This document shows positions 1 through 28,829 of a DNA stretch of 28,829 nucleotides, piece by piece. The stretch lies in IMG/VR virus record IMGVR_UViG_3300042731_007028, positions 1 through 28,829 of that record. One strand, given 5' to 3'. The translations under genes were made by a program, and so were the position numbers. Source of the DNA: a virus. Position 1 is the first letter of the stretch. Each line of letters starts with the position of its first letter. The notes below the pieces were generated by a model. The model was given only the letters and a program-made list of their open reading frames with translations. It was not told the DNA's origin and did not search any database.

Positions 1-775
1 ACCCTTGCGCGGCGCCGACCGCCGCCCCGCCCAACTGGCCTGCCAGCGTGTCCAGGATGATCCGTTGCGCGCCCATCAGGTCGTTCGATTCCGCCAGCGT
101 CTTGATCATGGATTTTTGCGACTCGGTGAACGACACACCGCTTCGCCGCAATGCCGTCAATCCCCGCACGGGGTCGTCCAGTGCCTTGGCCAGTTGAACA
201 GTGGCCGATTGAATGCTGCCAAAGCCCACCGCCGCCATGTCCTGGGCCAGGGACAACGTTTCTTTAAATGCAGACCCCGAGACGGATTTAAACGTCAGCA
301 AGATGCCCGCCGCGTCGCGCACCGCCCCGGCGGACGTTAGCGTGGCCTCACCCAGATCCCGCGCAAATTCATTAATCTCTTTCGCCGACAAACCCGCCGC
401 GCCGCCCGTCACCTTGACCTGCGCTTCCAGCTTGAGCATCTGCGTCTCGAACTTCTCGCCCGCCGAAGCGATGTTCTTCAGCGCGAGAATGCCCCCGGTC
501 ACCGCCGCACCGAAGCCCACCATGGCTACCGTGGTGGTTGACAGCAAGCTGCCCACGGTTGACAATCGGCCCGCCACAGGTCCCAATGGGCCATCGAACG
601 CCGCCACGTTCTGCGCCGCGCGTTTGAACGAATCCCCTAGCTGTTTACTCCCGGGAGCGGCCTTCTCCACCGCCTTCTTAAATGACGTCGTGGATTGCGC
701 CGCACCCTTCAGATTCTTTGTGAAGTTGCTGGTATCCGCCTCAATTTTCGCAGTGACTTTTTCGATTTCGGCCAT
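1..775 (-). CDS. Tail length tape measure protein, N-terminal part (cut by window edge)
   Basis: This is the first 258 codons of a tail tape measure protein; the rest lies beyond the left edge. Family members set tail length and are ejected with the DNA. The start ATG (775-773) lies 6 bases after the stop of the chaperone extension and has an AAGGGG ribosome site about 12 bases upstream. The N-terminus (MAEIEKVTAKIEA, then NFTKNLKGAAQ) is charged and helical. A hydrophobic Gly/Ala segment follows (VAMVGFGAAVTGGILAL). The visible end carries the motifs ALDDPVRGLTALRRSGVSF, TESQKSMIKTLAESNDLMGA and QRIILDTLAGQLGG, typical of the TMP_2 tape measure family. Its place directly after the tail assembly chaperones is the canonical siphovirus order. 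Total length cannot be judged here. Confidence 0.93.
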   Translation of the reverse strand, partial: MAEIEKVTAKIEADTSNFTKNLKGAAQSTTSFKKAVEKAAPGSKQLGDSFKRAAQNVAAFDGPLGPVAGRLSTVGSLLSTTTVAMVGFGAAVTGGILALKNIASAGEKFETQMLKLEAQVKVTGGAAGLSAKEINEFARDLGEATLTSAGAVRDAAGILLTFKSVSGSAFKETLSLAQDMAAVGFGSIQSATVQLAKALDDPVRGLTALRRSGVSFTESQKSMIKTLAESNDLMGAQRIILDTLAGQLGGAAVGAAQG

Positions 776-781
776 TAGCTA

Positions 782-1039
782 TCAACACCCCTTCATCCGT
801 CGCGGTTTCGTTTGCCGCGCTTGTGCCGCCTCTTTTAACTTTCCAAGTTCATCCGGTGTTACCGCGTTTTCATTCGTCAATTTCATTACCCGTAAGTAAC
901 CTTTGTTCGCAGCCATTAACTCACACATCGTCGATCGCCAGAATACTTTCGGTGACCAGTGTAAGACACCTGTTGCGAATTCCATATGGAGGCTAAAACT
1001 GCCTTTCACCGCAGCGCCTGCTCCAGCCCCCTCTACACG
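782..1039 (-). CDS. Tail assembly chaperone, second (frameshift) part, TAC_6-like
   Basis: This is the downstream frame of the two-part tail assembly chaperone, equivalent to the T part of lambda G-GT. The core ATGVLHWSPKVFW followed by STMCELMAA resembles the short chaperone that follows gp10 in gene transfer agents (SPxxFWxxTxxEL pattern). The reading frame is entered by a -1 shift at the GGGAAAC heptamer. After the slip the chain reads RVEGAGAGAAVKGS and then the conserved core, giving a fusion of about 241 residues with the upstream gene. A GTG at 1009 with a GGAG some 10 bases upstream, or an ATG at 985, could be independent starts, but neither has a strong ribosome site. It ends TGA, 6 bases before the tape measure ATG. 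The function is chaperoning the tape measure during tail tube assembly. Confidence 0.8.
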   Translation of the reverse strand, partial: RVEGAGAGAAVKGSFSLHMEFATGVLHWSPKVFWRSTMCELMAANKGYLRVMKLTNENAVTPDELGKLKEAAQARQTKPRRMKGC

Positions 1040-1506
1040 TTTCCCGCCGTCCGCCGCTTCGCTTTCTTTAACGACTTTGGGTCTGCGTCATCGATTGCTG
1101 CCTCTTCCGTTTCTTCTGTGGACCCAACTTCTTCTTCTGCAGCTTCAACTTCCTCGTCCCCCATCACACCCCGCGTGATAAAGTTAATCAACGGATTAGT
1201 TCCCTCGTCCGTACCGGCGGACAGCAACTTGTCCATGCCGTGATTGCGTATTGCATTACCGATCTCATTAAACGTCGGTTTGGCCGAAGGTTTAAAGCCG
1301 CTCTCTAAGAATCCGTGAATACCCGCCCACACGACGGTGGCGATCGCGTTAAAACGCAAGTCACGATTCTGAAATTTCCGGATCAACGCCAACATCGAGC
1401 AGTCTAAACGTTCCTCAATCTCACACATTGATTCAAATGTGGGGCGTAACGTATACCGCTCCCCGTTTAACACCAAAGTCACTTCACCCCGTTGATGATT
1501 CGCCAT
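1033..1506 (-). CDS. Tail assembly chaperone, first part (GTA gp10/TAC_11-like)
   Basis: This is a 157-residue protein with the fold signature of the gene-transfer-agent gp10 tail assembly chaperone. The N-terminal part reads GEVTLVLNGERYTLRPTFES, then MCEIEERLDCSMLALIRKF and AIATVVWAGIHG. The C-terminal third is acidic (runs of Glu around residues 118-138) and then turns basic (KSLKKAKRR) just before the stop. Such chaperones coat the tape measure and recruit tail tube subunits, and are not normally in the finished virion. The ATG at 1506 is preceded by AAAGGAG. It sits between the tail tube gene and the tape measure, as in lambda-like and GTA tails. A fraction of ribosomes probably shift frame at 1039-1045 to make the longer fusion. 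Confidence 0.88.
   Translation of the reverse strand: MANHQRGEVTLVLNGERYTLRPTFESMCEIEERLDCSMLALIRKFQNRDLRFNAIATVVWAGIHGFLESGFKPSAKPTFNEIGNAIRNHGMDKLLSAGTDEGTNPLINFITRGVMGDEEVEAAEEEVGSTEETEEAAIDDADPKSLKKAKRRTAGNV
1039..1045 (-). promoter_or_regulatory. Programmed -1 ribosomal frameshift site GGGAAAC
   Basis: On the minus strand the last codons of the upstream chaperone read GCG GGA AAC GTG TAG. The heptamer G GGA AAC is in the exact X XXY YYZ phase needed for simultaneous -1 slippage and lies one codon before the stop. After slippage the ribosome continues in the frame of the 782-1039 extension with no stop in between. Lambda uses the closely related GGGAAAG at the same place between G and T. 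A GC-rich stretch downstream could form a stimulatory structure, but I did not find a clearly stable one by eye. Confidence 0.8.
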
Positions 1507-1532
1507 AACAATCTCGCTCCTTTAACCGAAGA

Positions 1533-1943
1533 TTACGCGCGGCTCATCGTACAGATCCCACCGCTCTCAAGGGAAATGCTGAACGTCTGCTCCGCCGTGT
1601 GTTCGCCGCCGTATTCAAACGATGTGAGTTGAAAAACCCCTTGGATTTGATCGCCATTTTCAAACGTCAACAAGAACTCTTCCAACGCGCCGCTGAACGC
1701 TAAATCTTCGCATTGATTAATTGGCGCGCCATCGTCGAACACGCCGGACCCGCTCGCCGATACCGAGCGCAACCCTGTGTCACCCAGTAGCTGTCGCCAC
1801 GGCGCTTCATCCGCCGTTGTGACGTCCACCGACTCGTTGTTGATCGTGATCGTCTTCGACCGCACGCCGCCTATCGTCGCAAACGCCGCGGGGGATGTGC
1901 CGTCCGAAATTTGTATTAAAATTAAACGCCCTTTGCTCGCCAT
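1533..1943 (-). CDS. Major tail tube protein (TP901-1/GTA gp9-like)
   Basis: This 136-residue protein is the predicted subunit of the tail tube. It begins MASKGRLILIQISDG and carries the family pattern SVDVTTADEAPWRQLLGDTG, followed by SVSASGSGVFDD and a C-terminal FEYGGEHTAEQTFSISLESG. This matches the TP901-1-type tail protein family, which includes GTA gp9. The size is normal for the family. The ribosome site GAGGAGGT, 8 bases before the ATG, is among the strongest in the operon, as expected for an abundant protein. It overlaps the stop codon of the upstream FkbM gene. In comparable phages this gene directly follows the tail terminator. Here eight glycan-type genes separate the two. Confidence 0.9.
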   Translation of the reverse strand: MASKGRLILIQISDGTSPAAFATIGGVRSKTITINNESVDVTTADEAPWRQLLGDTGLRSVSASGSGVFDDGAPINQCEDLAFSGALEEFLLTFENGDQIQGVFQLTSFEYGGEHTAEQTFSISLESGGICTMSRA

Positions 1944-1951
1944 AATCTGTT

Positions 1952-1959
1952 ACCTCCTC
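1952..1959 (-). promoter_or_regulatory. Strong ribosome binding site of the tail tube gene, overlapping the previous stop
   Basis: On the minus strand the end of the FkbM gene and the start of the tail tube gene read TGAGGAGGTAACAGATTATG. The TGA stop of the methyltransferase forms the first letters of the GAGGAGGT Shine-Dalgarno sequence. The glycan cassette is therefore joined to the tail tube gene with no spare sequence, which argues that the junction is an evolved and functional one. Confidence 0.75.
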
Positions 1960-2614
1960 ACGTAAACGTGTAAATGTAATCCGACTTTATTGTTGCCACC
2001 TGTGTCGCACCCAGCGCGGTTAAATACCGCAGGCAATCGCCCGTCACATTACCGAACCGCTCCGCCATGCCTTTTTTCGATTCAACTAACACTACCGGTC
2101 TGTATTCCAACAACGTTAACCGCGCGCCCTGCAACGCCAACAGCTCCGCCCCTTCCACGTCCAATTTTAAAAAATCCAACCGATCCAGTTTCAGCGCATC
2201 AAGCGATGTCATTGCCGACGTGCGCACACTACTCACACTCGCGCAGGGTTGCACAAACCGAGACCCCGTATTACCCGCCCGGGTAACGTCGTCCATCACA
2301 GTCACTAACTTGTCTGCATCACCCAGCGCCTCGTTGTAGGTAAACACGTTAGGATAGGCTTCCGTGTTCTTGACCAGGCATTCGTACGTGTCAATCGCTG
2401 GCTCAAACGCAATAACGCGTTCAAAACATCCCGCCAGTACACGCGTCCAGGACCCCACGTGCGCCCCGCCATCCACCGCAACCCCAAACCGCTCCGGAGG
2501 CACGAAAGACAACGCCGTATCCAACCGGTCAAGCTGAAACCCCTCACCGCGTTTAAAGATCGGCTCAAAGTAGCTGTCTGCGTCCGGTAACCAATAATCA
2601 CCCACCTTCTTCAT
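1958..2614 (-). CDS. FkbM-family SAM-dependent methyltransferase (second copy in cassette)
   Basis: This 218-residue protein has the Rossmann methyltransferase fold of the FkbM family. Motif I is VAVDGGAHVGSWT and the acidic SAM-binding strand is VIAFEPAIDTYECL. The family signature LDFLKLDVEGAELLALQGA lies near residue 150, and RPVVLVES follows. FkbM enzymes O-methylate sugars or other small hydroxyl substrates and often cap surface glycans. The start ATG overlaps the stop of the preceding glycosyltransferase (ATGA). It is the last gene of the glycan cassette, and its stop merges with the ribosome site of the tail tube gene. It is a divergent paralogue of the FkbM gene at 4128-4730. The substrate is unknown. 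A phage-made virion glycan is my inference. Confidence 0.88.
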   Translation of the reverse strand: MKKVGDYWLPDADSYFEPIFKRGEGFQLDRLDTALSFVPPERFGVAVDGGAHVGSWTRVLAGCFERVIAFEPAIDTYECLVKNTEAYPNVFTYNEALGDADKLVTVMDDVTRAGNTGSRFVQPCASVSSVRTSAMTSLDALKLDRLDFLKLDVEGAELLALQGARLTLLEYRPVVLVESKKGMAERFGNVTGDCLRYLTALGATQVATIKSDYIYTFT

Positions 2615-3414
2615 CGCTGTCCCCAGTAAGAGTGGTTATGCGGCACAACAACCTCGTCGCGATGGGACCGGCCCACCGCCTTCCGATCCCCTTTCAAATG
2701 GTCCATGACCGTGCCTAGTATGCTGTTGACAAAAACATGTCCCCGTCCCGTAGAGGGAATGTTGTACGCGCGCAGTACGTCTTTGAAATATTCCCGCGCT
2801 CGATCGTACACGTACGAATCGTGCCACTCGTTGTAAGCAAATACATCACCGCTGATATACAAGCCCGCAAACCACTCAATAAAGTGCTTCGTAACGGGGC
2901 GATCCAAATTGTAGCCCACAAAGCCGCACTCGCTGTGCCCCCGTCCATCCCGGCCCAAATAGCACGTGTCATAATCATCGCCTAATAGACTGTCTAGAAA
3001 CTCAAACGTAACCGGCGCGAATGTCACAATGTCGGCATCCACCCAGAATAATTTCCCCGTTTTAACGTGTTTAAATGCGTCGTAAATCGCAAACACCTTT
3101 TTAGCGAACTTAAACGCGTCATAACGGAAATTGTATCCCTCATCCGCGCACTTCTTCTTCCACGGGTGAGGCTGGTTTACCACTCGGCCATTCGCCAAGG
3201 GATCCTGATAATACCGTCGAATAAAATGACTGCATTCCGGTACTTGCAATAGATCATAAGCCTGGTGGCTGTCATACAAAGAGCTATACAACCCCTCGTG
3301 GTAGATGTACAAAGTAACCGTCTTGGGCCAGTACCGATTAAACGTCTCAAGGAATCGTGCACCGTACTGCTCAAAACCGGCGTTGCTGAAACTAGTAACA
3401 ACGGTGTGGCTCAT
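2611..3414 (-). CDS. GT-A-like glycosyltransferase (DAD motif)
   Basis: This 267-residue putative glycosyltransferase begins MSHTVVTSFSNAGFEQYGAR. The central GKLFWVDADIVTFAPVT has the DxD-type metal and nucleotide-sugar motif after a hydrophobic strand, as in GT-A enzymes. Downstream lie the conserved-looking CGFVGYNL and NEWHDSYVYDRAREYF, then a C-terminal HNHSYWGQR that could supply metal ligands. No membrane segment or signal peptide is visible. Its start overlaps the stop of the upstream glycosyltransferase by ATGA and its stop overlaps the FkbM start the same way. It therefore belongs to the coupled cassette. The exact CAZy family, donor and acceptor cannot be told from the sequence. 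Confidence 0.72.
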   Translation of the reverse strand: MSHTVVTSFSNAGFEQYGARFLETFNRYWPKTVTLYIYHEGLYSSLYDSHQAYDLLQVPECSHFIRRYYQDPLANGRVVNQPHPWKKKCADEGYNFRYDAFKFAKKVFAIYDAFKHVKTGKLFWVDADIVTFAPVTFEFLDSLLGDDYDTCYLGRDGRGHSECGFVGYNLDRPVTKHFIEWFAGLYISGDVFAYNEWHDSYVYDRAREYFKDVLRAYNIPSTGRGHVFVNSILGTVMDHLKGDRKAVGRSHRDEVVVPHNHSYWGQR

Positions 3415-4112
3415 GCGGTCGCCGCCGTGGGCGCGTACGCTTTAAAAAACTGCATGCGATCCCGCTCCTCGAACCACACGTCTGCGAATTCACATTCACT
3501 GAACTCGTTCCACCACGGACCCCCGAGGGTGAAATGTGCAATCTTTGCTCGGGCATCCGGGGCATCATATCCCACCAGATGATTCCATTCTGGGGGCAAT
3601 GCCCCTATTTTCTTTCCCCGACGCAACCACTTAAATTGGTGCAGATCCAGCCCGCTCGCCGTGTTCACGTAGGCCGGCGTCAGCTCTCCGCAACGTGCAC
3701 AGTTAAACAGCATCACGGACGACCAGTTCTTTCTCTCGTAACTGGTCTGCACATTGCCCAGGTATTTCACAGTCTCACGGGGCCGGTGGTCATGCTGGAC
3801 CACCATCACCGCGTATTTGTCATCGCGCAACGCCCACAGTTCGGTAATATCCGCGAGGCACAGCATGTCACTGTCAGCAAAAAGCGCCCAGCCCTTATAC
3901 CCGCATAACCACGGGACCAACCATCGAGAAAATGCGAAGTCATTAGACTGAAGAGGATGCCGTGGTCGAGTCAATACCGGATCCAATTGCGACAACCGAA
4001 GCGGCGTCACCGAGACAGGTTGAGAGGATCGGCTTTGGATTGAATGTTCAAACACGTGATAGGCAATAGATTCGACTGGATCAAACCCGATAAATACACT
4101 GAGTGGTTTCAT
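3411..4112 (-). CDS. GT-A glycosyltransferase (GT8-like)
   Basis: This 233-residue protein begins MKPLSVFIGFDPVESIAYHV. It shows the standard GT-A order: an N-terminal nucleotide-binding strand, GWALFADSDMLCLADI with a DSD metal motif near residue 81, NWSSVMLFNC, and a C-terminal AHFTLGGPWWNE that resembles the HxxGxxKPW end motif of GT8-type enzymes. It probably transfers a sugar from a nucleotide donor. The ATG follows AAGGAG and lies 15 bases after the stop of the FkbM gene. Its end overlaps the next glycosyltransferase (ATGA). The protein is likely cytoplasmic, as no signal is visible. The substrate is unknown; within this operon the target could be a structural protein or a glycan attached to one. 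Confidence 0.8.
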   Translation of the reverse strand: MKPLSVFIGFDPVESIAYHVFEHSIQSRSSQPVSVTPLRLSQLDPVLTRPRHPLQSNDFAFSRWLVPWLCGYKGWALFADSDMLCLADITELWALRDDKYAVMVVQHDHRPRETVKYLGNVQTSYERKNWSSVMLFNCARCGELTPAYVNTASGLDLHQFKWLRRGKKIGALPPEWNHLVGYDAPDARAKIAHFTLGGPWWNEFSECEFADVWFEERDRMQFFKAYAPTAATA

Positions 4113-4127
4113 AACGAATGGCTCCTT

Positions 4128-4730
4128 CTATTGAAACGTAAAAATTTTATCGGGGTAGCGGAACGCGACTTGCGCCGCCCCCCAACTTGTTAACAAGTCA
4201 TCAACAGCACTCTCTTTGTAACCATAACGTTTACCGTAACTCGATTTTTCAACGACAATAACCGGCTTAAATGTTTTCACAGTGGTTTCGGCGCCTCTCA
4301 AGACCAACATCTCTGCGCCTTCCACATCAATTTTAAGTAACCCCAGCGCGCTGAGACCCAGCCCGTCTAACGTCACCATTGATGTGGGATTAATAAACAC
4401 CTCGCCGGGCTTGCGGTGCGCTTTACGCACATAGCGGCTTTGCGAATTGCGCAGTTTCTTTTCCAACGACACCAGCTCGATGTCCGCCTGAGCAACATCG
4501 CCCACCGCGTCGTTATAACAGCGCACGTTACCGTAAGTTAACGCCACATTCAGCAGCTTCTTAAACACGTCCCGACCCGGCTCGAACGCCACGACCTGGT
4601 CAAACCGGGCCGCCATGCGAGCCGTCCAATCACCCACATTGGCCCCGACGTCAACCGCGAGCTTGAAGTTTTCCACGTAGCCAAACGCCAGATCCAAGTT
4701 GCCTAATTGTTCCGTACGTGACGCTTTCAT
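4128..4730 (-). CDS. FkbM-family SAM-dependent methyltransferase (first copy in cassette)
   Basis: This 200-residue FkbM methyltransferase has motif I LAVDVGANVGDWTARMA, the acidic strand VVAFEPGRDVFKKL, and the family signature LGLLKIDVEGAEMLVLRGAE followed by KPVIVVEKSSYGKRYG. I place the start at the ATG at 4730 (MKASRTEQLGN) because it overlaps the upstream stop as ATGA and has AGGAGC upstream. An ATG-less extension to 4757 is open but lacks these features. The enzyme should methylate a hydroxyl group, most likely on a sugar. It shares motif wording with the FkbM gene at 1958-2614, so the cassette holds two methyl-capping enzymes, perhaps for different positions. Confidence 0.88.
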   Translation of the reverse strand: MKASRTEQLGNLDLAFGYVENFKLAVDVGANVGDWTARMAARFDQVVAFEPGRDVFKKLLNVALTYGNVRCYNDAVGDVAQADIELVSLEKKLRNSQSRYVRKAHRKPGEVFINPTSMVTLDGLGLSALGLLKIDVEGAEMLVLRGAETTVKTFKPVIVVEKSSYGKRYGYKESAVDDLLTSWGAAQVAFRYPDKIFTFQ

Positions 4731-5590
4731 CTCAGCTGCTCCTGCAAATACGACCACATCTCACCGCTGCGCATCTCGTCCAGCGTCCATTGACAATACG
4801 CCAAGTCACACCCCCACTGATACCGCGCAGTATCGTTTGGAAATTCAACAGCTTGAAGTTGATCAAGTCGTTGCATCGCGATGGGTTTAGCAATGGCGTC
4901 GCCCAACACCACACAAGGCACACCCGCGAGTATCGCATCGAATGCCGCGTTGCTGCCGTGGGTAATCAACGCCTTTGCTCCGATCAGTTCTTCTTGAATT
5001 TTCTTCTTACCCTGCGAGAATGTGGTGCCGTCGATCGGTACCGCATCCCGCCAGGTGGGTTTGGGCCGATATACGATCTCGTGCCGAGGCAAATATTTCC
5101 TCACCGCACGCACAACCTTGGCCGCGTACTTAGTCGCGTCTCCAATCTGCTGGAAATCACAATATTTTTGCGACGACCCCGCGTAAATAATATGCCGCCC
5201 CAGGGGTTGGCGAGATTCAAAAACGAAACCCAGCCGGCGCCAACGGTCATCCGGGCGTGGAATGGCTTGGAAGTAAGCAAGCGGTTGAAAGCCATCAACA
5301 CTAAATCGGAAGTACTTCAACTTAACTGCCGGATCATCCCCCCGGCCTCGGTAATACCCTTTATCCACATAGACCACGTGTTTACCCAGCACCCGGTGTT
5401 CGCGGAAAATCTCACCACTACGCCCTTTGACGCCCAACACGATCGCCACGTCGGTCTCAGCCAACGGGCCGTCGTATTCGCTCGTCACCCGTGTCTCGTA
5501 ATCCAATCCCAGCGCTCGCGCACCCTCACCCACCCGCTCAGCCAAACGGTGTTCCAGTGGCTTGTTCGAACGCCAGAAGGTGACCCTCAC
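4727..5590 (-). CDS. GT-B-like capsule/glycan transferase paralogue 3
   Basis: The product is 287 residues from a GTG start at 5590 (MRVTFWRSNKPLEHRLAERV). I chose this start because AGGAGG (5598-5603) lies 7 bases upstream and the GTG overlaps the previous stop as GTGA. The C-terminal half shows a GT-B-like nucleotide-sugar region: EIVYRPKPTW, then ALITHGSNAAFDAILAGVPC and VVLGDAIA. The pattern recalls capsule polysaccharide transferases of the KpsC/KpsS type, which also carry a SNxxxDAxxxG motif. It ends AYCQWTLDEMRSGEMWSYL, an end shared with its two upstream neighbours. The three genes are tandem paralogues. Function as a glycosyl transferase is likely; donor and acceptor are unknown. Confidence 0.75.
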   Translation of the reverse strand: MRVTFWRSNKPLEHRLAERVGEGARALGLDYETRVTSEYDGPLAETDVAIVLGVKGRSGEIFREHRVLGKHVVYVDKGYYRGRGDDPAVKLKYFRFSVDGFQPLAYFQAIPRPDDRWRRLGFVFESRQPLGRHIIYAGSSQKYCDFQQIGDATKYAAKVVRAVRKYLPRHEIVYRPKPTWRDAVPIDGTTFSQGKKKIQEELIGAKALITHGSNAAFDAILAGVPCVVLGDAIAKPIAMQRLDQLQAVEFPNDTARYQWGCDLAYCQWTLDEMRSGEMWSYLQEQLR

Positions 5591-6444
5591 AGCAACCCCT
5601 CCTCTTGCAAATGCCGCCACGGTTTACCCCGCCGGATTTCCGACACATTCCATTGCGTCCAAGCAATGTCACTAAGCCACTGTAGGCGCTCCGCATCGCT
5701 CGGGAAATAAGGGTTATCCAAGTCGCCCAATGTCGATGACATGCGCAAGCCCACGCCATCACCCAGTACCACACAGGGCTTGCCCGCCACGATAGCGTCC
5801 ACCGCCACATTACTGTGGTGCGTCACCACCAGCTTGCACCGGGCCAGCACATCCTCTACCGGTTCGTCAGGGGGAGAATACGCCGCTCCTTCAATGGGGG
5901 TGGCCCCCGGCCACGATGGCTTAGGCCGATATACAATGGGGCTGTCGGTCGCTTCCAGGAGCGATTGCACCACATTTTCTTCAAACTCCTGCGGGCCCAA
6001 CCCGTACACACCCGCTGACTTAGCTGACATGCCCGCCACCAAGATGTACTCCCCGCTCGGGTCGAACGGCTTAATGTCGAGTTCCATCTTCCGCAGGCGC
6101 GTGCTGTTGTGGCGGGTCGCTTGGTAATAGTGATTGGGTTGCAACCCGTCCACCACGACTTTGTGATAACCGCGCAGTCTGCCTCCTTCGATACGCTTCC
6201 AATACCCCAGATCGATCAACAACGTGTGCCTGTCCGCCTTGCGGTATGCTTCATAAACTTTCAATAAATTTCCGCGCAATCCGTAAAATGCGGAGACATC
6301 AGCTTGGGGCGTGCCGTCGAACTGCGCCGCCTGGCGCATGACATTTTTCACCCCACACCGGGACAATCCCACCGCCATGGCGTGGCACAACGTCTTGGAG
6401 CGCTTGCCGTGATCGTAGAATATCTCCACCGTGCGCTGAGTCAT
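5587..6444 (-). CDS. GT-B-like capsule/glycan transferase paralogue 2
   Basis: The product is 285 residues, starting at the ATG at 6444 (MTQRTVEIFYDHGKRSKTLC), which overlaps the upstream stop as ATGA and has GGAGGT about 10 bases before it. Features shared with the paralogues on either side: LIDLGYWKRIEGG in the N-terminal half, VVVDGLQPNHYYQATRHN, EYILVAGMSAKS, PIVYRPKPSWPGATPIEG, KLVVTHHSNVAVDAIVAGKP, CVVLGDGVGL, and the end AWTQWNVSEIRRGKPWRHL. The SNxxxDAxxxGxP segment is the likely nucleotide-sugar site of a GT-B fold. The middle and third paralogues are closer to each other (both have VYRPKPxW and PCVVLGD) than to the first. Confidence 0.75.
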   Translation of the reverse strand: MTQRTVEIFYDHGKRSKTLCHAMAVGLSRCGVKNVMRQAAQFDGTPQADVSAFYGLRGNLLKVYEAYRKADRHTLLIDLGYWKRIEGGRLRGYHKVVVDGLQPNHYYQATRHNSTRLRKMELDIKPFDPSGEYILVAGMSAKSAGVYGLGPQEFEENVVQSLLEATDSPIVYRPKPSWPGATPIEGAAYSPPDEPVEDVLARCKLVVTHHSNVAVDAIVAGKPCVVLGDGVGLRMSSTLGDLDNPYFPSDAERLQWLSDIAWTQWNVSEIRRGKPWRHLQEEGLL

Positions 6445-7259
6445 TGGGTCACATACCTCCATGCTTTGCCGCTCTGCAGTTCGTTCACATGCCACTGTCG
6501 CCAAGCCAGGTCGTAGAACGTTTTCTCGCGCTCAGGGTAGCGCGGCTGCTCGATCGTGTTGATGCCTTTCGTGGCCAAGTCGGCGCACGCAATAGTGGGA
6601 CCGCAGTAGAACACCGGCACGCCATTAATCAGCGCGTCAGTGGCGGCGTTACTCGTCCAGACCACCACGGCAAACGCCCGGGGTAGGCAATCACTCAGCG
6701 GCGTCCGATGGTCCAATACCTCGCAGTTACTTGGCGGTTGCTTGAGTGTTACCACGCGCTCGGGGTGAGGCTTGTAGACCAGTTTCATGCTCGTCCGTTT
6801 CCTCAAACTGTTCAACACCGCGTCCGGCCAGATCGACGGCATCGCCATCGGTGAGTAGTTGTATTTACCTCGTTGCGCACAGACTAGAATATACGCGCCA
6901 TCTTTGACCCACGGTTTCAATTCGATGCCCAGTTTGTCCCAACGCGCCGGCGAATCGTTGGGGGTCGCTTTTTCATTTCCATTAAACCCGTCCAGATTCA
7001 TCAAGTAATAACCTGCCTCCCGCTTGAGATAACCATTCTCCATCACCACGTGCTTGCCGCCCGCCTGCTTGCACTGCCCGGCAAACCGCTTTGCCAGACC
7101 GTAATTGTTCCACGTCACCACCGCGCAATCCCGGGTTAATTGACTGGAATCGGCATGCGTCATGAGCATGTCCCCCGCCGCTTGTACCCCCGCAAGCGTC
7201 TCCCGTCGGGGATACGCGCGATGTTGACGCAACATGACATGTACGAGACGGCGACTCAT
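6441..7259 (-). CDS. GT-B-like capsule/glycan transferase paralogue 1
   Basis: This 272-residue protein begins MSRRLVHVMLRQHRAYPRRE. Its ATG overlaps the stop of the DUF115-like gene (ATGA). Conserved-looking segments are VVMENGYLKREAGYYLMNLD, GAYILVCAQRGKYNYSPMAM, MKLVYKPHPE, VVVWTSNAATDALINGVPVF and the end AWRQWHVNELQSGKAWRYV. The KPHPE plus SNAATDALINGVP pair is typical of GT-B transferases acting on capsule or surface polysaccharides. The order of blocks matches the two downstream paralogues closely, so the three arose by duplication, though clear divergence shows the event is old. No transmembrane segment is visible. Confidence 0.75.
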   Translation of the reverse strand: MSRRLVHVMLRQHRAYPRRETLAGVQAAGDMLMTHADSSQLTRDCAVVTWNNYGLAKRFAGQCKQAGGKHVVMENGYLKREAGYYLMNLDGFNGNEKATPNDSPARWDKLGIELKPWVKDGAYILVCAQRGKYNYSPMAMPSIWPDAVLNSLRKRTSMKLVYKPHPERVVTLKQPPSNCEVLDHRTPLSDCLPRAFAVVVWTSNAATDALINGVPVFYCGPTIACADLATKGINTIEQPRYPEREKTFYDLAWRQWHVNELQSGKAWRYVTQ

Positions 7260-7819
7260 GCCGCATGCTCCAACGGAATTTTTACGAAGGCCTCGATCTG
7301 GGATGTGCTGCAGGCATTGATCACTGTCACACCAATTTTGTCCAAGGCCGGTTTTAGTGTGTCAAAGAATGGTAACATCTTGCTGAACTGCTTTTGCCGA
7401 TTCGCTACCACATAGCCGCTGTGCCAATGCGTTCTCTGCCCGTCGAAACACATATCGAAGCCCAGCAAAATAATAATCTTCGCGCCCAGGTGCACCGCTA
7501 AGTTGATCGCCGCATAACCTGAATTGTTGCCCGAGCGCAAACAGCCCGGGGTCAGGTCCAACCCTTTGTGGCCCGTAAGCGTGTACCGCTCCACGGCGGG
7601 GTGATCCATCTTCGCGCCCGTAATCAATCGACCCGCATGTCCCAATAGCGTGGTCTTATGCCAGTCAAAAAACCGGCGATCGGAGAAATACACCGCCTCG
7701 GCGCCCGGGACCGTCTCATACGCGCGGTTCACCGCAATGACGCGTTTGTCCGCCAACCTTCGCCAATCATAATTGTGTAGTGACGGTCCGCCCGCTACCA
7801 CATACATAATTTCGTCCAT
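7256..7819 (-). CDS. DUF115/MptE-like Rossmann protein (glycan-associated)
   Basis: This 187-residue protein opens MYVVAGGPSLHNYDWRRLAD followed by VIAVNRAYETVPGAE and VYFSDRRFFDWH. Its second half contains SGNNSGYAAINLAVHLGAKI followed by IILLGFDMCF. This GGPSL...NSGYAAxNLAxxLGAxxIxLLGFDM pattern is common in small phage proteins. It is related to the DUF115/MptE-like fold found in flagellar glycosylation factors and some sialyltransferase-like enzymes. A role in sugar transfer or nucleotide-sugar handling is therefore likely but not proven. It is the first gene of the glycan cassette, 4 bases after the tail terminator, with an AAGGCG ribosome site. The next gene starts within its stop codon. 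Confidence 0.7.
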   Translation of the reverse strand: MDEIMYVVAGGPSLHNYDWRRLADKRVIAVNRAYETVPGAEAVYFSDRRFFDWHKTTLLGHAGRLITGAKMDHPAVERYTLTGHKGLDLTPGCLRSGNNSGYAAINLAVHLGAKIIILLGFDMCFDGQRTHWHSGYVVANRQKQFSKMLPFFDTLKPALDKIGVTVINACSTSQIEAFVKIPLEHAA

Positions 7820-7823
7820 CTGG

Positions 7824-8207
7824 CTACGCCTTCATCGTTTTAAAGTTCCACACCAGTTCCGGCCGCTCATCCGCCGCGTCGTAACGCAATGGCAAGGGCC
7901 CGGAGTCCGCCGCGAAAATATACACATACCCCGACACCGTCGCATCATTTAAACTGTTGAACACCTCGTCCATCTTTGCCCGTGCGGCCGCGTATTCGAA
8001 CGTGCTATCCCGCACCCGCACCTGAAATGTGGGAAACGTGTGCGCCACACCCGGAGTCTGATCCGGCTCTGGACCGCCCGTCTCCAACACCGTCACCGAC
8101 TTATCCGGACTGTCCGGCTGGTACGACTTGTACAGCGTCCAGCCCGTCGCGCCGTCCGCCACGGCGTCCGCCACTAATTTGTCCCCAATATCATCCAACA
8201 GCGCCAT
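7824..8207 (-). CDS. Tail terminator / minor capsid protein (Minor_capsid_3-like)
   Basis: This 127-residue protein begins MALLDDIGDKLVADAVADG. The body TLYKSYQPDSPDKSVTVLET, then FQVRVRDSTFEYAAARAKMD and a C-terminal RPELVWNFKTMK, fits the minor capsid or tail-terminator family that caps the tail tube end facing the head. Length is normal. It sits between the gp10-like protein and, functionally, the tail tube gene, the usual place for a terminator, except that the glycan cassette is inserted after it. It starts 2 bases after the gp10-like stop. Structural assignment is by pattern and position; the fold was not computed. Confidence 0.78.
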   Translation of the reverse strand: MALLDDIGDKLVADAVADGATGWTLYKSYQPDSPDKSVTVLETGGPEPDQTPGVAHTFPTFQVRVRDSTFEYAAARAKMDEVFNSLNDATVSGYVYIFAADSGPLPLRYDAADERPELVWNFKTMKA

Positions 8208-8209
8208 CG

Positions 8210-8659
8210 CTACAAACTCTTAACCACTTTGTTCACATTCACCGCGACCCGTCGACTGATCTTCTTCGCCTCTTGGTTAAACGGTTGTTCCAAATACTTC
8301 CACTGTCCCACTTTCGAATACCGTTTGTATTTTTTACCCGACGGACTCACGCCCTTGGTCTTGCCCGCGCGCGGGTTCTCGTGTACGATCAGGGCGTACT
8401 TGGCCGCGGGCCCGCCGTAGCCCATCGTCACTGACAACGTACTTCCACTGGTTTTCGGCAATTCCACGAAACCACTCCCCCGCAAAGCACCCGTCACGAC
8501 CGGCACCAGCGCTTTCGATTTCGTCATGATCGCCTCGGCCTCAGTGTATAACGTCCGCTTGACTTCCTGCACGCCGACCTCGCCGAGTTTGCGCAATTTT
8601 TTCTCTAATGCTTCTAACCCTTTAATCTCAAATGTCGTCGTCATTTTGTTTTGTCCCAT
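8210..8659 (-). CDS. HK97 gp10-like tail-head joining protein
   Basis: This 149-residue protein carries the HK97 gp10 family pattern: FEIKGLEALEKKLRKLGE near the N-terminus, EAEAIMTKSKALVPVVTGAL followed by RGS, then a basic loop rich in Lys and Gly, and the C-terminal EAKKISRRVAVNVNKVV. Family members act in neck or tail completion. The ATG at 8659 lies directly after the previous stop. An internal ATG at 8644 (MTTTFEIKGLEALE) is an equally good start, with GGGA upstream, and would remove the five residues MGQNK. The residue run LVPVVTGALRGS is the family's most conserved part. Confidence 0.88.
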   Translation of the reverse strand: MGQNKMTTTFEIKGLEALEKKLRKLGEVGVQEVKRTLYTEAEAIMTKSKALVPVVTGALRGSGFVELPKTSGSTLSVTMGYGGPAAKYALIVHENPRAGKTKGVSPSGKKYKRYSKVGQWKYLEQPFNQEAKKISRRVAVNVNKVVKSL

Positions 8660-8977
8660 TCACCCAAAGAAAATTTTTGTGTGGTGCGCGCCGTCCTCAT
8701 CCGCATATTGCTCGAACGACAGTATGATCGGCGTCGACCCATCGGGTAGCGTCAGCTGGTCATCAGGACTCACCGTCGGTGTGCCGCCGATCCACACCAC
8801 GCCGCGCGCCACGACTTCCGAACCGTCCTTCGCCCGCACTTTTTGGTTTTTGTAAAGTACGCGCGCCGTGTAATCCACCGCGCTGCCGTACACCGGCTTG
8901 CCGTATGCATCGCGGCTGGCCAACTCGGCGTGGCTGACTGTGTGGGGCATGAGCTCTAAAAAATCATTGATCGCCAT
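8660..8977 (-). CDS. Putative head closure (stopper) protein
   Basis: This 105-residue protein starts at ATG 8977 (MAINDFLELMPHTVSHAELA), chosen because GGAGGAC lies about 8 bases upstream; the longer open frame to 9115 has no ribosome site near its starts. It contains YGKPVYGSAVDYTARVLYKN, then VVARGVVWIGGTPTVSPDDQ and a C-terminal LSFEQYADEDGAHHTKIFFG. The short beta-rich layout and the position between adaptor and gp10-like protein match head-closure proteins, which plug the portal channel and dock the tail. I do not recognise a named family with certainty. Confidence 0.65.
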   Translation of the reverse strand: MAINDFLELMPHTVSHAELASRDAYGKPVYGSAVDYTARVLYKNQKVRAKDGSEVVARGVVWIGGTPTVSPDDQLTLPDGSTPIILSFEQYADEDGAHHTKIFFG

Positions 8978-9109
8978 GGCGCATGTCCTCCAGCAATATG
9001 AACGGGTGGGGCTTGACCCCTCGCGGTCCGCCAGCCGTGCGCCGGTCCCCGCCGAAAGGAGCCACAGCGGAAACCATGCCCCCGGCACCGCGTAAAAGCC
9101 AACCCCCAT
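8964..9109 (-). other. Gap that may hide a small frameshifted gene
   Basis: Genes here are otherwise nearly contiguous, but 146 bases separate the 436-residue protein from the stopper start. One frame from ATG 9109 reads MGVGFYAVPGAWFPLWLLSA then GTGARLADREG, which looks protein-like. The -1 frame continues RGVKPHPFILLEDMRHGDQ and stops at 8964, overlapping the stopper start in the manner of coupled genes. A -1 shift at a GGGG run would join them into one product of about 48 residues. No ribosome site precedes 9109. It could equally be unused sequence. Confidence 0.25.
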
Positions 9110-9123
9110 TATCAATGGATAAA

Positions 9124-10434
9124 TCAGTCATACTCTAACCAGGACATCGTTGCACCAACAGACGCACTAACACCCGTCAACGCCGTGGCGTAGATAACAA
9201 ACATTTCCGAGTTGTCCGCCGCCACATTTTGCGTGATATTGTTAAATACCTGCAGTTCGTTTACATCGGCTTCGCCCACATCGCCCTTTCCAGCCTGTCC
9301 CTCCGGCACGTAACCGCTGTCAATGACGTGCTCAAAGAGACTCGTGACCGCCGAGATGTCCGTTGAATATTCGATAGAGCTGTCCGTCGCGTGCACGTCA
9401 TCCCACGTAGCTGTGATGCCGCTAGGCTCCGTTAGGTGAGCAAGCTCAGCATATACCGCGTTACTTTGCGAGATCATGCGTTGTGAAAACAATCTCGCGA
9501 TGCGGCGATTGGTCTTGCTTCGGAACGTTGTCTTCTGCCGGATAGCCAGCACGGGCGTACGGGTATTCGACACATCACGAAGATTAATGCCACTACCCAC
9601 AGAATGCCCCAACCCCGGCGATCTGTAACCGGCTTCGCTGGCCACCGTGGAGCACGTTTGCCGCATACTGTGGGTAGCGGCTTCCGAGGCGGACCGTTGT
9701 GATCGAAAAAATATACCGTTCTCATCGTCGTAATATCCGATCTGCTTGTACACCACGCCGTCTTCGACCTTTATCTCGTAGCGCAGTGGCAAATCCGGCG
9801 TGGACATGTAAACTGTTTCGAGGGTGTTGGCTGATATAACCTCGTGGAAATACACAGTGTCACCACCCAAGAAAACGCCATATCGTATCTTGTCCGCCCC
9901 GAGCCATTGAAAATCAATAACAAAGACCTGCATTTTCGAAGGATCCAACGTGACGCCCGTGGGGTTGTGGGGCAGCTTGCTCCCGTCCAACCGGTCAAGA
10001 TTCCAGTTACTCTGGGTCACTACATTGTCTACTACCGCGCCCGATGTCTTAGTTCGCCTTACAACGCTAAGCGATCCCGGTCCGATCACACCCGTGGCGA
10101 TGATATTTTGCGACTTGCCGGGTAGGTAGGTGTAATAACGGATACTCTGCCGGACAGCGGATTCCCCGTTAACCGCACCCACTGTTAATAATGCGGATGC
10201 TTCATTGGGCAGATACTCAATACTTGCCCCCGCGCCGTTCGTCAAACTCTCAAACAAGACGTCCAAGCCATATATCTGCTTTGAGATAAACAACGTTTCA
10301 GGCTGACCAACACGCAACCGGTTGGACGCATCCAGCAGATGCCGCCCAAACGTAATACGATCCGCCACGTCCAACCCGTACACCCGCTCCGCGACTTGGA
10401 CGACCTTCGGATCAAGTGTATTAACCATGCGCAT
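9124..10434 (-). CDS. Virion structural protein of the FQWLG/WNLDRLDG type
   Basis: This 436-residue protein shows a recurring virus-protein pattern: LFESLTNGAGASIEYLPNEA, RYYTYLPGKSQNI, VRRTKTSGAVVDNVVTQSNW followed by NLDRLDGSK, the strand block VFVIDFQWLGADKIRYGVFL, and VYMSTPDLPLRYEI. Similar sequences occur in many uncultured phages and large viruses, where they are annotated as hypothetical or capsid-associated. I infer a virion surface or fibre role. It lies between the head-tail adaptor and the stopper, an unusual place for a gene this long. The ATG at 10434 abuts the adaptor TAA, and an AGGAG sits just before that stop. The second ATG at 10428 has better spacing. Confidence 0.7.
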   Translation of the reverse strand: MRMVNTLDPKVVQVAERVYGLDVADRITFGRHLLDASNRLRVGQPETLFISKQIYGLDVLFESLTNGAGASIEYLPNEASALLTVGAVNGESAVRQSIRYYTYLPGKSQNIIATGVIGPGSLSVVRRTKTSGAVVDNVVTQSNWNLDRLDGSKLPHNPTGVTLDPSKMQVFVIDFQWLGADKIRYGVFLGGDTVYFHEVISANTLETVYMSTPDLPLRYEIKVEDGVVYKQIGYYDDENGIFFRSQRSASEAATHSMRQTCSTVASEAGYRSPGLGHSVGSGINLRDVSNTRTPVLAIRQKTTFRSKTNRRIARLFSQRMISQSNAVYAELAHLTEPSGITATWDDVHATDSSIEYSTDISAVTSLFEHVIDSGYVPEGQAGKGDVGEADVNELQVFNNITQNVAADNSEMFVIYATALTGVSASVGATMSWLEYD

Positions 10435-10878
10435 TTAACTCCTGTCGCAAATGTCTTCGCTTTCTTCCGGCGTCTCACTGGGATTGTCGTGCATCCCCCG
10501 CCGAAAACTGGGCCGATAGCGGTCCGTATCGTTCTCAACCGTGTCTTTGTCCGAGATGCTGATGCCGCCGGCATACGGCACCACGCCCACCGTGGCCGCG
10601 TCAGCCTTCAGGGCCTCAGCGACTTCCAGATAATGTTTGTACAAACTACTGTAAGCGATGCGTAAATCACCGACTTGCTTATCCGCCTTGCGACTGAATT
10701 TCAACGCCAGCGCCAATGCTACGCGCGCCGCCGCCATCCGGGGGTTCGCCTCCTCCGTCAGCGCCCAGCTGATCTCTTCATTCTGCACCAGCTGGTCCGT
10801 CGTGTCGGTGTCACCCACCAAAAAACGCACCTCATCCAGTTCACTGGATGCGGGGTTGCCTGAGTAAGACCATGTCAT
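10435..10878 (-). CDS. Head-tail connector (adaptor) protein
   Basis: This 147-residue protein begins MTWSYSGNPASSELDEVRFL, then VGDTDTTDQLVQNEEISWAL. It continues AAARVALALALKFSRKADKQ, then VGDLRIAYSSLYKHYLEVAE. This order, a short N-terminal VRFLxGDTD motif, an EEIxxxL helix and a long amphipathic helix pair with VGDLxIxYS, is typical of phage adaptor proteins that bind the bottom of the portal ring (gp6/gp15 type). The C-terminal 35 residues are acidic and look disordered (NPSETPEESEDICDRS). The ATG follows AAAGGACGG. It is a confident structural call from the wording of the motifs, though no alignment was run. Confidence 0.85.
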   Translation of the reverse strand: MTWSYSGNPASSELDEVRFLVGDTDTTDQLVQNEEISWALTEEANPRMAAARVALALALKFSRKADKQVGDLRIAYSSLYKHYLEVAEALKADAATVGVVPYAGGISISDKDTVENDTDRYRPSFRRGMHDNPSETPEESEDICDRS

Positions 10879-10901
10879 GACATTCCGTCCTTTCTTGACA
10901 T

Positions 10902-11312
10902 TTAAACCGGATGCTTACGAATCACGATATTTACCGCCATGGTGTCTAGCGCGGTAATGTCATTCTCGTCGTACACCACCAGATCCCACCCGGGGAACAA
11001 ATAAAAATCCTTGGGAATGGGCACGTTCAACGCACTGGCCACAAACGTCGTTTCGCGGTAGATGCCCTGGAGCAATTCATAATGGGCGCCGGTCACGCCC
11101 GCCGCCTGATCTGCCCCCGCCTCGGTGTCAAATACAAACGCATCGTCCGCATCCCGCGCCAGCACCGCCACTTGCCGAGCCCCGCCGCCCGACACCGTGG
11201 TAAAGTTGATGTGGCCGTACAAGATCTCATACTCCAGATCATCGGGCACCGTAAACACCTTGCTGTTACCCACGGTTAAATCCCGCAATAATTCTTTGCT
11301 CGATCTACTCAT
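10902..11312 (-). CDS. Small beta-rich structural protein of unknown role
   Basis: This 136-residue protein begins MSRSSKELLRDLTVGNSKVF and continues VPDDLEYEILYGHINFTTVS. Alternating hydrophobic and polar residues, few Cys and no membrane segment suggest an all-beta fold. The C-terminal half reads PIPKDFYLFPGWDLVVYDEN and ends VNIVIRKHPV. The pattern of a beta-sandwich with a LFPGWxL strand recurs in small phage proteins found near the major capsid gene. A head decoration or fibre-base role is possible, but I do not recognise the family. The ATG has GAGGAAA upstream. It lies between the Ser/Arg-rich protein and the adaptor, so it is probably a virion component. Confidence 0.72.
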   Translation of the reverse strand: MSRSSKELLRDLTVGNSKVFTVPDDLEYEILYGHINFTTVSGGGARQVAVLARDADDAFVFDTEAGADQAAGVTGAHYELLQGIYRETTFVASALNVPIPKDFYLFPGWDLVVYDENDITALDTMAVNIVIRKHPV

Positions 11313-11345
11313 CGTTCTATTTCCTCGCGCGATTTCACGCCACGT

Positions 11346-11984
11346 TTACACGATGCTACTTAAGTCCACCTCCCAGACATCCCCCGATGATTCCACAGTC
11401 AGCACTCCTCGAGTCCGGCTAACGGATTGAACAACCCCCTCCAATAATTCGTCTCCCTCACCCCGGAATGCGATGGACTGTCCCTTTTTATAACTCGCAA
11501 TGCCGGTTTTCGATTTCGGTTTTGATTTCGGCTTTGACCGTGATCTCGATCTCGACTTCGACGTTGCAGAACGCTGTTTTGAAGATGCCCGCAGGGAATC
11601 CGTCTTCGCGTTACGCGCCGCGGGAGAATCTACTGGGAGACCTTTCACCGGTTCCCCCGGCTCAAGCAGGATGTCTTTACCTTCCCGAATCCGCGCGACG
11701 TCAATGTCCGACAGGCGCGTACCCAGCAACGCCTCGACGATGCCAGTCAAGCGGTCCACCGAGGCCTGCAACCGCGCAAGGGTCTCCGCTCCGCTACCGC
11801 CCGACGTGGCAAAATCAATTGACTGACTGAGCCCGCCTGGTCCCAGTACTTCGATATAGTGCGCGCTGATCAAGGCGTCAAACGAGCGGGGAGGAATCCG
11901 GCTCATCTCCTCGTCCGTCAATTCATCCCCGTACGTCCGTTTTTCACCCAGCAACGTACAGCCTTTAATTACTCGCAATGGCAT
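11346..11984 (-). CDS. Ser/Arg/Lys-rich protein with SH3-like C-terminus
   Basis: This 212-residue protein has three parts. Residues 1-55 (MPLRVIKGCTLLGEKRTYGD, then EEMSRIPPRSFDALISAHYI) look like a small folded domain. Residues about 65-115 contain a helix (RLQASVDRLTGIVEALLG) and LSDIDVARIREGK. A strongly basic low-complexity tract, residues 134-160 (SKSRSRSRSKPKSKPKSK), then leads to a C-terminal beta domain (IAFRGEGDELLEGVVQSVS, VLTVESSGDVWEVDL) with the look of an SH3 or KOW fold. The basic tract could bind DNA or a polyanion. The ATG follows AAAAGGAGC. It is placed between the small Gly/Thr-rich gene and the beta-rich protein in the head block. I do not recognise a family. Confidence 0.75.
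   Translation of the reverse strand: MPLRVIKGCTLLGEKRTYGDELTDEEMSRIPPRSFDALISAHYIEVLGPGGLSQSIDFATSGGSGAETLARLQASVDRLTGIVEALLGTRLSDIDVARIREGKDILLEPGEPVKGLPVDSPAARNAKTDSLRASSKQRSATSKSRSRSRSKPKSKPKSKTGIASYKKGQSIAFRGEGDELLEGVVQSVSRTRGVLTVESSGDVWEVDLSSIV
11506..11563 (-). repeat. Short tandem repeat encoding alternating Ser and Lys/Arg
   Basis: On the minus strand this stretch is built of degenerate 6-base units of the type TCN(A/C)(A/G)N. They encode alternating Ser-Arg, then Pro-Lys and Ser-Lys pairs. The CGA/GAT-rich first half and the AAA-rich second half suggest expansion by slippage in two rounds. Such tracts often vary in length between related phages. Confidence 0.6.
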
Positions 11985-12019
11985 AATCCTATGCTCCTTT
12001 TATAGATAAACATAAAAAA

Positions 12020-12259
12020 TTAAGTTTGATTAGTCCACGTGGGGCTCGCTTTGGTGTTGGTGTTGGTATATAACTCGCCCGTGTCTATCGCTGTGTAAAT
12101 AGAACCCGGTCCAGCCCAACCAGCCCCCGTGCCACTCGTACCATTTACGGGAGTTGTGGCACCCGAAATAAGAAACGTACCCTCACCAAACTGTATGCCC
12201 CCCTTAAAGGAGCCTACACCCTTTGGACCGCTGGACGGTCTGACTTTCGTTAACGCCAT
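12020..12259 (-). CDS. Small Gly/Thr-rich head-region protein
   Basis: This 79-residue protein begins MALTKVRPSSGPKGVGSFKG. It then reads IQFGEGTFLISGATTPVNGT and ends GSIYTAIDTGELYTNTNTKA, then SPTWTNQ. The C-terminal GSIYxxxDTGxLYxNxxxxxxPTW motif is a common beta repeat in phage fibre and head-fibre proteins. There it often precedes further repeats, so a small head fibre or decoration role fits. The ATG follows AAGGAG. It lies directly after the major capsid gene. There is no trimerisation domain or membrane segment. I am confident that it is a gene and less so about its role. Confidence 0.7.
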   Translation of the reverse strand: MALTKVRPSSGPKGVGSFKGGIQFGEGTFLISGATTPVNGTSGTGAGWAGPGSIYTAIDTGELYTNTNTKASPTWTNQT

Positions 12260-12291
12260 CGTCGTTCTCCTTCTGCTTAACTTAACCCGTG

Positions 12292-13248
12292 TTAAGCCGT
12301 TGCTGTGTTGAAAAAGTAGCCTGCCGACGTCAGCACCGCTTTGTGGTCGTAGGCAAACTCGCCCTCAATCCGGTCCGCTTCCAAATGTTCCATGCGGAAG
12401 TTCTTCGTCCGCACCCCGCCGTTCGCCCCGCTGAATGCCCGCCAGGCGAACGTGTAACCCGCCGACGGCACAAGCAGCCCGGGCGCAGGCGCCACGTAGG
12501 CCAACAGCGCATGTTTGCCGGCGATAAAAGCATTGGTTTCCGCGGCTGCACCTTCCTGGCTGGTCGTGTACGACGCACCTGCCACTAGATATCGATCCAC
12601 TTCGAAGAACCGCGCCAACAACGTCGCAGTGATGGAGTCACTGCTCGTGTGTTTAAACCGGTCCGTCACGATGGGGTGGCGCTTTAACGCCTGATGAACG
12701 GGATAGCCCACGATCAACGTGTTGGCGTTCAAGCCGGTCTTCTGCTTAATGCCCGCCTTGCCCGCGTCGACGTCCGTCTCCGGATCGCTCGCCGCATCGT
12801 CCCATTGCGTAAAATCCGTGCCGCCGGTCACATTCGAATCCCAGATACCAGTCGTGAAATAAGATGACGTCCAGTTCACCTCTTTCTGGATCATCAACTG
12901 TTCCATCACGAACGTAGCCGCGCTGCGGTCCATATCAATCGCGGGATCTGAGTTGCTGCGAATCTGATCCGGCACGTCTTTGTGCTCCGCATACACCTCG
13001 CACGTGTACGTGGCCGTGTCGATATCAAAACCGCCGCCTGCCGATTCCGTGCCCGGTGCACGGGGTTTGGCGTTGTTACGTCGAAAGTCGGCCGAGTCGA
13101 ATACGAAATATTCATCGGATCGAAATTCCACCGGCACGGCGGGAAACGCTGTCATTGAAACAAAATCCGTCGCCTGCTGCATGTAAGCCACGCTGATATT
13201 CGTCAGTGCACGGGAGACGTGCACGTCACCTCTGGTCGGTTGAGTCAT
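12292..13248 (-). CDS. Major capsid protein
   Basis: This 318-residue protein begins MTQPTRGDVHVSRALTNISV and carries blocks typical of uncultured-phage major capsid proteins with the HK97 fold: FVSMTAFPAVPVEFRSDEYF, TYTCEVYAEHKDVPDQIRSN, ANTLIVGYPVHQALKRHPIV, HALLAYVAPAPGLLVPSAGY, TFAWRAFSG, and the C-terminal DHKAVLTSAGYFF. The Cys/His pattern and length are normal for this group. Ribosome site AGGAGG sits 8-13 bases before the ATG, behind a T-rich leader, as expected for the most abundant protein. It follows scaffold and decoration genes in the usual order. No delta-domain is obvious; the scaffold is encoded separately upstream. The shell is therefore probably assembled on the separate scaffold. 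Confidence 0.88.
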   Translation of the reverse strand: MTQPTRGDVHVSRALTNISVAYMQQATDFVSMTAFPAVPVEFRSDEYFVFDSADFRRNNAKPRAPGTESAGGGFDIDTATYTCEVYAEHKDVPDQIRSNSDPAIDMDRSAATFVMEQLMIQKEVNWTSSYFTTGIWDSNVTGGTDFTQWDDAASDPETDVDAGKAGIKQKTGLNANTLIVGYPVHQALKRHPIVTDRFKHTSSDSITATLLARFFEVDRYLVAGASYTTSQEGAAAETNAFIAGKHALLAYVAPAPGLLVPSAGYTFAWRAFSGANGGVRTKNFRMEHLEADRIEGEFAYDHKAVLTSAGYFFNTATA

Positions 13249-13304
13249 TGTAGATTTCCTCCTGTCAAATCAAAAACAAAACACGTTAACGCACAGCAAT
13301 AAAA

Positions 13305-13709
13305 TTACTGCGCTTCGACCTTATACGTGGGCACGCCGATAGTGACCGTGGCCAGCTCGTTCACTGCCGCGCCTTCCAGCACCACGCCCGCCGAGTAGTC
13401 CCCAACGTCGGCGCCGGTTACCGTGCCTTCGACCTTTTTGGCCAGACCGGATCCGTCCGTGCCCCACGTATCACCCGCCGTCAGCGTCTCCGCCGCCACC
13501 ACCTTCGTCACGCCGAGCGACATAATATCACCCGCTTCGCCCGCGCCGGGCTTATCCTGCAGCACGCCCAGCACCACTTCACCATCTGTATCGCACAGCG
13601 AAAACGTGTTGTTCGTCGTACTCATTTTTACGCACTTAAACTGGTGGCTAGTCATTGCGACGTCCGCCACCAAGTTGCCGATATTAAATCCCGGTAATTC
13701 CCAAGCCAT
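13305..13709 (-). CDS. Capsid decoration protein (DUF2190-like)
   Basis: This 134-residue protein begins MAWELPGFNIGNLVADVAMT, then HQFKCVKMSTTN. The block GEVVLGVLQDKPGAGEAGDI, then MSLGVTKVVAAETLTAGDTW and VVLEGAAVNELATVTIGVPT, is typical of DUF2190-type decoration proteins: small beta proteins that sit on the capsid lattice. It precedes the major capsid gene in the same order as in many siphoviruses. The ribosome site AGGAGGT sits 8 bases before the ATG. The gap to the capsid gene is T-rich, with no obvious terminator. Confidence 0.8.
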   Translation of the reverse strand: MAWELPGFNIGNLVADVAMTSHQFKCVKMSTTNNTFSLCDTDGEVVLGVLQDKPGAGEAGDIMSLGVTKVVAAETLTAGDTWGTDGSGLAKKVEGTVTGADVGDYSAGVVLEGAAVNELATVTIGVPTYKVEAQ

Positions 13710-13758
13710 GTCCCCTACCTCCTCTTGCTAATTAATAAAAAACAAAACCCGCGCGCGA

Positions 13759-14862
13759 TTAATGCGTGGCGCGTTCAGTGCGTTCTTGCCGAGCCAGGTC
13801 GGGGTGCTCGTCCAACGCCTTGACGAACGCTTGTTCAGACGAGATGCCATCGCGTTTGGCAATCTGCTTCGCGGCTTTCTCCAATTTCACCACGGCGGAT
13901 TCTTCCCCGCCCCCGTTGTCAATGTCGGTACCCACTTGCTTGAACAAGTTCTTCAACCCTTCGTCCGCCGCGCGCAGCACGCGCTCCAGTTCGAGGTAGT
14001 CCGCTTCATCCAAGGTGTCCGCCGCCTTCATCAATATCACGCCAAACTCGTCCGGCTTCATTGACAGGGTGTTAAACGCCGCCGCTTTGTTAATGTATTC
14101 CCGGCGCAGACGTGTCTCACGTTCCTTGACCAACAAAGTGCGCTCGCTCTCCAACGACTTCTTCAACTCAGCCGCCTCTTCCGCCGCCACCTTGTTTGCC
14201 TTCCAAAGTTGTTCCAAACCGGGACGCACGCTGTCCGGCACGGTGTCGTCAAACTCCAAACCACTGCCGTCCTTCTTCACGGTATAACCGAGGTCCTCGT
14301 CTTTCTTGCCCGCCTTCTTCATCTCGTCCGGAGGCGCATATCCGTAGCCTGCCTTAGACATTAACTTCTTCATGACTTCCTCAGGCATGCGGTCCTTCAC
14401 GCCGTTTAACGCTTTCAACGCCGTACGACAGGCCTTCTTCAACGTTTCGTCCATTTTGGCCTTGTCCATCTCGTCTTCCATTTCTTTTTCTTTCTGCTTC
14501 ATGGTCTCCTTCTCTTCCTCATCCATCTTACCAGCCTTCAGCACCGACACCGACCCGGCCAGTTCCGGCTCAGCGATCAACGCCTGTACCGCGCCGGCCA
14601 CGTCGGTGTCCTTATACGCCGTCTTGCAGATCGTGCTGTACGCCGTGTCCGATACAATCCGGCTCACGATATCGCCCAGACCGTCTTTGTTCGACGCCAC
14701 CGCCTTTAACAGCTCCGCCTGCTTGTCGTCTTGTATATTCAAAATTAATTCGTCCATCTCGCTACCTCCGCTTTTTGCTTTAAGCACCAAAAACTTCCGC
14801 CGGTTCGCGGCGGCATCCACCAAACTAACTTCTAATGCATCAATATCCGTGAGTTCATTCAT
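13759..14862 (-). CDS. Scaffold-like prohead protein
   Basis: The product is about 367 residues, starting at ATG 14862 (MNELTDIDALEVSLVDAAAN); an in-frame TTG at 14871 that overlaps the protease stop is a coupled alternative. The opening VSLVDAAANRRKFLVLKA resembles a sequence often found next to XkdF-type proteases. The middle is highly charged and helical (DEEEKETMKQKEKEMEDEMD, residues about 115-140) with a coiled-coil appearance. A second helical block runs EAAELKKSLESERTLLVKER. The C-terminal VKLEKAAKQIAKRDGISSEQ, then AFVKALDEHPDLAR, is a common scaffold-end motif. It probably guides capsid assembly and is cleaved by the protease at the end of the upstream gene. Position between protease and decoration/capsid genes fits. 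Confidence 0.82.
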   Translation of the reverse strand: MNELTDIDALEVSLVDAAANRRKFLVLKAKSGGSEMDELILNIQDDKQAELLKAVASNKDGLGDIVSRIVSDTAYSTICKTAYKDTDVAGAVQALIAEPELAGSVSVLKAGKMDEEEKETMKQKEKEMEDEMDKAKMDETLKKACRTALKALNGVKDRMPEEVMKKLMSKAGYGYAPPDEMKKAGKKDEDLGYTVKKDGSGLEFDDTVPDSVRPGLEQLWKANKVAAEEAAELKKSLESERTLLVKERETRLRREYINKAAAFNTLSMKPDEFGVILMKAADTLDEADYLELERVLRAADEGLKNLFKQVGTDIDNGGGEESAVVKLEKAAKQIAKRDGISSEQAFVKALDEHPDLARQERTERATH

Positions 14863-14867
14863 TTGTT

Positions 14868-17800
14868 TCAACCCGTTGTCTTACGCATGCCCGTGCCCCC
14901 GATGCTGAATCCGGTGTATTTCCCCGCCTTGACCGCCGCCCATACATCCGCATCCCGAACCTTCACTGACATTATCCAGCTGCCCGCGCGCACGTGGCCC
15001 GTTCCGATCTGCATCGCTTTAGGGGCAATGTAGCTCTCAATCACCTCGATGGGCCCTTTCTTCTTGTGCTGCAACCCCACCACCCGCGAGCGCACCAGAA
15101 ACTTGTGCGCCGCCGCCTCGATCTCCGGCGCCGAGATGTAATCCCCGTGCAAGTCCTCCACGTCGGGCTCCATCACCACGCCGGTAATAATCTGCTGGTC
15201 TTTATCTTGTTTGGCAATTTTAACCACGTAATCTTTTTGCACCCGGTCCGTGGTGCTGACTCGCTGAGGCTTTACACCAGGCCCCGCCCAGATCAATGCT
15301 TTGTGGCCCCGGGCCTTTAATCGCTTGACCGTGTCCTCCCGCGTGTTCGTTTCGATAAACGGTTTCTGATCCTCCGGCTTCGTCACCATCCACGCCCGCC
15401 CTTCCTTGCCGATAGGCACTGACTGAATCAAATAACGCCCCTTGAGTTTATTCCCGTGCAAAAACACCTCGACGAAGTGGCGGTGACGCACGCCCATCTC
15501 GTACGTCCCGTGATCGAGCGCGAAGAACTTCGCCCACGTCTGCGATGTTGCCCCCACGCCGCCCGGCTCACTGACGAATGGTTTATCCACACCCACAGTC
15601 AACCAGTCTTTCGGCTGGGCCAGTTTGAACGTGCCGCGCAACGGTTTATCTGTGCCACTTAACGCCAGCAGTCGGTCGCCACCAGTACGCTTGTTGTCCG
15701 CCGCCGTGCCAATGAACACCGAAAACCCCCACAGCGCGTCGTCCGCCTCAAACCGCAAGTCCCCGTGCACGCTGTGATCCGTTTCCAACAGCTGCTTATC
15801 GCTCGACGCTTTTTCATCGTCCGACAAGCCACGCCAATGGTGCTGGAAGACAAAGTCGCCCTCCCCACTTTTAGGGTACAGCGAATCCCAATTGTCTTTC
15901 CAAAACCGCTCAGCCGACGCCGCGCGTGTGTCGCCTTCTTCGTCTTTCTGTTTCGCCACGTGCTGCAACACGCCGCCCCGTCGGGCAACATCCACCGCCT
16001 GCGAAGTGGTGTAGGGTGTTTGACGGGAAGCGTCCACATCAAGCACATTTGCCCCCAACCACGTTAATGTGTCGGCCGCCTTATCCGGCACCAACTCCAG
16101 CACATGCACAGTAAGGATGTCACCATTATCCGCCTTAACCTCTGTGTTGAACGACCAACCTAAATCAATATAACCATCCATCGTGTTTGACCACACGTCC
16201 CCCTTCGAAGGCGCGAGTCCGCCCCGGTAGTTCCACCCCGTCTTTACTTTCTTTCTATCCAGCACGACCACCTTCAGTTCAACCACTTTCTTCAACTTGC
16301 TCCAGTCCGACGTCCCGCCCGTGGGGTAGGGCGAATCTGCTGCTTTAGCCACCACACCCTCCGACCGGTCAAACTTAAATCCCCAACGCACCGCGTCTTC
16401 CAGCTGCGCTTTCGTATTGACCATGCGATCGGGCGACACACGCAATAACTTCTTATCGGATAACGTCAATCGATCCAGCGCGCGCTTACGAGCCTCAACC
16501 GGTTCATCCCCCAATGGTTCGTCATAATACGGCAGATCAAAGACAGTCAGCACGGGATATTCATCCGCTTCGAATTCAATCTTGTCGCGGTTAAAGCGCA
16601 TTAACTCAGGCCGGGGCAGGCGCTTGCCGTCACGCTCAATGCCCAGGTCGGCGTCCAGCACCCAATCGCCCGTCAGTTTGCGCAACGCCGCGCCCAACGT
16701 CGGCAACTTGGGCAGCAAATCCACATCCGCTTTCCCTTCCGACCACAGCCGCAGCCGGTCGCCTTGCCGCTCCGCCACGACCCGGAAGCCGTTCCACTTA
16801 GGGCCAACCATGACGGGCAGACGGCCCGTTGCCCAGTCCCACAGGGCGTCTACGCTGAATAACTCCGTCACGCCAGCCAGTAGTGGCTTGGGTGGGGTAA
16901 ATGGCGTAAACGGGCGCACACGCGCTTTCGAGACTAAGTAAGTATTACTTAGTAATGGCTTACGTAATTTACCCCGGACGTAAACTCGGGGGGGCGTGCC
17001 GACCTCTTCCAGCCGATCCACCTCGAACCGAGGCCGATCCTCGATCAACGCCGGATCCGTCCAGAACGCGAACGACGACAGGTTGTAAAACGTCTTGTGT
17101 TCAGGATGTGCGAACGCACCGTCCCCCGCCGTGCTGGGCACCTCGAACACGAAGACCCCTCCCGGCTTTAACACCCGATGCACCTCCCGCAGAATTTTGT
17201 CCATATCTTCCAGGTGTTCCAGGGAATGATTCGCCCGCACCACCGCTACGCTGTCATCCGAGGCAGGGATGCCCAGAGCGAGATCATGCACGCGGTCCAC
17301 ACCCGCCGCCGCCGGATCGCGATCAATGCCGGTATATCCCGGCAACACCTCGTCGCCACAACCTAAGTTGAGTTTAAGCGGCGTCTCGTCCTCGTCACCC
17401 GGATCAAGCGGCTCAATGTATTCGTTACCCAGTCGAAGCATGAACGAGGGGGGTCGCAGGGCGTCGACTGTGCCATAAAACTCAGTGCATAACGTGACGT
17501 GCGGCTCATAAGTTTCGTAATCCCAGCTCGCGCCCAACGACCGCGCTTGCTCATATTGCTGCTTCAGCACGTCGCTCTCCAAAGTGAGTACCAGCGTATT
17601 GCCGAACAGCTTGAGCCTTTCCGGTTTAACTATGACGGACTGAGCGCGCGGCTTGTACCCTTTAAACGGTCGGCGGCTGTATACCGTGGTAGCGTGCATG
17701 TCAGCCGGCGCAACCCGGTGCACACGATCTACACTCTTACAAGTCTTTAGGACAGTCTTGTTCAACCAATCATAGAGCCGATCAGCGCTGGTGGGGTGCA

Positions 17801-19070
17801 CCTTAAATGCAGCGTATACGCCACCACTCGACGCCGCCTTCTCAATATCCTGCAGTACGTCGTCCACCCAACGTTGAGCAGGCTCCCCACCCCACAACAG
17901 GTAAGCAATAGTCCCCGCCGTCGGCCCGCCGTCCGTATCTTTCTTGTCGGGCGCGTAATTGCGCTTGTGGCGAGACAGGAATGCGTTGACACGGTTAATT
18001 TCATTCACACTTAACGATTCACCCGCCGCCAATTGTTTCGCCCGCCGCACCCCCGATCCGATTCCCTGTGCTGCTGCCTCACTCGGACTGAGTCCCCCCC
18101 GGTCCCATTTCTCACGCAATGCCAAGCCGCGCTTAGCGGCCGCACGCACCGCCTTAGGGGGAGTGAAACGTCGCGACCGTGCCTTGACTAGTTGCACCTC
18201 AGCATCCTTACGCCGCCTCAGCACTAGGTCGTAAACCGGCATGTAATCCGCGTGGGGTCCTTGCGGATTGTCAATGAAGTGCAACGTCTCTTCTTTGTCC
18301 GGATCCAACGCCTTGCGCGCTTGCAACCAGATATTTTCCGCCTGAATTAAAAAATTATCTTCAGCATCTCGGCGCGCGCGGAACAACACGTCCATATCGT
18401 TAGGGGGTTTCGTCGCGTCAGCCTGAACGCTGGAGCCCACTACACATACGAAATCCTTTACCACCACCAAATCGCCGTCGTCTGTCGTCGGTTCTTCCTG
18501 CTTGCCCAGCTGTTGCGCCGCTCGTGCAAGGGGCGTCTCCGTATCCACCACAACGCCTTTGTCTTGTAACGCCCGCAGCACCCAGGCCGCCGCGTTAACA
18601 AAATTCTCCACCGCACGCCCTTCGCGCTTCGCACTGGCATACCACTGACTCAAGCGCAGCCAGGCCAATTGCAGTTCGTCTTTTGGCGTCTTCGCCAACT
18701 TAGCCGGCACCATCTCTTCCAGGCTGACCTTAAATAACGGCGTCTCGTCATCCTCGTCGTCAGGTCGGGGCCGGGCAATTGCCAACGGCCCGCCCACGTG
18801 CACATCGCCTACCGTGGGTTGCGCCTTCGTCGTCAGTTCTTCCCCCAGTTCGTCCGCCGCAATAGGTGGGGCTAGATCAATTAAATGCTGAACCGTGCTC
18901 TTGTTGATGTCCATCACCTGGCGCAATCCGCTGTCCAGATGCGCCGCGCACACATCCAACCGCCGCGCGCCGCCCGCCCACAGTAGCACCTTAGTCGCCG
19001 AGCCACCACAGAAGAAGCACTGTGGGTCGGTCCCCATCAGTTGCGCTTGGTGGATATGGTCCTCAGTCAT
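14868..19070 (-). CDS. Giant multidomain protein with C-terminal XkdF prohead protease
   Basis: A single 1400-residue frame. Domains read by eye: 1-50, Cys/His finger (CxxC at 18-21, CxxH at 41-44); 200-295, nucleotidyltransferase-like (GSS at 212, DMD at 225, D281); 300-411, a phage domain with QGIGSGVRRA and GTIAYLLWGGEPAQRW; 416-548, Acb1-like 2H phosphoesterase (HAT 459-461, HVT 524-526); 564-715, SAM methyltransferase (LNLGCG, NHSLEHL); 735-1035, ATP-dependent DNA ligase (KWNG 758-761, EGVVAK 904-909, WSKLKK 923-928); 1070-1233, LigD-like 3'-phosphoesterase (HxDxR 1102-1106); 1278-1396, XkdF protease (DLHGDYIS, GLQHKKKG, GSWIMSVKV, YTGFSIGG). It overlaps the Cys/His gene (ATGA) and lies just before the scaffold. 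I infer that the enzyme domains are packaged with the protease and released by cleavage. Activities are untested. Confidence 0.88.
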   Translation of the reverse strand: MTEDHIHQAQLMGTDPQCFFCGGSATKVLLWAGGARRLDVCAAHLDSGLRQVMDINKSTVQHLIDLAPPIAADELGEELTTKAQPTVGDVHVGGPLAIARPRPDDEDDETPLFKVSLEEMVPAKLAKTPKDELQLAWLRLSQWYASAKREGRAVENFVNAAAWVLRALQDKGVVVDTETPLARAAQQLGKQEEPTTDDGDLVVVKDFVCVVGSSVQADATKPPNDMDVLFRARRDAEDNFLIQAENIWLQARKALDPDKEETLHFIDNPQGPHADYMPVYDLVLRRRKDAEVQLVKARSRRFTPPKAVRAAAKRGLALREKWDRGGLSPSEAAAQGIGSGVRRAKQLAAGESLSVNEINRVNAFLSRHKRNYAPDKKDTDGGPTAGTIAYLLWGGEPAQRWVDDVLQDIEKAASSGGVYAAFKVHPTSADRLYDWLNKTVLKTCKSVDRVHRVAPADMHATTVYSRRPFKGYKPRAQSVIVKPERLKLFGNTLVLTLESDVLKQQYEQARSLGASWDYETYEPHVTLCTEFYGTVDALRPPSFMLRLGNEYIEPLDPGDEDETPLKLNLGCGDEVLPGYTGIDRDPAAAGVDRVHDLALGIPASDDSVAVVRANHSLEHLEDMDKILREVHRVLKPGGVFVFEVPSTAGDGAFAHPEHKTFYNLSSFAFWTDPALIEDRPRFEVDRLEEVGTPPRVYVRGKLRKPLLSNTYLVSKARVRPFTPFTPPKPLLAGVTELFSVDALWDWATGRLPVMVGPKWNGFRVVAERQGDRLRLWSEGKADVDLLPKLPTLGAALRKLTGDWVLDADLGIERDGKRLPRPELMRFNRDKIEFEADEYPVLTVFDLPYYDEPLGDEPVEARKRALDRLTLSDKKLLRVSPDRMVNTKAQLEDAVRWGFKFDRSEGVVAKAADSPYPTGGTSDWSKLKKVVELKVVVLDRKKVKTGWNYRGGLAPSKGDVWSNTMDGYIDLGWSFNTEVKADNGDILTVHVLELVPDKAADTLTWLGANVLDVDASRQTPYTTSQAVDVARRGGVLQHVAKQKDEEGDTRAASAERFWKDNWDSLYPKSGEGDFVFQHHWRGLSDDEKASSDKQLLETDHSVHGDLRFEADDALWGFSVFIGTAADNKRTGGDRLLALSGTDKPLRGTFKLAQPKDWLTVGVDKPFVSEPGGVGATSQTWAKFFALDHGTYEMGVRHRHFVEVFLHGNKLKGRYLIQSVPIGKEGRAWMVTKPEDQKPFIETNTREDTVKRLKARGHKALIWAGPGVKPQRVSTTDRVQKDYVVKIAKQDKDQQIITGVVMEPDVEDLHGDYISAPEIEAAAHKFLVRSRVVGLQHKKKGPIEVIESYIAPKAMQIGTGHVRAGSWIMSVKVRDADVWAAVKAGKYTGFSIGGTGMRKTTG
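16933..16953. repeat. Short perfect inverted repeat inside the giant gene
   Basis: ACTAAGTAA, GTA, TTACTTAGT: two perfect 9-base arms around 3 bases. It is AT-rich within a GC-rich coding sequence, at the linker between the methyltransferase and ligase domains (codons for LLSNTYLV). It may be chance, a binding site or a weak RNA hairpin. Confidence 0.4.
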
Positions 19071-19273
19071 AACGCATTCTCATTCAGTTTGTGATCACCG
19101 CACCAGTCATCAAAATACACTACCGGGAAGCCTTGCATGCTCGGCGCATGCCGGCGGCAACGGCCAACCGATTTCACCGACTGCGCAGACACTTTGTCTA
19201 CGTAGAATCTACACGTTCGGCACCGCATGCCTTCGCCGCGGCCCGCCCAGTTATCCGTCTTTTGATCCGTCAT
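19067..19273 (-). CDS. Small Cys/His (zinc-binding type) protein
   Basis: This 68-residue protein starts at ATG 19273 (MTDQKTDNWAGRGEGMRCRT). It holds C-x2-C (MRCRTCRFYV), then CRRH and WCGDH, four Cys and two suitable His, so a small zinc-bound fold is likely. Similar small CxxC...WCGxH proteins are common in proteobacterial phages, with no agreed role. The start lies inside the portal gene's last codons (23-base overlap) and its stop overlaps the start of the giant gene (ATGA), which supports it as a real coupled gene. The giant protein also opens with a CxxC...CxxH finger. I do not know its function. Confidence 0.75.
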   Translation of the reverse strand: MTDQKTDNWAGRGEGMRCRTCRFYVDKVSAQSVKSVGRCRRHAPSMQGFPVVYFDDWCGDHKLNENAL

Positions 19274-20654
19274 CGCCGTCTTCTTCTGCCGGTTTAAACT
19301 GAGGATCCTCGTCTTCATCCGGTGGATCCGATCGCGGCGCGCGGCCACTTGCCATCTCATCTTCATCCTTCTTCTTCGGCAAAGAGGCAAAGCCCCGCAA
19401 CACGTTTTCCAACTCATCATCAGGGAACAATTCCACACCCGCTCCGGCCAGCTTGGCTAGATACTCACCCAACTCTTTAAGGTCCGGCGTTTCCACATCG
19501 CCATGCACGAAGACCGGCAGATCCATCAGATCGTACCCGTTAAGTTGAAACAAGCGCGGCACCGCGTATTGATTGAACACCGCCGCGATCTCATCCATGA
19601 ACGCGCCCAATGCAACCCCGAACAAATCCGTCTTGTTGGAACTGAGCGCAAAGCTGCCGACCTTTTCATGGCCCAGTAAAATAAAATCCGCTAACATCGT
19701 CATGGCAATGCGTTGCTCGTAACGTCCAACTATTTCGTTCGTGCTAAACTGGCGACTACCTCCGGTACTCAACAACTTCAGTTCATATAATAGATTGCCT
19801 TTGTCATCACGCCCGCCCGGCATGACGATGCCCTCTTGCTCGTCACGGCGTATATTGCGCACGATGTTTTTCAACTCCGTGTACACCTGCGCATCTTCGG
19901 CGCTAGCGCCTGACACCATAATTTTAGTCGGCGCATATATTACCGGCAAGCCCGCTAAGTCGCGCTCAATGCCGATGCCTTCAATTTCCTCGATACGCTT
20001 CTTAAAGAACCACGGGCGAAATGCGTTGCGCAATACACTCCGTCCGTCCGGATTATTCTTGTGGGACGACGTGCGAAACAACAGCGCTTTCTCGATCGGT
20101 ATCGTGTAAATCTGCCCGTTGATCGGGTCACGCTGCACGAAACCTTGCACGCCACCGTCATCGTCAATCAGCCAGTGGTCCAAAGTATCTTGCGCACGAA
20201 TCGGAATCTTACGCCAACCAATTTTACCATCTGTATATTTGCTGCGGCGCGCAGGGTCTTTGTTGCGAGAACCTAACCTACGCTTATACACCAACTCACT
20301 GTAACAAAATCCGTAAGGCAAAAAAGACAGTATTTCGCTGACTAAGTTATCCCAGGACTGCGACATGTCCTCCTTCACACTCTCCAGAAACTCAGCCGCC
20401 GCCAGATCATCCGGTTTGTCACTCTGTGATTCGACCCGCCAATCCACCTGTCGAATTAGCATATCCACCGCGAACAATATGGCGCCGATGATGGGGTCGT
20501 TGTCACGCATTTCGCGCAGCGTCTTCCATCGACGCAAGTCCATCAGCTCGCGGACCCACTCCTCGTCGATGCGGCCCTGCCAGTGTTTAAGACCGGTCGT
20601 GCCGACCTCACTGGTCAGTTTAATAGGCTTATCGTTTTGATCTTTTATCGCCAT
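19251..20654 (-). CDS. Portal protein (DUF935, Mu gp29-like)
   Basis: This 467-residue protein begins MAIKDQNDKPIKLTSEVG and shows the portal order: REMRDNDPIIGAILFAVDML followed by IRQVDWRVE, SFLPYGFCYSELVYK, RRLGSRNKD, DTLDHWLIDDDGGVQGFVQR, KALLFRTSSHKNNPDGRS and VLRNAFRPWFFKKRIEEIEG, then AMTMLADFILLGHEKVGSFA. It forms the dodecameric DNA-entry vertex to which terminase and the adaptor bind. The C-terminal 40 residues are acidic and Pro-rich, probably disordered (SDPPDEDEDPQFKPAEEDGD). Length is close to the Mu gp29 type. It follows the gpF-like gene rather than preceding it, unlike Mu and most of its relatives. The ATG at 20654 has only a weak ribosome site. Confidence 0.9.
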   Translation of the reverse strand: MAIKDQNDKPIKLTSEVGTTGLKHWQGRIDEEWVRELMDLRRWKTLREMRDNDPIIGAILFAVDMLIRQVDWRVESQSDKPDDLAAAEFLESVKEDMSQSWDNLVSEILSFLPYGFCYSELVYKRRLGSRNKDPARRSKYTDGKIGWRKIPIRAQDTLDHWLIDDDGGVQGFVQRDPINGQIYTIPIEKALLFRTSSHKNNPDGRSVLRNAFRPWFFKKRIEEIEGIGIERDLAGLPVIYAPTKIMVSGASAEDAQVYTELKNIVRNIRRDEQEGIVMPGGRDDKGNLLYELKLLSTGGSRQFSTNEIVGRYEQRIAMTMLADFILLGHEKVGSFALSSNKTDLFGVALGAFMDEIAAVFNQYAVPRLFQLNGYDLMDLPVFVHGDVETPDLKELGEYLAKLAGAGVELFPDDELENVLRGFASLPKKKDEDEMASGRAPRSDPPDEDEDPQFKPAEEDGDDGSKDG

Positions 20655-20667
20655 GCAATTCTATCCA

Positions 20668-21600
20668 TTACGTATTTAACACCATGGCACACCGACAGTG
20701 CGGATGGAGGGTCGGACCCATCACCGGTCCCAGAGGTGTATCGAACGACATGCCGATAGGTACGCCATCTGGATTCAATTCCGGGACTGATAAGCATAAT
20801 TTACACGTCACATCGTCCGGCGTAATCTGCCACGCCTTCCTCACGTCAGGACCCAACAACCCCTGATCCAACGCTTGCGCCCACGCTTCTTCTTGTCCCG
20901 CATTCACCGCGTTGATAGTTTCCGTTCGCGCGATGCGCGTCGCGCGGTAGCGCAACTGGCGTTGACGATAGCGGTCTGTCATGCGCTTGATCTGTGCCGG
21001 CTTACGCCCTTCGGACACCAGCATTGCTTTGTAATTATCCACCGCGCTTGCTTGACGGGGGGTGAGTGCTAACAGGTCCTTAATCCGTGTTGACTGTTGC
21101 TGAACCGTTAACCCTTGCGCCACGCCCTCAGTGATGATACGGCGAATACCTTCCTTCGTCGCATCACCCACCTGCATTACCAATTGCGCCGCCTTCGTAC
21201 GCGCGTAGTCCGCCGCGCGGGGATTGAAAATATCAAACACGTATTGCGCCTGAATCGATTTCGGTAACAACTGCCCCGCCGCAATTGCCGCTTGATTATA
21301 CGCCCCACGCAACTCGCCAACTAACGGCGCCAGATGTTTATCCAATTGATCAATGCCCAGCGCCGTGAACACCGCCCGTTCGTTACCGCTCTCCAGCGCG
21401 GCCTGTAAAGCTTTTATTTTTGTCGTGCCCTTCATCGCCTCGACCGCCCGCAAAAACTGCCGGCGCACTGCCGGCGTGGCACGATCCGCAAGTTGATGAA
21501 GCACACGATAAAATTGTCGGTTCGTCTTCGGCACCTTACGGATCACGTAATCCGACACATCGCCCGCAGCTTTCTGCAATAAGATTGACTCCGCACTCAT
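20668..21600 (-). CDS. Minor head (head morphogenesis) protein, Mu gpF-like
   Basis: This 310-residue protein begins MSAESILLQKAAGDVSDYVI. The C-terminal third holds the gpF domain: RYRATRIARTETINAVNAGQ, KAWQITPDDVTCKLC and GPTLHPHCRCAM, with CKLC and HCRC as the likely metal-binding pairs. The middle is helical (YNQAAIAAGQLLPKSIQAQY; TVQQQSTRIKDLLALTPRQA). Such proteins are minor capsid components that act in head assembly and are thought in some phages to enter the cell with the DNA. The start overlaps the terminase stop (ATGA). It is encoded before the portal, the reverse of the usual order. Confidence 0.9.
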   Translation of the reverse strand: MSAESILLQKAAGDVSDYVIRKVPKTNRQFYRVLHQLADRATPAVRRQFLRAVEAMKGTTKIKALQAALESGNERAVFTALGIDQLDKHLAPLVGELRGAYNQAAIAAGQLLPKSIQAQYVFDIFNPRAADYARTKAAQLVMQVGDATKEGIRRIITEGVAQGLTVQQQSTRIKDLLALTPRQASAVDNYKAMLVSEGRKPAQIKRMTDRYRQRQLRYRATRIARTETINAVNAGQEEAWAQALDQGLLGPDVRKAWQITPDDVTCKLCLSVPELNPDGVPIGMSFDTPLGPVMGPTLHPHCRCAMVLNT

Positions 21601-23174
21601 ACTCGGCCCCCCCGCCAGGGGCTCTGACGCGTTAAGCTAAACGGCGCAATCGCTGGAACCAGGTGATCCGTTCGCTCACGCTTACGAATGTGTTTTAAAA
21701 ATTGTGACATCGCGTCCAGTTCGTCCCACATAGGTGGGGCGGGGAAGTGACTCAAACATTCTTCGAGGAACGCCAGCCAGGCCGTGGGCACGTGCATCGG
21801 ATCGGGAAGGGAGATAACGCCCGCTTCGAGACTGGGTGTCTGCGTGTCGAACCGCGTAATCTTGTCCGACTCAGGCTCAATCGGAATCACCGGCAAATCC
21901 GTATGCTCTTCCAACTCTTGTATCAACGACGAACCGCTGGATTTATCTTCGATGCAAATCGCGTCGGGGTGCCACTCATCCGCCATCGCAATAACCATGC
22001 GTTTTAACGCCGGATAGCGCACATGATCTTTCCACTGATGGGCCAGGTACCACTGCGCATCGCGCCGGACATACACTTGCCCCACACTGGGATTGTTGAT
22101 CTCTCGTCCTTTTTGTGCGGTGTCGTAACTCAGGATGACTTCGTCGTAACTTGTCGGCAATACCCGATACCGGGGGAACCAATCCGTCTTCACCCGACCG
22201 CCGCCAACAGGGGTGGGGCGCTGCTGGTGCTGGCCCGCGTACCCGTACGTGCCAAGTCGTAATTTCGCCTGGTCTCTCGCCGTCTCGTCAAACCGCGCCG
22301 CATGCAGCAACTCATCTTTCTGCCGAATTTTCTTTTTGCCACTGAGTGGGTATGTAATGACCGTACGACGTTCAGCTTCCTGGGGGATGACGACATGTTC
22401 CCAATGCGCCTCCCGCCGATCCTCCAGCGCTTCATGGAATTGGGCGCTGCGCTTCGCCGCCGCCTGTTGCGATAAAATATGGCCAGTGCTATCGTCCACA
22501 TGCAGTCGCTGCATAATAATCACCTCGGACGATTTCTGGGGATCGTTCTTCCGCGTTGACCAAGTCTGATCCACCCACTCGTTCGTCGCCTTCCGCTCCG
22601 GCTCCGACAGGGAACGCCGGGGATCCATGGGGTCGTCCAGTATCAACTTATCCCCGCCCTCACCCGTCGCGGTACCTCCCACGGAGGTCGCGATGCGGTG
22701 TCCCCTCGCCGTGGTCTGGAACTTCGTCTTCTCGTTCTGATCTCGGGCCAGATGCACTTGCGGGAATACCTGGCGATACCACTCCGACTCAATCACCACG
22801 CGGCAATCGACTGAGTGCTTCGTCGCCAACTTGTCCGCGTAGCTCGCGGCCAATATCTGATCACTCGAATCCTTGCCCAACAACCAAGCAGGCCACCCCA
22901 CCGTGCCGCAGATTGATTTTAGAAATCGGGGGGGCACATTAAGGATTAGATTGATAACTTGTTTTAAATAAACCGCCTCAAGATATTCCGCCATGTAGTC
23001 TATGTGCCAGTTGTGACGATACGCTGTCTTCGGATCCACCGTCGTGAAGACCTTCTTGATAAAAGGAGCCACGTGTTCTCGCATACGCTTCCGCGCTAAC
23101 AACTGTTTCGCCGCTTCCGAGCGAATAATCACAAGGTTCGAGCGGGCCGCCTCAACGGAATTAGTGTTCACCAC
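21597..23174 (-). CDS. terL: Large terminase subunit
   Basis: The product is 525 residues with a GTG start at 23174 (a second GTG follows directly); CGGAG lies about 10 bases upstream. It is the packaging motor. ATPase: Walker-A-like NVPPRFLKSI (residues 79-88, the deviant PPRxxKS form), LILDDPMDP (177-185) as Walker B, preceded by GGTATGEGGDK. Nuclease: VILSYDTAQKG (D351), CIEDKSSGSS (D410), and WDELDAMSQFL near the C-terminus as third acidic cluster. It therefore looks catalytically complete. It overlaps the putative small terminase by 14 bases and the gpF-like gene by 4 (ATGA). Gene order and motifs make this one of the safest calls in the window. The packaging type (cos, pac, repeats) cannot be told from this. 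Confidence 0.95.
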   Translation of the reverse strand: MVNTNSVEAARSNLVIIRSEAAKQLLARKRMREHVAPFIKKVFTTVDPKTAYRHNWHIDYMAEYLEAVYLKQVINLILNVPPRFLKSICGTVGWPAWLLGKDSSDQILAASYADKLATKHSVDCRVVIESEWYRQVFPQVHLARDQNEKTKFQTTARGHRIATSVGGTATGEGGDKLILDDPMDPRRSLSEPERKATNEWVDQTWSTRKNDPQKSSEVIIMQRLHVDDSTGHILSQQAAAKRSAQFHEALEDRREAHWEHVVIPQEAERRTVITYPLSGKKKIRQKDELLHAARFDETARDQAKLRLGTYGYAGQHQQRPTPVGGGRVKTDWFPRYRVLPTSYDEVILSYDTAQKGREINNPSVGQVYVRRDAQWYLAHQWKDHVRYPALKRMVIAMADEWHPDAICIEDKSSGSSLIQELEEHTDLPVIPIEPESDKITRFDTQTPSLEAGVISLPDPMHVPTAWLAFLEECLSHFPAPPMWDELDAMSQFLKHIRKRERTDHLVPAIAPFSLTRQSPWRGGRV

Positions 23175-23691
23175 CCAGAGTCTCCGTCATGAGTAACTCC
23201 ATCTGTTCTTGTTGCCGCTCAGTCAGTTTGCCCGCCACCGCCGCGATCAACACGTCATCCGGGATGTTGTCGATGGTGTTCGTTAGACTAACACTTCCAC
23301 TGTGATGCAGACTGCGCTTATCGGGTAAGCTCTTATCCAGTAACCGCAACAATAAAGCGGCCCGATGCCTTAACGCGTTGACTCGCAACCTGTTCGTCTC
23401 CAACCGCGTGCCGGGAAAACCTCTGCTACATCGCTTTGCCTCTTGGTTGATCCCACTCAGTTCTGTGTTTATCGCGCTCAATTCTTTTAACAATTTAATG
23501 GGGTCCAGAGCGCCCTCGTCCGAAATTAATTCATCCTCGACGAAAAGTAGTTTAGGCACGCGGCTACCGGGGGCGAAATAACACTCCCGCCCATCGTCTC
23601 CCTTATAAATTATACGCTTACGTCCATTGGGGAGGTCGATAGTGCGCACCTCTTCTAAGGGCTTCATCAGCTTCCCCGATTTATTCCGCAT
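23161..23691 (-). CDS. Putative small terminase subunit
   Basis: This 176-residue protein begins MRNKSGKLMKPLEEVRTIDL. It lies first in the late operon and overlaps the large terminase by 14 bases, the usual place for the small terminase, which recognises the packaging site. The N-terminal part (RKRIIYKGDDGRECYF) is beta-like; the centre is helical (LIKLLKE-type and LRVNALRHRAALLLRLLDKS), and the end TERQQEQMELLMTETL could bind the large subunit. I see no clear helix-turn-helix. The start at 23691 has no good ribosome site; an internal ATG at 23667 (MKPLEEV) with GGGGAAG upstream may be the true one. The assignment is mostly by position. Confidence 0.6.
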   Translation of the reverse strand: MRNKSGKLMKPLEEVRTIDLPNGRKRIIYKGDDGRECYFAPGSRVPKLLFVEDELISDEGALDPIKLLKELSAINTELSGINQEAKRCSRGFPGTRLETNRLRVNALRHRAALLLRLLDKSLPDKRSLHHSGSVSLTNTIDNIPDDVLIAAVAGKLTERQQEQMELLMTETLGGEH

Positions 23692-23958
23692 ATTCTAAAT
23701 CCATTCTATGTCCATTAGTTGTCCAACTAAGCCGCATTAATTTCTGCTTATTGACCAACCCCCCGCTACTTAGTAATATGTTATTTTTGCTAAATAAATC
23801 CTTTTTACTGTCTCTAATCCGGGGAGGGTGTCGGTGTAAATACTTGTTTTACAAGTGTTATGGATATAAATAGCCTAAAATGGGAGAAAAAGCAAGTTAG
23901 TTATACGTTATGATTAAAGATAACTTATAACCGAACTTATAACCGACGTAAGTTATTG

Positions 23959-23985
23959 TTATATATATATTATTACTATTATTAA
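23959..23985. other. AT-only tract, candidate DNA unwinding element
   Basis: Twenty-seven bases with a single C (alternating TATATATAT then TTATTACTATTATTAA) lie between the tandem iteron pair and the AAGTTAT units. Easily melted tracts of this kind flank the initiator sites of many theta-type origins. The role is inferred from composition and position only. Confidence 0.45.
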
Positions 23986-24082
23986 GTTATAAGTTATAAG
24001 TGTTATAGGAAAAAGAGAAATAAAACGTAAAATAGGAGGGTAGGGGGGTATAAATATATAAAACAATCTACAAATAACTTAT

Positions 24083-24167
24083 AACTTATAACCGAGAACC
24101 CCCGGATTTAGTCGAAATATGTTTACAGATTAAGGACTTGCATTGGCCCCTCTCTCGGTTATAAGTT
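24083..24167. repeat. 15-base inverted repeat around the central iterons
   Basis: AACTTATAACCGAGA at 24083-24097 is matched exactly by its reverse complement TCTCGGTTATAAGTT at 24153-24167, with 55 bases between. It extends the iteron by three bases on both sides, so this pair is related more closely than the others. It could seat a looped or dimeric protein complex. Confidence 0.65.
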
Positions 24168-24181
24168 TTAAAAACCCGTAA

Positions 24182-24402
24182 TTTTTACCCAAAAAAGGCA
24201 ACTTATAACCGACAAAATGGGCGATATAAATACTTTTTACTGATCAAAAATTTTTCATTTGACAAAAATAGCCACCATTTAAGCGAGATTTTTACGGGGA
24301 AATTTCCCTTTTTACCCCCCCAATTCGCCCAAAAAACGAATTTTTACCCTGCAGAAAGGGGAAAATCCCCCGATAATGGGTATAAAACCCCCGTTTTTAC
24401 CC
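24182..24402 (+). repeat. Dispersed TTTTTACCC motifs
   Basis: Exact copies lie at 24182-24190, 24309-24317, 24341-24349 and 24394-24402. Near copies are TTTTTACTG (24234) and TTTTTACGG (24289). Three of the exact copies run on into C tracts. Spacing is irregular. The motifs lie between the iterons and the helicase gene and might be single-strand priming or protein-binding sites; no function is known to me. Confidence 0.45.
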
Positions 24403-24657
24403 CCCATTTGCACGACGGATTTTTATGTCCTATACTCCGCTTACGGCGGACGGGGTGCCTGCACCCGGCATCGTTCACAAAAAATTACTCGTTCTCGATC
24501 GGACGGGGAACTCCTTTTAGTAAATCGAACGCATGTTCGGGCGCCGGTACGCTTACTCCAAACAGCTCGCGCGGGTCGCTCCCCCGGCTGGTAACCATCA
24601 GAATATTGATGCCCGTTTCGCTCCTCACTGTTACACTGTTCAACGATTGAAGACTAA

Positions 24658-24676
24658 AAGGAGTTTACTGACTGTG
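24658..24676 (+). promoter_or_regulatory. Ribosome site and GTG start of the primase-helicase gene
   Basis: AAGGAG (24658-24663) is followed after 10 bases by GTG (24674-24676), in frame with the helicase. The open frame continues upstream to an ATG at 24533, but that part reads unlike protein, has no ribosome site and would include the AAGGAG as coding. I therefore choose the GTG. Confidence 0.65.
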
Positions 24677-26755
24677 ACAGCATCCGTCCGCGCCTCCCGT
24701 GGGTTAATGTATGATAAACTCTCCGCGAGTGGGCTAACAAAAGAAGACCAATCCGCTTTACACATCCAATTCTTATCCCGTCAACAGAGCAAGAAAGTAA
24801 TCAACGACGACGTCATAGCGATGAAGATTCCGTATTATGACCTATACGGGAAACCCATCAAAAATTATTGGAGGGTCCGGAGGCTCGAAGAGAAGGTGAA
24901 AGTCTCTTTCAACCGGAAGCCGGCCCCCCGTTACACCCAACCTCCCGGCATGTCCCCCCGTTTTTATTTACCGACGATCCCCCTGGAAGTTGAGACGGGT
25001 CCCACCAGCTGGGAGAAGATCGCGGCCAACCCGGAGATCGCGCTGATCATCACGGAGGGAGAGTTGAAGGCGGCGTGCGCATGCAAACACGGCTTCCCCA
25101 CGGTCAGTATCGGCGGGGTTTACGCCTTCCGTTCGCGCAAGCATAAGAAACCGTTGATCGACGATTTTTATTTGTTTGAGTGGGAGGGCCGCCCGGTCAC
25201 ATTATTGTTCGACTCAGACCTGTCGACGAACCAACACGTACAACAGGCGCTTTACTCCCTGGCGAAGGAACTCAGTAACTTGGGCGCCGAGGTCTTTATC
25301 GGATTTCTGCCCGACGTTGTGGAGGAGGGAAAGACCGGGTTGGATGATTACCTCCTCTCCCAGGGGCCGGAGGAACTCGCGGAGACGGTGCTCGCCGAGG
25401 CGGAGGCGTTTACAGAGAATAAAACGCTTTGGGAGCTCAATCGAGAAGTCGCTTACGTTGACGAGCTCGAGACTATCGTGCGATTGGGGAGCGGACAGTT
25501 GATCAAACCGGGTAATTTCGCGGCGCACGCTTACAGCCACTGGAGGTATAAGATTTACACGGAGGACAAACTGATTGAGAAGAGCGCACCGGCCCAGTGG
25601 TTAAAATGGCCCGCGCGCCACACCTTGGACAATCTGACATACGTACCGGCGCAACCTCGCATCATCGACAATCGCTTGTATAACTTGTGGCAGGGTTGGG
25701 GTTGTGAGGCGAAGAAGGGGAGCCTGGCCCCCTGGCGGAAACTCATGCGCGCGTTTTTTGGCTCGCACGACCGGGAGCGTCAGTGGTTCGAGCGTTGGCT
25801 GGCCCACCAGGTGCAGCACCCCGGCGTCAAGCTGGCCACGGCGGTCCTCATGTGGGGCGTGGCCCAAGGGACGGGGAAGAGTTTCGTCGGTTACGTCATG
25901 CGGGACATTCTCGGCCGGCCTAATTTCAGTGAGATCAGCAATCACGAATTAATGCAAGACGCGAACTTTAATTTCTGGCAAGCTCGCAAGCAACTCATTC
26001 TGGTGGACGAGGTGAGAGACGTGTCGGGCCACTACAAGCAGGTGAACGAGAGACTCAAGCAACTAATTACGCAAGAAGAGATCATCGTCAATCTCAAGTA
26101 TCAACCCAATTACGTTCTGACCGACGTCGCGAATTATTATCTGACTAGTAACAGTCCGAACGCGCTGCCGTTAGACGACAACGATCGCCGGTACTTCATC
26201 TGGGAAGTCCAAGAGAGTCTGGGAGAAGACTGGTTCATCAACACGTTCGACCCGTGGGCGAAGGGCGAGGGGCCTAGTGCGTTGCGTTACTATCTACAAG
26301 AACTGCCGCTGGGCAGGTTCACCGCCAAGACGAAGGCGCCAATGACCGAAGCCAAGGCGGAGATGATCTATACCAGTAAAACGGATTTGAGCATTTGGGT
26401 CCACGAGCTGGCGAAGGATCCGATCACGAAATTAAAACATGTGGAAGCAGACCTGCTGACGAACACTCAGCTGTTCGCGTTGTTCACCGACGGGGAACCC
26501 ACCCGGACCTCCCAGACGGCCATGGGGAGGGAGTTAAAGAAAGCGGGTCTGATTAAACGTTATATCAAAGTCGGGGAGAAGACCGAGGGGCTGTACGTCG
26601 TCAGAAACAGGGCCTATTGGGTGACGCGCACGGCGACGCAATGGGCGAACCATTATCTCAAATATTTCCCCGACGTGGATGGCGGCACGCCTCCGGAACG
26701 GGGCGCTCGTAAGCTCGGAGCAGCCAAGACCAAGACGAAGCGGAAATACACGTGA
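24674..26755 (+). CDS. Replication primase-helicase: TOPRIM-like (DUF3854) plus superfamily 3 helicase
   Basis: The product is 693 residues from GTG 24674. The N-terminal third has a TOPRIM-like site: ALIITEGELKAACACKHGFP with the catalytic-type Glu (about residue 128) and VTLLFDSDLSTN with DxD (about 180), as in DUF3854 domains. The helicase part shows Walker A GVAQGTGKSFVG (about 396-402), Walker B LILVDEVRD (about 440-446) and the SF3 motif C region YYLTSNSPNALPLDDNDRRY (about 487-505), as in D5/DUF5906 helicases. A C-terminal winged-helix-like part (FALFTDGEPTRTSQTAMGRE) is followed by a basic tail. It should unwind DNA at the origin. No separate archaeo-eukaryotic primase domain is visible. 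It lies directly beside the iteron region, which supports an initiation role. Confidence 0.88.
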   Translation: MTASVRASRGLMYDKLSASGLTKEDQSALHIQFLSRQQSKKVINDDVIAMKIPYYDLYGKPIKNYWRVRRLEEKVKVSFNRKPAPRYTQPPGMSPRFYLPTIPLEVETGPTSWEKIAANPEIALIITEGELKAACACKHGFPTVSIGGVYAFRSRKHKKPLIDDFYLFEWEGRPVTLLFDSDLSTNQHVQQALYSLAKELSNLGAEVFIGFLPDVVEEGKTGLDDYLLSQGPEELAETVLAEAEAFTENKTLWELNREVAYVDELETIVRLGSGQLIKPGNFAAHAYSHWRYKIYTEDKLIEKSAPAQWLKWPARHTLDNLTYVPAQPRIIDNRLYNLWQGWGCEAKKGSLAPWRKLMRAFFGSHDRERQWFERWLAHQVQHPGVKLATAVLMWGVAQGTGKSFVGYVMRDILGRPNFSEISNHELMQDANFNFWQARKQLILVDEVRDVSGHYKQVNERLKQLITQEEIIVNLKYQPNYVLTDVANYYLTSNSPNALPLDDNDRRYFIWEVQESLGEDWFINTFDPWAKGEGPSALRYYLQELPLGRFTAKTKAPMTEAKAEMIYTSKTDLSIWVHELAKDPITKLKHVEADLLTNTQLFALFTDGEPTRTSQTAMGRELKKAGLIKRYIKVGEKTEGLYVVRNRAYWVTRTATQWANHYLKYFPDVDGGTPPERGARKLGAAKTKTKRKYT

Positions 26756-26868
26756 GAGGCCGGGTGGCGGAGGCGGGGGGAGTCCTCCGGGGAGGGGAAA
26801 TTTCTTTAGTCTGATTCTTTTAAATTATTATTAAAAACAATAACTTAATATTTTTTTTATAATTTATA

Positions 26869-26897
26869 TTTACTTATTAAATATAAATTACTATACT
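26869..26897 (+). promoter_or_regulatory. Sigma70-like promoter for the DUF932 gene
   Basis: TTTACT (26869-26874), 17 bases, TATACT (26892-26897), within an AT-rich stretch that begins near 26815 and could act as an UP element. The predicted transcript start is near 26904, about 50 bases before the ATG. The surrounding 197-base gap (26756-26952) holds no gene. A short GC-rich CCTCCGGGGAGG lies at its left end. Confidence 0.55.
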
Positions 26898-26952
26898 TAT
26901 TGCGTTGTAACATCATCAACATCAACACGACACACGACAGGAGCACACGACT

Positions 26953-28035
26953 ATGAAGACACAACATACTCTCTCGCAACTCGCCGAAGAACTGGACCGC
27001 CGCGCGCAGGCTAAACAGGATTTCATTGTCCCCACTCAGGCGCTTGACCTAGTGCGGGTCGGTGACCCCGCCGCCGACGCAACCCGTTGGGGGTTGGCGA
27101 TCCCGGACCAAGGTGTCTACGACATCACCCCCCACACACATAATCAAATTGCCAACCGGTTGAAGATTCCGACCCGCTACTATCAGCGCTTGCTCGAGGA
27201 AGCCCCGGACCTGTTGCAGGATAACGTCAGACACTGGTTCGCCGCGAACACGGAGCCGCGTATGATTCGCACGTTGGACCAACAGGCGCGGGCGTATCTA
27301 TCGAACAAATACAAGCGTGTCGACAACGAGGATGTGGCGCAGGCCGTCTTACCGGTCATCTCGGCCAACCAAGACGCCGTGGTGTTGAGCAGCGCCGTCA
27401 CGGATCAGAAGATGTACCTGAAGGTGTTGTTCCCCAAAATGGAAGCGGAGATCAAACCGGGTGACACGGTCCGCATGGGCGTATCAATCGCCAACGGCGA
27501 GATCGGCAACGGCAGCACCAGTCTCCAGGCTTTTTTCTACCGTGACTTTTGCACCAACGGGTGCGTGTTCGGCAAACACGACGCCTTTTACCTGCGCCGC
27601 CCGCACTTGGGTGGGCGCTTGATCGAGGGCGTGGACTATCAGATCCTCAGCGACCGCACACAACAGATGCAACTTCAGACGCTGCAGGCCGAGCTGGCCG
27701 ACATGTTGACGGCGGCGACGGATCCGGCATTGTTCGAGCAGCTGACGGATAAATTGCGCGAAGCGACCGAGGGCGAAACGATTCGCCGCGCCGAGCCGGC
27801 GGTCGAGGTGCTGGCGAAGACCTTGGGACTCACCGACGACGAACGCGGACAGGTGCTGATTAACTTGATCGAGGATCGGGATTACAGCCGCTGGGGCGCG
27901 CTGAACGCGGTGACGAAGGTGGCCAACGAGCACCCGTCGTATGACCGCGCGACGGAGCTGGAAGGGTTCGGCGGCAAGCTGCTGGATTTGAACTTGCGTG
28001 AGTGGAAGCGAATCGCCTACGCCGACGCGGCTTAA
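26953..28035 (+). CDS. DUF932 family protein
   Basis: This 360-residue protein begins MKTQHTLSQLAEELDRRAQA. The core matches DUF932, found in many phages and plasmids: HTHNQIANRLKIPTRYYQRL, TLDQQARAYLSNKYKRVDNE, VRMGVSIANGEIGNGSTSLQ, FYRDFCTNGCVFGK, and a C-terminal helical part ending SRWGALNAVTKVANEH. Its function is unknown; the setting (early, next to the helicase) is typical. A clear ribosome site, AGGAGC, lies 9 bases before the ATG, and it has its own sigma70-like promoter, so it is probably well expressed early. The neighbours downstream are small unknown genes that may be in the same transcript. Confidence 0.9.
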   Translation: MKTQHTLSQLAEELDRRAQAKQDFIVPTQALDLVRVGDPAADATRWGLAIPDQGVYDITPHTHNQIANRLKIPTRYYQRLLEEAPDLLQDNVRHWFAANTEPRMIRTLDQQARAYLSNKYKRVDNEDVAQAVLPVISANQDAVVLSSAVTDQKMYLKVLFPKMEAEIKPGDTVRMGVSIANGEIGNGSTSLQAFFYRDFCTNGCVFGKHDAFYLRRPHLGGRLIEGVDYQILSDRTQQMQLQTLQAELADMLTAATDPALFEQLTDKLREATEGETIRRAEPAVEVLAKTLGLTDDERGQVLINLIEDRDYSRWGALNAVTKVANEHPSYDRATELEGFGGKLLDLNLREWKRIAYADAA

Positions 28036-28105
28036 CGGGTTTCATCATGGGTGTTGCCAGGGACGGCTTTTTTAATTTGACGAACCCAGAAAAGAGGAAC
28101 ACGAC

Positions 28106-28363
28106 ATGGGTGAGATACACGCGGCGGTCGCCTGGCTGCCACAACAAATTGATTATATACCGACGCCGTTTGGCGTGGCGCAACTGCGCGGGCGCACAGT
28201 GGTGACCGACTGCGACGATTTCAATCACGCGCTGCACGTCGCGCACGCGCTGAACGCCGAGACGGCGGGTCACCCGGGGTATTACACAGCGTTTTATGAC
28301 GAGGAAGGAGTGGGTCGATGGACGATGACCGGGGCCGACCGCCGCGCGCCGCGGACGTACTGA
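28106..28363 (+). CDS. Small protein of unknown function
   Basis: This 85-residue protein begins MGEIHAAVAWLPQQIDYIPT and continues FGVAQLRGRTVVTDCDDFNH. It then reads ALHVAHALNAETAGHPGYYT, then AFYDEEGVGRWTMT. Small, mixed composition, one Cys, no membrane segment. The ATG is preceded by AGAGGAAC. The last 46 bases overlap the next gene. I do not recognise it. It looks like a typical early phage accessory protein and is likely co-transcribed with the DUF932 gene, since only 70 bases separate them and no convincing terminator is visible. Confidence 0.65.
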   Translation: MGEIHAAVAWLPQQIDYIPTPFGVAQLRGRTVVTDCDDFNHALHVAHALNAETAGHPGYYTAFYDEEGVGRWTMTGADRRAPRTY

Positions 28364-28506
28364 TCAGTTTGATCCAGGCGTTGAAGGACGTGCTCGTCGC
28401 GTACCGCGCCGCCATCATCGTGCTGGTGTTCATCGCGCTGGGTTATCTCGGACGGGAGCAGGTGTACCGGTTACTGGAGTTGGCAGTGAGCGCGTGGGGC
28501 GGATAA
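28318..28506 (+). CDS. Small membrane protein (one transmembrane segment)
   Basis: This 62-residue protein begins MDDDRGRPPRAADVLISLIQ. A hydrophobic stretch, about residues 30-44 (RAAIIVLVFIALGYLG), is a good single transmembrane segment. The acidic/basic start and short tail give no family. An AAGGAG lies 8 bases before the ATG, inside the upstream gene. It could be a holin-like or inner-membrane accessory protein, but size and one segment alone do not decide this. Confidence 0.65.
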   Translation: MDDDRGRPPRAADVLISLIQALKDVLVAYRAAIIVLVFIALGYLGREQVYRLLELAVSAWGG

Positions 28507-28609
28507 ATGAAGGACAAACTCTATACAATGAATTTCAATGGCGATCAACAGAGAAGGGTCGGCGGATTACGGGCTGCACACGACGGCCTACCATGCGAGG
28601 GTTTTGTAA

Positions 28610-28816
28610 ATGAAAGTGGAATTGGAGCCGAAGGGCGAACTGTATAAAGCAGCCGAGGTGTTGATTAAAAGCATGGCCGACTACTTGGACGCGTATCAAA
28701 CACACACAGTCAAACTACCGGTCACGTGGCTGCAAACGGACGATGGGCAGTTGATCATTCACGTTGAAAAAGAGTACAGAACGGAATTTAAAGAATTCAT
28801 CGCGAGGCTGGAATAG
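28610..28816 (+). CDS. Small protein of unknown function
   Basis: This 68-residue protein begins MKVELEPKGELYKAAEVLIK and is followed by SMADYLDAYQTHTVKLPVTW. It is charged, with a helical first half and a beta-like second half (QLIIHVEKEYRTEFKEFIAR). The ATG directly follows a TAA, with GAGGG upstream. Not recognised; no membrane segment or Cys. It probably belongs to the same early transcript as its neighbours. Confidence 0.6.
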   Translation: MKVELEPKGELYKAAEVLIKSMADYLDAYQTHTVKLPVTWLQTDDGQLIIHVEKEYRTEFKEFIARLE

Positions 28817-28817
28817 G

Positions 28818-28829
28818 ATGACACACAAA
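28818..28829 (+). CDS. Start of a further gene cut by the window edge
   Basis: An ATG at 28818, directly after the TAG of the previous gene, opens the reading MTHK. Only four codons are visible. The tight spacing fits the operon; nothing can be said about its product. Confidence 0.35.

Follow-up and report, generated by a model that had tools for sequence, protein, structure and literature searches.

Genomic context of the polyprotein gene

The window analyzed here is a 28,829-nucleotide stretch of viral DNA (IMG/VR record IMGVR_UViG_3300042731_007028), and all of the features described below lie on its minus strand. An ORF at 14868..19070 encodes a polyprotein of 1400 amino acids in which cargo enzymes are joined to a C-terminal XkdF-type head protease. 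The ORF starts with ATG and continues in a single frame with zero internal stops. From the N- to the C-terminus, the domains of the protein are zinc finger, helical domain, nucleotidyltransferase (NTase), GIGSGV domain, Acb1, methyltransferase, ligase, 3'-phosphoesterase, and XkdF. A frame error or mis-assembly was considered and ruled out, as the domain order was found again in dozens of contigs. Chance is likewise excluded because dozens of independent contigs have the same domain string.

The gene is located in the head operon, with the portal on one side and the scaffold and capsid genes on the other. On the portal side are the terminase large subunit (21597..23174; phrog_38, 2.5e-84), a MuF-like head morphogenesis protein (20668..21600; phrog_3517, 1e-46), and the portal itself (19251..20654; phrog_113, 4e-85). 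A Cys-rich protein of 68 amino acids with weak Pfam matches (19067..19273) overlaps both the end of the portal gene and the start of the polyprotein (ATGA). The scaffold gene (13759..14862), whose product matches phrog_3017 (2-33) at its N-terminus, begins at the polyprotein stop, and the major capsid protein is encoded at 12292..13248 (phrog_1005, 6e-80). The portal, Cys-rich protein, polyprotein, and scaffold genes are thereby linked by overlap or abutment.

The initial annotation of this DNA had described a fused frame ending in an XkdF protease, and this is borne out. The XkdF (Peptidase_S78_2) domain occupies residues 1282-1395 (14886..15227) and matches PF14550 at 5e-32 (110.9 bits against a cut-off of 24). 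Residues D1306, H1335, and S1389 are invariant across 11 XkdF sequences; a diverse XkdF alignment gave no usable pattern. As is usual for XkdF, the domain adjoins the scaffold and major capsid genes. The accompanying claim that XkdF is normally a small gene is true in part, as the domain is often fused to the scaffold elsewhere (ul36, psiM2). The label 'DNA methyltransferase' on phage XkdF genes was also considered as a sign of fused methyltransferases and rejected, the JG004 gene coding for the protease only (~156 amino acids).

Cargo domains

All the cargo domains named in the initial annotation were recovered: Acb1, the methyltransferase, and the ligase by Pfam, the phosphoesterase by profile and fold, and also the GIGSGV domain and the finger. 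The NTase was recovered by its motifs, with no fold match, and the list had missed an eighth domain, the helical one. The N-terminal zinc-finger-like domain (18900..19031; residues 14-57) has the pattern CFFC...CAAH, which spans residues 14-62, and its profile was found again in relatives L080 and L123. The helical domain (18507..18719; residues 118-188) is present in 50 of the 69 phosphoesterase ORFs collected; its AlphaFold model is of high confidence and without a PDB match.

The putative Pol-beta-type NTase spans residues 192-296 (18183..18497) with D225, D227, and D281 in a G...DxD...D motif that is invariant in nine relatives. Matches to PF01909 were weak (best 0.019), PDB searches were empty or gave a non-significant Pol-beta match, and the AlphaFold model had no PDB fold match; a Pol-beta-like identity is claimed on the motifs only. 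Next is the GIGSGV domain (17838..18176; residues 299-411; phrog_2859), where the window reads GIGSGVRRA and not GIGSGVQRA as first annotated. With 32-53% identity to its relatives it is a real conserved domain without a known fold. It is fused to XkdF in DC31, a Vibrio phage, and L057-L059, and is a companion domain of head proteases.

The Acb1-type 2H phosphoesterase (17397..17837; residues 412-558) matches PF23474 over residues 417-557 (3e-22, 79.6 bits against a cut-off of 27) and PDB entry 7t26 (8e-8). Both HxT motifs of a 2H domain are present (H459xT461 and H524xT526), and both are retained in L080. Acb1 domains occur chiefly as portal or XkdF fusions, or inside giant proteins. The SAM-dependent methyltransferase (16932..17387; residues 562-713) matches PF08241 (Methyltransf_11) over residues 594-642 at 1.4e-9.

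The catalytic domain of an ATP-dependent DNA ligase follows (16236..16925; residues 716-945; K758), with a match to PF01068 (DNA_ligase_A_M) over residues 754-927 at 9e-14. Its profile matches DNA ligases (3gde at 2e-18), and alignments place motifs I, III, IIIa, IV, and V and the OB fold, motif I being KWNG in the window instead of KxDG. The ligase OB-fold domain (15966..16238; residues 945-1035) is next, and almost every relative has it in this position.

For the LigD-type 3'-phosphoesterase (15321..15863; residues 1070-1250), the Pfam LigD_N match was weak (0.04). A 37-sequence profile searched against the PDB retrieved at E<0.01 LigD-type phosphoesterases only (3p43 at 3e-6, 5dmp, 3p4h, 3n9b, and 2lj6). 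The AlphaFold model has a pLDDT of 94, and all seven Foldseek matches at E<0.001 are LigD phosphoesterases, so that at the level of the predicted model the LigD-type fold is confirmed. Alignment rows from phage-collection sequences were left out of two fold predictions. H1078, H1102, D1104, and R1106 are invariant or nearly so in the 37 sequences. PaeLigD has a second active-site His/Tyr, a counterpart of which was not located in the window phosphoesterase.

Distribution of the fusion

A whole-protein search of IMG/VR retrieved no full-length relative of the polyprotein; relatives were found by domain-wise searches. XkdF is in the same frame in 55 of the 69 phosphoesterase ORFs found, most commonly in the layout NTase-(methyltransferase)-ligase-(uracil glycosylase)-phosphoesterase-XkdF. 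Among 54 ligase ORFs, the NTase lies upstream in 53 and the phosphoesterase downstream in 50; the NTase-ligase-phosphoesterase order is near-obligate. A uracil-DNA glycosylase is encoded in 37 of the 69 phosphoesterase ORFs and a D12 DNA methyltransferase in eight. The window polyprotein is without the glycosylase.

Separate early genes for these enzymes in related phages would have counted against the initial annotation, and this pattern was not found: in a scan made without using XkdF, 44 of 54 phosphoesterase loci had XkdF in the same ORF. XkdF ORFs with an N-terminal part of >170 amino acids numbered 77; a portal or MuF gene was upstream in 55 and a capsid protein downstream in 48, with some neighbors lost to contig ends. 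Fusion to XkdF is not required, as some relatives are unfused. Most of those with readable neighbors adjoin a portal, capsid protein, or XkdF gene, and L016 and ANMV-1 are in the head cluster although the protease there is another one. The family is large and mostly uncultivated; a search for the full repair fusion among cultivated phages yielded none.

A lysine motif at domain borders

The motif [ILMVF]xK[AS] (hxK[AS]) was first spotted by eye and afterwards tested, with the reversed motif as control. In scaffolds adjoining XkdF it occurs 481 times against 104.7 expected (reversed, 123 against 103.6), an excess whose z-score is inflated because 69 of the 81 scaffolds are in a single BLAST cluster. 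With one scaffold per cluster, the counts are 37 against 11.6 (reversed, 15 against 11.7). The window scaffold alone has 13 motifs against 1.9 expected. Other ORFs, from which scaffolds and duplicate polyproteins had been removed, gave 1.21 against 1.20 for the reversed motif, and K/A-rich controls gave 1.43 against 1.42, with no enrichment.

In the XkdF fusions the motif is found 145 times outside the cargo cores against 53.8, and 63 times inside them against 52.9, while relatives without XkdF are not enriched (9 against 8.8). It is present at the phosphoesterase-XkdF junction in 30 of 39 proteins and at the uracil glycosylase-phosphoesterase junction in 11 of 22, compared with 3 of 29 at an internal ligase border. 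Four of the five motif sites in the window polyprotein fall in linkers, although these account for 15% of its length, a placement seen in 2 of 2000 shuffles. These predicted cut sites are INK57↓S58 (18899..18901), LVK296↓A297 between NTase and GIGSGV (18182..18184), IEK411↓A412 between GIGSGV and Acb1 (17837..17839), and VSK715↓A716 between methyltransferase and ligase (16925..16927). Weaker predicted sites of the variant hxKQ are VAK1040↓Q in the ligase-phosphoesterase linker (15950..15952) and IAK1287↓Q between phosphoesterase and protease, at the protease start (15209..15211). The Acb1-methyltransferase junction of the window is without the motif.

A border motif linked to the protease suggests, at the level of sequence, release by cleavage, and would be consistent with the earlier proposal that the enzymes are freed in this way. 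The motif might instead be a helical or binding element of scaffolds and not a cut site, which would concern the cleavage step only. Scaffolds are indeed helical and most of those counted come from one cluster, but hxK[AS] is lysine-specific, directional, and absent from K/A-rich controls, and enzyme linkers are enriched only with XkdF present; we consider this reading rather unlikely.

Proposed function and alternatives

In the reading that we think fairly probable, the gene product is a self-cleaving polyprotein of head assembly through which a kit for DNA repair and protection is loaded into the capsid, packaging and delivery being the steps that we infer. From the late head operon, where the gene is found between portal and scaffold, the C-terminal XkdF would bring the fused enzymes into the procapsid. 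The motif statistics suggest that it may cut both scaffold and polyprotein there, after the lysine of sites of the type [ILV]xK↓[AS], and this cleavage would remove the scaffold and free each enzyme as a unit. Once freed, the enzymes would stay with the genome and accompany it into the next cell. The NTase, 3'-phosphoesterase, and ligase could then act on the incoming genome where its ends are damaged or open, cleaning, filling, and sealing them, in most relatives together with the uracil-DNA glycosylase. Acb1 is predicted to blunt CBASS signaling, and the methyltransferase would modify some target. The motifs of the ligase, phosphoesterase, Acb1, NTase, and protease are intact. Points against this reading are the junctions that lack hxK[AS], the unfused relatives, the KWNG of ligase motif I, the NTase model without a fold match, and the absence of the uracil glycosylase from the window protein.

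A broader statement, for which we see about even prospects, is that many uncultivated tailed viruses have a capsid-borne, self-processing repair polyprotein that is made as an N-terminal extension of the XkdF head protease, is freed at hxK↓[AS], and on entry mends virion DNA that was damaged outside the cell, the XkdF class sharing this specificity. The cargo in this broader statement is a Pol-beta-type NTase, a ligase, a 3'-phosphoesterase, and usually a uracil glycosylase, plus anti-defense modules.

The late head-operon position would also suit enzymes that act in the producing cell, in or at the procapsid, mending and sealing DNA during packaging and being discarded with the scaffold after cleavage. 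The motif of the linkers is also that of the scaffold, so that the cargo could go the same way. However, ordinary separate enzymes could do this work, and Acb1 and an adenine methyltransferase make little sense as cargo in an already captured cell; we regard such packaging-time repair as unlikely. The fusion could also be a form of dosage coupling, with the parts separated in the cytoplasm and the enzymes staying out of virions as ordinary late enzymes. Cleavage by itself would account for the motif, and unfused relatives exist, yet these mostly remain in the head cluster, including those with other proteases (L016, ANMV-1), and Acb1 recurs as portal fusions too, which makes dosage coupling quite improbable.

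Equally improbable to us is that the 2H phosphoesterase, ligase, and NTase form an RNA-repair set against tRNA-cleaving defenses. 2H domains and ATP-grasp ligases are found in RNA repair (PMC7824862), and the KWNG in motif I of the window ligase is in line with this. The ligase profile nonetheless matches DNA ligases (2e-18), the phosphoesterase matches LigD enzymes of DNA repair, and the uracil-DNA glycosylase and D12 DNA methyltransferase of relatives also argue for a DNA substrate.

The recurrence of the fusion in dozens of viruses suggests a ready-made repair and protection kit that is packed and then cut into enzymes in the particle. Little is known of how phages protect and repair their genomes during the opening minutes of an infection, or of the enzymes that the head carries. 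If our reading of a packaged kit is true, a family with near-fixed repair cargo would mean that DNA repair is packaged as well as being expressed once the genome has entered. The predicted cleavage motif offers a testable specificity for XkdF proteases and could make packaged cargo predictable from sequence alone in many XkdF phages, cultivated ones included. Protease fusion could be a general cargo-loading route, of use in engineering.

Comparison with known systems

The XkdF proteases of PBSX, psiM2, and ul36 share the domain, the catalytic residues, and the place before scaffold and capsid genes, but are usually alone or scaffold-fused, whereas the window has a 1280-residue enzyme string. 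Bacterial NHEJ LigD, which can also act in base excision repair (PMC4770248), likewise has a DNA ligase, a 3'-phosphoesterase, and a nucleotide-adding domain in one polypeptide. Its domain order is different, with a primase-type polymerase where the window has a Pol-beta-type NTase, and the window family has a head protease joined and, in many members, a uracil glycosylase inserted. Pfam gave no match to a primase-type POL domain in the window polyprotein. Simple capture of an NHEJ LigD was considered and rejected, as both order and polymerase differ.

In mycobacteriophages Omega and Corndog, Ku has a gene of its own and brings in the LigD of the host, whereas the window phage encodes its own ligase and end-cleaning enzymes. 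This Ku serves end joining at genome entry, and its packaging in the capsid has been suggested (PMC3706429). The ANMV-1 virus protein AJP62006, an 'ATP-dependent DNA ligase', also combines NTase, ligase, and phosphoesterase, its single gene being flanked by those for the portal and a MuF-type protein, but lacks the XkdF fusion, Acb1, and the methyltransferase. In SPN3US, the prohead protease belongs to a family other than XkdF, and unlike in the window the cargo is encoded by separate genes. The substrates of that protease are head proteins, and the virion takes up many gene products that leave it together with the DNA (PMC10052503).

A close parallel is with the polyvalent phage proteins described by Iyer et al. 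in 2017 (PMC5512222), which are large, combine disparate enzyme domains (2H, methyltransferase, and InPase among them), occur in terminase-portal phages, and are predicted to be packaged and injected. Some carry assemblin-like (prohead) peptidases at their C-termini. The window polyprotein similarly has at least two domains of disparate biochemistry on one polypeptide in a terminase-portal phage, and it and its relatives end in a peptidase as that subset does (XkdF at 1282-1395 of 1400). We infer that XkdF falls in the 'assemblin-like' class from the prohead protease citation given there. In that account the main processing enzyme is instead a zincin metallopeptidase, and no cleavage motif was found in it. 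No description of a fusion like the present one was found in the open-access literature. The initial annotation had known of no such system; the kind was in fact on record (PMC5512222), while as to content the statement is right, the main text of that paper having no DNA ligase, no LigD phosphoesterase, and no uracil glycosylase as cargo. Polyvalent proteins with a C-terminal peptidase have thus been known since 2017, while the repair cargo and the cleavage motif appear to be new.

The polyprotein and its gene neighborhood

The window is an entire IMG/VR virus record, a linear fragment of 28,829 bases. Positions 14868-19070 (minus strand) form one uninterrupted frame of 1400 aa, in which Pfam places Acb1 (residues 417-557, 3e-22), a class-I methyltransferase (near residues 594-642, 1e-9), an ATP-dependent DNA ligase domain (residues 754-927, 9e-14), LigD_N (residues 1100-1215, a weak match) and the XkdF head protease (residues 1282-1395, 5e-32). 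PHROGs concur on the protease, the 2H/'RNA ligase', the ligase and the methyltransferase, and also assign the GIGSGV domain, named by its motif, to phrog_2859. The initial annotation of several nucleic-acid enzyme domains joined to XkdF in a single frame is upheld by this ORF and these assignments. XkdF retains its conserved Asp, His and Ser (D1306, H1335, S1389), the ligase its lysine (K758), Acb1 two HxT motifs (H459, H524) and the Pol-beta-like nucleotidyltransferase (NTase) an acidic triad (D225, D227, D281).

The LigD-type phosphoesterase, doubtful by Pfam, was settled by profile and structure searches. At E<0.01 a profile of 37 relatives matched LigD-type phosphoesterases exclusively in the PDB (3p43 3e-6, 5dmp 2e-5, 3p4h 7.5e-5, 3n9b, 2lj6), and all seven Foldseek matches at E<0.001 to its AlphaFold model (pLDDT 94) were LigD phosphoesterases, bearing out the fold first proposed. 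The proposed NTase stood in part: its Pol-beta signature is kept across nine relatives and it matches PF01909 weakly, but its AlphaFold model is of low confidence and a structure search gave no matching fold, so that its assignment rests on motifs. The helical and GIGSGV domains gave confident models, yet no match in the PDB.

The surrounding minus-strand genes are, in order, TerL (21597-23174), a MuF-like gene (20668-21600), the portal (19251-20654), a 68-aa Cys-rich protein (19067-19273), the polyprotein, a scaffold (13759-14862), a small capsid-region gene (13305-13709) and the major capsid protein (12292-13248). The Cys-rich gene shares bases with the end of the portal gene and, through an ATGA overlap, with the beginning of the polyprotein gene, whose stop is where the scaffold starts. 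Promoter-like matches around the polyprotein region were no more than chance. Elsewhere within the structural gene region (1958-7819, minus strand) are about eight sugar- or methyl-transferase-like genes, including two FkbM methyltransferases, GT8-like and DUF6716-like glycosyltransferases and an MptE-like gene, a run that looks suited to modifying virion proteins or host glycans.

XkdF fusions in other viruses

Viral contigs were scanned separately with the XkdF, phosphoesterase and Acb1 domains. Scanning with XkdF recovered 106 distinct ORFs carrying the domain, many of which extend far on its N-terminal side (longest protein, 1776 aa); the fused proportion is not a census because these scans were partly seeded with fused proteins. 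Phosphoesterase patterns alone found 59 loci, 54 with a mapped distinct ORF: XkdF is in frame in 44, two are cut by a contig end and eight are unfused. Across all loci, the 69 phosphoesterase ORFs include XkdF in 55, NTase in 52, ligase in 50, uracil-DNA glycosylase (UDG) in 37, methyltransferase in 21, D12 DNA methyltransferase in 8 and Acb1 in 2. Their order is near constant: helical, NTase, (methyltransferase), ligase, OB, (UDG), phosphoesterase, XkdF. Ligase ORFs have NTase upstream in 53 of 54 cases and phosphoesterase downstream in 50. The window polyprotein is a variant with finger, GIGSGV and Acb1 domains and without UDG. Pfam confirms UDG, D12, inorganic-pyrophosphatase-like (InPase), ligase and Acb1 domains in other members. 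One member (L071) sits in a Bacillota MAG; among 398 searched genomes of that phylum, one further genome has a member (L213).

Within 4 kb of 77 large XkdF ORFs, on contigs often truncated, a portal or MuF lies upstream of 55 and a capsid protein downstream of 48. Stand-alone XkdF also exists in phages with a capsid protein nearby (RDJL Phi 1 gp71, 132 aa). Of the relatives without the fusion, the NTase-ligase-phosphoesterase protein AJP62006 of ANMV-1 is encoded between portal and MuF-type genes, L015 comes after a portal, L016 (1344 aa) is upstream of a different protease-scaffold gene and a capsid gene, both called from sequence, and in L205 a separate XkdF gene starts 16 bases downstream. 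From these positions, the repair module tends to remain in the head cluster, fused or not.

Compact UDG-XkdF fusions of 348-576 aa (L017, L022, L081) are the simplest form with repair cargo. InPase domains are joined to XkdF in L123 and L101; this domain was already among the polyvalent proteins in 2017 (Iyer et al. 2017, PMC5512222). In L192 (4891-8002), L160 and L184 the phosphoesterase or UDG region is where polyprotein and XkdF part into overlapping frames, for which sequencing error, gene split or frameshift are possible causes. Many protease-only XkdF genes in Pseudomonas phage records (such as L009, 3902-4372) are labelled 'DNA methyltransferase', as is PHROG 1530.

The Acb1-type scan gave 26 loci. 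Acb1 is joined to XkdF between portal and capsid genes in L219-L221 and L223, lies within proteins of 1.5-2.8 kaa in L214, L216, L218 and L232, and forms the C-terminus of a gene after TerL, in the portal's place, in L228, L230, L231, L233, L235 and also L225. Cultivated Pseudomonas phiPSA1 and Rhizobium phages also carry it under a portal annotation. These C-terminal positions suggest that the portal may include an anti-CBASS-like domain. Fusions of 2H domains to MuF and portal were noted earlier, with the proposal that they may degrade defence nucleotides (Iyer et al. 2017, PMC5512222).

A candidate cleavage motif

A hydrophobic-x-K-A/S motif was spotted by eye in scaffolds and linkers, then tested. 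Across 82 scaffolds made non-redundant at 60%, [ILMVF]xK[AS] is found 481 times versus 104.7 in shuffles (reversed motif, 123 versus 103.6). The enrichment vanishes when E, R or Q takes the place of K. The wider profile reads [EF]x[IVL]xK[AS], and [ILMVF]xK[AGS] is the top-ranked three-position class pattern of this shape. A single BLAST cluster holds 69 of 81 scaffolds; with one scaffold per cluster the counts are 37 versus 11.6 (reversed, 15 versus 11.7). Forward and reversed motifs were equal in 394 other ORFs from the same loci (1.21 and 1.20) and in the K/A-rich ones among them (1.43 and 1.42). Three upstream head-region proteins also exceed expectation (L117 622-2616, 8 versus 2.1; L103 3708-5807, 6 versus 2.1; L097 5591-6835, 5 versus 1.8) and are possibly further protease substrates.

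Outside the core domains of 46 non-redundant fusions the motif occurs 145 times against 53.8 expected (reversed, 55); inside them, 63 against 52.9. Of the junctions, 30 of 39 phosphoesterase-XkdF, 12 of 18 ligase-UDG and 8 of 12 NTase-ligase carry it, but just 3 of 29 borders between ligase halves, where no cut is expected. Seven family proteins without XkdF are not enriched (9 versus 8.8). We infer that XkdF cleaves at this motif.

In the window polyprotein K57, K296, K411 and K715 lie in linkers, which make up 15% of the protein, a placement equalled in 2 of 2000 shuffles; the fifth site, K909, coincides with the lysine of ligase motif IV. A weaker hxKQ form occurs at K190, K1040 and K1287, with one more inside Acb1 (K503). 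Assuming the exact scissile bond, the predicted products are finger (residues 1-57), helical (58-190), NTase (191-296), GIGSGV (297-411), Acb1 plus methyltransferase (412-715), ligase (716-1040), phosphoesterase (1041-1287) and protease (1288-1400).

Possible role and relation to polyvalent proteins

Together the cargo enzymes would form a compact DNA mending set able to clean 3' ends, add nucleotides and seal, joined in relatives by a glycosylase. Plausible substrates would be damage to virion DNA (cytosine deamination, strand breaks) or open ends on entry, if the enzymes are packaged, delivered and active as their domains suggest. What the analysis establishes is that the domains are fused, what they are, where their genes lie and how the motif is distributed; cutting at the motif, packaging, delivery and function are inferred from these. 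LigD itself is able to perform polymerisation, dRP removal and sealing in base excision repair (PMC4770248). Packaging was suggested for Ku of Cluster J mycobacteriophage (PMC3706429), and phage SPN3US, whose prohead protease cleaves head proteins, packages and ejects many proteins (PMC10052503).

No full repair fusion was found among the cultivated phages searched, nor any description of a DNA-repair-XkdF fusion in the open-access literature. Iyer et al. (2017, PMC5512222) had already described polyvalent proteins that end in an assemblin-like peptidase, and the polyprotein is of this known kind. Unlike the proteins in the main text of that study, the XkdF family has ligase, LigD phosphoesterase and UDG cargo; what appears new is therefore this DNA-repair cargo, together with a candidate, directly testable XkdF specificity.

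What the first reader, a model, noticed from the sequence alone, without database searches (positions are those of the whole stretch)
17436..17825. Acb1-like (anti-CBASS) 2H phosphoesterase domain inside the head protein
Residues 416-548 hold two HxT motifs (HAT 459-461, HVT 524-526) 65 residues apart. The surrounding wording (MHATTVYSR; LGASWDYETYEPHVTL) resembles the T4 Acb1 family, known to degrade the cyclic oligonucleotides that activate CBASS. If right, it would place an anti-CBASS nuclease in a protein probably delivered from the capsid, so that it acts before new phage genes are expressed. The family likeness is from memory of the motif pattern and was not aligned.
Basis: partly seen in the sequence, partly recalled or inferred. 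Interest (0 to 1): 0.82.

Follow-up and report, generated by a model that had tools for sequence, protein, structure and literature searches.

The report
Anti-CBASS domain in phage protease polyprotein
A phage carries an enzyme domain that looks able to destroy the alarm molecules of a bacterial immune system (CBASS), and it is built into one long protein that also holds DNA-repair enzymes and the protease that matures the phage head, so it may be packed in the particle or made beside the thing that sets off the alarm.

Summary
Residues 415-561 of a 1400-aa ORF (window 14868-19070, minus strand) match Pfam Acb1 far above its cut-off. A confident AlphaFold2 model superposes on solved Acb1 of phage FBB1 (Z 17.9, 1.6 Å) better than on LigT-type 2H enzymes (Z about 12). 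Both HxT motifs, three of four base-stacking aromatic positions and the adenine-reading Glu are kept; the lid Trp is lost.

The host protein is not a plain head protein. It is a polyprotein of NTase-like, Acb1, methyltransferase, ATP-dependent ligase and LigD-type phosphoesterase modules with a C-terminal XkdF-type head-maturation protease, lying between portal and major capsid genes. Related polyproteins lack Acb1. Two lack the whole 262-residue cassette at the matching junction; a third carries a Dam-like methyltransferase there. So Acb1 sits in an exchangeable cargo slot.

Acb1 domains are fused again and again to portal, MuF and maturation-protease proteins. Portal and MuF fusions of 2H domains were described in 2017; the protease polyprotein setting I did not find in the literature held. 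Enzyme activity, packaging and delivery are inferred, not shown. An open alternative is late action beside the maturation protease, a reported CBASS trigger.

The parts
14868..19070 (-). 1400-aa polyprotein ORF (ATG start) that holds the Acb1 domain
17388..17828 (-). Acb1-type 2H phosphoesterase domain, residues 415-561
   Evidence: Pfam PF23474, PDB 7t26, AF2 model, fold match
17688..17696 (-). first HxT motif H459-A-T461 (T4 Acb1 H44/T46)
17493..17501 (-). second HxT motif H524-V-T526 (T4 Acb1 H113/T115)
17412..17414 (-). E553, aligned with E141 (adenine N6 contact)
   Evidence: residue role from PMC9117128
17379..18164 (-). inserted cassette, residues 303-564 (XkdF-associated domain plus Acb1); missing at the matching junction in L093 and L094, replaced by a D12 DNA methyltransferase in L096
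17838..18179 (-). domain of unknown function, residues 298-411, next to XkdF in other phages (52% identical in Limnohabitans phage DC31)
   Evidence: phrog_2859
18165..18632 (-). N-terminal region 147-302, conserved in all five relatives, with a G-S-x(n)-D-x-D motif suggestive of a Pol-beta-type nucleotidyltransferase (fold not confirmed)
   Evidence: AF2 poor
17001..17378 (-). class I methyltransferase-like domain, about residues 565-690
   Evidence: Pfam Methyltransf_11 and _23
16290..16811 (-). ATP-dependent DNA ligase adenylation domain, residues 754-927 (KWNG at 758, EGVVAK at 904, WSKLKK at 923)
   Evidence: Pfam PF01068
15366..15773 (-). LigD-type 3'-phosphoesterase-like domain, about residues 1100-1235 (HxDxR at 1102)
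   Evidence: TIGR02777 E 0.002, LigD_N weak, conserved with L088/L093/L095; L095 scores above the LigD_N cut-off
14886..15227 (-). XkdF-type head-maturation protease domain, residues 1282-1395; H1335 and S1389 present
   Evidence: Pfam PF14550 E 5.2e-32
19251..20654 (-). portal protein (context)
20668..21600 (-). MuF-like head protein (context)
21597..23174 (-). terminase large subunit (context)
12292..13248 (-). major capsid protein (context)

Best explanation
Residues 415-561 are a T4/FBB1-type Acb1 domain: a metal-independent 2H phosphodiesterase that most likely opens adenosine-containing cyclic di- and trinucleotides (3'3'-cGAMP, cAAA and similar) and so blocks CBASS effectors. It is one exchangeable cargo module of a polyprotein whose C-terminal XkdF-type protease would place it inside the procapsid. 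The likely course is: the polyprotein co-assembles with scaffold and capsid, the protease cuts the cargo modules free, and the modules (ligase, 3'-phosphoesterase, methyltransferase, Acb1) stay with the packaged DNA and enter the next cell with it, repairing and shielding the DNA while Acb1 keeps the alarm nucleotide low. Shown here: family, fold, active-site residues, genomic position, modular insertion. Inferred: activity, cleavage, packaging, ejection.
For: Pfam Acb1 79.6 bits; phmmer to 7t26 E 7.8e-9. AF2 pLDDT 93.0, pTM 0.87; VIA Z 17.9 and 1.6 A over 130 residues to Acb1, against 15.6 for the BCSR5 phosphodiesterase and about 12 for LigT. Kept: Y419, H459, T461, F489, Y518, H524, T526, E553, matching the residues that contact 3'3'-cGAMP in Acb1 (PMC9117128). 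Gene lies between portal/MuF/TerL and scaffold/major capsid, the XkdF slot also seen in DC31. Relatives carry other DNA-protection cargo in the same polyprotein: UDG and D12 methyltransferase. In L093 and L094 the NTase-like part runs straight into the methyltransferase where the window has 262 extra residues; L096 has a D12 methyltransferase there. Acb1 domains are fused to head proteins in many other phages and prophages.
Against: No assay and no virion proteomics. The lid Trp (W147) is Asp559 here. The branch is long (1.56 changes per column) and the AU test does not reject placing it with the head-fused clade (p 0.26). In portal-fused relatives the domain would stay on the particle unless it is cut off, so fusion to a head protein does not by itself mean delivery. 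No cleavage site was identified. The window is a fragment, so other anti-defence genes of this phage are unknown.
Confidence: 0.55

Rival explanations
1. The domain is a working Acb1 but acts late, in the cell where the polyprotein is made, not after delivery. Tethering to the maturation protease puts the antidote at the assembling head, when and where CBASS is set off.
For: [quoted passage not shown] Acb1 is coupled to an XkdF protease in the window and in L054, L057, L060, L069 and L075; starred branches of the tree force at least 3 label changes for this group.
Against: The other cargo modules (ligase, phosphoesterase, UDG, DNA methyltransferase) make more sense acting on DNA that has just entered a cell. 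Most head fusions found are to portals, not proteases. Whether XkdF-type proteases trigger CBASS is not known.
Confidence: 0.27
2. The 2H domain is an RNA or DNA end-healing enzyme (opens 2',3'-cyclic phosphates) that partners the ligase in the same polypeptide.
For: 2H enzymes and ligases cooperate in RNA repair; PHROGs names this family 'RNA ligase' (phrog_755); a ligase and a phosphoesterase lie in the same chain.
Against: The ligase domain matches ATP-dependent DNA ligases, not RNA ligases. L088, L093, L094, L095 and L096 keep the ligase without any 2H domain, with a LigD-type phosphoesterase in those whose ORF reaches that far. Fold and profile favour Acb1 over LigT. Iyer et al. 2017 never saw this 2H type with RNA ligases (PMC5512222).
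Confidence: 0.08
3. An Acb1-fold phosphodiesterase with a shifted target (another cyclic or linear signalling nucleotide), or a domain that binds without useful turnover.
For: Lid Trp lost and the W74 position is Phe; long branch; 2H enzymes have varied targets.
Against: All four catalytic residues and E141 are kept; catalytic His/His are invariant and the Thr positions nearly so across 126 distinct family rows; FBB1 Acb1 itself has Phe at the W74 position.
Confidence: 0.1

Closest known systems
Acb1 (T4 gp57B, phage FBB1 Acb1, PDB 7t26/7t27; Hobbs et al. 2022, PMC9117128)
   Same: Fold, HxT/HxT tetrad, Tyr12, aromatic at W74 and F107, Glu141.
   Different: T4/FBB1 Acb1 is a free protein of about 152 aa; here it is a module inside a 1400-aa head-gene polyprotein, and the lid Trp147 is Asp.
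2H domains of polyvalent proteins, fused to MuF or portal (Iyer et al. 2017, PMC5512222 section 20)
   Same: 2H domain in a multidomain phage protein encoded among head genes, with the published guess that it might destroy immune nucleotides.
   Different: That text names MuF and portal fusions; 'DNA ligase', 'LigD' and 'maturation protease' do not occur in it. Here the anchor is an XkdF protease and the companions are ligase, phosphoesterase and methyltransferase.
Acb1-like C-terminal domain of portal proteins (Pam3 portal 8hds; many prophage portals)
   Same: Same 2H family in a virion head protein.
   Different: Portal anchor, lid Trp mostly kept; in the tree those sequences form another large group, though a joint clade is not rejected.
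XkdF-type head-maturation protease
   Same: C-terminal domain and gene position.
   Different: Usually a short protein; here about 1280 residues of enzymatic cargo precede it.
P1 DarA/Hdf internal head proteins (PMC12810830)
   Same: Precedent for anti-defence proteins carried inside a phage head.
   Different: Anti-restriction, separate proteins, no Acb1.

Membership tests
Acb1 (anti-CBASS 2H phosphodiesterase) | Profile match above the curated cut-off | tested here: met
   PF23474 79.6 bits against 27
Acb1 (anti-CBASS 2H phosphodiesterase) | Fold closer to Acb1 than to other 2H enzymes | tested here: met
   VIA Z 17.9 (7t26) against about 12 (LigT); Foldseek ranks 1 and 2 are Acb1
Acb1 (anti-CBASS 2H phosphodiesterase) | HxT/HxT catalytic tetrad | tested here: met
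   H459, T461, H524, T526
Acb1 (anti-CBASS 2H phosphodiesterase) | Base-stacking aromatics Y12, W74, F107 | tested here: met
   Y419, F489, Y518 by sequence alignment; the F489 pairing lies next to a gap
Acb1 (anti-CBASS 2H phosphodiesterase) | Glu141, adenine contact | tested here: met
   E553
Acb1 (anti-CBASS 2H phosphodiesterase) | Lid aromatic W147 (not family-defining: W in only 4 of 14 solo rows) | tested here: not met
   D559
Acb1 (anti-CBASS 2H phosphodiesterase) | Metal-independent cleavage of cyclic di/trinucleotides; protection from CBASS | not testable with these tools
   needs a bench assay
LigT / 2',3'-CPDase branch of 2H | Profile match to LigT_PEase or 2_5_RNA_ligase2 | tested here: not met
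   absent at E 0.1 or better
Phage polyvalent protein | Several unrelated enzymatic domains in one phage protein encoded among head genes | tested here: met
Phage polyvalent protein | Packaged and transferred to the host with DNA | not testable with these tools
   needs virion proteomics and an ejection assay
XkdF-type head-maturation protease | PF14550 above cut-off, in the gene slot before the major capsid | tested here: met
   110.9 bits against 24; synteny

The most novel reading that the evidence does not exclude
Trigger and antidote in one chain: because phage maturation proteases can set off CBASS, phages have repeatedly fused Acb1 to the maturation protease so that the alarm nucleotide is destroyed at its source, and in this phage the same polyprotein also ships DNA-repair and Acb1 cargo in the head through exchangeable slots.
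Probability: 0.15. Interest if true: 0.87.

Novelty: new variant of a known kind. Interest (0 to 1): 0.64.

Why it matters
[quoted passage not shown] The sequence sets here show it widely built into head proteins, and several times into maturation proteases, a protein class reported to trigger CBASS. That turns two open questions into simple tests: do phages carry pre-made anti-CBASS enzymes in the particle, and do they disarm CBASS at the trigger? The ligase/phosphoesterase/UDG/methyltransferase polyprotein also looks like a head-delivered DNA repair kit with swappable modules.

Tried and rejected
Chance motif pair: rejected by profile and fold. RNA-ligase name from PHROGs: rejected as a label carried by the T4 57B family. 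Ligase-partner reading: ranked low because the relatives keep the ligase without the 2H domain. Single-protein scans of viral contigs with the Acb1 domain and with the protease domain found nothing; alignments were needed. The N-terminal NTase-like fold could not be confirmed: AF2 mean pLDDT 47 with six sequences, and phmmer gave no meaningful PDB match. PADLOC gave only weak methyltransferase matches. Tree placement with the solo T4-type clade (97/83) is suggestive only: AU test p 0.26 for the alternative. The two primary CBASS-protease reports were not read (one is not held, the other is a preprint), so they are cited second-hand.

Full report
What is there. The window is a 28,829-base virus record. 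On the minus strand the order is terminase large subunit, MuF-like protein, portal, the 1400-aa ORF 14868-19070, an unknown 370-aa protein, a scaffold-like protein and the major capsid protein. The ORF is open throughout. Pfam finds Acb1 (417-557), a class I methyltransferase (578-666), an ATP-dependent DNA ligase domain (754-927), a weak LigD 3'-phosphoesterase (1100-1215) and a strong XkdF-type maturation protease (1282-1395). NCBIfam adds the NHEJ ligase domain and the LigD phosphoesterase domain, both below their equivalog cut-offs.

Observation. HAT 459-461 and HVT 524-526 are as stated. The motif pair alone occurs in 4.8% of shuffles, but the domain as a whole is far from chance: 79.6 bits to PF23474, and E 7.8e-9 to the crystallised FBB1 Acb1. 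The domain is slightly longer than reported, 415-561.

Family. An AlphaFold2 model from 50 related sequences has pLDDT 93 and pTM 0.87. Its best solved matches are FBB1 Acb1 apo and 3'3'-cGAMP complex (Z 17.9 and 17.6), then the BCSR5 phage phosphodiesterase (15.6), then LigT-type enzymes (about 12). Residues known from the Acb1-3'3'-cGAMP structure (PMC9117128) map as Y12=Y419, H44=H459, T46=T461, W74=F489, F107=Y518, H113=H524, T115=T526, E141=E553, W147=D559. FBB1 itself has Phe at W74 and Tyr at F107. The lid Trp is missing here, as in most of the 14 solo rows. Across 126 distinct family rows both catalytic His and the first Thr are invariant, and the second Thr is T in 112, S in 13 and N in 1; H113 was part of the genome search pattern, H44 and T46 were not.

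Tree. In a 65-row tree the window domain falls with free T4-type Acb1 sequences (97/83) and not with the large head-fused group. Its branch is long and the AU test does not reject the alternative (p 0.26), so this is only a lead that the fusion is separate from the portal fusions.

How common. Among 80 viral loci (the best of 355 matches) the Acb1 ORF resembles a portal in 39, XkdF in 6, MuF in 3 and DUF2213 in 1; 21 are short free proteins. Among 62 bacterial genome loci, 54 resemble portals. Pfam confirms examples of each: Phage_portal_3, Portal_Mu, Phage_portal, MuF (weak), DUF2213, ChaB-Acb1-XkdF. The sampling is by sequence pattern, so these are not frequencies in nature.

The polyprotein. 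Five relatives were found (L088 and L097 are the same contig; L093, L094, L095, L096). None has Acb1 (L088 by its Pfam scan). They share the NTase-like part, ligase and phosphoesterase, and the XkdF protease wherever the contig reaches it (L096 runs off its contig before the protease), but differ in inserts: UDG in L093, L094 and L096, a D12 DNA methyltransferase in L095 and L096. Window residues 302 and 565 correspond to neighbouring residues 250 and 248 of L093, so 303-564 is extra relative to L093 and L094; L096 has its D12 methyltransferase at that point. A second slot lies at 1036-1044, empty in the window and L088, holding UDG or D12 elsewhere. Acb1 is therefore cargo, not a working partner of the ligase.

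Mechanism. Shown: identity, fold, residues, position, modularity. [quoted passage not shown] Inferred: the XkdF domain carries the cargo into the procapsid and frees it; cargo then enters the next cell. Precedents for head-carried anti-defence proteins exist (P1 DarA/Hdf, PMC12810830; polyvalent proteins, PMC5512222). The main rival is late, local action: a phage prohead protease was reported to interact with a CBASS sensor (PMC12409349) and targeted proteolysis is listed among CBASS triggers (PMC13424991). Both can be true.

Known versus new. Acb1 is known. Fusion of 2H domains to MuF and portal, with a guess at destroying immune nucleotides, was published in 2017 (PMC5512222). I found no report, in the literature held, of Acb1 joined to a head-maturation protease or of this ligase-phosphoesterase-protease polyprotein; most subscription papers are not held. 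I file it as a new variant of a known kind.

Noticed in passing
window 14868-19070; L088, L093, L094, L095, L096: Polyprotein family ending in an XkdF protease with ligase, LigD-type phosphoesterase, methyltransferase and, in relatives, UDG and Dam-like methyltransferase: apparently a head-gene-encoded DNA repair kit with two exchangeable slots.
   Followed up: partly
L094:5699-8062 and L094:8059-9363: The polyprotein is split into two overlapping ORFs inside the UDG module (4-base overlap, GTG start); could be real gene fission or a frameshift/assembly error.
   Followed up: no
window 18165-18632 (residues 147-302): Conserved N-terminal region with GS...D-x-D, like a Pol-beta nucleotidyltransferase; fold not confirmed.
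   Followed up: partly
window 18738-18755 and 17379-17396: Repeated 18-nt stretch (89% alike) encoding D(D)EDETPL at residues about 106-113 and 558-564, i.e. near two module borders; possible linker or protease site.
   Followed up: no
L018, L019, L033, L079: Acb1 domains in other very large or odd proteins: a 1817-aa protein with a ResIII/SNF2 helicase, a 2778-aa protein, a 1920-aa protein with a pyridine nucleotide-disulphide oxidoreductase, and a fusion with a topoisomerase I-like domain.
   Followed up: no
window 1958-2614 and 4128-4757: Two nearby methyltransferase-like genes of the same PHROG family (phrog_8156).
   Followed up: no
window 18939-19019: N-terminal C-x2-C ... C-x2-H pattern (residues 18-44), zinc-ribbon-like.
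   Followed up: no

Follow-up and report, generated by a model that had tools for sequence, protein, structure and literature searches.

The window analysed here spans all 28,829 bases of an IMG/VR virus record, possibly a genome fragment, and encodes a head-gene polyprotein in which enzyme domains of DNA-repair type are fused to a prohead protease. The open frame (P0001, 1400 aa; 14868..19070, minus strand) shows the following domain order, assigned with Pfam, PHROGs and family profiles: Zn-motif, nucleotidyltransferase (NTase), phrog_2859 region, Acb1, methyltransferase, DNA ligase, LigD-type 3'-phosphoesterase (PE) and XkdF protease. It carries at least two unrelated enzyme domains on one phage polypeptide; the catalytic residues are conserved, the set recurs in relatives, and the gene stands among head genes. 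We lean modestly towards the explanation that the polyprotein would be packaged in the head, released by cleavage and ejected along with the DNA to mend the genome, where packaging, cleavage, ejection, the enzymatic activities and their substrate are what we infer from these observations.

A sequence-only reading of this stretch had proposed a ligase and phosphoesterase pair in one virion-gene protein, at 15372-16859. The motifs it quoted are all present (KWNGF at residue 758, LDADL at 805, SEGVVAK at 903, WSKLKK at 923, FQHH at 1075 and HGDLRF at 1102), and homology is upheld by leave-out profiles, built without the window and without its close relatives and then searched against the window: ligase E 4.2e-51, XkdF 2.6e-27, PE 6.1e-19 (a profile of nine distant relatives) and NTase 4.4e-7. 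Its coordinates fall slightly short but are otherwise sound, ligase and PE together extending over about 15351-16868. The assignment to a virion gene is borne out by the C-terminus, an XkdF prohead protease domain that the reading had left unnamed. Two artefacts were considered and rejected. Chance motif matching is ruled out by the leave-out profiles together with 200 shuffled window proteins, none of which (0/200) matched these profiles at E<10. An artefactual fusion is ruled out because independent contigs repeat the same domain order.

The PE domain (residues 1070-1240; 15351..15863, minus strand) is recognised from family profiles, alignment and residue counts. The window by itself would not prove it, because the Pfam LigD_N match (residues 1100-1215, E 0.044) is under the cut-off; the family evidence does. 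A profile from 12 relatives matches two solved PE structures, 3p43 (4.4e-8) and 3p4h (6.9e-7), which are the only PDB sequences below E 0.001, and one relative (L015b; L-numbers label relatives of the window polyprotein from the scanned contigs) exceeds the LigD_N cut-off at 3.3e-13. The nine-relative leave-out profile also matches Comamonas LigD (0.0031) over its N-terminal region, in an alignable way; the gene for this LigD lies close to an annotated Ku gene. By sequence homology, these matches place the PE part in the LigD_N 3'-phosphoesterase superfamily.

In LigD PE, according to the available part of the source, His42, His48 and Asp50 are metal ligands, Arg52, His84 and Tyr88 surround the phosphate, and point mutants of His84 and Tyr88 are inactive (PMC8656161). 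H1078, H1102, D1104 and R1106 of the window occupy the places of His42, His48, Asp50 and Arg52, and Q1076 is also present. The earlier claim was staked on conservation of the HxDxR residues in relatives; these four residues are kept in 45/45 PE domains of the complete XkdF-bearing members. Because ligase or PE patterns served to recruit the members, the conservation of those motifs is biased; in a less biased check, 16/16 members found by ligase patterns alone keep the PE H/H/D/R. The single R-to-M change among 25 members checked is that of ANMV-1. The His84 place holds Q1152 in the window (Q 34, E 8, I 2 and H 1 among the 45 PE domains of the family), and the Tyr88 place holds W1156, with W in 45/45. 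A second, diverged PE-like domain (PE2), C-terminal to PE, recurs in L007, L008, L018, L057 and others, and PE-only proteins with several copies occur among L116-L135.

The ligase comprises a nucleotidyltransferase domain (residues 735-930, with K758 as lysine nucleophile; 16281..16868, minus strand) and an OB-fold domain (residues 931-1037; 15960..16280, minus strand). The former rests on Pfam DNA_ligase_A_M (PF01068; residues 754-927, E 8.6e-14, above cut-off) and on structural matches of a model, the latter on model strands, spanning structural matches and the sequence listing. Among the ligase domains of complete XkdF-bearing members, K758, E904-G905 and K925 are each kept in 43/43. Motif III is E in 24, D in 16, N in 2 and A in 1 (non-E in 19/43), and at K909 of motif IV 35 have K, 7 have R and 1 has V (changed in 8/43). 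DNA ligases usually have RxDK as motif VI; DxxRxxPY stands in its place in the window and in many members. The ligase profile gives 42 PDB matches, every one a DNA ligase, and ranks archaeal and eukaryal DNA ligases before LigD (3gde 1.3e-34 vs the LigD ligase 1vs0 8e-18). An AlphaFold model of residues 733-1262 (mean pLDDT 82, pTM 0.52) has a ligase part that matches human, archaeal, T4 and African swine fever virus (ASFV) DNA ligases with Z about 18-23 among the matches listed; the PE part of the model has strands, and the 50 structural matches listed, none of them a PE chain, span only model residues 1-304. In a viral structure library, the best match is A0A516LT18 (827 aa; E 3.4e-27, 645 columns). 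As a separate observation, the ligase domain of L053 (4516-11433) is seemingly split, at 1489-1748 and 2079-2147, with a weak, below-cut-off intein-splicing match at 2074-2103 and hence a possible intein.

The NTase block (residues 206-295, with G212 S213, D225, D227 and D281; 18186..18455, minus strand) is recognised by its leave-out profile. G212, D225 and D227 are kept in 43/43 members and D281 in 40/43. Its outside links are weak: Pfam NTP_transf_2 reaches 0.015 at best, ASFV Pol X in the PDB stands at E about 1, and the structure model is poor (mean pLDDT 67), with no credible structural match. The upstream nucleotidyltransferase named by the sequence-only reading is therefore present as a conserved GS...DxD...D block but only weakly tied to known NTase families, and residues 206-295 are a putative, weakly assigned Pol-beta-like NTase. 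A scan for relatives of the NTase-to-Acb1 stretch of the window (residues 201-558) gave none.

The replacement of His84 and Tyr88, the changes in ligase motifs III, IV and VI and the weak NTase assignment, all read from alignments, count against the explanation given above. They raise the question of whether ligase and PE are for the most part without activity, their role being to bind DNA or to act as scaffold within a protease precursor. Such a role would accommodate the His84 and Tyr88 changes, the drift of motifs III and VI and the second, degenerate PE copy in relatives, but it is highly improbable in view of the lysine nucleophile (43/43), the PE metal triad (45/45) and the NTase DxD (43/43), all maintained under strong divergence. 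Catalytic residues kept under such divergence make the enzymes look constrained; those of P0001 look constrained but form a divergent branch, with predicted activity.

Scans of viral and genome contigs gave 106 proteins; clustering at 90% identity left 84 groups, of which 68 are complete. XkdF is present in 46 of the 68, and these 46, window included, form the core set; ORFs truncated at contig ends, 90%-identical copies and nine proteins that were partial or split were omitted before this count. Within the core set, the NTase is found in 43, the ligase in 43, PE in 45 and all three in 41; the triad is incomplete in five (L063, L070, L090, L094 and L009). Recruitment was by ligase or PE patterns, so the unbaited counts are those of NTase, uracil-DNA glycosylase-type UDG and XkdF, of which XkdF defines the set. 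Further domains in the 46 are UDG (17), the window-type methyltransferase (17), a D12 methyltransferase (2), a metallo-beta-lactamase-fold domain (4) and Acb1 (1). The domain order is NTase-ligase-PE-XkdF in 18, NTase-ligase-UDG-PE-XkdF in 14 and NTase-PE-ligase-XkdF in 8; six other orders occur once each. The 22 complete proteins without XkdF include, among others, PE-only proteins and archaeal-type NTase-ligase-PE members (ANMV-1, L012, L018, L057, L111, L113 and L123).

Several variants stand beside these forms. L016 (6293-9268, on a Methanoperedens MAG contig) combines an NTase-like domain, ligase and PE with a DUF2213 end in the stead of XkdF. L056 (8983-12766) encodes the fusion in split form, with the ligase on one ORF and PE + XkdF on its neighbour. 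L052 (3148-11661) extends to 2838 aa and combines in one chain five C5-cytosine methylase matches with a TRM5-type methyltransferase, NTase, ligase, PE and XkdF. A metallo-beta-lactamase-fold domain is N-terminal in L012, L015, L044 and L053, sometimes with an ASCH-like domain.

Across 50,697 deposited phage records, four family-probe searches gave ANMV-1 as the sole multi-domain match among the matches listed, which in two of these searches were the best 15 of 157 and the best 15 of 37 records; on this showing, current annotation gives hardly any sign of the family. No description of a ligase-PE-prohead protease fusion was found in the PMC full-text literature, where subscription papers are mostly absent, nor in the available parts of PMC5512222, PMC7824862, PMC5862659 and PMC8656161.

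The partners of the ligase bear on its substrate. UDG (PF03167) is inserted between ligase and PE, for example in L038 (1.5e-22) and L040 (7.1e-19), and other members carry DNA methyltransferases of D12 and C5 type. The UDG insertion, the DNA methyltransferases and the DNA-ligase-only PDB matches together point to DNA as the substrate. The enzymes might alternatively form an RNA (tRNA) repair kit against anticodon nucleases, in which opening of cyclic ends would fall to the 2H domain, phosphate removal to PE, rebuilding of the end to the NTase and sealing to the ligase. 2H, NTase and ATP-grasp RNA ligases do cooperate in phage RNA repair (PMC7824862, available part), and PE also trims ribonucleotides (PMC8656161, available part). 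We nevertheless regard such a kit as improbable: the ligase profile matches DNA ligases only, the two Pfam models that both match L012 differ widely (DNA_ligase_A_M 99.5 bits vs RNA_ligase 24.6 bits), UDG is present in 17/46, and the 2H domain is Acb1-type and seen in the window and L112 only.

A true phage NHEJ/LigD system for joining double-strand ends, be it for circularisation or for break repair, would fit the LigD-like presence of ligase and PE on a single polypeptide in either of two orders, and an NTase-like domain where LigD has its polymerase. The sequence-only reading had described an end-joining module tied to head assembly. Its structural half stands, as a ligase/PE/NTase-like set occurs in a head protein in 41/46, but the end-joining half lacks its usual partners. 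No Ku was found in the window (0/1) or in 23 related records (0/23), many of them fragments, which is the result of the search for Ku that the reading had suggested. The PrimPol (POL) domain of LigD has no Pfam match in P0001 at E<=1 and none in scanned relatives at E<=0.5 or 0.1. The ligase, closer to archaeal and eukaryal DNA ligases, is not specially LigD-like, and the inserted UDG likewise speaks against membership in bacterial NHEJ. A double-strand end-joining system is accordingly a distinctly unlikely reading, and UDG in 17/46 suggests base-excision or gap repair no less than it suggests the joining of double-strand ends.

The C-terminal domain of P0001 is an XkdF-type prohead serine protease (residues 1272-1398; 14877..15257, minus strand; PF14550 E 5.2e-32). 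H1335 is kept in 45/46 and S1389 in 46/46; we take these two to be the catalytic residues. Acb1, an anti-CBASS 2H phosphodiesterase, spans residues 417-557 with HxT motifs at H459 and H524 (17400..17822, minus strand; PF23474 E 2.6e-22). It is found in two proteins of the family, the window and L112, where it lies at residues 23-156 of a 5'-cut ORF and keeps both HxT motifs. Its fusion inside a head-protease precursor suggests a particle-borne counter-defence. Next to it, at about residues 560-690, is a SAM-dependent methyltransferase (17001..17393, minus strand; Methyltransf_11 E 1.4e-9 at 594-642). The remaining parts are the phrog_2859 region (residues 300-437; 17760..18173, minus strand; PHROGs) and an N-terminal CxxC...C..H motif of putative zinc binding (residues 18-45; 18936..19019, minus strand), noted by eye in translations; a similar block is seen, also by eye, inside L007, L009 and L011. 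A relative of the phrog_2859 region (residues about 299-411) adjoins capsid genes in Vibrio and Synechococcus phages, at 47-48% identity.

The gene lies in a head operon. By Pfam and PHROGs, the minus-strand order is terminase, Mu-F-like protein, portal, polyprotein, scaffold-like protein and major capsid protein. The portal gene is upstream (19251..20654, minus strand; Portal_Mu 1.5e-30, phrog_113 4.3e-85). The start of the scaffold-like gene (13759..14871, minus strand; weak phrog_3017 match at 4-35, E 0.0095; homologous position in L001) overlaps the polyprotein stop, and the major capsid gene follows (12292..13248, minus strand; phrog_1005 5.8e-80). Divergent right-hand genes at 24533-28035 on the plus strand encode a primase-like protein (DUF3854/DUF5906) and a DUF932 protein, and at 23-25 kb, between both transcription directions, GC drops to 45%.

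The slot is common to relatives of both bacterial and archaeal type, which have a portal upstream and/or a capsid protein downstream, while the portal and capsid families themselves vary from relative to relative. A portal homologue precedes the family protein in L012, L014, L044, L019, L048 and L053, and capsid proteins lie downstream in L012, L014, L044, L048 and L057. Upstream, the gene examined encodes a minor head protein in L015, gives a tail-fibre-like match in L057 and has no known function in L007. The window's capsid family (phrog_1005) occurs in 5/23 related records. Local profiles detect it in 18/45 relatives, at 1.2-2 kb downstream, and detect the window's portal family upstream in 18/45; some relatives use other families and some have short flanks.

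This slot beside the portal, together with the DNA-repair domains, is also what would be expected if the enzymes acted in the producing cell or prohead, sealing nicks and clearing blocked ends before packaging, with the fusion merely tying them to late expression and the portal. T4, for its part, mends DNA prior to packaging. This is the main rival, and we consider it unlikely: a fused Acb1 and defence-type methyltransferases fit a newly infected cell better, and the precedent of polyvalent proteins is injection (PMC5512222, available part).

In the packaging-and-ejection explanation that we prefer, the gene product would be a polyvalent head precursor. The C-terminal XkdF protease would bring the chain into the prohead and, at maturation, cut it, freeing the N-terminal enzymes within the head. 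Once free, these enzymes would enter the next cell together with the ejected DNA; there the NTase-like domain, ligase and PE could mend gaps, blocked 3' ends and nicks of the incoming genome, and Acb1 and the methyltransferase could protect the genome and blunt host defence. Short-patch base-excision repair calls on a glycosylase, on cleaning of 3' ends, on an NTase of Pol-beta-like type and on a ligase. In UDG-bearing relatives the set may amount to such a pathway, with no AP-lyase identified in it; without UDG, as in the window, it could repair blocked ends as well as nicks and gaps of one nucleotide. The polyprotein need not survive in the mature head, which counts against this explanation.

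A broader statement is offered more tentatively, as a possibility that we would not yet assert: bacterial and archaeal tailed viruses may share a virion-delivered NTase/ligase/PE kit, often with UDG, that is released in the head by the capsid protease and forms a counterpart of LigD and base-excision repair without Ku or PrimPol, with an anti-CBASS enzyme in some chains. If true, some tailed viruses would repair DNA with particle-borne enzymes before any viral gene expression, a point of relevance to the survival of virions exposed to long damage outside the cell. DNA-repair and anti-defence (Acb1) enzymes would moreover have a delivery route that depends on release by the protease, and a compact NTase-ligase-PE(-UDG) protein would be open to direct purification and testing.

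Among known systems, bacterial LigD, the NHEJ ligase of POL-PE-LIG architecture, shares with the family an ATP-dependent ligase and PE in one chain with flexible order. The window and its family differ in having no Ku found, no PrimPol and a Pol-beta-like NTase block instead, in the fusion of UDG and protease, and in the replacement of His84 and Tyr88. ASFV repair uses a small Pol-beta-type polymerase (Pol X) and a ligase. This viral pairing is similar, and the ASFV ligase and Pol X are among the window's PDB matches, the Pol X matches not being significant; in ASFV, however, the two are separate proteins of an unrelated virus.

Two further comparisons concern the fusion itself. The 'ATP-dependent DNA ligase' of ANMV-1 virus (AJP62006.1) likewise joins NTase-ligase-PE-PE2 in one protein directly after the portal gene, but it has no recognised XkdF protease and belongs to a virus of uncultured archaea. 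Methyltransferase-XkdF fusions, in Lactococcus ul36-group phages and Rhizobium phage RHph_Y1_11, place an enzyme before the XkdF prohead protease, or are so annotated; they carry one enzyme only, with no repair set seen.

The closest likeness is to the polyvalent proteins. XkdF presumably counts as an assemblin-like peptidase, and that of P0001 is C-terminal, at 1272-1398 of 1400. In the available part of their description, polyvalent proteins are proposed to be injected with DNA, and assemblin-like peptidases are always C-terminal in them (Iyer et al. 2017, PMC5512222). They share with P0001 the giant multi-enzyme chain in a portal-terminase phage, the C-terminal assemblin-like peptidase and the 2H, NTase and methylase domains. 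The passages of that source that mention 'ligase' concern RNA ligases, with which 2H domains were never seen (PMC5512222). In the window, by contrast, the core is a repair set of DNA ligase and PE (with UDG in relatives), and an Acb1-type 2H domain shares the chain with a DNA ligase. The best reading is that P0001 fits the polyvalent phage proteins and that a DNA-repair set as core is what is new.
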